A DNA stretch of 64,000 bases, from contig JANFNE010000001.1 of assembly GCA_024867545.1 (NCBI GenBank), positions 186,001-250,000 of the forward strand. Direction: 5' to 3'. Positions 1-64,000 of the stretch are shown one piece after another. The first letter of the stretch is position 1, and each line of letters opens with the position of its first letter. Source of the stretch: Phytopythium helicoides (taxonomy: Eukaryota > Oomycota > Peronosporomycetes > Pythiales > Pythiaceae). The notes beneath the pieces were generated by a model, which saw only the letters and a program-made list of their open reading frames with translations, was not told where the DNA came from and made no database searches. The position numbers and the translations under genes are program-made.

Positions 1-325
1 GCGCGACAAAATCCGCCTGGTGCGGCTGCCCCACGCCGCTCCACGAGACCACCAGGTCCTGTCCGTCCGCCAGCAGCGCGGGCGTCGCGTGCATCTCGAA
101 CGGCCGCCCCAGGTCCGCCGGAGTCGCCGAGCCGCTGGTCTCCTGCGTCGGCTGGGCGAACGCGCCTTCTCGGTCTTCCGCGACGTCCCACACGGCGTCG
201 TTCGGCACGATACGGCGCTCCGAGCGCAGCAGCGCCGGTGGCAGCCGCTCCTCCGCGAGTTCGGCGCCATCGGCGGCCAGCGGCAGCGCCAGCAGCAGCG
301 GCAGCAGCAACGCGCGCCTGCCCAT
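1..325 (-). CDS. Purple acid phosphatase-like protein, 5' fragment (runs off left edge)
   Basis: Reading the minus strand from an ATG at 325 gives an open frame of 108 codons to the window edge. It starts MGRRALLLPLLLALPLA, a clear signal peptide (basic start, hydrophobic core, small residues near residue 18). About 90 residues in comes the segment DLVVSWSGVGQPHQADFVA, which resembles the Fn3-like N-terminal domain of plant/oomycete purple acid phosphatases (VSWSGV..P..D). The dimetal phosphatase domain would lie outside the window, so catalytic residues cannot be checked. Such enzymes are secreted or vacuolar phosphomonoesterases. The gene is divergent from epsilon-tubulin, sharing a 169-bp spacer. 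Another secreted Fn3-type enzyme is possible. Confidence 0.6.
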   Translation of the reverse strand, partial: MGRRALLLPLLLALPLAADGAELAEERLPPALLRSERRIVPNDAVWDVAEDREGAFAQPTQETSGSATPADLGRPFEMHATPALLADGQDLVVSWSGVGQPHQADFVA

Positions 326-462
326 GTCCTTTCTCGCTTCGCTTGGGTCGGATCCGATTGTGAAGGGGCGAGAAGAATCGCCACACTTCAACAGTACTAG
401 CTTGACAAGACCGGAGCACGGACGCACGCCTCTGCTGTCAAAAATCTTCCTCTATCTCTTCT

Positions 463-494
463 GATTGGCTGATAGTGTAATTTTACAGCCAATC
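463..494. promoter_or_regulatory. Inverted CCAAT-box pair abutting the epsilon-tubulin start codon
   Basis: GATTGGCTG (463-471) and CAGCCAATC (486-494) form a perfect 9-bp inverted repeat around a 14-nt AT-rich spacer. Each arm contains a CCAAT box (NF-Y type core). The right arm ends directly before the ATG at 495. Because the spacer is shared with the divergent phosphatase gene, the element may serve both directions. Function is inferred from the motif alone. Confidence 0.5.
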
Positions 495-2403
495 ATGAGC
501 GAGACGGCCCCATTGTTTGCCATGGTGCGCGAGCTCGTGACGCTGCAGGTGGGCCAGTGCGGCAACCAGATCGGGCGGCAGTTCTGGCAGCTCGCGCTGG
601 AGGAGCACGCCAAGGTGCGTGTCGCCGAGGCCACTGATCGCTGGAGGCGAGGCTGCAGCCGCTGACCCGCGCTTCTCCGGGCCCCGCAGCATGCTAGGAA
701 GGCGCGCTTCGACGAGAGCATGAGCACCTTCTTCCGCAATGTGGACGCGCGCTACGCGGACCCCGTGGACGTGCCGTTCGCGGGCGGCACGGCGCCCATC
801 AAGACGCTCAAGGCGCGCGCGATCCTGGTGGACATGGAGCAGGGTCCAGTGGCAGAGACCATGTCCGGCCCGCTCGGCGAGCTCTTTGACCAGCAGCAGT
901 TCATCACGGACGTATCGGGGGCCGGCAACAACTGGTGCAGCATACGCGGGGTATTGCAGTCCGCAGTCATGAGTGAGCTCACGCAAAATTAATGGACAGG
1001 GCACATGGACATTGTGTCTATGGGCCGCAGTATCGAGACGTGCTCGTTGACAAACTACACCGAGCCGTCGAGCTGTGCGACTCGCTCCAGTCCTTCTTCG
1101 TGCTCCACTCCATGGGTGGTGGCACAGGTTCGGCATTGTTCTTCTCTAGCTGGGATTTTTGCCAGCATACTCACAAAGTTGTGTGTAAGAATGCAGGTTC
1201 TGGATTGGGCTCCTACATCCTCGGTCTACTCGAAGACCAGTACCCCGACGTGTACCGATTCACGTGCGCGATCTTTCCGTCAGAGGACGACGACGTCGTG
1301 ACGTCCCCGTACAACAGCATTCTTGCACTAAATGAACTGACTGAACACGCTGACTGCGTGCTGCCTATCGAAAACGAAGCCCTCATGGACTTGTGCGCAA
1401 AAATTCAAAAGGCGCCTCCATCTGCCAGTGGGTTACTAGACGGGCCGTCATCGCGAATCGTGGAAGGCTCTCGGCTTTCAGACCCGATCGATCTAAAGGC
1501 ATTGGAGCATCTTTATCGAGCTGGACGTGCTCCACCCTCGACAACTGCTTCCAAGACAAGCAAGAAGCGAGAGCGCCTACCTCCGTCCAGCGCTACTGTG
1601 CCCACTGCGGCAACAAAAGATACGAGCCGTGCTTCCAGCGCATTTGGCGAGATGAACAACATTGTGGCTCGCCTCCTGACAAATCTCACAAGCTCCATGC
1701 GCTTCGAAGGTTCGCTGAATGTCGACTTGAACGAGATCACGACCAACCTGGTGCCGTTCCCCAAGTTACATTTCCTTCAATCCAGCATGAGCCCTGTATT
1801 TTCGACGGCTGATCCACGCCAACAACCGCGCAGACTGAACCAAATGTTCTCGGATGCGTTTCAGAAGTACGTTCTGCTTCCTGCGATACTAAAAGGAGGG
1901 CATGCCAATCGACACTAACGTAGTCCATTTCTCGTGCGACATTGAGCAGAGACCATCAGTTGATCCGGGCCAATCCGCGAGCGAGTGTATACCTGGCGTG
2001 TGGTCTGCTTCTGCGTGGCAATGTTGAGATCTCGGACGTGAACGCCAACATTCAGCGTCTGCAGTCGGAGGTTCGCATGATCCACTGGAACCAGGAAGGC
2101 TTCAAAGTGGGTTTATGCTCGGTGCCTCCCGTTGGCCAGACGTCGTCGCTACTTTGCCTATCAAACAACTGCTGCATTCGAGACACGTTCGAACGTCTCC
2201 ACGGTCGCTTCCGCAAGCTCTTTGCGCGGAAGGCCCACGTGCACCACTACACCGAGTACATGGAGATGCAGCGATTAGTAGAAGCCCAGGAGAACGTACG
2301 GTGGCTCATTGCCGAGTACGACAAGCTCGAACGATCCTCGTACTCGACAGCAGATGGGCTAGAGCCGTCGGCCTCGACTCGAAGGCTGCAGCCGCTGTGC
2401 TAA
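495..2403 (+). CDS. TUBE1: Epsilon-tubulin
   Basis: Centriole/basal-body tubulin needed for triplet microtubules. Five exons (495-614, 690-934, 1000-1127, 1197-1866, 1950-2403) give 538 residues, somewhat longer than usual. Family signatures: [11 protein letters not shown] at the N-terminus, SFFRNVD-like [22 protein letters not shown], the GTP-binding loop [13 protein letters not shown] split by intron 3, [85 protein letters not shown] and KKAHVHHY-like [10 protein letters not shown]. The EDDDV and NVDLNEI stretches separate epsilon from alpha, beta, gamma and delta forms. Exon phases add up to an intact frame. An ATG at 525 (MVREL) would give a more usual N-terminus. Intron 3 (69 nt) has no stop and a length divisible by three, so its retention would insert 23 residues into the GTP loop. 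Expected in a flagellate organism. Confidence 0.93.
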
Positions 2404-2710
2404 CCCACGGTTTAGTCCGACTAGGGTCATGACGATCACGATTTTCGTGACTCAGACATGGTCATGAAGCTGTTTACGCCAGGACGCCTTGATGAAAGTA
2501 CCAAAATAACGTGTCCAGCTGCTTTGCCAGGCAAAAAAGCATTCCCATGATTGTGCTCGATTGCGCTCAGCGTTGAATCGCTGTCGCACGGTTTCTTCTC
2601 CACATGTGTGCAGAGCAGAGTAACGGGCGTAGCTGGCGCAAGGGGTGATAAACTCTAGCAGCGCCCGGCTCCAAGAAGCTGCCCAGTTACCAACCAGCGC
2701 CCCAATTAAC
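2404..2710. other. Intergenic spacer
   Basis: No gene seen. The transporter frame is open upstream from about 2645 but only with a GTG, so the ATG at 2711 is preferred as start. Confidence 0.5.
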
Positions 2711-4489
2711 ATGAGCCGACTCGTTGGAGTAGCGACCAGAGACTTGGCCGAGAGGCTCTCGCGCTCGAGCTTCCGCCGCGAGGGCAGTACGGGGACATCG
2801 GATGAGAGCGAGACGGCGTCCGGAAGACCGCGAGGTGACTCGCTGTCGGACATCTACGAAGCCTCGGGGACCCCAGTGCTCGGCGACAAGACCCAGAATG
2901 GAATGGGTGAGAACCAGGCGACTGTGACCGCGTGGGATCGCCGGTGGCTGGGGCTGGCAGTTCACAACATCGCAGTTGGCGTCGTGAGCACGGCGCTGCC
3001 GCTCGCCGTCTACCCGTTCATGACCTGCAACCTAAACATGGAAGGAACGCAGACGTTGTCAGTGCGAATGCTGCTCGTACTCCCGTGGGTCCTCAAGCCG
3101 TTCGTGATGATCGCGACTGACTGCCTCCCAGCCACGGACGCCATTGGAAGACGAAGGCCATGGCTGGCGCTCGGATGGGTTGTCGCTGCCGCAGCACTGG
3201 TGCGAATCCACTTCATCTCTCAGCCAGATCCGTTTTTCCGGAACAGGAAAATGGTAGGCACAGCACTTGAAGACTTGACGGCGAGTCAGCTCACATCCGT
3301 GAATGACGACGCTCCGAGCAAAGGCGCACTGTACGCGCTCTTCATGACTGTCGCGACCATTGGTTTTGTCGTGGCTGACGTTGCCGCTGACGGCTTGACC
3401 CGGCAAGTCGCTGCGCACTACCTGCACACAACCGAGTTGGAAACAAGCGAATCCCAAGACGAACTTCTTTCCCCTTTGCTTGTCAAGCTTCGGACGGCGG
3501 CGATGCTTGTTACGTTCCCGTTCATGGGGGTTGCCATGAGCGGGTGGGATTATGGCGGCGATTTTGACTTTACGCTTGAGTTCACCCAAGTGATGCTTAT
3601 TGTGGGTGTCATTGCAATGCTCCCGATTCCATTGGTGTGGACAGCGATCGATGAGACGCCTACTCCTCGCCTCTCAGCTGCAAAGTATGCGCGTGGGACT
3701 TGGCGGCTGTTTCGCAATAGCGCTGTGAGCTGGGTGCTCGTGCTGCGGTTCATTAGTGCTGTCTTCAACGGCTTCAGTTCTGTCGCTGTCAACCCTGTGG
3801 CATTCTACTATGCTGGTGTACAGCCACTCAACGACAATGTGGTCTCGTTTGTGGCTATTGCGGCGGTTCTCTTCTTCATTGCTCATGTCGAGAAGAAGGG
3901 CTGGAACCTCGACTATCGGATAGTCATCATTGCTGCAACGAGCATTGTACTCGTGCTGGATTGTGGAGCTGCTCTTTTCACGCTCTGGAGCATCGTCCGT
4001 AGCCAGTGGTTTTGGATCGGGCTGCCGGTGATGGAAGCTATTCCGTCTGTGCTGGACTACATCATTCTCACGGAGCTGCTCGTCGAGCTGGCCGAGCCAG
4101 GAATGCATCTTTTCAGTGCTGGGGTCGTGGCTGCGATCTCTTACGTCGGCAACGCGCTGGGGTTGGTGATCTGCAAGTACATCGGCGCACAGTTTGACGT
4201 GTCCAACGACGATATCATGCGTGATACGACGTCCGTGCGTACGCAGCTCACCGTCATTTTTATCATCGCGTACGCTGCGCAAGCCATCTCGATCGCGTGT
4301 GTCGCCGCGCTGCCTCGCCACGCATCTGAGGCTCGCGAGTGGATGAAGCGCAGCTCCGATTCGACGCCCCGCGCGCTGGTCCTCTCCATCCTGCTGCTGC
4401 TGAGCTTCGCCTTCGCCACGACCGTCCACGTGTTGTCGGTCATCGAGTCCTCCACCTGCCTTGACCTTGCCGCCGGAACCGGCTGCTAA
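2711..4489 (+). CDS. Folate-biopterin transporter (FBT/BT1) family membrane protein
   Basis: A 592-residue polytopic membrane protein from one exon. The first ~75 residues are Ser/Arg/Glu-rich and probably cytosolic. Hydrophobic segments follow at regular spacing, beginning at VHNIAVGVVSTALPLAVYP and continuing to the C-terminus, about 12 in all, as in the major facilitator fold. The pattern LPWVLKPF (segment 2) and GFVVADVAADGLTRQVA resembles the conserved W-x-K-P-x and D-V-A-A-D-G signatures of the BT1/FBT family, which is expanded in oomycetes and moves folates, pterins or related compounds in kinetoplastids and plants. Substrate here is unknown. A 45-nt repeat shared with the Fanzor locus begins seven bases after the stop codon. 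Confidence 0.75.
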   Translation: MSRLVGVATRDLAERLSRSSFRREGSTGTSDESETASGRPRGDSLSDIYEASGTPVLGDKTQNGMGENQATVTAWDRRWLGLAVHNIAVGVVSTALPLAVYPFMTCNLNMEGTQTLSVRMLLVLPWVLKPFVMIATDCLPATDAIGRRRPWLALGWVVAAAALVRIHFISQPDPFFRNRKMVGTALEDLTASQLTSVNDDAPSKGALYALFMTVATIGFVVADVAADGLTRQVAAHYLHTTELETSESQDELLSPLLVKLRTAAMLVTFPFMGVAMSGWDYGGDFDFTLEFTQVMLIVGVIAMLPIPLVWTAIDETPTPRLSAAKYARGTWRLFRNSAVSWVLVLRFISAVFNGFSSVAVNPVAFYYAGVQPLNDNVVSFVAIAAVLFFIAHVEKKGWNLDYRIVIIAATSIVLVLDCGAALFTLWSIVRSQWFWIGLPVMEAIPSVLDYIILTELLVELAEPGMHLFSAGVVAAISYVGNALGLVICKYIGAQFDVSNDDIMRDTTSVRTQLTVIFIIAYAAQAISIACVAALPRHASEAREWMKRSSDSTPRALVLSILLLLSFAFATTVHVLSVIESSTCLDLAAGTGC

Positions 4490-4495
4490 TTGAAT

Positions 4496-4540
4496 GGCTT
4501 GCCGCGGCCATACCCGCGAGCCGAAGGCGAGTACTAGCAA
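4496..4540 (+). repeat. Solo copy of the Fanzor-locus 45-nt hairpin motif
   Basis: This segment matches 31899-31943 at 42 of 45 positions; all three differences are transitions. It begins GGCTTGCCGCGGCC and ends GCGAGTACTAGCAA. Inside it GCGG/CCGC can pair around CCATAC, and GCC-GAA-GGC forms a second small hairpin. No Fanzor coding sequence is near, and similarity stops at both edges: upstream is the transporter stop codon, downstream the sequences diverge. I read it as a solo right end or an omega-RNA-only remnant of a Fanzor element. Confidence 0.7.
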
Positions 4541-4890
4541 TGGATAGCATCAGCAAGTATAATTCAATTTTCAATTTTCATGAAAAGCAGCTACGTTCAA
4601 ACCTTCGCGTGCACTCTCCATTGAGTCTGCACGGTGAAGCCCCGCTTTCGTCGCTGTCCCTTCAATAGCCAGGGACGCTCTAGTGGAATCCTCTCCTCAT
4701 CCTCATGACAAGCAAACGTGCAGCTTCAACCTGGTGACGTACGTATCGTCGTACTTAGTTGAGATGCGTCGCTCTCGCACCTAGCCGAGGCCCCTCTGTA
4801 AGCCGAGCCAACCAACGCTTACGTGGAATCTTCGCGAAGAGCTACGACTCCAAGCTCAAACGCCTGCTGCTCTCGTCGCCGTTCGCCTCG
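4541..4890. other. Intergenic spacer upstream of the DnaJ gene
   Basis: AT-richer around 4555-4585 (repeated CAATTTT). No gene seen. The DnaJ frame is open upstream from about 4759 but has no ATG before 4891. Confidence 0.4.
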
Positions 4891-5876
4891 ATGCTGCGGC
4901 GCCGCGTTCCTCGTCTGCTGCTGCTGGCGGCGCTCGCGCTGTTCGCGGCGCGCTCGGTCGACGCGTTTGGCTTCAATTTCGGCTTTGGCGACGACCACCA
5001 GCACCAGCACCACGTGCACGAGCATGAGCACGAGCACGAGCACGTGGATCTGTACGAGGGTGAGCCCGCCGCTGCGAGCGCGCGCTGCTGCGTGGCTGTG
5101 ACTAACGAACTGCTCCACTCGTGCCAGTGCTTGGGCTGACTATGGAGGCCACGGACGCGCAGATCAAGCGCGCCTACCGCAAGCTCAGCCTGCAGTACCA
5201 CCCGGACAAGGTCAAGAACGCGGGTGGGGATGCCGACGGTGCCGAGCAAAAATTCCACGAGATCTCGCGCGCCTACGAGGTGCTCTCGGACCCCGTCAAG
5301 CGCCAGACGTACGACCTGGAGGGCTTCGAAGGCCTCGAGCGCGACGAGCAGAGCGCGGGCCGGCCCGCCAGTCCGTTTGACGCCTTCTTTGGCGGCGGCG
5401 GTCGCCAGCGCGGCCCCGATGCCGCCGTGGACATGCCTGTCACGCTCGAGGAGCTCTACAATGGCGCGCAGAAGCAGGCACACTTCTCGCGCAACGTCAT
5501 CTGCCGCAAGTGCCGAGGCACCGGCGCCAAGGACGGCAAGACCACGACGTGCCCGACCTGCAACGGCGCAGGTGTCGTCATGGTGCAGCAGCGCATGGGC
5601 CCTGGCTTCACGGTGCAGATGCAGCAGCCGTGTCCGGCTTGTGGCGGCCGAGGCAAGACTGCGGCGCACAAGTGTCCGTACTGCCATGGTAACAAGGTGG
5701 TCAAGGAGGACAAGGTGCTGACGGCCGAGATTGAGCGCGGCATGCCGTCGACCCACCAAATCGTGTTTGAGCGCGAGAGCGAGCAGCGGCCGGGCATGAT
5801 CCCAGGCGACGTCATTTTCCGCCTTCACCAAGTCCCGCACGACCGCTTCAAGTACGTTCGCAGCCATTTGTGTTTT

Positions 5877-5907
<31 letters not shown>

Positions 5908-6243
5908 GCCGGTGTAGCGATTCATGTGTTTCGAGCTAACGCGCACGGCTTGCACACTAATAGGCGAGCCGGCAACGACCTGCACATGGACCTGGAGATC
6001 TCTTTGCCAGAGGCGCTCCTGGGATACCGCAAGCAGATTCGGCACCTGGACGACCGCCGAGTCACCCTCTCGAGCGGTGGCGTGACAAAGCCCTTTGAGG
6101 TGCGCCAGGTCGCAGACGAGGGCATGCCCGTGCACAACTTTCCGTCTCAGCACGGCGACCTGCACGTGCACCACGAGATCGTGTTCCCCAAGACACTTAC
6201 GGCAGACCAGAAAATTCGCATCGCCGAGCTGCTCGACGCGTGA
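4891..6243 (+). CDS. ER-luminal type I J-protein (Scj1/ERdj-like) with His-rich N-terminal tract
   Basis: Hsp40 co-chaperone of an ER-luminal Hsp70. Exons 4891-5059, 5128-5851 and 5964-6243 give 390 residues. A signal peptide (MLRRRVPRLLLLAALALFAA...) is followed by a His/Glu-rich stretch (about residues 31-52, HQHQHHVHEHEHEHEHV), then the J domain (LGLTMEATDAQIKRAYRKL...YHPDK, with the HPD triad). A short Gly-rich linker follows, then four zinc-finger repeats (CRKCRGTG, CPTCNGAG, CPACGGRG, CPYCHGNK) and the C-terminal client-binding domain. There is no HDEL-like ending. The architecture matches yeast Scj1 and resembles cytosolic DnaJ apart from the signal peptide. The His-rich insert is unusual and could bind zinc. 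Intron 2 contains an uninterrupted run of 26 T at 5873-5898. Confidence 0.88.
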
Positions 6244-7180
6244 AATGATCTACTGTAGTACAGTAGCCTGATGGATACCTGTTGGTATAGCGCGGTGCCA
6301 CGGAGGCGGTGCAATGCCAATCGCGTCGATTGGTGCTCGACTGTCAATCGATGGGGTTCTGTCAACTGCCAATGGAGTGTGCGTACTGTACGTGGCTCCT
6401 GCTTGATGTTTGTTCTACTTGAGTAGGTCTGAGTTGCACTTTGGCGATCTCGATCGTCGCAATCTCCTGGCGAGTGCACGGCTGATGCAACACCTCACCA
6501 GCCAACAAGGCTCTCTGTCGCATGTCAGGAGTGCATCGTTGCGAGCGCGGGGGGATCCATGTACGGATTGGATCGTCCAACCAGCTGTCGAGGCGCAGCC
6601 TGCATCACTTCAAGGTGCTGTGACTTGACACATGCGCGCCACGCTCGCGAAATTCAACGCGGTACAGCAGCGAGGCTATCTGCAGCCGATCCGTCGCCGA
6701 GGAAGTCCGATTTTTTTGCCGGGAAGGCTCGTTCGTGCCCGAGCAGTCCGTCGTCGCGTCGGACTCGTTCACCCCCGTCGAGCGTATAGCTGTGAGAACC
6801 GTGCTCTCTGCGTCAACAGCCGCATGAGACGCCCCGTTGCTGTCGGATTACCCACTTGACCGCGCGATCGTCCGTGCGCGCGGTCCAATGCCTTCGGGCT
6901 CCGGATCTCGGTGCTTGCCAACCGCAGCCCGCGCGAAAATGGATGAGCGTGCGGTCGCCAATCCGTACGCTACTGCATCCTCGCGAGACGAGGCTGCCGA
7001 CGCTCGATGGGTCTCGGTCGACGGTAGCAATCAAGTGGAGACTCTGGGTGGATGTTTCTCATCATGACATTCGGTCGAGCACGGCCACACGTTCGGCGAG
7101 CGCAGTGTCTGATTCTCGAGTGCACGGTGCACGACGGGAGCATCTGAGATGAACCTGAAAAAGTGAGCCAGTCGACGAGA
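6244..7180. other. Gene-poor intergenic region
   Basis: Only short overlapping open frames on both strands, none with a recognisable domain or splice-supported continuation. I see no RNA gene. Confidence 0.4.
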
Positions 7181-7209
7181 ATACTACTACGATCGGGTCG
7201 TAGTAGTAT
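7181..7209. repeat. 12-bp perfect inverted repeat (hairpin), possible left terminal repeat
   Basis: ATACTACTACGA (7181-7192) and TCGTAGTAGTAT (7198-7209) flank the 5-nt loop TCGGG. The right arm recurs exactly at 8351-8362, on the far side of the interrupted hypothetical gene. Confidence 0.55.
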
Positions 7210-7252
7210 GAATATGCACTAGTACAGCATGTAGGTGAAGGACTGCCTCGCA

Positions 7253-7378
7253 GATTTTGCGGCGCTGAGCCTCCCGACAGATTTTGCGTCGTTGGTTTTC
7301 ACGGCACTGAGCATCCCGACAGATTTTGCGTCGTTGATTTTCGCGGCGCTGAGCATCCCAGCGGATATTGCGCAGCTG
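7253..7378 (+). repeat. 42-nt tandem repeat, about three units
   Basis: Units start GATTTTGCG at 7253 (27-nt partial), 7280, 7322 and, diverged, 7364. The plus frame reads a 14-residue repeat of the type LSIPTDFASLIFAA with no stop before 7499. No start or family was recognised; it may be the 5' part of the following gene or non-coding. Confidence 0.55.
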
Positions 7379-7500
7379 CCTGTAGTTCTCACATCTCGTG
7401 TTTTATTCTCTAGGAAGGCTCAGGACGAACTGGGCTTGATCGTTCAAAACTCTTGTGCACTCGAATATTGCTTGGCAACCGAGAAGAACGGTCATTCCTG

Positions 7501-8265
7501 ATGTTACCGCGCGGCGCCACGATGGAGGACCTGCTCAACCCAATGGAGACAAAGCGCGCAAGGCTGGACCCGTCGTGTCCGCCAGACGGAAGGCCGGCGT
7601 CGCCGCCCAGCGTGAGTACAAAGTCCTCGACGCCTAGCGCGAGTTCGACACCACCGCTGCTACCAACAATGGCTTCCATCTTAGCCGGCACACCAAGCCA
7701 GAGTACATTTGAGGTCGAATCGCTTGGTGCAGCGCGCACCATGTTGTCACCACGCATATGGAGTGTTGAAATCTCGGATACGGAAACCATAGAGCAATAA
7801 TACTCGGAGAAGCAGAGCACGCAGGCTTCGGCCGAGTGCTTTCCGTCACTAAGGACAGTCTACAAACCGCTCCCACGCTCCGTTGGCCCAAGCGATAGCA
7901 GTACCGGGAATTTTGAGATTGCGGAATTGGCGCTGGCGGACTTTGAAGTCAACACGCAACCTCCCTATATCCTCGCGTATCCTGAGCAAGGGCTTTCAGG
8001 TGTCTCTGGTAGGCCTGCAGAGAGAGCGCCGACCAATGCCTTAACCGGGTTCCACTGTCACCTCCCGAAGGGCAAGAAGCAAGTGCACTTCGACTCAACA
8101 GAGCTGTGCTGGCTCGACAATCTTGCTGACTTCGACCATGTGATTGAGTGCATGAATCGACAGATGGCCAAGTTTTTGACGTACGAAGGTGGACCAAGCG
8201 TTGCCATCTTCGAGCAGTCGAGGCTTATGACTGCGCTCCGTGCCATGCTGAAGCCTGGGAAATGA
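7501..8265 (+). pseudogene. Hypothetical gene interrupted by a single in-frame TAA
   Basis: From ATG 7501 (or 7522) the frame runs to a TAA at 7798-7800. It then continues in the same frame, without another stop, to 8265. The second half reads like coding sequence (..GKKQVHFDSTELCWLDNLAD.., ..FLTYEGGPSVAIFEQSRL..). The first half is Ser/Pro/Thr-rich. I recognise no family. A single stop in about 255 codons suggests a recent nonsense change, a sequencing error, or an intron I could not place (a 51-nt candidate from GTTGAA to GCAG would remove the stop but has a weak donor). Confidence 0.4.
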
Positions 8266-8350
8266 TTGCAGGCTGGGGGTGGTGGAGTTGCCTGGTGGTG
8301 GTGCATGATACGTATGAATACATGGCTGAAGAGTGAGTAAGAGTGCCCAA

Positions 8351-8362
8351 TCGTAGTAGTAT
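8351..8362 (-). repeat. 12-nt copy of TCGTAGTAGTAT, possible right terminal inverted repeat
   Basis: Exact inverted match to 7181-7192. Extending inward, the left end continues TCGGG and the right end (complement) TTGGG, giving 16 of 17 matches. No target-site duplication is visible. Confidence 0.4.
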
Positions 8363-9653
8363 CCCCAAGACCAGGAGACGGTTCATCTGACACGGGAGCT
8401 CTGATACAGTACGAACTGTCTCGGGATAGAGCGTGGCGGTCTCTGAACTAACCGTGGATGAGCCTGAGACGCGGAGGGCCACTCTTCCGGGTGGTCATCG
8501 CCTTGATCTCGATGGCGATGGCCGCCATCATGGAGGAAGACGAAGCATGCAGTATCCAGAGAGTGAGAGAGTGCGAGAGCGAGAGAGCCTGGAACGTACC
8601 ATCCTCGCCCCATGGCTTCGGCTTCGGTCCGCCTCCGATGTCCCCCAACGTTCAGGATCTCCGTGTGCGGCAAGATGTCTTTCGGGAGACAGTGCGTTGA
8701 GCTGCGTGGCGCCGCGACGGCCGCGTCTACGGCCGGGTTTCCGGCGATGGTCCATCCTCGAGAAGGAAGTACATCGGTGACCTGCTGCGGGGCGTCGCCG
8801 CCGTCAAGTGCGCAGCTGATGGCGAATCCATCAAGTGGTTGTAGACACGAACGGCGGCTCCGTCCAGCGTGACTGCCAGCTTTTTTTTTCTGCGTTTGCA
8901 TGCATGCGCAACGCTGCGTCGAGTAGTTTCCGGCAAGTGAGTGAGGAGACCACACTCGCGTCGACAGAGAGCGAGAGAGAGAGATCAAGTTGTTTGCCGA
9001 ACACCGACCAATGCAACGACGCATGGCGAAATGAAATGCTCGAACATTTTTCGTGTATCATCGGGAGACCGCGCTGGCTCGCCTCCGACACCTGCACTGA
9101 CCTCGACGCATCACCCTCGGCGGCGACACCTCTCGATTGCAGAGCCGCGTGAAGCCGTAGACAGGAAGCGCGCAAGTCACACATCTCGGGAGGCCAGCGC
9201 AAAGGGAAGATCCGGAGCCGGCGGCCACGCCACCGCGTGCACTACAGTGTTGACTGCCCGCTCCATCCTCATTGTGTGGGTTCGCGCTTGTATGTATGGG
9301 CTCAATAGTCGAGCTCCCATTTCCATTGCGCCAAGCGAGGACCGCTCCTTCCCATCTATGCTCCCCCCACCGTAGTACGCGGCGCCAATAGACCGCCCGA
9401 TTGACCCCATCGGGCCGGCCGGCCGCAGCAGCACGTCCATTTCGCGTTTGACCGCCACGCGCGTGTCTGAGCAGCCTTCTCTTCTCTCTACAGAGTGGGT
9501 TCCGCCTCTCGACTCACCACTCGGGCGTGACCACGTCTGTGTCGCGGCCGTCGACGAGACTCTTGCTCGCCTTTGACAGCCGCACCTCATTTTACGTCTC
9601 GGCAGCAGTTCGTCAAGCACAGCAGCGGTTTAACCCCGCTAAGCCTCCGCGAC
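8363..9653. other. Intergenic region upstream of the zinc-finger gene
   Basis: Contains GAGA-rich low-complexity stretches (about 8560-8590 and 8970-8985). Open frames here lack domains and conflict on both strands. The zinc-finger frame is open from about 9573 but has no ATG before 9654. Confidence 0.35.
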
Positions 9654-10613
9654 ATGCCTCCGCTGGTGCCTCTCTCTGACCGGCGACCCGGTTTCTACGT
9701 CGACTGCAGCTCGCCCGGGCTCGCCGCCGTCGCCTCTGCCTCCGCCACGCCGGTCTCTCCATTCTCGACCGTCAGCTGCATCTCCACCGCCACGACCGCC
9801 AGCATCCGCAGCTGCTTCTCGGATGGCGGCGACGACGCCAAGTCGCCCGGCCCCCGGCCGTTCGCGTGCCGAGAGCCCGGCTGCGGCCGCCGCTTCAACC
9901 GCAAGTTCACGCTCGCCGAGCACATGAAGACCCACACGGGCGAGAAGCCCTACAAGTGTCCACTCGTCGAGTGCGGCAAGCGCTTCAGCACCTCGGGCAA
10001 CCTGGCGCGCCACAAGCGCCTGCACAAGGACATCAAGCCGTTCGACTGCCCGTTCGCGGCCTGCCAGCGCACTTTCCCCACCGAGGAGCGCCTGCAGCAC
10101 CACGTCAAGATCCACACGGGCGACAAGGTGCACGTCTGCGGCGTGCTCAGCTGCCTCAAGACCTTCAGCACCGCCGGCAACCTCACGCGCCACACCAAGC
10201 TGCACCACCCGGAGATCGACCCGGCCACGTACCTGTCATCTCGCTTCCGCCACAAGCGCGTCCGCGCGCACTCGCAGAGCTACGTCGAACCCGCCAGCCG
10301 ACCCGTGAGCCTCCCGGCGACCGCCCGCAGCAGCAGCGGCCTGGGCTCGCCCAGCGGCGTCGACTCGATGGACCAGCGGCTAGATCAGCTGCTGATCGCC
10401 TCTCCGGCGCCGACGGCAATACCCCAAGCGAGCAATCCCTGGGCGGCGGCCGTGGCGGCATTGGGGGCTCCTCTCCTCTCGGACGAGCCGAGGATCAAGG
10501 AAGAGGAGCTGCCGTTCGACGAGCTGCCGCCGCACGAAGCGAGCCGCTACAGCCTCAGCGTGCTGGACGAGGTCATCGCGTTCGAGCTGACCGAGGCCAT
10601 CAAGTACCATTAG
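9654..10613 (+). CDS. C2H2 zinc-finger protein with four tandem fingers
   Basis: 319 residues from one exon, probably a nuclear DNA-binding protein. After a Ser/Ala-rich N-terminus come four fingers at 30-residue spacing: about 70-94 (CREPGCGRRF..H..H), 100-124 (CPLVECGKRF), 130-154 (CPFAACQRTF) and 160-184 (CGVLSCLKTF). All have the C-x4-C spacing of TFIIIA-type fingers and are joined by TGEKPY/TGDKV-like linkers. Several share the FSTSGNLARH-type recognition helix. The Pro/Ser-rich C-terminus ends in an acidic segment (IKEEELPFDELPP) that could act in transcription activation. It is too short for a typical TFIIIA with nine fingers, so I call it a regulator of unknown target. Confidence 0.85.
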   Translation: MPPLVPLSDRRPGFYVDCSSPGLAAVASASATPVSPFSTVSCISTATTASIRSCFSDGGDDAKSPGPRPFACREPGCGRRFNRKFTLAEHMKTHTGEKPYKCPLVECGKRFSTSGNLARHKRLHKDIKPFDCPFAACQRTFPTEERLQHHVKIHTGDKVHVCGVLSCLKTFSTAGNLTRHTKLHHPEIDPATYLSSRFRHKRVRAHSQSYVEPASRPVSLPATARSSSGLGSPSGVDSMDQRLDQLLIASPAPTAIPQASNPWAAAVAALGAPLLSDEPRIKEEELPFDELPPHEASRYSLSVLDEVIAFELTEAIKYH

Positions 10614-11431
10614 AGAAAGTTGGTAGCCTGAGTTGAGTTGAGGGTGTAACACGGAGCGAGCGTACGCGTTCCGCTTCCGACTCGAAGTTCCGAGCGAGCA
10701 TGCAAAGCCCCTGGAGTGGCACGCGTATCATCAGAGCGGCATGGCCACGCACGCCGACCTTGCGTGTCGGCTGCTGAGCGTCAAACCGCCCCGTACCGTA
10801 CGGCCGACATGGCTCCAGCGGAACGCGGAGTGTAGACGATTGCCGTCATCGCATCGTGGCCCTGCGACGTGTGAGCGTCATGCCGACGCCCGTGACGGCC
10901 ACGAGGCGAGCAGGAGCCCAAGGCGCGTCGTCATGCCGAGCCACTCCAGTCTGGCTATGCGCGAGCTGGTGTTGAAGCAAGCAACGGTGCGATCTCGCGA
11001 TTTGTATGTGACATACAACGCCCAACACGTCCGGCAGGAGACTTCGAGTCAGTAATTCATACAAATACCAAGTTAGGAGTGACCCTCTCTTGCTTTCCGT
11101 ATGACCTTGCGCGACTACTAAAATATGGGATTAATACAGCGAGTGTATAGTATGTGTATAGAACTGTGGGGACAGCAAAAGAATTTGTTGTCAAAGGGAA
11201 CACAGTCTTAAAAGCAAAATTGTATCAAGGTCACTGATGGATGGAGATGTTCGAACGCGGGTCGATGCAAGGATAGAGGGACATAGTTACGACGATCGCA
11301 TTTTGTAAAGATATATCTTTTAGAGGCTATTTGCGTAAGAAATAGAAGTTTTGAGTTTATTTTTGATATAAATATATCGATTTTCGAAGGGAAAAGGTGG
11401 ACATACGTATCTGCGCTCGGAAGCAGACTCG
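10614..11431. other. Intergenic region
   Basis: No gene seen. From about 11060 it is AT-rich (for example AAAGATATATCTTTTAGAGG near 11308), typical of spacer or 5'-flanking DNA of the ZIP gene. Confidence 0.4.
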
Positions 11432-11532
11432 ATGGCGCCTCGCAGCCGCGCGCTGCTGCTGCTGCTGCTACTGCTGGCGCTTGCGCTCGTGGCGGCGGCC
11501 GAGCGCCGGCCCCCTGTCGACCCCGAGCACCT

Positions 11533-11574
<42 letters not shown>

Positions 11575-12745
11575 GCAGGTGTCGCCCACGCTCAAAGGCA
11601 CAGGGGAGCACGAGCACGAGCACGAGGAGCACGGCGTCGGCCACGACCACGACCACGATCATGGACATGACCACGGCCACGATCATGACCACGATCATGA
11701 CCACGACCACGACCACGCGCGCGAGCTGAAGGCGGGGGCGGGGCGGTTCTCGCTCGCGGTGTGGACGGAGGCGCTGTTCGCCACGGCGATCGTCGGCGCG
11801 GCGCCCGTGCTGGTGCTGCTCGTGGTGCCGCTGGGCGTGGGCAACCAGGAGGCGCAGAAGCCGCTGCTGCGCGTGTTCCTGAGCTTCGCGGCCGGCGGGC
11901 TGCTGGGTGACTCGCTGCTGCACCTGCTGCCGCACTCGATCCCCGCGGGGCTCGCCCACGACCACGACCACGACCACGCCCATGACCATGACCATGACCA
12001 CGAGCACGGCCACGAGCACTCGCTCGCCGACCTGCACGCGTGGCTCTGGACGCTCGCGGGCATGATGACCTTCCTCATGCTCGAAAAGTTCGTGCGTGCC
12101 CAGACAGGTCACAGCCACGGCGGCCACGGCCACTCGCATGGGCACGCACACGGCCACGCGCATGGCGTCACCCCGAGCGACGCGCAGCCGTCGCCCTCGA
12201 CCTCAGGTGGCGCTCGCAAGCGGACAAAGCCCAAGACCGACGAGGATAAAGTGCTGTCGGCCCCAGTGGACGCAGTGCCCGAGCTCAAGTCACACCACCA
12301 ACCGATCGCAGCCGCCGGGTACCTCAACCTCGCAGCCGACTTTGCGCACAACTTTACGGACGGTCTGGCCATCGGCGCGACGTTCCTGCGAGGCAGCGGC
12401 TGGACCACGACGGTCGCCATGCTGCTGCACGAGCTGCCCCACGAAATCGGCGACTTCGCCATCCTCATCCAGTCGGGCTTTACTCGGCGTGAAGCCATGC
12501 TCACGCAGCTGCTGACGGCCATCGGCGCCATGGTCGGCACGGTGATTGGGCTGCTCATGGAGGGAGCAGGTGACTCGAGCTCCGCCTGGATCTCGCCGTT
12601 CACGGCCGGCGGCTTCATCTACATTGCGTGCGCCAGCGTCATGCCAGAGCTGCTCGAGGACTGCTCGCTGGCGCAGTCCGTCAAGGAGGCGCTAGCCATG
12701 GCCGCGGGCATCGGACTCATGACCATCATCGCGCTCAGCGAGTGA
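11432..12745 (+). CDS. ZIP-family zinc transporter, LIV-1/SLC39A7-like
   Basis: 437 residues, one exon. A signal peptide (LLLLLLLLALALVAAAE) leads into two long His-Asp runs (about residues 30-50 and 62-95), a third His-rich loop after TM2 and a fourth (HSHGGHGHSHGHAHGHAHG) in the cytosolic loop after TM3. The zinc-site signatures are complete: HNFTDG near residue 306 in TM4 and HELPHEIGD at 333-341 in TM5, the form typical of LIV-1 ZIPs. ZIP7/Catsup/KE4 relatives release zinc from the ER/Golgi to the cytosol. The abundance of His-Asp repeats suggests strong luminal zinc buffering. It converges with RPB1 (165 bp between stop codons). Confidence 0.92.
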
Positions 12746-12910
12746 AAACAACGTGTAGCTAGCACCATCAACCATTACGTTTGAAAATGAAAGCGTCGCT
12801 ATTGCACGCCCGCGAGGGCCAGGAAAAAAACTATTCAGCCACGTGCATGGCGGCGGGCGAGGCCGCCGCGCATCCTTGCCGATATATACCGTATCACGCC
12901 GCTCGCTAGC

Positions 12911-15900
12911 TTACTTGTCGTTTTCGTCCGCGTCTGTCGGGCTGTATCCGCTTGCCGACGGGTTATAGCCCTCCGTCGGGTTGTACTCAGGCGATGCCGG
13001 GCTGTAGCCGGGAGATGTCGGACTGTATGCCGGCGAAGTCGGGCTGTATGCCGGGCTTGTTGGGCTGTACGCCGGAGAAGTTGGCGAGTACGCCGGAGAA
13101 GTTGGCGAGTAAGCCGGCGACGTCGGCGAGTACGCCGGAGATGTCGGACTGTAAGCGGGAGAAGTCGGCGAGTACGCCGGCGACGTTGGCGAATACGCCG
13201 GAGAAGTCGGCGAGTAAGCCGGCGACGTCGGGCTGTACGCAGGTGACGTCGGCGAGTACGCCGGAGACGTCGGGCTGTACGCGGGGCTTGTCGGGCTGTA
13301 CGCCGGGGAAGTCGGCGAATATGCTGGCGATGTCGGCGAGTACGCAGGCGACGTCGGGCTGTAAGCTGGTGACGTCGGCGAGTATGCAGGCGAAGTTGGG
13401 CTGTACGCTGGCGAAGTCGGCGAGTATGCTGGTGATGTCGGGCTGTACGCTGGCGAAGTCGGCGAGTATGCTGGTGATGTCGGGCTGTAAGCCGGCGACG
13501 TCGGGCTGTACGCCGGCGACGTCGGCGAGTACGCCGGTGAAGTCGGGCTGTACGCAGGTGACGTCGGGCTGTAAGCGGGAGACGTCGGCGAGTACGCAGG
13601 ACTGGTTGGCGAGTATGCCGGCGACGTCGGGCTGTAAGCTGGAGACATCGGGCTGTACGCAGGCGAAGCCGGGCTCAGTGGAGACGCCGGGCTGTGCGCA
13701 GGTGACGCTGCCATGAAACCCGGCGACGCAGGGCTTGCCATCGGCGAAAAAGCTCCAGCCGCAGGCGAAAACGAACCACCACCGGGGCTGAACGGTGAAG
13801 ACGCCGAAAAGCCAGGAGTCGATACAAACGGCGTCGACATTGGCGTACCCGGTCCGTGGTCTGGGCTGCGCCACTCGTTGTCGAGACCTTGCATCACCTG
13901 CTGGATCTCCGACGCCTCGTACTCGATGGCATGCGCGAGCTTCTTGGCGTCCAGCACCATGTCCATCAGACCCGTACCCAGCGGAGCTAGCTGGCCGAGC
14001 ATGACGTTCTCCGAAACACCCGTAAGTGGGTCACCCTCCGAGAACATGGCAGCATCCATAAGGATCTCGACAGTCTCCTCGAACGAGCATCGCACGAGCG
14101 GGCCAGAGTCATCGCGGTTGATACCATGACGTGTGATAGCCATCAAGTGGCCACGGAACGTCATAACATCACACAGACACGCAAGGTGACGGTAGTTGAC
14201 GTATGCACCGTCGAACGAAATGACCTGGCGGATTTCGTTCAGCAGTGCACGACGCACAGCCTCGATACCGAGAACCTGGATAATCTCGACAATATCGTTC
14301 GAGATGGTTCGTGTAGCATCCACCTGCGGGTAGCAGAGCACGTCCAGCAGATTTGTGCCATCCGTGTCGAGCATCCACTCGTTCATCATCTTGAATCCAA
14401 CGTCGTCGAACCAATGCGTCGATGGGCCCTCACGAATGTACACCTTCTTGATGCCCTGGATACCGCGGAGCTTCATCTGCGTAAGCATGTTCTGCTCCAC
14501 TCGCTTAAGGAACGTGTCATCTTCTTGGCCGACAGCAGTGTCGCCCTGGCGCTGGAGCTTCTCCTCCTCGTCGCTCATGATGCGAATCCGCAGCACAAGG
14601 CGGTCAGCGTTGTCATCCGTGAAGATGCACGACAGGTCCTGCCCATACTCCGTCTCGATCTGTGCAGCAATCTCACTCATCGTGAGCTTCTTGTCTGCCA
14701 TCATCTCGCGGTTCAACTCGATACGCAGTAGCCACGGCGACCGAGCCATTGGCGTGTCCTCATCCGGCATTTCGTAGTATGTTGCCACAAACTCCTGGTC
14801 TTCTTCCACCACCGTGTTCATCGGATCGGGGTCGTAGTAAATGGAGGTATTCGCCGTGACGTCTGCCAGCGTCGTGTACTCGAGCTGCGACTGAATGAAC
14901 TTGGCCTTATCGGCATCGTGCGCGCAGTCTGGGGTCAAGAAGATACGGAGCGACGGCGTTCTCACGTCCTTCGCAATGTTCATGATCTCCTTCAGACGCG
15001 GCACACCAAGCGTAACGTTCTTAGCCGACACACCGGCGTAGTGGAACGTGTTCAGCGTCATCTGCGTCGCCGGTTCACCAATAGACTGCGCTCCCACGAC
15101 ACCCGCCATCTCACCAGCAGACACGAGTGCGCTCGTGAACTTCGACTCGATCTCACCGAGAAGCCACTCGAAGGCTGTCTCCGTCAAACGGTGCTCCAGC
15201 GTAACGCACTTGGATGCAAGCGTTGATCGGAGCAGAATCTGGAAGAACAGCGTCGCGTTCTCCTGGGCCTCAATACTCAATCGGTCGTCGCCCTGCACAA
15301 CGATGATTTTCTTACAAAGCTCCTTTACACCCTCAATAATCCGCGACGGGTGAAGGCTCGAAGGCTTCTCCATGTCGATACTGAAGAGCTGCTGAGCGTT
15401 CTGCAGCAATCGCCGAATGTTGACAGGAATTTGGGCGGCATTGTCCGACTCCTGGCCCTGTCCACGACTTGCCAAAATCACACGAAGGTTCACACGGTCC
15501 TTCTGAAGCTGCGCAATCTCTTCGCGCAGCAGTTGCTGAGTCTGCTGGTTTGATCGGATGTCCTTGATAATATCGGGCTCAAGGTACAACTGGTCGGGAG
15601 CGTTGGGGACACATCCAAGGAGTTCGCTTCCCGTGTCAAACATGTACTTGTTCTCGAACTCACGCTTGTTGAGCTTGTGCGACTCGAAACGCTGCTTCTC
15701 CACCCACACAGCGTCCATACCATCCTCGCCGTACAGGAACTGAATAATTTCGCCCTGCGCGTTACGCACAGTACCATCATAACGCGTCATGACCGACTCC
15801 ATTGCCTTCACAAGTCGTCGCTGAATGTAGCCCGTCTCGGCCGTCTTGACGGCAGTATCGATAAGACCTTCACGACCACCCATAGCGTGGAAGAAGAACT

Positions 15901-18484
15901 CCTGAGGAGTCAGACCCTTCAGGTACGAGTTCTCGACGAAACCACGACTTTCGGGACCAAGATCATCCTTGCCGTAATGCGGCAACGTACGGTGGTTGAA
16001 TCCGTACGGGATTCGCTTTCCTTCGACGTTCTGCTGACCCACACACGCAATAATCTGCGAGATGTTAATGAAAGAACCCTTGGAACCAGACGTCACCGTC
16101 GCCTTAATGTTGTTCGTCTCATCAAGACTGCCCTGCGCTTCGCGACCAGCCTGGTCACGAGCTGTGTTCAGCACAATATTGACAAAGTGCTCGAACGACT
16201 CGACCATCGTACGACCGGGTTGCGTCTCAAGCTTGCCCTTCTGACCACGAACGACGAGATCGTGCACCTGAACCTTCGCCTGGGTAATGATGTCGACAAT
16301 CGTCTTCAGCGTGCTCACGTCGGCAATCGTGTCACTGACGCCAACCGTGAAACTACGCACGACGAGCCAGTTGTTCACGAGCTTTTGAATAGCACCAAGG
16401 AAATACTTGGTCTCCTCGGCACCCTTCTCGAGCATCACTGTATGGATCAAACCTCCAGCAGACGAACCAATCGTCTTCTTGTCAATAATACCGGCAAGCA
16501 GCTCACCACGCTGAACGATCACGCGAGAGTCGGACGGCGACAAGTCCGAAAACTTCTCCTTGCTGTTGTGTGTCGACGAAAAGCCCGTGAAATTGATCTC
16601 CGGGATGATCGTCGAGAACAGCTGCTTGCCCGTCCAGATCGGGCGGTATTTACCGAGCTTTCCTTTCTGTGGCACAAGAATCGCAGGAGTAGGCACCTTG
16701 CCGTCCCAAGTATTCACCCACATAAGAAGGTTCATCGTGAGATCCTTCTCGACGAAGATGTCTCGCTTGGTAAACTTCTGAACACCAAGGAGGGAGTCCT
16801 GCACAATACCCATCACGGGACGGTTGCTCTGCGGGGTGATAATCACCTTGTGCACCATCATCAATTCCTGTGCCTCAGCACGAGCAGTCAGTGACTGCGG
16901 CACGTGCAAGTTCATCTCGTCACCATCGAAATCGGCGTTGTACGGGGCCGTGACAGACAAGTTCAAACGGAACGTTGACCAGTCGAACACCTTGACTCGA
17001 TGTGCCATGATGGACATTTTGTGGAGCGACGGCTGACGGTTGAACAGCACCAAATCATCATCGCGGAGGTGGCGCTCGACAATCCAACCACACTTTAGCG
17101 CCAAGTCGGACTTGTTCTTGATATACCGAAGGTCGATACGATTGCCATCTTCGCGAATAATGTACTTTGCGCCAGGGTGCTCCAACGGACCGTTCGAGAT
17201 GAGTTGGTGCATGTACGCCATGTTGAACGGCGTCACACGCTCCGGGACCGTCAGATTCATTGCGATGGACCGAGGCACACCGACTTGGTCAATCTCAAGG
17301 TTCGGGTCGGCCGTGATGACCGTACGCGCTGAGAAATCGACACGCTTTCCCATCAAGTTACCGCGAATACGACCTTCCTTGCCTCGAAGACGCTGGCGTA
17401 GAGTCTTTAGCGGCTTGCCTGACCGTTGTTGGGCCTGAGGCAAGCCAGGCTGCTCGTTATTCAGGAACGTCGAAAGGTGGAACTGCAAGAGCTGCTCGAA
17501 CTGTTCGATAATGTGCGATGGTTCACCCTTGCGGACGCAGTTCAGCAGAGCCAAATTTGCCTTCACGATGGACGCAAGGTTGTGCGTGAGGTCGTCTTCA
17601 CCACGAGCCATGCCGTCGAGGGCAACCGACGGGCGCACGTGCGGCGGCGGGACCGGCATCAGCGTCATGATGAGCCAGTCCGGGCGAGCCCAGCGAGGGT
17701 TGAGGCCGAGCGCGAAGCAGTCCTCGTCCGAAATGTTCTTGAAAATGGACAGCACCTTTGCTGCGGGCAGGTTCTGCTTGCGGTCGCCAGAACCAGGCAC
17801 GTCCTCCATCTGCTCAGGGAACTCGACCATGAGCTTGATGCCCTGCTTGCGGTACTTGGGCTGCAGTCCACCACAGCCGCCGTGGCCACCCTCGCGGGGC
17901 TTGTTCTTGTTGTCGAGGCCTCCCTGCAGACCGATGTTGAGGTCCTCGCGCATCTTCTCCATGTCGGCTTCCTCGCCGTACTCGCACATGCTCTTGTTGC
18001 TGCAGATCTCGTAGACGGCCTTGAGGCGGCGCTTGCCGTTCTTGATCTTCATGGCCGACCGGAAGCGGTGGTCCCGCTCGTCGCTGAGCACCTTGGAGCA
18101 GTGGAAGCAGACGGAGCGCAGGATCTTGAGCACCTCCTTGATGAAGCCCATGTGGTACATGGGTCTGGCGAGCTCGATGTGTCCGAAGTGTCCGGGACAG
18201 TCGTTGACCTTTCCGCCGCTGCCGCTGTAGGTGCAGTCGCAGGTCTTGCATCGCGCGCGGAAGTCGCACGTGCCCATGCGGGGGTCTCCGATGCCTCCGA
18301 TGACGGGGTGTCCGTTGAGGTACGTTTCCGGCCGCGTGATGCCGTCGGGGACGATGCGGTCGTTGACCTTTGTCTGCTTGGTGACCGACATGGCGCGCAC
18401 TTCCTCGGGGCTGAACACGCCGAACTGCAGGTACTTGACGCGCCGCAGCCGCGCGCTCGAGTACGAGAACTGCGTGGACGACAT
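12911..18484 (-). CDS. RPB1: DNA-directed RNA polymerase II largest subunit
   Basis: Catalytic subunit of Pol II: 1,857 residues in a single exon. The N-terminal zinc-binding clamp is present (CDFRARCKTCDCTYSG.. CPGHFGHIELARP). The active-site metal loop reads YNADFDGDEMNLHVPQS, with its three Asp residues intact. The funnel and trigger-loop region (GEPATQMTLNTFHYAGVSAKNVTLGVPRLKE) and the C-terminal conserved blocks (AAMFSEGDPLTGVSENVMLGQLAPLGTG) follow. After a Ser/Pro/Gly linker the tail holds 32 contiguous heptads and ends in an acidic tip (DADENDK). The Met start at 18484 matches the usual RPB1 N-terminus. Long open frames on the opposite strand across this gene are shadows. Confidence 0.97.
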   Translation of the reverse strand: MSSTQFSYSSARLRRVKYLQFGVFSPEEVRAMSVTKQTKVNDRIVPDGITRPETYLNGHPVIGGIGDPRMGTCDFRARCKTCDCTYSGSGGKVNDCPGHFGHIELARPMYHMGFIKEVLKILRSVCFHCSKVLSDERDHRFRSAMKIKNGKRRLKAVYEICSNKSMCEYGEEADMEKMREDLNIGLQGGLDNKNKPREGGHGGCGGLQPKYRKQGIKLMVEFPEQMEDVPGSGDRKQNLPAAKVLSIFKNISDEDCFALGLNPRWARPDWLIMTLMPVPPPHVRPSVALDGMARGEDDLTHNLASIVKANLALLNCVRKGEPSHIIEQFEQLLQFHLSTFLNNEQPGLPQAQQRSGKPLKTLRQRLRGKEGRIRGNLMGKRVDFSARTVITADPNLEIDQVGVPRSIAMNLTVPERVTPFNMAYMHQLISNGPLEHPGAKYIIREDGNRIDLRYIKNKSDLALKCGWIVERHLRDDDLVLFNRQPSLHKMSIMAHRVKVFDWSTFRLNLSVTAPYNADFDGDEMNLHVPQSLTARAEAQELMMVHKVIITPQSNRPVMGIVQDSLLGVQKFTKRDIFVEKDLTMNLLMWVNTWDGKVPTPAILVPQKGKLGKYRPIWTGKQLFSTIIPEINFTGFSSTHNSKEKFSDLSPSDSRVIVQRGELLAGIIDKKTIGSSAGGLIHTVMLEKGAEETKYFLGAIQKLVNNWLVVRSFTVGVSDTIADVSTLKTIVDIITQAKVQVHDLVVRGQKGKLETQPGRTMVESFEHFVNIVLNTARDQAGREAQGSLDETNNIKATVTSGSKGSFINISQIIACVGQQNVEGKRIPYGFNHRTLPHYGKDDLGPESRGFVENSYLKGLTPQEFFFHAMGGREGLIDTAVKTAETGYIQRRLVKAMESVMTRYDGTVRNAQGEIIQFLYGEDGMDAVWVEKQRFESHKLNKREFENKYMFDTGSELLGCVPNAPDQLYLEPDIIKDIRSNQQTQQLLREEIAQLQKDRVNLRVILASRGQGQESDNAAQIPVNIRRLLQNAQQLFSIDMEKPSSLHPSRIIEGVKELCKKIIVVQGDDRLSIEAQENATLFFQILLRSTLASKCVTLEHRLTETAFEWLLGEIESKFTSALVSAGEMAGVVGAQSIGEPATQMTLNTFHYAGVSAKNVTLGVPRLKEIMNIAKDVRTPSLRIFLTPDCAHDADKAKFIQSQLEYTTLADVTANTSIYYDPDPMNTVVEEDQEFVATYYEMPDEDTPMARSPWLLRIELNREMMADKKLTMSEIAAQIETEYGQDLSCIFTDDNADRLVLRIRIMSDEEEKLQRQGDTAVGQEDDTFLKRVEQNMLTQMKLRGIQGIKKVYIREGPSTHWFDDVGFKMMNEWMLDTDGTNLLDVLCYPQVDATRTISNDIVEIIQVLGIEAVRRALLNEIRQVISFDGAYVNYRHLACLCDVMTFRGHLMAITRHGINRDDSGPLVRCSFEETVEILMDAAMFSEGDPLTGVSENVMLGQLAPLGTGLMDMVLDAKKLAHAIEYEASEIQQVMQGLDNEWRSPDHGPGTPMSTPFVSTPGFSASSPFSPGGGSFSPAAGAFSPMASPASPGFMAASPAHSPASPLSPASPAYSPMSPAYSPTSPAYSPTSPAYSPTSPAYSPTSPAYSPTSPAYSPTSPAYSPTSPAYSPTSPAYSPTSPAYSPTSPAYSPTSPAYSPTSPAYSPTSPAYSPTSPAYSPTSPAYSPTSPAYSPTSPAYSPTSPAYSPTSPAYSPTSPAYSPTSPAYSPTSPAYSPTSPAYSPTSPAYSPTSPAYSPTSPAYSPTSPAYSPTSPAYSPTSPAYSPTSPGYSPASPEYNPTEGYNPSASGYSPTDADENDK
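12986..13657 (-). repeat. RPB1 C-terminal heptad array: 32 tandem 21-nt units
   Basis: The span is 672 nt, exactly 32 x 21. The heptads are one YSPMSPA, 29 YSPTSPA, one YSPTSPG and one YSPASPE. Position 7 is Ala rather than Ser almost throughout. Codon choice varies between units, so the protein repeat is better conserved than the DNA, showing purifying selection rather than recent expansion. Degenerate SPASP units precede the array. Confidence 0.95.
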
Positions 18485-18911
18485 GGTCGGCGGCTCTCCG
18501 TTCGCGCCTTTCTCCTCCTTCCGCCGCTCTGGCGCGGGCTCTGGCGCTGCCGCCGGGGCGAAAGCTGGCGCTGGGGCGGGAGCCGACGCCGCGGTACGAG
18601 CCGACGGGGGAGCGCGGCGCTTGTCGCTCGCAGGCGCTCGGGACCGCGCGCCGCTTGGATCCGGAGGCTCCGGACCGCAGGCGACGGCGGCGAGCGGCGA
18701 GTTTGCAAGTGACCGACGACTGGGAGGGGGCGACGAGGGGGAGGCGCGGACAGAAATGACTTCCGGGTAGTTGCGAGACGGGCAAGAAAGGCTTCCGGGA
18801 AGTCAGAGTGAGGCGCTAAAAATACACTGAGCTGCGCTGAACACTGCGCCCTGCACGGTACATCGTTCGTGCGAAGCAAGAGGCGATTGTACCCATTCGT
18901 GATGATCAATG
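18485..18911. other. RPB1 upstream region
   Basis: GC-rich up to about 18790, then less so. It holds the 5' leader/promoter of RPB1 and the 3' flank of the next minus-strand gene. No other gene seen. Confidence 0.4.
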
Positions 18912-20952
18912 CTACCGTCCTGCGAACTCCTGCGCGTCGGCGCGCGAGACCCGCGAGAGGCGCGGCATCTCTTTGCCGAGCTGCTCGCTGAAGCTGAAGG
19001 AGCAGTCGGAGCATGACGGACTGCTGGCTAGCGCCTCCAGGTCCCTCGTGGAGTAGTCCGACAGGTATCTGCGCGCGGCAGGAGACAGCCACCCAGAGCC
19101 TCCGGCATCGACCAGTGCTTGCTGCCTCTGGGAGTTCGTCTTCCTCTTGGCCAGGCACCTTGGTGACTCGACATCCTTGTTGTTGCAGTCCGCTCGGGTC
19201 GGGATCGTAGGCTTGAACGGGCAGTGCATCATCTCGAGCTCCTCCCAGATCTTCTTCTCAGCGTCGAGAAACTGCTCGCGCTCGGCCGCCCACGCGACTG
19301 ACCGACGGTAGAAGGCATCGTTTCCTGGCGGATGAGTACTCTGTGACTTTGAGTCCATTGGACCACACGCCGGCCGGTAGAGCGGATTCCGGAACGTGCA
19401 CTCCTCGAGCTCGAGCTCGTCGCTGCGATTTTTTTCAATCAAAAGCCTCGCCTCTCGCTGCTGCTGCCAACGGATATGCTTATCGAAGATTGCGCCAGCG
19501 GATCGCTTGCCAACTCGAATGGAGTGATCACCGGCAGTCTGCGCACAGTTCGTTTGTGAGTGGCTGCAACAACTACACAGGCGAAACGTTGCTGCACGGG
19601 GGTCGGTCTCTTTTCGCTTCCTTGATGCAAGCTTCTGGCTTCGCTCACTCAGCTTTGGCATTCGCTGCATTCATGGAGTTCAAATCTGGTTAGCCAACTG
19701 GCAGATGCCCGGCCCTCATGCAGTAGAACTCGAGACATACCTGCATATTAGCCATCTGGGACGATTGCTCGTCTCTCCGCTCTATTTGCCTTTGCTTGTA
19801 CCGGGCGGCCGCAGTGTACAGACGCCTAACAGTCTTCTCATGGTCACATCTTGGAAGTTTGCGCATCGGAGACTCGACTTCTGCTTCACTTTGTGGCGAC
19901 TTTGGTGCATATTTGCGCTGATGCTGTTTGTGGAGTCGCTCAAATGCTGGTTTGTCTTTGCTTCGAGTCAAATTGAGGGTATGGGGAGCAAGTCTAGGCA
20001 CGGCCACTCGTTGAGCTTGTTTAGAGTGCTGTTGAATTTGCTCTTCTTTTTCGTTCTGGTATATCAAACCAAAAAGCTGTAAGCGGTCTTCAACACGGCA
20101 CTGAGCCAGATCGTTTAAATGGTCATTTTGAGCACGACTAGATCGAACATTGGCGACTGGTTTTGCGTCGCATTCTTCTGCTTGTTTGGTCGCTTCGGCA
20201 GCTCGCAGTCGCGATAGTTTGCTCTCTTTTTGGTTTTGCCATGCGAATAGGTGCGATAAATTACGCCGTAGACGCTTGGAGCTCTGCGCAAAGGTATTGA
20301 ATGTCAGTTCGGTGAAAAACCAATAGCATGTGAAGCAACGTACCCTGTTGATTTCTGGCGTAGGTTGCACGCCCTTTTGCTCCTCGGCTACTGCACGCTG
20401 TCGCAATTCTTCTTTCTTTTGCCTAGTCTTTTGCTGGAAGGACTGCATTCGAGTCTGGAAATCAGGTTCAAAGCGCTCGCTTTTCCGTAGGAGAGCGACA
20501 GATTTTCTGCTGACAAAGCTTGGGGGCCATTGAGAGGTCTCGGTCTCACCTCCGTTGATGAATTCACTGGTGTCTATTGCGATCTTTGGACTCGTGACTA
20601 GTGGAGGATTCTTATCGTGCGTCAGCTGTTCTTCAACCATGGTTGCGTTCGAACTCAGTCTGATGGCCTCTCGCTTTCTTGTAGCTGCGAACGAATTGCG
20701 CGTAGCTTTTGGCCCAATGTCGCGACAGCTCTGTATATTCCACTTTGAGATCGGAGCGACCGGAGCAGGGCGGTGATTTCGATCTGTGAATCCCTGTTCC
20801 CCACTCATCATTGACACTGGTGAATATCCATCGCTGGAGTTTCCTGAATCTGAAGAATGCAGCTGCTTGGGTTGCAACCTCTTAATGTGGTTAATATCGG
20901 CTTTGTCATTGATATTCTCAAGTTGAAGCATGCTCTGCGAGTGATTACACAT
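18912..20952 (-). CDS. Basic, coiled-coil-rich protein with FxP-type motifs; function unknown
   Basis: Three exons (20952-20344, 20283-19741, 19664-18912) give about 634 residues. The protein is rich in Arg, Lys, Glu and Gln with helical stretches (e.g. QKTRQKKEELRQRAVAEEQ). Motifs of the kind TPEINRSSKRL, MPKLSERSQKLASRKR, EECTFRNPLY and HCPFKPTIP recur. The combination of an acidic helix, Cys/Thr, F-x-P-x-I and a downstream basic helix is common in poorly characterised flagellar or cytoskeletal proteins of protists, but I cannot name a family. Intron 1 (60 nt) is in frame without a stop. The start at 20952 is uncertain because an in-frame TAG lies just upstream and an upstream exon is possible. 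Confidence 0.6.
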
Positions 20953-21421
20953 TATTGTCAATATCTACGGCCCAATGTTGTGCTAGCTGTTTCCACAGCG
21001 CACCTGCAACAGATCTTTGAGTGCTGCAACCTCATCTCGTGTCCCTGCGATCAATGGAATCGATAGCATCAACTACATCCTAATAGATGCTTCATCAGCG
21101 CAACAGAACCTCACCCTGCAGGCGCCGCTCCATCTCGATTCCAATTCAACAGCAAGCACTTGGAACGGCCCGTTACCGAGTGAAAATAGCTAAACTCCTG
21201 TCTGGGTCAAAAATGGAGAGTCCAAAGATTGCAATGCATGACTGACGAGTTCTCAGTGGGAGACATGAAGAAAGCCATTTGGTATTCGCTCGTGAATACT
21301 CGAGGAATCGACGACGACGACGGTTGTTAAAGGAGAGGTTGACCTGGTTGAAGGTGCAGTACCGTGCCTGCCGCATCTATAAGTCCGCGACGTGTCAGTC
21401 GCGCATTCGCAGCAGGCAAAG
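20953..21421. other. Divergent intergenic region
   Basis: Lies between the start of a minus-strand gene and the plus-strand SRP9-like gene. No gene seen; an upstream exon of the minus-strand gene could be hidden here. Confidence 0.35.
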
Positions 21422-21760
21422 ATGGCGTCGAGCGTGGGGTGGGAGGCGTTCGAGGAGCGCGGCAAGCTGGCGTTCGTGGCGGACGCGGCGCACTCGCGCT
21501 TCTCTCTCAAGACGCGCGCGGGCGCGGGGCCGGCGGTGGTGGCGCGCGTGGCGCACCAGGCGGGCGCCAGCTGCCACGTGGTCAAGTTCCAGAGCCGCGA
21601 GCCCGCGCACGTGTTCCGCGCCTCGCGCTTCCTGCGCTTCGCCATGCAGGAGGTGCTGGGCCCCATGCGTGCGGCGCCGGTGGTGGCGGCCGCGGCCGCG
21701 GCTCCGGCGGCGGCGGACGGCAAGCCCAAGAAGAAGAAGAGCAAGAAGAAGAAGCACTGA
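21422..21760 (+). CDS. Small basic protein, possibly SRP9-like
   Basis: 112 residues, one exon. The pattern W-x-x-F near the start (VGWEAFEERGKLAF), a positively charged Lys/Arg beta segment (SRFSLKTRAG), a Val-rich strand with a Cys (VVARV.. CHVVKF) and a final helix (FRASRFLRFAMQEVLG) resembles the alpha-beta-beta-beta-alpha fold of SRP9 of the signal recognition particle. The C-terminus is an Ala stretch followed by a Lys-rich tail (KPKKKKSKKKKH) suited to RNA binding. Similarity is by pattern only, so other small RNA-binding proteins remain possible. It converges with CTF18 with only 19 bp between stop codons. Confidence 0.45.
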   Translation: MASSVGWEAFEERGKLAFVADAAHSRFSLKTRAGAGPAVVARVAHQAGASCHVVKFQSREPAHVFRASRFLRFAMQEVLGPMRAAPVVAAAAAAPAAADGKPKKKKSKKKKH

Positions 21761-21779
21761 GCCCGTTCCGTAGCGATAA

Positions 21780-24731
21780 CTACACAAGATCGCGCATGTA
21801 CACCGTCGTCTTGATGCCACTTGTGTAGCCCTCGTTGAACTTGTAGCGCACGCGCGGCCGCGGCGCGCCGTCGCTCGCCGTATCGGGCTGCGCCAGCCGC
21901 TTCTGCTCGCGCGCCAGTTCCTCGCGCTTGCGCTTCGCCTCGCGATGCGCGAATGCGAACGGGTTGCGCCGCCGCATCGCCTCGATCTTGGCGGCCTCTT
22001 GCGCCTCTGCACCGCAGCCACCGTCAGCATCCTGCTGTTCTTTCTCTTCTCGGGCAAGCTGAACGTACCGGTAAGCTCGGGGAGCACGAACGCCTTGGGT
22101 TTCTTCTCGCCAGGCTTGGTGTCCACCTCCACCTTGCTATCTACAGACGCAGCCTTGCTGTCGCTCGCAGCAGGGTCCACAGGCCGACCGCCATTTTCGC
22201 TGCGCCGCATCTGCTCGAGCTCGACCTCGCGCGTGATCATCTTGCGCACCAGAGGCGGCAGCATCGTGCGGAACACTTGGCCGTCCTCGCTATGCTTGAA
22301 CAGCATGAGCTCATGCAGCGCGCTGAATAGCCATGAACAGAGCAAAACAGTTAGTGACACCCATGTGAGCTACTGTGAACTTTTGTGGTGAGCAGACGTA
22401 CGGCTCGAGGGCAAAGTCTTCGCTCCCGTCGGACATGTACTTTGGCCGGAACGACAGCCCCAGCGATGCCATCACGTCAATGAGTCGCCGCACCATCAGC
22501 TTCTCCTCTTTCGTCTGCAGCGACGGGTTTACGCGGCGGATATTGGGCGACAAAATGCCGAGAAGCGACGGTATGACATCAACAACCAGCACGCCGGGAC
22601 CGACTCGCATGCTTGGGTGCAGTTGAGAAGCTTCAAGTAGTGACTGGACAATGTTGTGCGCGCGCTCAAGCTTCTTCTGTGCATCAAAGTGCAAGCGCGG
22701 ATACGCGATTCGTCGCCGAGAGCTCGTACAGCACGCATGATGCACGGCGACGGCTGCGAATGGAACGTACGACGCCAGCGCGAACTGCTGGTCCGACCGC
22801 ACCTTGGTATCCCATGCGTCGGCGAGTCCAAGCCACTCAAAGGCGTCGCACAATTTGTTCATGGTCGGGTCGTTGAAGATCATGGATGGCAGATTTTCAT
22901 CCAGCGCGTTTATGAGAAGTGGGGCATTACCCATACCAAACGCAGCCTCTGCTACGACTTCAGACGCCGGCGTCGGTGTGATGGAGGTCTTCGATCGCGG
23001 CTGGTAGAAGACGAGGTTCATAGTATCGGTGACTCCTCGTGTCTGGTCCTTCTGGCCGACAAGCAGTGGCTGACCCTTCCCTGATGAAGTCGGAGAAGAG
23101 CTATTTCGTCCAGGCTGCATACTCTGGAACTGGAGCGCGTTTACACAATAGCGAATGTCGTTCTCTCCGTTTGAGCACAATGTTGCAAGTGCTCCTGTTG
23201 AGCGTTGCAATCCTTCTTCACGGCAAATAAACTTGAGACGCGTGATGAGCCGCTGGGGATTTGGCGTGTCAAGCACAAATATTTTGGCGAGCTGCCGCAA
23301 TGGACGCAGTACGGACGCAAACTGGTCGTTGCAAATACAAATGAGTGGCCGAATCAGAGGGTGGCGGTTCTTGCGGCTGTTGCCGGCGGATTTCCCATCC
23401 TTCTTGGCTTTCAGCGGCGCTGTCACAATCTCCTGGATCGCAGCAATGGCCGTGCGTCCGTCGCCACCGTTCATGGCGCCATCAATCTCGTCCAAAATGA
23501 TGCAATTCGGTTTCTGGCTTCCGAAGATGGACTGCATCTCCATTGCGCTAATAATCTGTTTGACAATGAGAAATAAGCTTCAGCACACTCTTGCACGCTG
23601 GAACAAGCACACTGTACCTTGTTCTTGAGCACATCCGCGGTGCGATCGTCGCTGGCATTCACTTCAATTGGGTTGTAACCAGCATGGCGTGCGACAATGT
23701 TGGCGAGCGTGGTTTTACCGGCACCTGGAGGTCCGCAGATCAGAATGATTTTCTCATGTGGACGCTTGTCTTCAGGTTCGTCGCTTGAGGGATCCTGTGG
23801 GTTTTGCTGCTTGTTGCCAGGACCTTTGAAGATGCCGTTACTGGGTTGCTTGGAGCGAGGCGAGAATCGCTGGCGCGAATACGGCGCAGGGACCTCGACA
23901 TGCTTCTTGTTAGGAAAGACATAGGGGTCCCACCGCTTGATCCACGCGAGCACCTCGCGATTGGTCCGCTCGTCGCTAAGCAAGTCTATAAAGCCCGTCG
24001 GTCGGTACTTATCGAGCCACAGCTGCGTACTCTTCGGAGCAGTCTCTGGGTGTGCAGCCTTTTCGATCTCCATCTCTTCGTCAGCCTTGCTGGCAATGTT
24101 CGCCGCAATCTTGCGCTGTACAGCTGGCTGTTAGATGATTGCCAAAGCAATAGTCTGCCGAATTCCCACGCACCATTTGCAGCTTCTCCATGAGCTTTTG
24201 AATAGGGACGAGTGTCGACACGTCCACCTTCCGCCGCTTGGACACCGCGCCAGGGTCCTCGGCCGCCGCGCTCTTCTTGCGTAGGAACATGCGCTGTCCG
24301 TCGCTGAGCACAACTGCCATGGACGCGACGTCGATCGGTGGGCGTGCGTGCAGGTACTTGGCCGTGGTCGTGTCGACCGCCGGCGCGGGTCGGTCCTTGC
24401 GCGAGAGCAGCGCGTCGGGTGGCGCGTCGTCCTCCATGGGTTCGTCGTCCTCGCCCAGCAGCGTGGAGCAGCGCGCCAGCACCTGGTTGAGCCGCTGCTG
24501 CGCGCGCGAGAGTCCGTCGTCCTCGTCCGTCTCCTCGCTCCCGTCCTCGCGCAGCGGCTCGCTGCTCGCAGTCGTCGCCTCAGCGGGAGCGGAGCTTGCG
24601 AGCCTGCGCTCCGCCTCCTCCATGGCGCGCATCTCCTCCTCGGCCGCCTCCATCTCGTGCTCGTGCATGGCCTCCCACTCGTCCATCTCCGCCAGCTCCT
24701 GCTCGTACGCGTACACGTCGGCGTCCTCCAT
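21780..24731 (-). CDS. CTF18: Chromosome transmission fidelity protein 18 (alternative RFC clamp loader large subunit)
   Basis: Large subunit of the Ctf18-RFC complex that loads PCNA for cohesion and fork maintenance. Five exons (24731-24174, 24115-23618, 23555-22402, 22322-22069, 22006-21780) give 896 residues. The acidic N-terminus is followed by WLDKYRPTGFIDLLSDE (start of the RFC-like AAA+ module), Walker A CGPPGAGKTT at about 311-320, VNASDDRTADVLKNK, Walker B CIILDEIDG at about 370-378, and the ICICND/ND-x-R and ENDIRYCVNALQF sensor segments. The last exon encodes VRYKFNEGYTSGIKTTVYMRDLV, the very conserved C-terminus of Ctf18 that binds the Dcc1-Ctf8 module. All exon phases agree. It shares a 184-bp spacer with the divergent ABRACL gene. 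Confidence 0.92.
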
Positions 24732-24796
24732 GGCGCCAGCGACCTCCTCCTGGTGCGCCTTGATGCTTGCTGGCCGAGGCGAAAAAGCGCGAACGC

Positions 24797-24815
24797 CGCG
24801 GATTGGATAAAAAGG
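24797..24815. promoter_or_regulatory. 19-nt CCAAT-containing motif in the CTF18/ABRACL spacer
   Basis: CGCGGATTGGATAAAAAGG lies 66 bp upstream of the CTF18 ATG and about 100 bp upstream of ABRACL. The identical 19-mer occurs in the other orientation at 26558-26576, 58 bp upstream of the dysferlin-domain gene. It carries an inverted CCAAT box and an A-rich tail. Confidence 0.45.
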
Positions 24816-24915
24816 ATTTCGAAATATGACAAAGGTTGATCTCAAGTTGAAGTGCGCGGTTGAAACCACCCGCATTCGCAGAGCTCCTCAGGCGTCGACA
24901 CCACTGCAGGCGACC

Positions 24916-25161
24916 ATGGACGTGGAGAAGGAGGTGCAGCAGCTGGTGGTTGAGATCCAGCGCATTGGAAAGCGGCAGGGAGACAAGTTCGGCGTGTCGT
25001 TCGGCGAGCTGTTCGACGACGAGCGGTGCCAGGACCTGTTCGAGGCGCTCATGGGCACGCTGCGCGCAGCCAAGCGCCTTAAGAAGATCGACTATCAGGG
25101 CCAGCTGCTGCTCAAGGGCACCCACGACAAGACCTTCATCGAGCTATGCGCGTCAGGGTGA
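24916..25161 (+). CDS. ABRACL: Costars/ABRACL family actin regulator
   Basis: 81 residues, the usual length of this family, from a single exon starting at ATG 24916. It matches the family closely along its whole length: MDVEKEVQQLVVEIQRIG, then KFGVSFGELFDDERCQDLFEA, LMGTLRAAKRLKKIDY and GQLLLKGTHDKTFIEL. Costars proteins promote actin dynamics and cell motility (Dictyostelium costars, animal ABRACL). It is divergent from CTF18, sharing its spacer. Confidence 0.92.
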   Translation: MDVEKEVQQLVVEIQRIGKRQGDKFGVSFGELFDDERCQDLFEALMGTLRAAKRLKKIDYQGQLLLKGTHDKTFIELCASG

Positions 25162-25245
25162 GTGGAGAGCGAGCATGCAGCGCTGACACTCTAGCAACCG
25201 GGAAGCTACACTCGATAAATATGAACATTACATTTGAACACTTTT

Positions 25246-26500
25246 TCACTCCAATTTGGTCGTGGACGCACGTCGCTCTAGCGTCTCCACGAGGTCGTGG
25301 AACTCGTCCACTGCCCCTTTCAATTCATTCTCGCACTCTTCGACCATCTCAGAGCGTCGGCGCTGCACATCTGTGATCGCCAGCGACAGATCGGCCATGG
25401 CCGGGCTATCAAAAAGCTCTCCCAACAAGCTCTCTGACTCGCGGAGAACGTCGGTGCCCTTCTCCCACGAATACGCGAAGGAGCTGTCGACGAAGCTGGA
25501 TCGGGACGTCCGACTGACGGGCGGCGTTGTCTTGGCGGTGTCTTGCAGCCGCACTAGCTCCTTCTCGTAGTTATGGATGCGTTCTTCATATTCGCTGATG
25601 CGGTCATTGGCGCGAAGGAGCTAAACGTGTGCGTCGGGACGTTAGCACAAGCAAAGCATGAACGCAGCTAGACTAGCGTACCTGTTGACTCAGCTTTTCG
25701 TTGGCATATTGCTAACGAGCGCAAAAAAAAAGCACCTGGTTGAGCGACAACGCAGTGCCAAAAGCCTCGAGTGGATATGCACGCACCATGGCTGCAAGCC
25801 GGCTCTGCTCGAGCATGCGCTGGTTGACGGGAACGGGGAGGCCCGTCGAGCTCACGAGCATGCGCTCGCGCGTCCACCTTCTTCTACGCGCGCGGTCTCC
25901 AGGCGCTCTTTCACTGCGTCGTCACCACCGTCAGCTTTCAGTACCGCAGCGAGCGTTTGCCCCAGTCGGAGCCCCACCTGCGGTGCCTCTGCGCGGGATC
26001 GCACAGCGCCTGCCAGGACGCCGCGTACACCCACCCGTCCTCGTCCGTGCGTGCGTGCACGTCGCACGTCCAGTCGCCCACCCACTCCCAGTGCTCGCTG
26101 GGCAGCTCGACCTGCAGCAGCCCCTGAGTCCAAGCGCAGCGCGCGGCAGTCGACGAGCGTGCGCACCTTGTCGAACTGACTCTCGCGCCCGTCGGCGTCG
26201 CTGAACGCGGGCAGCCGCCGTCGCGCGCCCCAGGATCCCGCAGACAGCGCTTGGTTCTCGTACAGCTCGTCCACCGCGCGGTAGGCGTCGCCGCGGCTGT
26301 CGGCGCGCGCTCTGACCGGCGTGGGCGGCGCGCGCCGCAGCTCCAGCTGGTAGCGCTGCACCAGCGCCTCCATGGCCGCGAGCTCGCTACGGAAAGAAGG
26401 CGTGAGGGACGCTCTAGGGGACTCGGTGACGCGCCTCGCGCCCAAACCTGCGCAGCAGCGCGCTCTCGGCCTCCAGCGCGCGCTCGCGGGCCGTCGCCAT
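25246..26500 (-). CDS. Dysferlin-domain (DysF) protein with C-terminal coiled coil
   Basis: Six exons (26500-26448, 26386-26167, 26123-25945, 25883-25787, 25711-25682, 25620-25246) give 317 residues. A short coiled coil (MATARERALEAESALL..) is followed by a DysF module: VDELYENQALSAGSWG (DysF-N opening), LPSEHWEWVGDWTCD, TDEDGWVYAASW, and the Arg-rich DysF-C end SLRRRWTRERM. The fit across the splice joins strongly supports them. A second coiled coil follows (EQSRLAAM-QYANEKLSQQ-LLRANDRISEYEERIHNYEKE, split by introns), then a Glu-rich helix. DysF modules occur in dysferlin, peroxins of the Pex30 group and TECPR proteins, usually linked to membrane contact or repair. There is no transmembrane segment or C2 domain, so its role is unknown. 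Intron 2 could use an acceptor 12 nt further on. Confidence 0.75.
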
Positions 26501-26557
26501 GCCACCGGCGGCACCTCGGCCTGCTTTGCGTCGAGTCTGATAAGGCAGCGGAAGCGG

Positions 26558-26576
26558 CCTTTTTATCCAATCCGCG
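26558..26576. promoter_or_regulatory. Second copy of the 19-nt CCAAT-containing motif
   Basis: Exact reverse complement of 24797-24815, located 58 bp upstream of the dysferlin-domain gene start. Confidence 0.45.
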
Positions 26577-27569
26577 AGTTTTTACGAGAAGTGAGTATTT
26601 ACGCGCATCAGGCTTTTGACGAGTGGTTTCGACGCGCCACCAGTCGCTTGCTTGGCCCATGGCCGCCGCAGCCTGTGGCGAGCAGCTCATTCGACTTTTT
26701 GCGGCGCGTCTTCCTCTTCTCCAGGCTACTACCAGTGTGTGTGTGGCGACCCGTGGCTGGCTCTCAAGTGATTTCACAACTTAGATGACGAGACTGAGGA
26801 CGAGGAGCGCGCCTTGCACCGCGTTCTGCAGTGCTCCGGCGCGCCTCCAACTCCGTACGTGAAGAGCATTCGAGGCATTTGTATGATGAGACCGATCCAG
26901 TGTGCATGAGTGCGCGTGTGCATGTGTATGTGTGTGTGAGTTCATGTGTGCTTGTGCGGGCTTTCGATGATGCTAGAAAATATTTGCTACTCTTGACAAA
27001 TAATGACGACATCCAAATCACCAAGATCGCTGAGAAGGCTCCGCAACAGCGATTCTGCATGTGCATGTGACATCAGGAGGCAGTGACGAATGCTATATAG
27101 GGACATCTGAGATGCGCGGGGCCTCTGGTCCCGTTGCATGAAGATAGTTTATAGTGGAATCTCATTACCTGAGCCTCCTTCAATCAGCAGCTTTTATCTC
27201 TGCACTGCATGGAGAACCAAAGTCTTGTCAAGTTTGCGCGGCCCGTACCCCTGGGCTGCGGAAGCCGAATCTTTGGGAGAGCAAAAGACTGGTGGGCGGT
27301 CTTGCGCGCTCGTGGATCCCTCAATTGTGAGGGGGAGGCAGCAGAAATGTTGTCGGCGAGCGCTGACCGTCTCTGTCGACACATTTATCTCTTGAAATTC
27401 GCAATCATCTATGCGATGAGGTGCAAACGAAGTAGGTTGGGTGGCGAATGAACACCGGAAAGTGAACAAGTAGAGTAGAATTCATTGCACCGATTTGGAT
27501 TTGGAAGGGCACCTAGGAATAGCAAAATTTGTTTCCGTACCTTGTGTCGTCGAAGTAGTTTGCATTGTT
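26577..27569. other. Intergenic region
   Basis: A GT-rich low-complexity patch sits near 26910-26945. No convincing coding frame or RNA gene seen. Confidence 0.35.
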
Positions 27570-29305
27570 ATGGCTCGCAAAGACGTGCTGTCGACGCCAC
27601 CATCGGTTGTTGCTCCGAGTCGAGCTCGACCATTGAAACCGATCGTTCCACCATCAAATCGTGCCAGCGGACTTCGCGTCGGCAGGATCGTGTCCGTATG
27701 AGATCTTGAATTTGCCACCAGTAGTTCATTTACCCTCGAAGCCGACTGATTCGATTGAATTCCAGGACGCTCGAGGACTGGGGGAAGTTGGGATCGCGAG
27801 CCATCCAAGTAGCGGAAATCAGCTGAGCGCAGCTTTGCAGGATGGGGAGCGCCGAATGCACGAAGAGCTCCTGGAGATGCTGACGACCAAGCTCGCTAAA
27901 AAGGAGAAGGAGAACGAACTTCTGCGACGCAAACAGGTAACAACACAGCATATAGCATTCATATCTACCTGATGACTTGAGACTGAGTTGATGCGCCAGG
28001 AAGCATTTGACAGGCAGCAGTCTGACTTGGAGGTGCTCCTCGACAAACAAAAACAAGAGGCGGAAAGCATTCGCGTAGAGCTTTCAAACACCAATACCGA
28101 TCTGCAGCGACAGCTTCAGCTCATGCAGATTCAGTGCGAGCGGGTACGCTGCTATCCCAAGACCGTCCATCTCGTGTGACTGACTGAATCACTTCAACCA
28201 GCTCCAGTCCGAGAGTGAAGCGCAGCGCGCCACGAGTCAAGAGCAACGACGTCTACTTGAAAAAACTCGCGCACAACTTCAGGCAAAGATAAGGGAACAG
28301 CAAGCATCAACAGATCAGTTCACTCGAGAGCTCGAACGATGTCAGCTCGAGCGAAGCCAATTCGAGCAGCAGTTGGCAGTGACTCAAAGCCACTTGCAGA
28401 CTCAGCTTGCGAAGGCAAGACTCTCGATTGATACATTGTTTGTCTGTTGAGCATCCGCGCTGACAAAGAAGCGAAAAATCTAGGTGGCAGACATGGAGTC
28501 GCTGCTTCAGCAACTTCAAATCGAAAAACAACACCTTTGTGATGCGCACGAGGAGGCCCAACGAGATCTCGAGCAGGTACGTTTGCTCGACAAATTCCAT
28601 ATTCTTTGAAAACAGACACACAACAGGATCACGATGCTGATTTGGCTTGCGTGAGGGCATTTTAGCGTCTAACCCAAGGAGAACAGCGACTCAAATTGCT
28701 AGACGAGAAAAACAAAAAGCTGGAGCAAGATAAACTGGCATCCGAGGAGAAGAGTCGATTATTAACCAAGGTGATGTCTGATTTGGGAGGAGAATTCCTC
28801 AATCTGCAGTTTCTGACTTTGATCATGAGAGCAGAGCTTGAAAGCAATCAACGCCAAGGCAGCGGACACAGAGAAAAAGAGGACAAGTCTTTCGAGGACA
28901 GAGGAGCAACTCAACACTCAATTCGCTAAGCTACAGAAAGAAAACCAAGAGGTGAAGGCGAGAAGTGCACAACAGACAACGCAGTACAAAGCTCTGCAGG
29001 CTCGAATAGCAACGCTAGAAGCCGCAAACCTGTCGGTCGAACAAAAGCTCAAGGACGCTGAGACCGAGGTCGAGCTTGCCCACAAGAGCTGCCGATCATA
29101 CCAGTTCCGCATTCAGCAACTCCAGGAAGAGGTTGTGTTTCTTGAGAAACGCAAAACAGCACAAGGATCGTTGAAGGAGGCTACATGCGCTACAGTACCA
29201 GAATCGTCACCGGAGAAATCTGCAACGAGTGCACAATCTCTGCAACAGCAAAAGCAGCAGCAGAAGGAGGAAGAATATTCAGATATTCCAGCGTGGATGA
29301 AATAG
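27570..29305 (+). CDS. Long coiled-coil protein, function unknown
   Basis: Seven exons (27570-27660, 27722-27936, 28000-28143, 28202-28414, 28484-28576, 28666-28770, 28835-29305) give 443 residues in one consistent frame. After a Pro/Ser-rich N-terminus of about 60 residues nearly everything is heptad-type coiled coil (e.g. KLAKKEKENELLRRKQ, ESLLQQLQIEKQHL, KKLEQDKLASEEKSRLL, LQKENQEVKARSAQQ). The C-terminus has a Gln-rich stretch and ends EEYSDIPAWMK. Such proteins are often centrosomal, basal-body or golgin-like, but I cannot assign a family. Intron 4 begins GCAAGA after AAG and ends CTAG, so it is a GC-AG intron. The Fanzor locus lies downstream on the same strand. Confidence 0.7.
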
Positions 29306-29790
29306 CCGGGGTACCCGGCATTGGCGCTGTGGTAGATGGCCACAAAAACCTCCACTTCTACATTCACCTTTCTCATCACAACGATCGACTTAAACTCCCA
29401 CTCAACCGGAAAACGTGGAAAAGGAGACGTGAAACTAAATAAACCTGTCGTTACGGCAAGAAACTTACGGTACTGCCCAATTGACAAGCTGGCAGCGCAG
29501 TTCATCAGCTTCAAGCGGGTTGCGCGATGCCCTCCCCAGCGATGACAACAGCACTGCATGGACACTACATATTGCTTGTTGAAGATGCCATAGGAAGGAT
29601 CTCCAGAGCTCCATCATGAGCCTCGGCAAGCTAGTAAAGCGGCCTTTGCCGCTCTGCCTGCATACACGTAAACGGTCATGATGAGACAATAGCATGTTTT
29701 GAATTGTCAAGCGCCCACTCGCTCTCGAACGGCAACGAACGAAAGCGGCTGCCGACCTTGATCTCCCTACTCACAGTGTAATTTGCCACC

Positions 29791-31770
29791 ATGGCAAACA
29801 AGCGCGCTCGATCAGGCAAGGAGGGTGATCCAGGTCCCCGGCGAGGCAGGTCCAAGATCAGACAAGCTGCCGCAGGGCTATGCAGATCCACAACGAGTAG
29901 AGCCGCTTCAGCAACTCGTCGAGGTCGGTCCAAGACAACACGTGCAGCTGGTCCGACGTCAGGCGGTGCTAGGTCTAAAAGGAAGAAACGCAGTGCAGAA
30001 CCACGCAAGAGCCAGTCAAAGAGGCGACGGGCCGAAGTCGAAGCTCGTGACGCAGCTAACGCCAAATCCTCGCTTGTGTGCGTCAAGACGTCGCTCAAGG
30101 CGTTTTGCAAGAGCGATGAGGCCATGACTTTGCCGTGGGAGTCCGTGCTGGCGGATATGGACCAGGCCGTGCTGGAGGCTTACGTCCTCGCCAACATCCA
30201 CGCCGTGCGGATGTGTCAGCTGGGCGATGCAGTGGAGCCACTCAACCAGGTCTTCTTCTACAGATGCCTATCGTGTGTTTGCAACGCCAACTCCACACTC
30301 GGGTCTCCTGCATTCCAGCAATCAGTCACGCTGTACAACACTTGGCGAGGTGAGGACGCTCGACGTGCAAGCAACCGGCAGATTACCGCTGGGTGGCAGC
30401 AGAACGCAGCCCAAATGATGGCCACTAACACCAAGAACGCGATCGTAGGCAACTTCTACCGTCGCTTTCACCGTCACATCAAGCGGGTCTATGACATGAA
30501 CGGTGCTGAGGCCTACGTCATGATCAAGAGCATCCTGGACCCTGTCTTCAACGGATACGATACCGAGGTGCAGGCTTGGCGAGAGCAGATCCCGCGCAAC
30601 GAGAGCGGCTACTTGTCCGACGAGGCTAACAGATTGCTTCCTCTCACCTACATGATTCTGACCGACATTGAAGAGAGGAATCGCCGGTTTCAGCATCGAC
30701 AGGACATCCCAGAGGTCCGCACGTTCAGTCTCCTGCCGACAAAGAATGGGTTCAAGTGCTCGCACTTCAAGATGTGCAAGACGACGCTCCACAGCCTACT
30801 TCTACGTGCTGGTGTTCGCGTGCCTCCTCTAGGTGACGATTGGAATGCTGTCGCAGACGAATGGTGGCACAGTCTCTTCAATATCGAGAAGTTTGAAACA
30901 GCCAACAAGAAGTTCGCAGGAGAGATCGTGACGGACGGAAAGGCTGTCAGTATTGTCATGCGGAAAACTCATCCGGCGACAGACCGCCCACTTAGGGAAG
31001 TAGATTATGATGTCATGTGGGGCCTAGATCCTGGCAGACGAGATCTGTTTGTAGCAACCAACCAGGACGGCGAGACTATCCACTGCTCTTCTCGTGAGTT
31101 CTACGAGGATGCTCGCTACCACAAGAGCAACCAGAAGATAGCTTGCTGGAAGGAGCGGCGTCCCGACATTTTGATGGCCGAGCGTCAGATGCCGTCGAAG
31201 AAGACCGCGTCGCTCGAGTTGCTGGAAACGTACACACGATACGTTATTCCACGGATGGAAAACCTGCTAGGATTTTCACGGGCGAAGGGATTCCGCAACC
31301 TGCGTTTTGGACGGTACATCTTTGCGCAGAAGAAGCTACATGAACTCTGCCGGAGACTGACCCAGCAAGCAGGCAGGCGAACGGTGGTTGGATTTGGAGA
31401 TTGGAGCAATACCGATTACTCTGGAGTCATCAAGAAGTGCCCCGCGGGGCCGGTCAAGAGACTTGAGCACACATTGAGAAACTACTGTCGTGCTCAATCA
31501 ATTGATGAGTTTCGCACCAGCAAGCTTCACTCACGTTGCCACCGGCAACTAGAATACCAGTACAGTCTCCGCCTCTGCAAGGTCAAGAACAGCACGGACA
31601 AGGAATGGCGGACGTGCAAGGTTTATAGTGTGCTCCATTGTCGATCCAATGGCTGTTTTGGTACTACTGTGAACCGCGACGTCAACGCCTCGAAGAACAT
31701 GCTCATGCTCCTCCTCAACATGCTCCGTGGTCAACCAAGACCTACCGTTTTCTGTCGAGCGCCAACTTAA
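29791..31770 (+). CDS. Fanzor: TnpB-like RNA-guided DNA endonuclease
   Basis: 659 residues in one exon, start in a strong context (GCCACCATGG). Residues 1-95 are Arg/Lys/Ser-rich with nuclear-localisation character (e.g. RSKRKKRSAEPRKSQSKRRR). The middle is helical (REC/WED-like, not recognisable by eye). The RuvC nuclease is split as in TnpB/Cas12. RuvC-I is WGLDPGRRDLFVATN with Asp413. The RuvC-II strand TVVGFGDWSN (531-540) lacks the canonical Glu. RuvC-III is TTVNRDVNASKNM with Asp630. A glutamate in SIDEFRTSKLHSRCH (Glu573) sits beside the zinc ribbon, the alternative catalytic position reported for Fanzors. The ribbon has His580/Cys583 and Cys617/Cys622, so one usual Cys is His. The frame is intact, so the protein may be active. 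Fanzors are guided by an RNA made from the element's 3' end. Confidence 0.92.
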   Translation: MANKRARSGKEGDPGPRRGRSKIRQAAAGLCRSTTSRAASATRRGRSKTTRAAGPTSGGARSKRKKRSAEPRKSQSKRRRAEVEARDAANAKSSLVCVKTSLKAFCKSDEAMTLPWESVLADMDQAVLEAYVLANIHAVRMCQLGDAVEPLNQVFFYRCLSCVCNANSTLGSPAFQQSVTLYNTWRGEDARRASNRQITAGWQQNAAQMMATNTKNAIVGNFYRRFHRHIKRVYDMNGAEAYVMIKSILDPVFNGYDTEVQAWREQIPRNESGYLSDEANRLLPLTYMILTDIEERNRRFQHRQDIPEVRTFSLLPTKNGFKCSHFKMCKTTLHSLLLRAGVRVPPLGDDWNAVADEWWHSLFNIEKFETANKKFAGEIVTDGKAVSIVMRKTHPATDRPLREVDYDVMWGLDPGRRDLFVATNQDGETIHCSSREFYEDARYHKSNQKIACWKERRPDILMAERQMPSKKTASLELLETYTRYVIPRMENLLGFSRAKGFRNLRFGRYIFAQKKLHELCRRLTQQAGRRTVVGFGDWSNTDYSGVIKKCPAGPVKRLEHTLRNYCRAQSIDEFRTSKLHSRCHRQLEYQYSLRLCKVKNSTDKEWRTCKVYSVLHCRSNGCFGTTVNRDVNASKNMLMLLLNMLRGQPRPTVFCRAPT

Positions 31771-31943
31771 CACATCAGGGGCCACAAAGTGTCTGCAGGT
31801 GCGCTCAGCGTTGCCCGCAGATAGCACTGTATACTCAGGCATTGTTGCATTTTCACTGGGTTCCATTCCCAGTCATCGTCTTTTATCGTAGGATGCCGGG
31901 CTTACCACGGCCATACCCGCGAGCCGAAGGCGAGTGCTAGCAA
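31771..31943 (+). ncRNA. Candidate omega-RNA (fRNA) scaffold at the Fanzor right end
   Basis: In TnpB and Fanzor elements the guide RNA is transcribed from the 3' end of the gene into the right end, and its guide is the adjacent host sequence. Here 173 nt follow the stop codon and end in the conserved 45-nt double-hairpin motif. Sequence after the motif (from 31944, ATAAAAGG..) differs from that after the solo copy (from 4541, TGGATAGC..), as expected of guides. The 5' end of the RNA may lie inside the coding region. No expression evidence is available here. Confidence 0.45.
31899..31943 (+). repeat. 45-nt hairpin motif at the Fanzor right end
   Basis: 42 of 45 positions match 4496-4540. Starts GGCTTACCACGGCC and ends GCGAGTGCTAGCAA. 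It lies 128 nt after the Fanzor stop codon, in the same orientation as the gene. Confidence 0.75.
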
Positions 31944-32007
31944 ATAAAAGGTGGTGTATAATGCAAAGTGGGCTTTATCGTCTAGGCATCAAGGAAGCAT
32001 GAAGCCA

Positions 32008-32750
32008 CTAATTTGCGGCTGCCACCGCGGACGGCCCAGGGCTTGCGACAGCGTCCTCGCTCGCTGGCCTCTTGCGCTTGCCTAGCACATCGAGGATGGC
32101 GGCCTTGAGCTCGGGCGACTTGACCCCCTTGTGCTTCCTGGGCTGCTTGCCCACATACGTGCCGCCCACGCGCTGCGAGCGCGTCTGGTCGTTGAGGATG
32201 CCTTGGCTGAGCTTCTTGGCGGCGAAAAAGTCGCGCACGCAGAAGACCGTGACGGTTTCTCCATAGTCTGCACGCACACGTCTCACATCGTAAGCAAGGT
32301 CTGGCGCAGCAGCACCCACGGAAGCCACTGCAGCCGTACATGCAAAGTTGGTTTCCTTGAACTCGTGCTTGAACACGGGTTTCTTGGGCTTGGCCGCCTC
32401 CGCCGGCACGCTCTCCAGCTCTGCAGCATACCTGGCGTCAGTACAGTTCCGCGCCTCTAGCAACTCCCGCAGGTGCGTACGCGCAGCCTTGAGCTCGCTC
32501 TTGCGCGCGCGCTGGTGCACCGCGCAGTCGTCGGAGCGCGCGAGGCAGCACTTCTTGCACGCGTTGTTGCCGCAGCCTGCGGTCCCCGTCAGCCCCTGCC
32601 GCAGCTCCGCCCAGCGACTGACGCACCAGCGGCCAGCGGCTTCTTGAGCGCGCACAGCGCGCACTTGCGGTGCACGGGCGCCGCCTTGGGCGCCTCCTCC
32701 TCGGCCCTGCCGTCCTCCATGCGCGCCGCCGTATTATTAGTCGCCTCCAT
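32008..32750 (-). pseudogene. Cysteine-rich zinc-binding-like protein with apparent frameshift
   Basis: From ATG 32750 (or 32720) the frame reads an acidic start then HRKCALCALKKPLAAG. The matching continuation (GRWCVSRWAELRQG, then GCGNNACKKCCLARSDDCAVHQ) is in another frame, joined near 32625-32645. The cysteine pattern (C-x2-C .. C-x4-C-x2-CC .. C-x2-H) looks like one zinc-binding module split by a one-base shift. No splice pair with correct phase was found. The rest is Lys/Ala-rich with a PRKHKGVKSPELKAA segment and a KRKRP nuclear signal, ending at 32008. It may be a degraded gene, a sequencing error or an intron I missed. No family recognised. Confidence 0.45.
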
Positions 32751-32763
32751 TCCCGCCAACCCG

Positions 32764-32817
32764 CGGCGTCTCGGCGTTTGTATGGCGCGGCGGCGTCTCG
32801 GCGTTTGTATGGCGCGG
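32764..32817. repeat. Perfect 27-nt tandem duplication
   Basis: The unit begins CGGCGTCTCGGCGTTTG and occurs at 32764-32790 and 32791-32817. It lies just upstream of the cysteine-rich gene's ATG, in the spacer shared with the ubiquilin gene. Confidence 0.85.
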
Positions 32818-32966
32818 CGGCGACTTGCGCTGGGTATGAATACAAACTTCAAGTGGCGCGGATATTCGCACCTAGCCGGGAGGACGTGAACGCGTCACGC
32901 GGAGAAGCGCTTGGAGAATTCGATCCGAGTCGAGTCGAGCGGCGGCGAGAGGCGCAGACAGCGGCG

Positions 32967-34775
32967 ATGGCGGTCAAGCTGCACGTCAAGACGACGTCGG
33001 GCAGCAAGTTCGAGTTCGAGATCGCGCTGGAGGCGACGGTGGCGCAGTGCAAGGCGGCGCTCGTGGCGCACACGGACGTGCCCGAGGCGCTGCAGCGGCT
33101 CATCCACAAGGGCAAGGTGCTCAAGGACGACCAGACGCTGGCCAGCTACGGTGCGTGGCGCGGGTCGCCGCCCGCCGACGCCTCGCTGACGTGCCTATGA
33201 GCTGCAGGGATCCAGGCCGACGACACTATATTCTTCGTGCGCGGATCGGCGCGCGCCGCGCCTGCGACCCCCGCAGCGGCTGCGACGTCGGTGCCGGCGC
33301 CTGCGGCCGCCCCCGCACCCGCACCCGCTGCAACGGCCACGCCCACGCCGGCGCCCGCGGCGGCTGCGAACCCGTTTGCGTTCCCGCTGTTCCCCGGCGG
33401 TGCGGGCGCTGGGGCAGGAGCGGCGGGGGCGGACGGCGCGGCCAACCCGTTCGCCATGTTCGGCGGCGGTGGCATGCCCAACATGCAGCAAATGCAGCAG
33501 CAGATGATGCAGAACCCCGAGATGATGCGCCAGATCATGGACTCGCCCATTATGCAGGGCATCCTCAACAACCCGGAGATGATCCGGTCGGTGATGCAGA
33601 GCAACCCGGCCATGCAGCAGTTGCTGGAGCAGAACCCGCAGCTGAACCACATCATGAACGACCCCGAGCTGCTCCGCCAAAGCATGGAGGCTATGCGGAA
33701 CCCGGCTGCGATGCGCGAGATGATGCGCAGCCAGGATACGGCACTGCGAAACATTGAGAGCCACCCGGAGGGCTTCAACGCGCTCCGCCGCATGTACCAC
33801 GACGTGCAGGAGCCGCTGATGGACGCTGCGGCTAGCGGCGCGAGTGTCCCGCGCGGACCTGCATTCACGATGCCTGGTGTTGCGGGAGGTGGTAGCACCT
33901 CGTCAACTACTCAGCCAACCAGCAGTACTACGAGCACGACGACCCCCAGCGCTACTTCCGGCACCCCGGCCGCTGCGAACCCGTGGGGGACGCCTGGTAC
34001 ATGGCGATTTCAATGCTTTTTGTCTGGATTAATTCGGATCGCTAACTGTTACTGAGTACCTGTAGATGTCGGCTCGACTCCTGCTGCAAACCCGTGGGGA
34101 GCGGGGGCGTTTGGCACTGGGCTCAACTCTAGCGGAGCGCCAAACCCAGAGATGATGGCGCAGCTTCTGCAGAGCCCGTTATTCCAGCCAGCGCTCGAGC
34201 AGATCACGAACAACCCGGAGCAATTTCTCTCGCAGATGGAGATGATGAACCCGCAGATGTCGGCTATGATGAACGCGAACCCGCAGATCCGCCAGATGAT
34301 GTCGAACCCAGAGTTTCTCCGTGCGGCCATGAACCCGCAGAATATCCAAGCCATGATGCAGATGCAGCAAGCGATGAGCCAGCTGCGGAGCTCCGGACTC
34401 ATGCCTGGGTATGTTGGATCGCCAGGATCTTTGGTTCTTCCGCTTGGTAGTCATCTCTGACATGTTTGCATTGATAAATGATTGAGCAGTCTGGAGGGCC
34501 TCAACCTTGGCGGTGCTGACGCGAACCCGGCAGCTGGCGGGACATCGTCAACTGCGCCAAACCCGTTCGCAGGCTTTGGAGGCGCTGGATTCGGTGGCTT
34601 AGGCGGCTTTGGTGGTGCCCCTGCTGCCGCTCAGAACCCCGAGGAGCAGTACGCGACCCAGTTGACCCAGCTCAGCGACATGGGCTTCACGAACCGCGAG
34701 CAGAACATCCGCGCGCTGCAGGCGACCTACGGCAACGTGCAGGCCGCCGTCGACCGGCTGCTTAGCGGACTATGA
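32967..34775 (+). CDS. UBQLN: Ubiquilin (Dsk2-like UBL-UBA shuttle protein)
   Basis: Proteasome shuttle and chaperone. Exons 32967-33150, 33208-33996, 34066-34408 and 34490-34775 give 533 residues. The ubiquitin-like domain (about 1-75) contains [20 protein letters not shown], interrupted by intron 1. After an Ala/Pro linker come two STI1-type regions rich in Met, Asn, Pro and Gln ([39 protein letters not shown]), each with the NPE/NP repeats typical of ubiquilins. A Gly/Phe-rich linker precedes the C-terminal UBA domain ([19 protein letters not shown], ending AVDRLLSGL). Domain order and length match the family. Confidence 0.95.
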
Positions 34776-35130
34776 CGCGTGCAGGCTCGCCTGTTTTGCA
34801 AGATACTAGCTGGATGCACAGAGCGATATGAATGACCAGCACGCACGCTGCGTAGACGAAGTTGACGTGTACTCTACTTTCGTGCTGTCCAGTGCCTCTA
34901 CAAGCAAATCCGCTCTCAACGCGGACAACAGTGAGAAAGCCATTGCGCTGTCTGGAGCCATCACCGACGCAGTTTGATACAGGAACTGTCCAGGTCCTGT
35001 CTGTCCAATCAAAGCTCTCAATACCCACTAAACCGTCTCTGATTGGTGCTCTTATACCTATACTTTCTCTTATAGGTTCACCTACGAAACCCCACCGATT
35101 TGACTTTTTGAACGTCATTTCCCCTGCAGC
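34776..35130. other. Intergenic region with inverted CCAAT boxes upstream of FANCI
   Basis: TCCAATCAAAG near 35000 and CTGATTGGTGC near 35039 form an inverted CCAAT pair about 90-130 bp before the FANCI ATG. Repeated CTTATA/TTATAGG lies near 35050-35075. No gene seen. Confidence 0.4.
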
Positions 35131-38100
35131 ATGCAGCGCGGGCAGTCGGCGCGCGAGTTGCTGCGCGCCAGCGCGTTGGACACGGCGGCCGTGCGGCGCT
35201 ATTTGGAGTCTGCGGATGCGGAGGAGGTGCGTGCGCGCCCAGACGCGGCCTCGCGGTCGAAATCGGCGCGGAAACGCGCGAGGAGCTGACGATTTGCCCC
35301 CCGCGCCTGTCTCCAGCTCGACGCACTGCTGGACGGTATCTCGCGGCGCGACGCCAAGAAGAAGCACGACGAGCGCGAGGCTGACGAATGGCTGCCACTG
35401 GTGCACGCGCTGGTGCAGTGCGACGCCACGCGCTTTCGCGCCGCCACGCGCATCGTCCAGGTAGGAAAGGCGCCGGCTGCTGGCGGCACGGAGACTTTTT
35501 CTAACAACTCATGTGATCAGGTGCTGTGGAGCGGGGCCGTGAGCGAGCTGGAGGCCATGCAGCTACTCACAGAGGTCAACCTCGGCTTCACGCTCGCTAT
35601 TGAGGAGATGGGCGAGCACCGTGGCGCTGGCCGCCAGCTGCGCCGTGCAAAAGTCGTTGAGGAGATCCACATGCTGCTGCAGGCCAGTTATCGGCTGGTC
35701 CGTGACACTGTTACGGAGCAAGGCGAGCGCCTCAATACACTACCGCAAGTGCTCGGACTCGTTCCCAGTTTGTTTGGAATGCTCGCGGACGTCTCGGAAG
35801 ACCCGGCAAACTCGAGCCCTGTCCACGATGTACGGCGGAGTAATGGTTGCGGTGATGCGCTCATGGGGTATTTAGCGACTGTTCGATGTGGTGTATATGC
35901 ACAGAAATTGGTGGATCTACTGGAGCTGCCGTGGACCACAAGGACGCTTCCATTTCTGCTTGACGCGCTCAAGGATAGCTCAGCATTCATTTCTAGCGAC
36001 GGGTGGGAGCTTCTGCAGGTATATTGTGTGTCGGTGTTAGCTTGGGAGTTGCTGATTCACTCATCCGCTATGACACACATCAGCACAACGTAGCACAAAT
36101 GGTCCTGTCGTCTGCTTCCATCTCAGGAGAAGTTATCAACTTGATATTTCGCGAATGCGTATCTGTCGCCGACGTGACGAATAGCACACAGTGGATCGAC
36201 ATTGCGCGCTTCTTATTGAGGAAGCTCCCGGTGGCCTCGAGACAAGAAGCCGAATTTAATCTCCAAATGGTGAGTACTTCCAAACTTCCGTGTTTATTTG
36301 CGAGGATATAAACCCGCTCTTCTTGCCAAACAGGGGTTGCACCAGTCTCAGCGACTGGTCGAGTTGGTTATTCAAGCTATTCAAGATAGTGCCGATACTA
36401 CGACTATTGCGAGCGAGCGATCGCCCGAAGAAGATGCACACAGGGTCAACTGTACACCTGGCTGGCACGATTTAATCTTCCTATTGCACACACTGCAAGC
36501 TTCCAAGCCCATTTTGCACCACCGCTCAGCTTCAGCGCGCGTGGCTCGCGAATCAAGGGACTTTAAAGAGATTGAGTGTCTTATTTGGCGGATTTTTGCT
36601 GAAGAAGCGAGTCATCCTACCCCAAGCGAAGAGAGACCACTATTCTCGGTTGCTAAAGTAAACTCGACAACGCAGAGTTTGGATGCGCTCTTAAGTGAGT
36701 GCGTGTCGAGAGTCATTAACTTTGGAGGGAAGCAGGCATATGCGCGCGAGTGGAAAGCACTGCTGCTGATGGACGTCTCACTATTTTGGCTGGATCAAAG
36801 CTGTTACCATATCAGCAACATTAACGCTGAGGATAATTCTGCTGATTCGGCGGCTAACAACATCACGAAACGCCTTTTATCGCAGCATGTACTTTTGGCA
36901 CTTTTTCAAAAGGTGAGAGAACCTTTGTTTTTCGTTCGCGCCCATGTCTTTCTGTGCAAACACTAACGCATCGTGACCCCCGCTTGATTCAAGTCGCCAG
37001 AAGCTCAGAATGAAATCCTTCGTTCGCTGCTTGATCGAGCTCACCAGCCTGTCTTCGCCCAGGTACTGTAGCCTCGACGAACGATTACCTGGCTCGGTGG
37101 GAAAGATGACCAAGATCATGTGCTATGTGCTAATCCAGGCCAACGCTGATATTTTGCGCAAGCTTTTTGAGTCGAATCCACCGAGCCTGCACCTGCACCT
37201 CAATACCATCCAGGATTGGTTAAGGTACGTCGTTCTAGAAGGTAGTTGGGGCGTTGTAGTTTTCAACACTTATCTCCATTCAAGCATGCACTTTCACAGC
37301 TCCTTCCAGTCATCTGAGCAGTTCTTTATTATTGGCTCGCGGCTTTCCATGTATCATAGAAGTATGACCTAGCGAGCCCGACATGCTTGTGTCTGTTGAG
37401 GTTTGGTATTAATCAAGCAATTATTTGCTGGAATGGCAGGTCTCTTCAACTTCTTGATGGTGTTCCTGCGGAAGCTTCTTTCAACGGGGAACCAGAAGCA
37501 TCAACGATTTGCGATCAGCTTGTGGTGCACGTGGCTTGAAGATACCTTTCGCTTTGATGAGCAACAGGAGGTACGTTTACCTTCTTCGCGTACACGTAAG
37601 CAGCGCATAAGTGTTTGTAGACTTATGCGTCCTTGAATCTAGGAGGAAATCGTGGCAGCTTTGAAAAGCGCGGTCCAGGTGTGCGTAATGATCCGCTCGT
37701 GGTCGATGGGGAGAATTGAAAAGCTCTTTGGCCAAGGCGGTTGTATGCAGCTCCGCGATACAACCCGCCAAGATCTGCATCAATTTCTTTCCCAAGAGGT
37801 AGCGCGTTTCATTCAACCAGCCGCTCCACATCGTCACAGGAACTTTGATATCGGCCCTAGCAATGAGAGCGAGGATGACAACGACGACGAAGAGAAGGCC
37901 TTCAGGGGTCAGTACTTCGACTTCTGCGCTCTGGATGACTTTTACCATCAGGATTCAAGCCCGCACGGCCCAGCAGCGGTCGGACTGCTATTTCAAAAGT
38001 CGCTGGCTTCGTTACTAGCGTTCGAGAAAGCAATGGTCGCTCCCACGAAAGAATTCAGTCCTTTTCCAGGCTTCCAGGGTGGGGAGGGCCCTGAACTCCG

Positions 38101-40363
38101 GCGATGGATCGCAGCTTTCGTCTCAAACCAGGGTGCTTTCTTTCGCTGGATTTGCCAGAGTACCAACATGTCAGAGAAGAGATCTGTGTGGGACTTGCTC
38201 GTGCGAATGTTTATGGGTTCTGCGCTCTGTACGCTTACGTTAGAGTATCTCCTGGAAGAAGACGGAAACAGGCAACAGTTATCTACGTCGAGCACTTCGA
38301 TTTGGTCTATCATTGAGATGGAATTTTGTATCCATCGGATGGCGCAAAGAACTCTTTATGACTCTGAAAAAAAGATTGGGTGGTCAATTCCTCGAGGATT
38401 TTCCAGCACATTCAAGCACGGGCTAGTTGATGTACTCAAAGCGCACACGCCAACTTTGCTGGGTCTAATGCACTCAGCATTACGTGATGGACACGGTAAT
38501 GACTCCACATGTCAAGCTGGTATATCTTTCGATACGATTATTTTCATTTTAGACATGCTTTCTCACTCAAACGAAGACAACACCACGCCAACAAACCGTA
38601 CATCTCACAAGAAGAAACCAGCACTGACATGGAGCCCGAGCGTTTCTTCCAACATGACCGCTCTCTTGGAACTGTACCGCGAGATTTCTGACCAAGTGCT
38701 CGCCCAAGCAGCGATTGCGCGCTCGGCATCCAGAGAAGATAATCCAAGAGTAGTCTTCGCAGTCTACGAAGACACTTTTGCACTAAAGGTACCATCAAGT
38801 CACCGGTACTTGATAAGTGCAGGGAACCAGTCATCTAGTGCAACGGTGGTTCTTGATGTCAAGTCAGGCGACGAGCTGCTCGGGCGATTGTGCTCTGCAT
38901 TAGCTCGGGCAATAAGTGCTTGTGACCACGAGTCCTCTATCGCGGATATGCAGTCCCAGATCTCCACCCTTCTCAAAGCCAAATGCTGGTCCGACATCGC
39001 TGGAAATCGTGACGGAGAAAGTGGAAACAGCATACTAGCTCTTGCTCAAGTGATCCTCAGCGATATTCAACTCACGATGCAGAGTAACGAGATCACAAAG
39101 TGGAAGATGGGAGCAGCTCTTTTAGCCAAGAGACTGTGTGATGTTCCTGGTGTGCTTGCTGAAGCTGCTCAACGGGTGAAAGTGGAACAGTTCGCAACAC
39201 AGATTATATGTGAGCATGTTGTTCACCACCTACCATTGCTTCGATTGCTTCTTGGGATATCATTCGTTTCATTACGCTTCCAGTTTTCGAGCGGTGACGT
39301 CGCAAGCATGGTGGGGCGTCTGCATAGTATTCTCCATGGATGTGGATTTTCGCTCAATCCCATCGATTCGTGTGCGGACCACACATCGTCAGCAAGGAAG
39401 CGCAAGCGCCTTCGACAGGCAACGGCTACGGCTAATTCATCTGATGAATCGGAATCAGAGACGATGCTAGCATTTCGTGACACGAGCGTTCCTCACTTGG
39501 TCTCTTCTGGAGCCCAAGGCGTGGCTCTAGAGAGCCTAATAATCCAGGTTGATCAATTAGTCGCAATTGTCACCAGTTATCTGCAAGTGAAGCGCAACCC
39601 AGCGTTCGATCAACGCCAACAGCATGCTCAAGCGCTTATTCCTGTTCTCGACGCGTTGCGTGTGTCAGTTTACAGTAGTCGCGATTTTTCGTGGGTGTCA
39701 TCGAAAGTGCTATCTCGAGCACTGTCAATCATCGAGTCCACACTTCGAATTGGAGCGAAGTGCGAAATGCTCAGCGATTATAGAGAGCCTAGCAATGCAA
39801 GTGTTTGTGCAGTGGAGATTTTCGACTGCGCCACTCAGCTTGCTGCACAAAGCCGAATGTGGATCCATTGGCTCACAGACGCTATCAGTGATTCAAGCTC
39901 CAAAACACGGGTAATTATTTTTTATAGTTCACACGCCCCTGCAATGGTCTAACGCTATGCATTACTTCTCTATCCAGCTGTCAGCTATTGGGCTAAAACT
40001 CGATATATTTCTTCTCAAGGTACCGACAAAAGCGCAGAGTCTGCTGAAAAAGGTAAAAAAAAAACTAACTCTTCTTTTTGTTTTTGTTTATATCAACTCA
40101 CATGCAATTTGGCCCAGGAACTACCTGCCAAGTCTGTCGCTAAACTGAAACGTGTCGTTCAAATGGCGAAGAGCAACATTTCCTCAGGGAGCCTCAACAC
40201 AGAAAACCCGACTCGCTTGTCTAGAGCTCAGTATGTGGATGTAGTGCCAATAGTCCGGAAGAAGAAGCGACGGCTGCGCAGTCGCCACCCAATCATCGAT
40301 GCTTATCTACACGAGGAAGATGGAGACGATGCGTTCGCTGACCTAGAAGATTTCATCGAATAA
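35131..40363 (+). CDS. FANCI: Fanconi anemia group I protein homolog
   Basis: Partner of FANCD2 in the clamp that is monoubiquitinated during interstrand-crosslink repair. Twelve exons (35131-35226, 35317-35460, 35521-36018, 36084-36269, 36334-36912, 36994-37062, 37139-37224, 37285-37361, 37440-37570, 37643-39910, 39978-40052, 40118-40363) give 1,484 residues (human 1,328), all phases consistent. It is an all-helical solenoid. The best anchors, compared with the human protein from memory, are LLALFQKSPEAQNEILRSLL, matching the helix around the ubiquitinated Lys523, and DWLSMHF.. RLSMYHRSLFNFLMVFLRK, matching the region ending MRDCLILVLRK. The candidate acceptor lysine ends exon 5. The acidic segment NESEDDNDDEE and the C-terminal KKKRRLRSR plus acidic tail also fit. 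Its end lies 29 bp from the convergent LRR gene. Confidence 0.8.
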
Positions 40364-40392
40364 CTGTTTGATAAATTTGTGTGAACTACAGC

Positions 40393-42497
40393 TCACAACT
40401 CAAATTTTCGTCTAATAAGAACTGGTTGCGGCTGAGACGTTTGCTTCATCAAGTACTTGTGAAAGTCCTGTAAAATAAGGCAGGGGTGAGGAGAAGAAAA
40501 AAGGAAGCAAAAAAAAAAAAAAAAGTCTAGCCGGACGCTGTTGCGCGAGCTTACCTTTCCCCGAAGCTTGTACTTTTGATTCAGTCTCTCGTCAATAGAG
40601 GTGCTCTCTGCTTTCAGGTCGAGAAAAGCTTGGTTCCGTCCTGGCGGATGGTCGGGAGTCGCTAGTGGTGACAGTGCCTCTCTTGCAAACGTTGTAAAGC
40701 AGAAGCGTGCTCGTGAGCTCACCTGATCAGTAGTTTCTCGACCAATGGGGCCTTTAGTTGCAGAAGGGGGATTGGTGGACATGCTGGAGGTGGAGTCAGC
40801 AAGTGCTTGCAATCGGTACCCTTGTTGGCTGAGTTGTTGCAACTCCTGCACTCACCACAATATTTAGAATGCAGTGAAACCACAATTTAACGTACTTGAC
40901 AACCCACCTCCACAACTGATGGGTCACTATTACTACCAGTCTGGAGTCGTCGCTACAATGAACCTTTGATGAGTGCTGGACACTAGATGATACTTGGTGG
41001 AGCAGCAACGGCAGCAACAGTGAGTAGATTACCTGAAGAACTTGACACTTTTCGAAACATGAAGCCGACTCGGCTCGAAGCTTGCTGGGTACCATTATCC
41101 TACAGTTCACTCGCTTGGATTTGAAAAGCTGACGCAGATGGTTGGTCAGTCAACTTCTCTCTACATCCTGGTTTTAGTCGCTCACCTCAACAAACGCTGA
41201 CCAGCAAATAGGCTCGGATATTGTAAGACTCTCAATTGAGATTGTATGTCCCAGTTCATCGCACAGCTCAAAGCCTCGGCCACACAAATGGCACTCAATC
41301 TGCTTGAGTTGAGCTAGGCAAAGCCCGCTACAAATTGATAAAATAAAGCTGTCGATATGGTATGCGTGGAATACTTATTGTAGTTTCGACGTACCTGTTT
41401 TTCGTCGCTTCTAGTCGTTGAAAGTGCTTTTTTAAGGTGTTAAATTCCCATATATCAAGCAAAGGTATTGGGATTGCTGAACCTGAATTGCTCCAGCCTT
41501 CATCCAAAGTACTTGAACGGAGAGTTTGCTGTCTCATAAGCTTGAGCCTTTGAAGTTCTTGCTGTGCTTCGCGAATTGATTGTTGCTGTTGATAATAAGA
41601 GCACCAGATGGTCTCAGACTTTATAGGGTTTGCACGATCATTTATAGAGAATACCTGCTGTTGGCGCTTTGTGGCCGCCACTTCAGCCATCAAAAGACGC
41701 ACCGTGGCTGATATCTGTTGCGATGGAGCACTCGGAACGGTCGCAGGTCTGCCCTTAGTTCGTTGGTTCTCCGATTCACGCACGACATCACCTTTGTCCC
41801 GTCCGCGAGCCATCAGCCTACTCGGCAATGTCGGTTTATTAGCGGTAGGATGCACATACTTATAACAACGCCAATACCGACATCGCCGCTTTTTCTCGAT
41901 CATCTTCAGTGACAACGTGGCGATCAAGCACCCGCAGTGATGGCAACGTCGCAATTACATAATAGCGATAACCCTCTTCTTCAGCCACAGGGTTGCCAAA
42001 GAGGTCCAGGTCGTGTAAGTGCTTCAGTCGACCGAGGACGTGTAGTGTACCTTGCAGATCTTTGATTTTGTTACCGTAGAGTCGAAGCTCCTCGAGAAAC
42101 TTGAAGTGGACAAGTGAACTGCCCTCTAACGTCCTTCAAATTGCACCGAGAGCATTGCTGAGCAAAAAAAATGTAGGGAAATTCAAGACAGTTCAAATCA
42201 CAAACTAACCGAATGCGATTGTTGTGGGCATGAAGACTCTTGATTCGGAAACACTGGTGCAATCCGTCCAAGACCTCAATCTAACACCAGTTACCTCATT
42301 GACGCTAAGTACCAGACAGCCCAAAAATAATTTTGCACCTTATTGTCGTTGATCCAAAGTACTTCAAGGTTGGCAAACCCTTCAAAGTTTGCAAGCTTCT
42401 GAATGCCGCGCTGCGCCAAGTACAGCTCAGTGCAGTTCTTGACATACTTGTAGTTCTTGATCGGTAGCTCCGCATGCGGATTAGCCAGCTGCACCAT
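40393..42497 (-). CDS. Leucine-rich repeat protein, LRRC72-like
   Basis: Multi-exon gene, about 500 residues, starting at ATG 42497. The LRR part reads through four splice joins without a break: YVKNCTELYLAQRGIQKL, FANLEVLWINDNK, CFRIKSLHAHNNRIR, LEELRLYGNKIKDL, then the LRR cap HLHDLDLFGNPVAEE / YRYYVIATLPSLRVLDRHVV. This order and the cap are typical of ciliary SDS22-like LRR proteins; LRRC72 is the closest I recall. Downstream is a Gln-rich helix, a Cys-containing segment (ECHLCGRGFELC) and a basic C-terminus (FHKYLMKQ.. IRRKFEL). The last intron holds a run of 16 T (minus strand) near 40509-40524. The exact joins at 41820-41870 and 40980 are less certain. Confidence 0.7.
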
Positions 42498-42665
42498 GAC
42501 CTTCAGGAACGCCTCAGCAAGGTCAAGTGAGATGGTTTTGCTGACTGTAGCAAATCTAGCTAGCTTTTTATAGCTGCTCCAGATCTATAATTGACGCAAG
42601 TTCTTCGGAAGACGGTCAAACTTCAACTACTCTGGAGGAAAGCAAGCACCGACTTCCTCACGGAG
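42498..42665. promoter_or_regulatory. 168-bp bidirectional spacer
   Basis: Separates the divergent LRRC72-like and EF-hand-like genes. Its small size suggests a shared promoter. AT-rich core near 42550-42595; no specific factor site identified. Confidence 0.4.
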
Positions 42666-43809
42666 ATGGCGCAGATGTTTGCGTCGTACAACAAGAACAA
42701 TGCGAAGGGAACATTAGTCGGCAACTGGGTCGAGGAGGAAGCACTACGCTCAACTACTGGCTTCTCTCGGCGAAAAGTTCCTGCACCCGTTTCATCTCCC
42801 GGTAGATTAGTTTCTTCTTGCAACTTCATATTTCAAGGTGGTAAGCACTGAATGACCGCTTCATGCAGATGCCAAGTCTACTCGGAACGAGGCGACCCAT
42901 CCACGAGTGCTGATGCATTCGAACGTGGCAAACCCTCAGTTTGAAACTACATTTCAAGCCAGCACAAACTACGAAAAATTCTCTGTTCCAGCTCCCGTTG
43001 TGGGGCCTCGGAGCCTGCGCCGAGACTCAGATCTACGCGGGCTTGCCCAGCAGCTCCACGGTGTCGAAATTGCTTCCAAGCAAACTCTCGAAGAGCAAGA
43101 GCGCACTATTGCTGCGTCGACAACCAGTTCAAAGAGCGCTTTCCTCCCTTACGATGCGTCTGTTTGGGATGGAGTTACTCGGGTCCCACGAGGCCGCAAT
43201 GGTGGACGAGTCGTGGATTCAGCAGTTCAGCATTTGACTCGTGGTGAGGTCGATAGCATCGACCAAATGACACTCAACCTTATGGGTGGAGCTCCGGTGA
43301 CTCGATACTCTCATGCAATTGCGACAGGAATCGGGCTAGACTTCCCCGCTACTGTATCAGACACGGCAAACCCATTTGCGCGATCGAGCGCCTTTACAAA
43401 CGACATCCACGATACCACCAAGCGGCATGGCGAAGCTACTGAGCCTGGACAGGATCACGACGAGCGCGTTGGTACCAGTTTGCACCAACGCACTGCGCTA
43501 CGCAAGCTTGTTCAATATTGTACTGATCCTTCCTCACTAGCCCAGGTTGTAGCTATGTTCACAAGCGGCTCAAAAGGGAGCAGCAACTACCAGTTTATTG
43601 AACTTGGGGAGTTCCGCTCTCTTTTCGGCACATTAAATGGTTTCACCGATCGAGAGGCAATCCAAATCTTCATGTACTTTGACGCAGACAATATCGGCGC
43701 AATTCGCTCTACCGCCCTTTTAGATTTTTGTGGTCGTGAAGTCTCTGAGCGACCGTCAAGTACATCCTCCGCGACATCTTCCGGCTCGAGCTGCAACCTT
43801 CGTGTATAA
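42666..43809 (+). CDS. EF-hand-like protein of unknown function (possible flagellar protein)
   Basis: Exons 42666-42801 and 42869-43809 give 358 residues. The N-terminus MAQMFASYNKNNAKGTLVGN.. EEEALR resembles motifs in flagellum-associated EF-hand proteins. Near the C-terminus ELGEFRSLFGTLNGFTDREA and FMYFDADNIGAIRSTALLDF look like a degenerate EF-hand pair; the second loop keeps D-x-D-x-x-x-I but not a full calcium ligand set. The middle is low-complexity with no recognised domain. The flagellar link is an inference from those motifs and from sharing a spacer with the LRR gene. Confidence 0.65.
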
Positions 43810-43892
43810 AGAAAACTAGTAGGGAGGGTTTGGCAAAACTCTGTTCACATGTGCATTTATACAAATTTTTACTAGAAATATATCACTACGTT

Positions 43893-46800
43893 TCATCGTT
43901 TTTCAAACCCACTCCGTGTTGTTGGACGGGTACCAGGATCCACAGCATCTTCACCAATCTTCATGAGTTTCTGAATCTCTTTGGACCGCAAAAACTTGAG
44001 GTATATAGGTGCGATATCATTATAGAACAGATTTGACCCGCTCTGAAGTGCTGCAGCAGAGGTCGCAGCGTTAACTCGATGGGCTATTTCGCTGATATCC
44101 TCTCCGTTGATTGGTTTTGGCGGCACATTGGGGGTAAGTTCAGGGAGTGTTGATATTGGGATGACTGGTATTAATGCGGGAGCAATCGACTCTGTCAATG
44201 GAGCCTTGGCAGTTTCTTCAGATATCACTGCTAGCGTCTGTGCCCCCTGCAGTTCAGGAAAATCCGATGCTTTTGTTGATTTGGTGTTTCCCGTTTCAGG
44301 GGACTTGCTATCTCGAGCCACTGTTACCTCTTCTTTAGAAACAGGATTACACCAAGAAGTATTAAACTTGCGCTTCCGAAAGGTTGTGCTCGGTGGTGTA
44401 GGTTTAACAGCCTTGTACGCATGATCATAGTCAATAAATAACTCTGACGGAAGTCCTGCCACAATCTCTGGCTCTGCGACTTGAGGAAGTACTACCGCGG
44501 CAGGTGCTCGAGGACTGATGATGTCAAACTGTGGGTTGTAATGTGTTGGTCCTGGCTCTGGGCTTCCAGAACGACGATCAGGGATTCGGTGCATAACCTT
44601 ATCCACCAGATCTTTGTATGTCAGTCTCCCACTTAAACTTCCCCCACAGGCAGTCCATAGGGCTTCAATGTCTCGCTCGAGTGCATGCGGAAAAATTAAC
44701 CGAAGTCCTTGAGCAAAAGCAGAGTATGTAGCTTCAAACGCACTGACACGAGTGTGCCCAAGGTCTTCGCCTCTCTCATTTTCACCGAAACTGTCGATTG
44801 GCACCCCTTTCATACGAAAGACAATACGCAGTCGTCGGCAGATGATTTTTTGAGACTCGCGAGAGTTACAAAGCGTCTCCAATAATGCTAGCAATGGCCG
44901 CCCCCTTCGTTTATACAAGCACGATAAGTACAAATATTCCAATAAAATATCAAAAGCGACGTACTTTTCGTCTGCTGCAGACGCCGGGTGCCAGTGAAGT
45001 AGTTTTGGGCTCACAAGTTCAGCAATATCTTCTTCTAGCTCCTCTTCTGCAAATGGATCAAATCCACGAGCGCGAGTGTAGTCACCTTCACTTTGCTGTG
45101 ACCGACTCGCCCCTTTGATCTGAGGTAGCATGAACGCTGTCTTACGTCGCAAGCGCTCGATCTCACATTCGTCTAGTGTACCGAGCACAGTTATCTCTGA
45201 CGCATCAGCGCCACGTGGAGACAGAACTGAAACAGCAATCTCTCGCGCAAGGCGAGGGGCTACAAATATATCGTGAACGAGTAGTTGTTTCCGCTTTTGC
45301 CAGTTCTGCCACGCGAGAAACCATGTTGCTTCGTTGACAGTACTAAATTCTGCACCATTAAGAGCCACGAGCACGATATAGACTCCTTCTTTCGGAAAGG
45401 TGGGGGCAGAGCAAATCAAGCGTTCTGATGAAACAAACTTGCCAGGAGCATCCACAAATATTGGTGCGTCCAGAGAGAAATCATCGCTTAGAAGAGGCGT
45501 GATGGTGGATACTGCAGCGGTTGTGGGCTTAGACCCACTATCATCACCTCGTCGACCTTTTTCTGCCTCATCGATGCTGCTAGTACTAGCAGTTGAAGGA
45601 GTGCTGTCTCTTTGGTCCGTTTGGAGGTGAAAGTACTGGAAGCGGATGCTAATACTAGAAGTGTCGACGAAGTTTTTGCCTTCAACCACAACAGTAAATC
45701 CACCATAAACAGGACCGTTCATTGGGGCAACGCTCGATACAGTTGGAATATGCTGATAGATTCGTAAAGGGATGGGCTGACCTGTCATCTATACGTGCAA
45801 ATCATACTGATTAGGTGATGATCATTGAGGGGGACGTAAAAATACTGGTGAGATCACGTACCGGCTTTCGAGCCCCACCAAGTCGAATGTCAACCAAGAT
45901 CGGAGGCGCTAGAACCAAATTGTCTGGCGTTTGGGCAGCATGAATTGAGGGTGACAAGAACTCTGGAGGTATCGAGCAATGTACCTCTCCATCAACACAA
46001 GGAGCAGAGACAGCTCTCGTAATATGACCGCGCATCATTGAAATGTGAACCAATGGGGTGCTGTTCAGTGTAGTGCTAGCTGCAGTCGCTGCTAAATTGA
46101 TTCCTTGAAGCTTCAAAGGCATTGAAAAACTGGTCGAAATCCAGTCAGGGACGAGATTGGTCAGTCTGGGTAGCTGATAAAGCCGTAGCTCATTTTCAAC
46201 AGGGAAGAATTCAACCCCGTTCATCGATATTTCGATACGAACAACTGTCCCACGGGGAAAGTCCGGAACACTGCAGGTCATTTGAAGAGATGAATGGACG
46301 TCCAAAGGGGATACACGCACATCCGAGTCGTCGCTTGTAGATCTGAAGCGGGCTGCTCATACATGCGGACATAAATGACTATTTGATCCATATATTGGGG
46401 GATACAGATCTACTTACCAATGGCGACACCAGTGTTTGTAAAGTTGGAGCCTTCGAAGGTCAAATGCGAGGTGTAAACTCCATCCGTTGGTCTCGCAGAT
46501 ACAACATTTGGGATTTGGTATACTCGAGCTCGGCACTCAAGAACTGGGGGCTGTGACAAATTCACGTCGTCCGTGGTTGATGCTGGATAAGCTAACAAGT
46601 AACGGTCATGATCAAATATAATATTTACTCGGGAAGTAGCCGACTGGGTGTTCACTTGTGGGTGGTTATTAGCTACCACGGTCTCTTCAACTCCAGGGCA
46701 TTGATTTGTTGGTCCGCCTCCACTAATGCTGGAAAGTTTGACTACTTCTCGGGGTAAAGCGATACTATCAAAGTCGACGCCATTGAGGCATACGTAGATC

Positions 46801-49800
46801 TTGACGCTAGTTACTTGTTCATCACACGAAAATGTTAGTGGAGGAGACACACAGACAAGGTTGGTATTTGAGCGAAATCTTGCGTCAACAATAATCGAGT
46901 CCTTAACTCGTTTGTGCGTAGATGCACTCTCGGCTACGAATGCCACTCGCACAAGACCAGAGTTGACAAAATTGAGTCCAGAAATATGCATTATGGAGCC
47001 ACCGGAGACAGATATGAAGGCAGGCTCAACTCCGAAAATTATTGCTGGTGGAAGCGTGTAGCATCTGAAGCACATATTTCAACAGTCAAAACCAGACCAT
47101 CTCATTCCGGACTGAACATAGCAGAAGGAACACGCACCGTGTTGGCACTGTTGACCAAAAATCTTGTCCATTCAGAGCAAGATCAATTTGTAATTCAGTC
47201 GGAACCATGGATGACGGTGGACGCTTTTGCTTGAATACCCGCAATAGGCGCTCTTTGCGTGAAGGCGTCGACGGTGTGCAGGAGACCGCAGGTTCACGAA
47301 TGTCCTTTTTTGACGCAATATGAGCAGATATTACCGAGACAATTGATGCTCGAAGAGAGGCAGTTGCGGAACTGCCGTCGCGTCCAGTTCGAGGGTGAGA
47401 AATAGCTATAGCAGTCTGCGCAGGATCAGGAACGACTGCAACTGAAACTTCAATCTCGCCCAACCCAGTGTTTCCGTGTCTGGGCTCGGTCAAACGAGTA
47501 TCTCGCTTTCCACGAAGTTGTTGAAGTGGTAACCAGGCTCGAAACGCCAATGGGATTTGACCCCGCCTAGCATCAAAGTGAAGCTCAATCTGTCCGAGGA
47601 ATTCGCTCTGATCGAGCGTGAGCTGGTTCTCGACAATGACGCGAATTGCAACCGATTGAGAGACAGTCGATGCGGTCGTCGGCCATTCAAAATCGAACAG
47701 TTCGTTCCAAACTGGGGCGAATGTACCATCCTTCCGCGTACTTTTGAGCTGTGACTTACCACATGAGACAACCACGAACGGATTGCAAGTGTGTTTTTTG
47801 CTCACTCGTAGATTTCGTGCACCCAGGATCACAACAAATATCCCGTGTGATCGAACCCAGATCTTGGCTGGGCCTTTGATCGATCGTAAAGAATTGGCAG
47901 GAGGAGAGGAATGTGGCGCTTTTGCTCTTGGGAATACTTGAGTACTCTTGGAGATTGCTGGTGGCGACGAAATTTCTGTTGCAACCGCTCGATTGATATT
48001 GAAGCGGGGTACAAGACAATCAAACCTGGCTTCAGATACCACATAGACATCCGCGATCTGCATCTGCCCGCGTTGTTTGAATCGGACTTTGAAAGTAGGC
48101 TTTAGTTTCCTTGTAGCCTTTTCATCAAACCCCTGGATCGAAAGCTCTATCGATGTCACACCAGGTATAAGGGAGGAGACTGGTGTAGCACCTCGAATAA
48201 TTGGTACCTTATACATAATGAAACTGACTTCATCCCTGCTAAATCGAGTCTCAGCAGCAAATGAACCAGTCCTCGGTGAATCTGGTCCTACAGCACTCAC
48301 GAGAGCTAACTCAATGTTGACTGTAATATTTTGCAGTCCGAATCGACTTTGGGGAGTGTAAAAGTAGATTGTATTGTCGGGTGGGTAAAATTCACCAGGC
48401 AGCACAACACTTTCAAGCTCTCTGCAACCTCGCATCCAGGATAGGCGAACAGATGGCGTAAGCACCGATCCGCACGCGGAAGAGAGTGCTAAACAGGCAT
48501 TGATGTTAATTCCACTAAGAGCTGCGTAGGTATTGCCACTGATTGGTCCGCCTTTTGGTTCAATTGCGTGCACGCTGAACATGACAACCTGTGACTCGGT
48601 AGACGCTTTGGTATACTCTCGCCCGTCGAATGAAATACGGTAGATTATCTTGTAGCTCGACAGAGAGGCAGGCAACACACATGAGATCGTAGTTGGAGAT
48701 ATTACTGTTCCCTGAATGTCCCGAACAAAGAACTCTCCATTCAGACCAACTCGACTTGGCCGCTCGACGCGGTTAATGGCATCAAGTATCTGAAATTCGT
48801 CCTCAGTTCGGTCAAAATGCGACTTCAGGCAACAAAATAGGCGAACGCATACCCGCCCAGTTCCGTCCACATCAATGAAACCTGATCCGCAGATTTGGAT
48901 CTCTCCCCCTGTTGACCGCGGAAGCACACACGGAATTGTTTTTGTTACAATTGGTGAATCGTAGACTTGAAATGAGTTTGGAGATGCGTGTCTCGGCTCT
49001 CCAGTTGGAGGCAGAGCTGGAAACCGATTTCCACCGGGAGAAACCTGAACAGTAAGCATGCCTGGTCTCGGTAAGCCATCGATGGAGCAAAAAATGACGT
49101 CAGGCTGAAGCATAAGCGGAGACAAGTGAAGCGCTAGATCGATTTCACCGTCTGATGCTCCCCAGGTGCCAAGATTTTGTTGCAGTAGCGCACCGCGGTA
49201 AAAATGGCGCTCTAACCCGATAGATAAACGTCGTTGAACTCCCTCTTGCAACTGGTGAAGATAAACAATACCACGTGCAATCTCGAGAGGCCTGGGAAGA
49301 GTTGAGTCCGAGATTTCAAGTGTCAAGACAAGAAGGGAAGTGACTTTGGACACGACTTGGATCTCAAACTGCTCTTCCCAGCTAAGGGCAGAGTTTGTCG
49401 AAAGTGCAGTCATAACTGTTGCCTCCCGGCATGACGCAAAAACGCTTTGATCCCCGCACTCGATGCGAGCTGTCAGCGTGAACGTTGCTGGCAGCGGGAT
49501 TCCGAGACTCGACACTGGACTGGATCCTTTTTCGTCATCTCGCTTTTGTTGTGATGACGAGCTTGGGACTATGTTAGAGATCCCACAACTTCCAAAAGCA
49601 CTCATCAAGCCTCTAATGTTCTTGATCGCGGCAATGCGGACAACCAACAGGTGATTTCGTTCAAGGGCCCCACATATTGTGAAGTATCTGTGCTCGTCAG
49701 CAAATCGGACAGTGATCTTATTGGTTTCCACAAAATCCTTGCCTTTGATTCTCAATCCTATGGCTCTCCGTGTAATTCCGCACGGTGGCTCTACGGCTAG

Positions 49801-52800
49801 GATCTTCCACGTTCGGGGGTCGTAGCATTGAATGCACACAATGTTTGAAAACATGACGCCACCGAAACACACCATTACATTCGTCGGTCCACTAAATGGA
49901 AGAGGGGGCATGATGCATTCCATTGTAACCTCCTGGAGTTTCTCAAGCGTGTTCGTAAAGCTAACGATATCGGATGAACCTCCAAGTACCAAACTCGCTG
50001 ATGCATACACTGACAAATTAAGGCTGGAGTCGGCTGCACTGAAGTAAATGTGGAGGGGGACGCTGTACTCGCTTGTAGGTAGTGCTGATTTTTGCCGAAT
50101 AATTGTTTCGGTTGCGCTTGTAGCCTGCGAACTAGTAGCATCACATTGAGACCCCATACAATCGATTCTTCTTACCTCAACACCGCTACTGTCATCTCCA
50201 ATTACTCGAATAGTAGCTACTGTCCAGACAAAGGGTAGGACATTGAACTCACCAAGCAAACAAACTTCTACTGTTTTGCAACTTGCAACCAAAATGTGAA
50301 CAAAGGTGTGTCTCGACCTGCTCTTCGGTTCGGCGTCGTTTTCTGCCTTAGGTGTATCGGAGTTGTCCTCTTCGTCCTCTACCGAAAATATCGCCTCCTC
50401 ACTTTCCATGGATGTTAACGCATCTCGGCCCACCTCAACAGTCTGAATAATGCCTCTCGGTGCATTTATATTCTTTTTCATTGATGCTTTGAGCTCGAAG
50501 AATGATCCATCCCGACGGCGAAAACGAGGGGTCAAGTTTGTGCAACCAAATGATGTGAATAAAGCTATGCTAACCCGATCTGGCGATGGGTTCTGCATCA
50601 GAATAATCGGAACGCTAGCTGATTCAGTCGACCATTCACGTGTGTTATTTGTATCGCAAGATGCAAGGAAGGAGTACGAGGTGTATCCGGTTTCGGAAGG
50701 TAGCTCTGCTCGAAAACATACATCTCCAACCCAGTCCGTGACTTCAAATACGCATGACCCATTGGAATCTGGTGTTTGTGAGCCGATTTCAGAATTACAC
50801 TCGGGCCGAGAAGCGGTTACAGACACTTTCATGAGCAAGGTCGGGTTTGGAGGGAGTAACAACACATGAAATGTGCAGAAAAGCCGGTTCTTCCAACGTA
50901 TCTCGGAGTCATTTTCAGTCTCCGACATAACACAGGATAATTCAGATGTGGATTCGTTGTCGATATCAGTTGATCCAATTACTGGGCATGCTCTACTCTG
51001 CTGGCGTAACACGTTTTGATAAACGCTTTTTCGTTGCTCATCCTCGTTTGTGATTTCTCCTGGTAGAACATATCGAAGAACAGATGAAATGGTGCTGCGA
51101 AGCGTAAAGCGAGTGCCACCTACGCTTGAGCAAAAGCGAAATCGTTCATCTTCAACAATCGCTACGGGGTTGTGAAGATATATCACACCAAGACAGACAA
51201 ACTGCTGAGCATTTAGTGACAGAAACGCCTTGACTGGGCCTTCAGTTGAAAAATCAGGGATGGGACACGATAATTCGCTCGCACTCACTACTTTCCCAAC
51301 AATATATGGAGTTAGCGGGGCAACTGGTGCTCGTGAAGGTACAGCAGAAGGGAAATCAGATCGAACGTTTGCTGTTTGCCGCACACGTGGACGGCCCGGC
51401 TGAGTTGACACAGTAAACAACGCAGTCGGTGGGGTTGAACTTGACAAAAGAGACCCTGAAGACGCAGAAATGCTAGTGTTCCGCATAATAGTACTTCTTC
51501 GTCTAGAAGTCGCCTGGCTCCGGAGTTTCGGTGCATCCAAACTCACTAGCTCTCTTGTGATTGTAGTTTCGTGTAGCACAATACTGGACCCTCTTCGCTT
51601 TGCTAATAGTGGCTGCGGGTCTCCATCAAACCGAAACGAAATGCGATCGGCTGCATCACTCAGACGCAGTCCTTTTGGGAGATGAACCGTCAGAAACCTG
51701 GCCAACGCTGATGTCCGATTAATCGATTTGGTCGGCAAATGTCGCGGGGACCATTTAATTTCGCTTGGGTCAAGCTCTCCATGGTAGTAAAACTTTACAC
51801 TGTGAGCGATGAACTGTTCACCAGCGTTAAGCGTGAAATCTACGAGAACTGTAGTACCAAGAGAGAGATCAAAGCTCGAAGCCACACAACTGTCGGGGGC
51901 CATTGTAGATTTTGGAAGTATACGGGTTAGACGCAGAACATTAGTCGAGGCTACACTTCCATCCGGATTCTTGGTGGCCACAGCACGAGCTTTCACGCTC
52001 TGCTCTGCCATATTGAGGTACATTTGTGTTCGAACTTTGCCAATAGCAAGATCCCTAGGTCGACGCGTCGATGCTAAGCTCGACGACATGGTCGGAGGCG
52101 GTTGAGGCACACTGACCGATGATCCAGCGGTAGACCCAACTGGGTCAGTGATGGTTTTGTCAGCAAATACCACAGGCGGTGTCTGGCATATAATCAATGG
52201 TGAACTGCTTAATGAACCATCAGGAAATCTACGACTGTAGGTGCCAGGAATCATCGTACACTCTCGATCATTAGTTGAAGACCGGAAACGAACAAATATT
52301 TGGCCCGTGTCAATCACATTTGTTGTTTCGATGACGATAAATGTGCCCCCACTGATAGGACCACAGCAAGGATAGATTTCCGTTATTCCAGGAGACTCGT
52401 AGGAGTAATATTTCTCTCTCTCTTTAACGTTAAACAGCTGCGCAACACCGTTCTTGGTGTCGGATGAGGCCAGTGACGGAGGCAACAGAATATCAACGGT
52501 TGCAGTACACGCAACTCGGAGAAGCGGAGCTCGGCAAGTTACTTTACTGTTAGCGTGGTCAATCTCCCCCGGAACAACTACAGAATCAAGAGTAGAGTAA
52601 GACGGATTCTTAGCATTTGAGCTCAGTCCCATCGGCAATGGGGTTTCTCCCGACACACGAAGAGGAGTAAACTGCACAGAGCACTTGCTTTCCTTTGCAA
52701 GCATTTTTAAGAGCTTATTTGCTAGAAATAGCACAACCGATGACCCACCTGCTGCTGGACCAGTGGAGGTGGCCAAAAAGAATGGTGATCCAAATACTCG

Positions 52801-55800
52801 AAGTGGCAGGAGAGAAGTACATATTCCACCGCTAAAATTTCCAAACGTGGCGCCCATATAGTGCGAATTAGAAAACTGCTGACCGTTAAGGCTCACTTCG
52901 ACTTCATAGAAACCTGGCGAAAGGGGCGGAAACACCCCCTCGATCTGAAGCAGCGATGATCCAGCGTCAGTCGCTTGCCCTACCGGTACTAGTTTGGCCA
53001 CCGTGATTGACTCTGCGTCCAGTTCAGCTTGATCTGGGCTTGCATATTGCTGTCGCACAAATCGCATCATGACTCGGCAACCGTAGTCGCAAAAGTGATC
53101 ACCACCGACTCGAATAGTACTCGGAACTTCAGTTGAGCACCACTGAGGAAATATCTGACGGACGACCGGCGACACATAGTAGATGTATTTCAGGTTGTTC
53201 TGGTGTTGAATGGAAGTATAGTTGATTCCGTTGAGCGAGATATTGAGAAAAGCCACACACGCGGTATCGACAGCAGGTGTAACAAAGCTCACCGCGTCGC
53301 CAACAATTGTCCCCTTTACCAAGATGGAAGTTGCTTCTGGTTTAGCATTCAATGACAGTGATGGCTTGCCCTCCAGTACATTTGTCTCGGAGTTGGCGGC
53401 AGGATTGCAAGGCGTGATGCATACTGTGATTTCCCCGGTGTCCACAATTTTACCACACCATGCAAGAACGTTCGTACCTCCAGTAATAGGTCCAGCACAT
53501 GGCTCTATTCGGATAACACCTTCTGGAGGATCGTAGAAAAGAAACTGGACACGAGAGTCTATGAACTGTTCAAACGCACCATGGGCCAGAGTGACGTGTA
53601 GTCGCACCAGTTCGTTGGCTGGCCATGCAGGGGCTGTGCATGAAATCGACAATGTGGTTGCATCAAATTCGGCAAGAACATCTTGGAAGTAATCGCCACT
53701 TTCTCCCATGAAGCGAACAGCACATTCAATAAGAGTTTTGTTGGTAGGCAAACCATCTTCACTGCCCACAATTAGACAAACTGGGGTTCTTCCCGACACT
53801 GGACCACACAAAATTCCTTTCCCGGTGAATAATGGTGCCCGATGGTATTCAAAGTAGCACGTTGAATCAATGAACTGCTGCAGATTGTAGGAAACATGGA
53901 GTCCGACTCGGCCCGGTCGAAGTGACGGGGGAGCAGCGCACTGAATGGTCTGAGTGTCGACAACTCCAGCTTTGACAATCACGTCGGATGTTCCTTCACC
54001 GAGTCCATCCTTGTATGGAGAGCAGAACCGAACATAAATTCGAGTTCCTGGTACAAATCCAAGGCCCTTTATCAACACAATGGTCCCACCGCTGATTGGG
54101 CCGAAGCCGCACACACGGTCGCTGCTGCGTGGTACCATAAATACTGGTAGAGGAAAAGCTTCAAACATTGCAACTTTAGGGATTCCAGCGGCATACTTAT
54201 CAAGTTTACCAACAGTGTCGTCTTTACTGTTCACGGGTTCAGTCTCCGTATCTGCAACACTTGCGCGACTAACAACGTTTAAGTGCAGCAATTTGTAATG
54301 CTGTTCGTTAAACGAAACAGAAACTTCATGCGCTCCTTTTTCGACTTCTGGTGAGAAACATTCAACAAAACGGTCTTCTCGCACTCGACCACCTGACGGT
54401 TCACTTTTGCCGAAGCGAAAATCGACAGTTGGAGTCTCGATTACTTCCTCGAATTCGAAAGACACAACCGACCCGCTGCATGTGTAGCCAATAGATGGGT
54501 CCATGGCTAGTAATAGTGGCATCCGGTAATATCTAAATCTAAATGGTAGCGCCATCGCCTGCCCATCAATCACGCTGATCCGCATGGTCAAGTACTCTTC
54601 GAGTATCATTCGTCCAGGAATTGCAGTCCCCGACCGGGCGTCTGAGCAGATATGGGTTAGAGGAGGGCACCTCCATACCATTGTCTGACGCTTGACATTG
54701 ACTTCACCAACGATGATAGCTGCTGGGATTTGAGTATGGCTTTCACCTGACCTACTTTCGCTCTGCAAATACAGCGCAATTTTTACCGTGTCTCCGAGCT
54801 GCAGATATGAGCCGTGCGCAACAATCTCGGTCTCGCAATCATATAAACCGTACAGTGGAGTCATTGATGTCAGATGGGGGATGTTGTAAATCTTATAGTA
54901 GGATAACAAATCCCCAATTGTGTGGAAACTTGTTCCATCGAATGAAACGTCAATATAGAGATTTTCTAGAGCAGCAATCGTATCGGTATATTCCGCGACG
55001 GCGGGGAGCGTCAGTTCAAATCTATCACTTCGCCATCTTTTCACGTCAATAGGCTCAAAAGCTGTCTCTTTGTCCAAGGCCTTCACCTTGAACCGAAAGA
55101 TCACCATCACTTTATCGGTTACAAGTGACGGTGAGAGATGAATTGTAAGTGGTATTGGAATCTCCGCCGCACCGATACGAGGCTCAACTCGTTGAATTTG
55201 GTATGACCCAAAGTAATGCAGCATAACACAGCTCCCAGTGAAATCGTTGCTGTTGAGAGCAACATCGACGCTTGCCGTAGAGTTTGCAAATTCGTTCGGA
55301 AACGTTGGTGTGGTGGCAGTAATCACACCATCTCTGGCCTTTCCAGGTACATCTTTGTGGGTCGATTTCCCGTGTGAGTTGATAAAGCTGAATCGCACCT
55401 TGATTCTTCCTGTTTCTATCAAATTGGCGCCGAAAATCTTAATAACACTAGGTTTCGACACACTAGCACATAGAGGGCTGATGGATTCAATTGACGGCGA
55501 GCTGTAGAAGACAAAGTCGAGTAATCGGGACGTTTCAGGATCTCGAAACGCGCACTTTGTATACTGCTCAGAGTTGAATGAAACATAAACGCTGACTGGG
55601 CCAACATTAAATGGCGGTGCACAGCATCGGACCTCTCCTTTTTCCACGAATCCAAGTACCTTCCGGCTCATGTGCGGTGAGTGAAAAACCACAGACACGT
55701 GCGCACCGTGGTCAACAATATCATCACCCATGATGCGGATTGAGCTCCCTCCTTGAATGTCTGCCGACATCGGGAGTACAGCATTGAATGTTGGGGTTTT

Positions 55801-57786
55801 GTAAAACAAAAAGTACAGATACGACCAGTCTCGAACCATTGCCTGCGCAACAGTTTGGTTGAACGACATTTTCTGAGATCGAGGCGAAGTTAGTGGGGGC
55901 GGCTCAACCGAATCAAAGGGATAGAATTCTGTGCCTCCGTCGTATGAAATCTGAATCTTAGTCAACAGGGGTAGCTCTTCAGTTTCATTCCAATTTGGCG
56001 ACACAACGCAAATCAAGCAGTCTGGGTCGTCGTCCACGAGCTCACTTGCCGTGGAGTCTAATTTGAATTGTTGTCTCTCTGATACTTGGTCCTCGACAGT
56101 GCTGTCGGTAAATCGCCTGCCTTTCACGATTTTGAATAGGTTACTCTTGAGAGAGAGAAATCGAACTAGTATTGGAAGACGGCAAGGGACTTTGTACTTC
56201 ATGCGAAGAATGATCGACGTGCCTCCCGCAGACGGGCCATGATGCCTTGTGATTGAGCGAATCGTTGGGGGGAAATAGTAAGCAAAGTCGAGCGCGCCAA
56301 AAAATGCGTCACTGCCCAGCGCAATGGAAACCTTACATCGCTTCACTCGAAGTGGAACGTCTCCATCGTAATCGAACAGTACCTTTTGTCCAAGGCATTG
56401 AAGGGTCTTAAGCTCCTCCATAAACGATGGGGTACGACATAGGATAGCACCTAATCCAATCGACCGAGAATCGCCACCACCTTCGCCTGGAATTGTGAAT
56501 CCCTCTGCACTTACTGTCTTACATAGCCCTTCAATCGGTGACCCGTCCGCGTTGAGTGCTTGAAATCGGATCCGGACTTTTTTAGGCGGAATCAGGTTTT
56601 GCACCTGCGAAAGTGCGTCGACAGCCTCCAAAGGCAAGCACAAATGGTGAATTTTCACCATGGTGTTGCCAGAGAGACTGCCGTTAGCGGGTGCTATCTC
56701 TTCCAGCGGTCTGTTTCGATAAAGCAGAGCCACCACACTGGAATTGCCGAACTGCTTTCCGCCATTTGGCGATACGCGGAACGTGGTGAGCCCGAAAGGC
56801 ATATTCGCTTGGACGTTGCAGTGAATCTCTTTGCTACTCACGAACGTCGCGTTGAGTTGTGCAATTGTGACGATGGATAAAGGTTGATTCGCACCTTGTG
56901 ACGTCTTTGTTGGTAATTCGCGCTGTGCCAAGGAAACCACGAGATCACCCGAGTCGATGAAACCCGTACCGAAGATTCGAACCTCGGTCGCTCGACCACT
57001 TGCGACATCGATGGTAGAAGGATCCATCATTTCAATCAATACATCTCTCTGGACGCGGTAGCCCATTGTCTCGGGCGATTTTTCCGCTCCATGGAAGTAA
57101 TGCACGCGATTGAGAGTTACTTCGACTAGCGCGGGGCCGTATGCGAGCATAACGGCATCGAATTCGACTTCAAAGACGCCTTGCGGAGACACGCTCCACC
57201 TGCCGGGCCGCGTCTGCTCCGACACGATACCTGTCCGCTCTGCCTTTTGCTTGACTCGCACGAATACTGGCAGCGAGCTAATCTCGTCTAGTGGCCGCTC
57301 TGCGGCCTTGGTGGACGTCGCCAAACGGCTCGGAAGTTTGAGAATGTTGAGGGTCAGTGTGACGGTCGTCGGTGGAGCCATAAGTACATGCTGCGGACAT
57401 AATCTGCGCACGGCGAGCGCCTGGTGGATGCGGTACTCGAGCGCGTTGGACGTGACGGTCGAGTCGAGGATAACCTCGACCGAGACGCGCAGTACCTGCG
57501 GCGCGGACGTGACGGACGCCGAGGACATGGCGAGGTTCGTGCGGCTGCTGACGACGGCGTTGAACTCGCTCTCGAAGGACGGAACGACCACCTCGAGCTG
57601 CGACTCGAGCAAAAAGCGGCCGGGCACGTCCACCTTGCAGTCCCTGGCGTCCGTGAGCCGGAATCGCACGAGCAGCGAGTGCGGCGGCGGGCGGAAGCCT
57701 CGGCCGTGCACGAGTAGCACGCATCCACCGCCCACGACGCCCAGCGAGGGCTCCAGCAGCCGTAGGCGCAGCCCCGAGGTCGCCAT
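43893..57786 (-). CDS. Giant multi-IPT/TIG-domain protein with an internal C2 domain
   Basis: Four exons (57786-47138, 47064-46418, 46352-45862, 45788-43893) join in phase to 4,560 residues; exon 1 alone is 10.6 kb. Almost the whole length is a succession of beta-rich IPT/TIG-like modules, each opening with a G-P-x-x-G-G-T-x-V motif and then G-x-x-F/V-x-D-T-G (e.g. CCGPISGGTFIVIETTNV; GPISGGTIVLIKGLGFVPGT; MNGPVYGGFTVVVEGKNFVD). Repeated endings of the form VSFNEQHY or ISLNGINYTS mark module ends. A C2-like domain (FVVILGARNLRVSKKH.. NPFVVVSCGK.. PVWNELFDFEW) lies roughly two-thirds along. The C-terminal part has an EF-hand-like helix pair (ALERDIEALWTACGGSLSGR) and a disordered Pro/Glu-rich tail. 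There is no signal peptide or transmembrane segment, suggesting an intracellular, perhaps axonemal, scaffold. Function unknown. Confidence 0.8.
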
Positions 57787-58287
57787 CTCAACCGAGCCCG
57801 AGGCGTCGTTTGGCGGAGCGTAGCCCCGCGTAACCAAGTTGAAGTGGTCGCTGTAACCCAAGTTGAAGCTGACGTTCCGGGGATGTTGCGGAGGCCCGCA
57901 GACTGACGGCGCTCTAGTGTGCGCCTGAACTGACCGCGCTACAGCGATATGTACGCGCTGTCCACTTTACTCGAGCTTTCATGATCAATTTCAGCGCTCT
58001 CCTGGACAAAGGCGGCTGAAGTGTGTTGTTGGTTAGCCAACTGAGCAACGCATGCAATTCCAGTCCCTGCATGTCTGCTGGATCAAAATCATCACCTGGT
58101 GATATCTAGTATCAATCCAGCCCATCAACCAAGTAGATGGAGCTCCTAAAACCAGAAGACCTGATTCATAGGCTAGCCATAGGCGGGAAGGAAGCCGTTT
58201 GTGTGCTGGGAGGTGGCGCTCGACCAGAAATAAACCGACCAAATTGAAGTTCAAGCACAAGTTCACGCGCTCTACTCGTTGGAAGGG
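57787..58287. other. Divergent intergenic region
   Basis: Spacer between the giant TIG gene and the docking-complex gene. The TIG frame stays open to about 57861 without an ATG. The docking-complex frame is open for about 50 nt before its ATG after an in-frame TAA, so a 5' exon could exist. Confidence 0.35.
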
Positions 58288-60443
58288 ATGGCGAAGTCGA
58301 ATGCACGAGCGCAGAGCGAGCAGCTCTTCAACCTTCAGATCCAGGGCGACAAGTACGCGAGGTTGCTGGTTGAGCAAAAGCACCGGCTGCGGCAATTGGA
58401 CGACCACTGGAAGAAACTGCACGAAGAGCTCAAGGAATTACGACATAAGCGAGGAGAAGGCGACCAGCGTGGGGGCGGAGCCAATGCAGTGAGGGCGAGA
58501 ATGGCGGATGAGCAGCGCGAGCTAATGAAACTCGAAAATCGACTGTCAGCTTGCAAAACCCGCGAGAGCAAGATGGCAGCACTAAATGTAGAGCTTAAGA
58601 AGCGTGTTGACGAGTTGCGAGCAACTAGAGTGATCAGCCAGGGCATCTTTGAAAAGAACCAGCGTAAGCTCAAGGAAATTCAGCGCCAGATGCAGGATGC
58701 TTTTCGGCAGTCGACTCAGATCGTGGCTGAGCGTGACAGGGTTTGTGAATTGAAACTGCTGCATCTCCAAATTATCTCATTTCTGATCGCACCAACGTCG
58801 CTCCATAGATCCTTGCTCAAGCATACTCGCTGACCGCGAACAACATGGAAGAACAGGATGCGTTTGATGAGGTTTATGGTAGTCTGGCAGCAATTATCAA
58901 GCGCGAAAAAGAGAATGCGGAATCGTACCGAAAACAGATTTTGGAGCAAGACCCCCTTGATCTCTCGGACGACTTTGTGCGCGGCAACATGAAGTTTGAC
59001 GAGGAGCAACATTTAAAACGTAGCCTCCAGCAATTAGATCAAACGGTGAGTCTTTGTTAAACCGCTTGCAGGCAAAGCAACTAACTTGTCTCTGTAGTTA
59101 CAAGAAGACACGCAAAAGATTGCGTCGATTAATGAAAGACTTCAGGAGTTTGAGACGACATTCGCTGCTCTCCAAGAGCAAATGGAAGTGAACGACTACC
59201 ACGATCTAGTTACAGCGTACCAGAAAAAAGAAGAGGAAAACTTTGCAATGTTTCGATATGTGCAAAGCATCAACAATGAGGCCGAGCAACTTGAGGAAGA
59301 AAAGCGTCACCTAGAACAGGAAATCCAGCAGTAGGTCGAATTGTTTACGTACTGCCGCCGACTTTGATGGTAACCCAGTTGTTTTGAAGGATTACCCGAA
59401 ACGTCAAGGAAGGCAACAGCAATGGTCGCAAGCGCATGATCGACAGTCTGGTAGAAACTCGCCAAAAGTATGATCACATTGAGCTCCATCTTAGTGGGAA
59501 AAACTAATCGGTCGGTGTGCGATGGATCTGTACAGAATTCTCAAAGAGAACTCGGAGCTAGAAAGGCTTCGTGCAGCCGCTTCTCGGGAGTTTCAGCCTA
59601 TTGCACGAGCCGTTGACCGCCTGTATAACTCACTCGGCTGCAACGATGTCATGCCGGTACGTGTTGCTTGCCTTTCGTGAGTTTGCTTGGACCACTTACA
59701 CTAAGTCTTGTTCAGCCTGTTGTCACCAATAATAATAGCAACAGTGTAGATGCAGCGTCCAAGCGGTCAAGAAAGCAGTCGGAGGATCAGATGGCGATGA
59801 TGGTGGGGTGCAACCGAGACAAACCTTGCATTGTGGTCACACTGACTTTCGTATCATTGCACACCAGGCTCGCATCAACTCAATGAACGATTTACTCGCA
59901 GCCCACGGGATCACAGAAGGCAACATTTTGCAGTTCTTGGCGGTATGTGTTCGGAGCTACATCCGCAAGCTGGTCTGGCGAGCTAACCAAGCCTTCACTT
60001 TTCAGATCATCGAGCAGCGCAGCAACGAGATTATCGAGCAGTTTTCGCGCCGTCTGCAGCACAAAAACCCGGCAGAAGCTGGACGAGCCACCCTCGGCGC
60101 CAACTTGGAGCCGAGCGACCCCATGCGCTCAATCGTTGCGGCTCGCTCGGTTCTTCCAGACTTCACTTCAGCTGCTGGTGGAGCCAGTGGTGGCCCCGAG
60201 ACCAGTTCAGGCAACTCGCCCATGAAATCGATTCTCGGAGCTGCTGGCGCGGCAGATACTTCGTCCACCATCGTTGAGGACGACCTAGGGCCATCAGCAA
60301 GCGACGATGACGAGGAGGACCGCCCCATGTCTATTGCGGACCTGCAGAAGCGAGCCGCGCAGACGGTGGGTGCCCTGCAGATCAACCCGAAGCTCGAGCC
60401 CATTCGAATGCGGACCCTTCCAGGACGTAAGGCACGAAAGTGA
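58288..60443 (+). CDS. Outer dynein arm docking complex-like coiled-coil protein (ODA1/DC2, CCDC63/CCDC114 type)
   Basis: Eight exons (58288-58740, 58809-59045, 59098-59330, 59390-59467, 59536-59656, 59716-59802, 59868-59942, 60006-60443) give 573 residues. The protein is coiled coil for most of its length (LVEQKHRLRQLDDHWKKLHEEL; INERLQEFETTFAALQEQM). It includes the block IRNVKEGN-like ITRNVKEGNSNGRKR and the family's most conserved stretch NDLLAAHGITEGNILQFLA then IIEQRSNEIIEQF, split by a 66-nt in-frame intron. That stretch is characteristic of ODA docking complex DC2/CCDC114 homologs, which fix outer dynein arms to axonemal doublets. The C-terminus is Ser/Gly/Asp-rich and ends in a basic tail (RTLPGRKARK). 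Confidence 0.75.
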
Positions 60444-61254
60444 GACGATTGCACGCATGAGGCGCCTGGGAGTAAATCTAATGTCGACGAGAGCATCCTC
60501 CGTTGAATGCGACGAAAGATCGGGAAGCTCCAGTGACCACAGATCACGCCCATCGTGACTCGCATCTCCTCACGTCGGACTCGCTCTACAGTACGCAGAT
60601 CTCACAACTGAGACCGACTTGAACATCTTCTTCCCGAGCCTCGCGCCGTCCGCGACAATGTTTACACTCGACACGGCGCCTGGAAAAGTTGAGTGTGCGT
60701 GCACAGCGATGTGAGAAGCGGACTGCAAGAAGTCAGTAGACTCGCTACTCATCAGGGCGAGGGGTAGGATTAATTTATGCGGGTGATGTGACGGATTAAT
60801 TCTATCAGGAGCTGTCACACGTGACACCAGTGATGATACGGATATGCGGAATCAAAGGATATCCTATCTTGTCATTTAGAGAACTGTATTTTATGATATA
60901 ATCTTCTTTTAAGATATTGTTATCATGGTTCTATATATATTTGAACCTGTATCTAGTAATGTAATCTAACTCAATGCTGTGGATACATAGTGACTGTTGC
61001 TGCACCGCACCGTCGGCTGACTGGATGATCAGCATCGCGCACGGTGTCAGGATGCGCCATCGCTCGCCGCATCGCGAGGGCTGCGCTCGCTGACTGCACG
61101 CGAGCCTCGCTCTGCTCGCAGCCACCCACCTACGAAGCCTGTGCCATGGCGGGAGACACGCACCCAACCCCGAAGCTCAAGTTCCCGCCCGCCAGCTCCG
61201 GCTCACTTCCCAATCTGCAGTCAGGCCCGAAGAGCTCGGCCCGCCTCGAACGTC
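60444..61254. other. Intergenic region
   Basis: AT-rich patch at about 60840-60970 (TATATATATTTG). No gene seen. Confidence 0.4.
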
Positions 61255-62262
61255 ATGAAGGTCTTCGCTGCTTCGTCCGCCGTCGTGGTCGCTGCCGCCA
61301 CGCTCCCCACCGCCTCGGCCTGGTGGGACAACGGCCACATGATGGTTGGTCAGGTCGCCACGCTGCTCATGAACGAGACCGACGTCGAGACCATCAACGG
61401 TGTGCTGTCCAAGTGGGACGACGACTTCCCCAACACTGGCGAGATCCGCACGGCGGCCATCTGGCCCGACCTCATCAAGTGCACGGGCGTCTCAGAGACG
61501 TGCAAGTCGCCGCTCACGCCGTCGATCTCGGCCATGAGCGACTGGCACTACGTCGACCTGCCTATCAACGTGACGGGTGAGGGCGTCGACGACGCCAGCT
61601 ACGCGCTATTCAGCGAGTCGCTCGGTGGTGACGCGGTCTCCGTGATTGAGGGCACCATGACGTCGTTCAAGACGACCAAGTCCAACTGGGCGGCCAACCT
61701 GCTACTGCGCAACTTCATCCACATCTTCGGTGACCTGCATCAGCCGCTGCACGCCGTGGCGGGCATCAGCGAGGCCTTTCCTGGAGGCGACGGCGGCGGC
61801 AACTCGTACGTTTTCGCCAAGCCCTGCGGCTTCACCAACCTGCATGCACTCTGGGATGCCGTGGGTGGTGAGCTGAGCATGAACCGCTGGTCGCTCGACA
61901 TCGACTTCTTCCCGGAGCTCGTCAGCAACGCGACGGAGCTCATCTCGTCGCTGCAGGCCGTCGAGGACCCGGTGGACTTCTCCAAGTACGCGAACTTGAC
62001 GTACGCCAACTTTGTGACGGAGATGGTGACCGACAAGGTGCTGCGCGACGTGGTGCTCGACACGTACTCGTACACGTATCCGGCCGTCTACGCGCCGCTG
62101 GACCTGAACGTGAGCGCGGCTGGCACGGTGGCGTGCCCGTCGCAGGAGTACAACCAGAATGCCGCCAAGGTGGCCAAGCTCCGCATCGCCACGGGCGGCA
62201 GCCGTCTCGCCGTGGTGCTCACGCAGATCGCCCAGCAGCTGCGCACACTCGGCCTCGCGTGA
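61255..62262 (+). CDS. Secreted S1/P1-family nuclease, copy 1
   Basis: Zinc-dependent single-strand nuclease / 3'-nucleotidase, 335 residues, one exon. The signal peptide (residues 1-22, ending PTASA) leaves a mature N-terminal Trp. WWDNGH supplies Trp1 and His6, two ligands that in this family need signal-peptide removal. Other metal-site segments are intact: SDWHYVDLP, NFIHIFGDLHQPLHAVAG, GDGGGNSY and NLHALWD. Several N-glycosylation sites (NVT, NAT, NLT) fit secretion. The frame is open upstream but has no ATG before 61255. It is followed 440 bp on by a paralog of equal length in the same orientation. Confidence 0.93.
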   Translation: MKVFAASSAVVVAAATLPTASAWWDNGHMMVGQVATLLMNETDVETINGVLSKWDDDFPNTGEIRTAAIWPDLIKCTGVSETCKSPLTPSISAMSDWHYVDLPINVTGEGVDDASYALFSESLGGDAVSVIEGTMTSFKTTKSNWAANLLLRNFIHIFGDLHQPLHAVAGISEAFPGGDGGGNSYVFAKPCGFTNLHALWDAVGGELSMNRWSLDIDFFPELVSNATELISSLQAVEDPVDFSKYANLTYANFVTEMVTDKVLRDVVLDTYSYTYPAVYAPLDLNVSAAGTVACPSQEYNQNAAKVAKLRIATGGSRLAVVLTQIAQQLRTLGLA

Positions 62263-62702
62263 GCAGAATTGATGGACGGAGGTAGAGACGACCGAGTCGA
62301 TGCTCAGGACGATCCCAACACGAGCTAGCTTAGATTCATTTCTGCGCTTTACGTTGCATGCGTTTTCAACTGGTGGAGCAGACCGACGCCGCGGACGAAT
62401 CTCGCTGAATGCGCAGCGGAGGAACGATTTGCTCGGCACGGGCTTGCCAAGCCCGGGAAGATGAGCCACGGTTAATCGCGTTATGAAGGTCTCGTGATAG
62501 CGTTTGATGCGGCTCCCGGGCTTTGCTTCGCGCCGATGATCCATTCCTGCAGTGTGTGGTCCTTCTCACGCCTCGTGATTGCTTGAAGCGGCCGCGCCAG
62601 TCGAGTGTTTCGCTTTCGAGATCGGGTGTGAGCCGGAGCTCCGCGAACGCTCTCGCTCACTTTCGCTTTTGCCCGTCAAGCGCCGAGCCAGCAAGTGAAG
62701 AG
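62263..62702. other. Spacer between the tandem nuclease genes
   Basis: Contains the 3' flank of copy 1 and the promoter of copy 2. No gene seen. Confidence 0.4.
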
Positions 62703-63710
62703 ATGAAGGTTTTCGCCACGACCTCCGCGGTGGCGGTCGCTGCTGGTACGCTGCCGATGGCCTCGGCCTGGTGGGACAACGGTCACATGCTCGTCGGTCA
62801 AGTTGCGACTTTGCTCATGAACGAGTCGGACGTCGAGACTATCAACGGCGTGCTGTCCAAGTGGGACGACGACTTCCCCAACACCGGCGAGATCACCACG
62901 GCTGCCATCTGGCCCGACCTCATCAAGTGCACGTCGGTTAGCTCCTACTGCATGTCGCCGTCGTCGCCGTCGATCACAGCCATGAGCGACTGGCACTACA
63001 TCGACCTCCCTGTGAACGTGACCGGCGAGGGAGCGGACGACGCGACGCTCGCGATTTTCAGCGAGTCGCTCGGTGGTGACGCGGTCTCCGTGATCGAGGG
63101 CACCATGACGTCGTTCAAGACGACCAAGTCCAACTGGGCGGCCAACCTACTACTGCGCAACTTCATCCACATCTTCGGGGATCTCCATCAGCCGCTGCAC
63201 GCCGTGGCGGGCATCAGCAAGGACTTTCCATCCGGCGACGGAGGCGGCAACTCGTACTACTTTGAATCTCCGTGCGCCTTCTCCAACCTGCATGCGTTGT
63301 GGGATGCGGCTGGAGGCGCGTACAGCCTGAATGACTGGGCACCAACGATCGACTTCCGTCCCGAGCTCATCAGCAACGCGACGGAGCTGATTTCGTGGCT
63401 GCCGTCTATCGAGGACTCGCTCGACTTTGCGCAGTACGAGAACCTGACCTACACCAATTTTGTGAAAGAGCTCGTGACGAACTCGCTGCTGCGCGAAGTC
63501 GTGCTCGACACGTACTCGTACGCCTACCCGGTGGTCTACTCGAGCCTGAACCTGACGCTGGACGCCAAGAAGGACGTGCCATGCCCATCGAACACGTACA
63601 TGGAGATGGCTGCGCAAGTGGCCAAGACCCAGATCGCCACGGGCGGCCGCCGCCTCGCCGTTATCCTCACGCAGATCGCCCAGCAGCTCCGTGTGCTCGG
63701 ACTTGCGTAG
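62703..63710 (+). CDS. Secreted S1/P1-family nuclease, copy 2
   Basis: Tandem paralog of copy 1, also 335 residues. Signal peptide 1-22 ends PMASA; the mature protein starts WWDNGH. All metal-site segments are kept (SDWHYIDLP, NFIHIFGDLHQPLHAVAG, GDGGGNSYYF, NLHALWD). The middle third is almost identical to copy 1 at the DNA level, while the C-terminal half has diverged (e.g. SLNDWAPTIDFRPELIS). This indicates duplication followed by local gene conversion or strong constraint. The role is probably extracellular nucleic acid digestion for phosphate or nutrient supply, in line with the phosphatase at the other end of the window. Confidence 0.93.
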   Translation: MKVFATTSAVAVAAGTLPMASAWWDNGHMLVGQVATLLMNESDVETINGVLSKWDDDFPNTGEITTAAIWPDLIKCTSVSSYCMSPSSPSITAMSDWHYIDLPVNVTGEGADDATLAIFSESLGGDAVSVIEGTMTSFKTTKSNWAANLLLRNFIHIFGDLHQPLHAVAGISKDFPSGDGGGNSYYFESPCAFSNLHALWDAAGGAYSLNDWAPTIDFRPELISNATELISWLPSIEDSLDFAQYENLTYTNFVKELVTNSLLREVVLDTYSYAYPVVYSSLNLTLDAKKDVPCPSNTYMEMAAQVAKTQIATGGRRLAVILTQIAQQLRVLGLA

Positions 63711-64000
63711 GTATGCTGTGGCAACTCCTCTCGTCGAGCTGCTTGCCTGATCGCCGAGATTCGTGCGCTAATGGCCAATCACTTTGAATGCAACGCGGAC
63801 TTGCTCGTGTGTTTAGTCTCGTGCGCGCCTACAACACGGAACGTAATGCCAGTCATGGTGGCTCACTGGAGCTGAATGCGCCCACCGAATGCGAATCTCG
63901 CGCTCTGAATGCGTTGGCGACTGGCTCGCAAGCGCGGCGCTGCATACCAAAAGGAGGATGCGCAGGTGAGCCCCTCGCCAGCGACCAAGTTGTCGCCGAG
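63711..64000. other. 3' flank to window edge
   Basis: No further coding region is supported in the last 290 bases. Confidence 0.4.

Follow-up and report, generated by a model that had tools for sequence, protein, structure and literature searches.

A young single-gene Fanzor1 transposon family in Phytopythium helicoides

Fanzor1 genes are already known from Helitron2-type elements of algae and from oomycetes. CRe-1, CRe-2 and CRe-3 of Chlamydomonas are non-autonomous Helitron2 elements that encode Fanzor1 (Bao and Jurka 2013, PMC3627910). The same report places the 5′ inverted repeat of Helitron2 0–2 bp from the left end and the 3′ inverted repeat about 20–30 bp from the right end. It assigns the Pythium ultimum families PUl-1, PUl-4 and PUl-5/6 (the last with undetermined ends) to Mariner, with TA duplications. 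The TAMs reported for Fanzor1 proteins are CATA for SpuFz1 and TTAAN for GtFz1 (PMC10432273), and in GtFz1 the third catalytic position is occupied by N (PMC11423790). A mark of Fanzors is a catalytic glutamate six residues ahead of the zinc motif; in other Fanzor1s, sequenced reRNAs extend about 15 nt beyond the target duplication, which is itself predicted to be part of the reRNA scaffold (PMC10711439).

The window, the whole stretch of 64,000 nucleotides analysed here, is part of one contig (C1) of the P. helicoides genome (49.06 Mb, 100 contigs). It contains one copy of a young single-gene Fanzor1 transposon family (Table 1). The novelty lies in a young, well-preserved member that is of value for tests, whereas the kind of system is known already; a search of the open-access literature, judged by title, found no publication on this family. 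The host is an oomycete, as the earlier note on this DNA had surmised, since the large subunit of RNA polymerase II encoded at 12911–18484 on the minus strand of the window is nearest to oomycete proteins; the closest named among the matches listed is that of Phytophthora lilii (95% over 95%), and Pythium oligandrum matches at 92%. A lower-GC part of the window holds an open frame of 3,591 residues on the minus strand (47086–57861), in which Pfam finds TIG and C2 domains only.

Table 1. Coordinates of the element and its parts in the window
Feature	Position	Strand	Remarks
Whole mobile element, 2,639 bp	29303–31941	+	Starts with T and ends with CTAGC; many dispersed copies lose homology at these two points
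Left target A-run copy (AAA)	29300–29302	+	Preceded by TG; left and right A-runs equally long in 34 of 37 copies
5′ inverted repeat at left terminus	29302–29321	+	Compared with shuffles and control pairs
5′ untranslated region of element	29303–29790	+	
Fanzor1 gene	29791–31770	+	Single uninterrupted frame, 659 aa
3′ region, candidate guide-RNA scaffold	31771–31941	+	Position by analogy with Fanzor1 reRNAs
3′ inverted repeat	31893–31914	+	27 bp inside right terminus, asymmetric
Short GCC-GAA-GGC stem-loop, right end	31923–31931	+	Seen in the letters
Right target A-run copy (AAA)	31942–31944	+	
44-bp mini copy	4495–4538	+	T followed by the final 43 nt of the element, with 3 mismatches

The Fanzor1 gene and its product

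The gene is open along all 659 codons, as had been read from the sequence, and the letters at its start, GCCACCATGG, agree with the strong start context claimed for it. A sequence search of solved structures returned only SpuFz1 (E 4e-11) and the Fanzor1 of Parasitella (E 8e-5), and the Pfam TNB domain (PF07282) matches weakly, below threshold (E 2.6e-4; 21.5 bits against a cut-off of 26.3). The AlphaFold2 model (pLDDT 84.3, pTM 0.79) resembles the chains of SpuFz1, PpFz1 and GtFz1 much more closely than any other structure, so that the predicted fold is that of Fanzor1. Homologue alignment, structure search and predicted fold thus support the earlier identification and show that the gene encodes a Fanzor1 protein, a predicted RNA-guided nuclease.

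Among 7,993 scored candidates 53 homologues were found. The closest named ones belong to Globisporangium ultimum (61%), Phytophthora (up to 55%) and Nothophytophthora, followed at 44–45% by proteins labelled Klebsormidium and Astpho2, the latter label denoting the green alga Asterochloris. One protein of 46% identity (P0014) is labelled Candidatus Sysuiplasma, an archaeon, and comes from a 3.3-kb contig. Scans of viral contigs and GTDB genome contigs confirmed no viral or prokaryotic carrier of Fanzor; because it lacks a confirmed relative in the GTDB contigs, the P0014 contig was probably assigned to an archaeon wrongly. A published survey judged prokaryotic and viral cases of Fanzor ambiguous or wrongly assigned (PMC10711439).

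The three catalytic residues named at the outset, Asp413, Glu573 and Asp630, lie in GLDPG, DEFRTSK and NRD, respectively. They align with the motifs of SpuFz1 and are conserved to at least 90% when the window protein is aligned with 36 of the 53 homologues (37 proteins in all). The RuvC triad is thus D/E/D, with D413 in DPG and six residues separating E573 from the first zinc ligand, H580. A zinc ribbon is indeed present, as the earlier note had it, but its ligands are His-Cys-Cys-Cys (H580, C583, C617 and C622) rather than four cysteines. Of the 37 aligned proteins, 30 have His as the first ligand and seven have Cys, and the site is therefore a variant of the C4 motif between TS-x-x and RD; the Cys-bearing proteins are among the more distant relatives. 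The N-terminus, a putative nuclear-targeting segment, is basic, as claimed, with 30 K/R and six D/E within the first 95 residues, and residues 1–75 have pLDDT values below 50. Intact catalytic residues, together with the purifying selection described below, fit a putative active programmable nuclease.

Ends, copies and target sites of the element

The right edge had been set at 31943, 2 nt too far, and the element's left part had been missed. The 5′ inverted repeat begins at the left terminus and the 3′ one ends 27 bp short of the right, the layout of Helitron2 and Helentron elements. In the window copy the inverted repeat scores 28, which 46 of 5,000 shuffles reach, as do 24 of 4,485 control pairs; in copy L004 it scores 32, reached by four of 8,315 control pairs. 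The left end also has the hairpin of this layout, modestly: GCCGGG-GTA-CCCGGC at 29305–29319 can form a stem of 6 bp with −7.4 kcal/mol, a value reached by 16 of 200 shuffles (z −1.57). The conserved hairpin that had been placed after the stop codon is borne out as a conserved end, but the hairpin itself is weak by folding. As DNA, the right end folds no better than shuffles (95 of 200 as good for the last 56 nt, 103 of 200 for the last 32 nt), and the 173-nt 3′ region folds modestly better (z −1.75, 12 of 200 as good). The element showed no second gene, in agreement with the reported lack of a partner transposase.

The family is dispersed to about 120 places in the genome. The terminal 22 nt on the right match 122 times with at most three mismatches, 61 on each strand, whereas the reversed pattern gives none; 93 of the 100 matches listed are exact. 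The left end is found 84 times by pattern (control, none), and by a longer pattern 73 of these continue into the same 5′ region. When the 84 left ends were paired with the 100 right ends listed, 60 left ends had a properly oriented right end within 12 kb, 48 of them at a spacing of 2.37–2.70 kb, leaving 24 left and 41 right ends unpaired. The window protein matches at least 67 scored places in the genome, and at least 24 of these cover residues 1–659 free of stops.

Several copies have been altered. L073 and L074 are 1.5-kb derivatives with internal deletions that keep both ends, and L073 holds 730 bp of other sequence in its middle (217–946), partly repeated elsewhere. L007 (about 1067–1386) and L013 (1077–1387) have in common a foreign stretch of about 300 bp that lies at window position 29677, within the 5′ region. 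In L072 a MULE transposon gene (PF10551) is inserted in the Fanzor copy at 487–3189, and the same 8 bp of element sequence flank it on both sides. L071 and L072 were considered as autonomous partners, but neither resembles one; both long copies hold other insertions, a repeat-rich stretch in L071 and the MULE in L072.

The target site was read from 37 copies with both ends, 21 from single loci and 16 from paired pieces; they include L073, L074, two copies with later insertions and L015 with its altered right end, but not L009, the left end of which is degraded. Of the 37, 36 have T as the first base of the element and 36 have CTAGC at its end; TG with two or three A precedes it in 29. The A-run has the same length on the left and on the right in 34 copies, a number reached in none of 20,000 permutations (mean 25.9). 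T follows the left A-run in 36 copies; the right one is followed by T in 32, by G in three and by C in two, and the left T therefore seems to be part of the element. TG, matched A-runs and T thus define the target as TG-A2–3-T with the A-run as the repeated part, and nothing but the A-run is repeated in copies that extend to the left end. In the window the insertion seems to have left the upstream reading frame (28838–29305) unharmed, since this frame ends M-K-stop with or without the element: it terminates at the left junction as ATG AAA TAG and, when both flanks are joined, stops at the same codon as ATG AAA TAA.

Copies that stop early often have duplications of 6–11 bp instead. A duplication score of at least 7 is reached by six of 20 copies short of the left end (14 do not reach it) and by two of 380 cross-paired flanks. 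Only two of the 37 copies with both ends do so, in each case by running into the element's own GGCC. Ten of a set of 20 right-end pieces extended beyond the stretch read and were left out of the test, and at least two of the 20 copies tested, L007 and L013, stop short owing to their shared foreign stretch. In L030 the script picked the wrong junction; the 10-bp duplication seen by eye, AATACATTGC, is not counted among the six. Of the 11 shortest copies, 3′ fragments of less than about 155 nt that include the 44-bp copy in the window, six reach this score and one more has a duplication of 6 bp; examples are AATACAGCCAC, AATACAATAC and AATTCAGATCA. These duplications share their starting point with the A-run of complete copies and in most cases follow TG or TT. 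The 44-bp copy lies just past the stop codon of a BT1-like transporter frame, in the setting TTG-AA-T with AA on both sides.

Empty sites were sought for two copies. Once joined, the flanks of L008 match a repeat at 38 places, straight through the joint (two of 40 matches being the locus itself), so that L008 sits in a repeat. These matches are mostly about 6 nt longer, and the 20-mer across the joint, with up to three mismatches, occurs at none of them (six occurrences elsewhere, against four for the control); the exact joint is therefore not clean. For L024 no place among 40 matches, two of them the locus itself, spans the joint.

Proposed mobilisation and retention, and alternative readings

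The anatomy of the ends, in an element that has no transposase gene, makes a RepHel protein acting in trans, from Helitrons elsewhere in the genome, the most likely mover. The genome has 33 matches to Helitron_like_N, 17 of them in open frames of more than 1,000 aa. On contigs C1, C17, C23, C26 and C35 such matches form same-strand series about 9–12 kb apart, as if in tandem. None of the 33 was shown to share its ends with the family; one bracketing pair was checked. The Helitrons enclosed by the ends at C1:626630 and C1:651551 were rejected, as the left end there runs into the Fanzor 5′ region with three mismatches. Y1 (PF01797) and serine (PF00239) transposases gave no match in a Pfam search of the host genome, the controls being positive in five and ten, respectively, of 14 genomes; an undetected divergent gene is possible.

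The frame has been maintained by selection. It is intact in 23 of the 30 best-matching copies, the best 30 of 67 protein matches, a choice in which intact copies are over-represented. In this sample diversity at codon positions 1, 2 and 3 is 0.020, 0.016 and 0.042, and that of the 5′ region is 0.046 as against 0.022 in the 3′ region. The mean dN/dS over 253 pairs of intact copies is 0.236, with dS of 0.015–0.103. Among the 23 intact copies the N/S ratio of variants is 1.68 for those found in a single copy and 0.61 for shared ones (random expectation 2.6–3.3); lineages with descendants thus kept the protein, and single copies then decay. Variants present in at least two copies occur at nine of 171 sites of the 3′ region; the comparison with third positions (67 of 659) gives p 0.053 and that with the 5′ region (52 of 487 sites) p 0.045. 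With all variants counted the 3′ region has 43 of 171 and does not differ (p 0.76 and 0.15, respectively). Rfam has no match for the 3′ region. By analogy with other Fanzor1s, it is plausible that the guide RNA is placed there.

Taken together, the joint explanation that we regard as probable, if by no means certain, is that this is a young single-gene Fanzor1 family moved in trans by RepHel and retained through guide-directed cutting. RepHel from resident Helitrons would move the element by a rolling-circle route starting at the right end. A transcript of the right end with 15–20 nt of adjoining host DNA, from about 31942 on, would serve as the guide RNA, and the TGAAT side may act as the TAM. 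Fanzor would then cut versions of the site that lack the element, and repair from the copy that bears it would keep or spread the element. Such a scheme of cutting and retention is consistent with selection on the frame. Choice of new sites by the guide was considered but gained no support: in 12 nt of 68 of the 72 distinct right flanks, with all 2,278 pairs compared, 14 pairs have at least eight matches, against 9.9 when columns are shuffled (41 of 300 shuffles as high). It is very doubtful that the Fanzor ribonucleoprotein joins in insertion itself, with short fragments written from the guide RNA at TAM-adjacent sites and complete copies made by rolling circle, although the short fragments contain little beyond the 3′ end of the putative guide RNA, lie in a TAM-like TG-AAT setting and often have duplications of 10–11 bp.

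A fixed 3′ end, 5′ truncation and target duplications are the classical marks of target-primed reverse transcription, and all three are seen here, the duplications at 6–11 bp. A LINE-type enzyme might thus have made the copies, or at least the 5′-truncated ones, from the Fanzor/guide transcript. It would nick the bottom strand between TG and AA, which leaves a T-rich primer, and prime at the 3′ end; an early stop would give 5′ truncation and a second nick about 10 bp off the duplication. We consider this unlikely, because the many left ends have one hairpin and inverted-repeat terminus for which reverse transcription has no need, the longer duplications are missing from copies with both ends, and there is no poly-A tail. 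A cut-and-paste (DDE) transposon of a superfamily not known, having lost its transposase gene, would account for the matched A(A)AT around most two-ended copies as a target duplication of 3–4 bp, and Fanzor1 has been found in several DDE families (PMC3627910). This origin is quite improbable, since the inverted repeat is terminal only at the left, the length of the duplication tracks the A-run and reaches 10–11 bp in several fragments, and T follows the two A-runs unequally.

Two further readings concern the protein. That it is now a regulator or serves the host, no longer acting as a retention nuclease, might be suggested by the basic N-terminus and its low model confidence; conservation of all three catalytic residues across the alignment and purifying selection between copies make such a change of role highly improbable. 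A single domesticated host gene would explain the intact frame; the earlier note had allowed that the nuclease was tamed by the host, an idea that is scarcely credible for one of about 120 dispersed copies with common, fixed ends, a fixed insertion rule and many intact siblings.

Significance and comparison with described elements

For the question of what a Fanzor gives its carrier, this one genome offers no fewer than 23 intact copies together with many broken ones. The family has precise ends and a rule of insertion, selection on its nuclease can be measured, and it has no transposase gene of its own. Being young, widespread and loaded with nothing but Fanzor, it is a good natural case for the role of the protein. 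Selection on a gene the product of which may act in trans on every copy argues for a benefit to the producing copy, and a guide drawn from a copy's own flank would give that copy such a benefit.

The fold of the window protein is that of SpuFz1, PpFz1 and GtFz1, from which it differs widely in sequence (17–20% identity in structural alignment). The DP motif, the GDWS stretch, the glutamate of DE-x-x-TS and NRD align with SpuFz1, but His stands where the solved Fanzor1s have the first zinc cysteine. The TnpB elements of the IS200/IS605 and IS607 groups are likewise similar in having an RNA-guided nuclease gene, a guide at the right end (a candidate one here) and no long duplication; they move by a Y1 or a serine transposase, neither domain of which Pfam detects in the host genome.

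Among oomycetes, the Fanzor1 families of P. ultimum and Phytophthora, six of which are listed, share the kind of host, but PUl-1, PUl-4 and PUl-5/6 of P. ultimum, in Mariner with TA duplications, are unlike the window family (PMC3627910). Helentrons and HINEs have subterminal inverted repeats, as does the window family, and HINEs have an uncertain number of T on both flanks where the window family has A; the proto-Helentron of Phytophthora infestans, like the window family, terminates in CTAG and has its insertion point between an A and a T (PMC4067079). The elements described there carry RepHel and other genes, or none, and in the sections consulted no named protein is a Fanzor (PMC4067079).

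The CRe elements of Chlamydomonas agree with the window family in having Fanzor1 as the sole gene, asymmetric terminal inverted repeats and a left-end hairpin, and in retaining the 3′ end while the 5′ end is often lost. In both, complete copies are without a long duplication and truncated ones are duplicated at the same target word. The target is TG-A2–3-T in the window family and TTTT in CRe, the duplications are of 6–11 bp and about 7–19 bp, respectively, and the gene is one uninterrupted frame here but has five or ten exons in CRe. The ends of CRe resemble those of verified Helitrons, whereas for the window family such a resemblance is putative, and complete Helitron2 insertions are reported as free of duplication whereas the window family repeats an A-run. 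Bao and Jurka assigned the Chlamydomonas Fanzor1 elements, which have the same division between complete and truncated copies, to Helitron2 (PMC3627910). That an A-run repeat in complete copies and a duplication of 6–11 bp in fragments should find their counterpart in distant green algae asks for a common mechanism.
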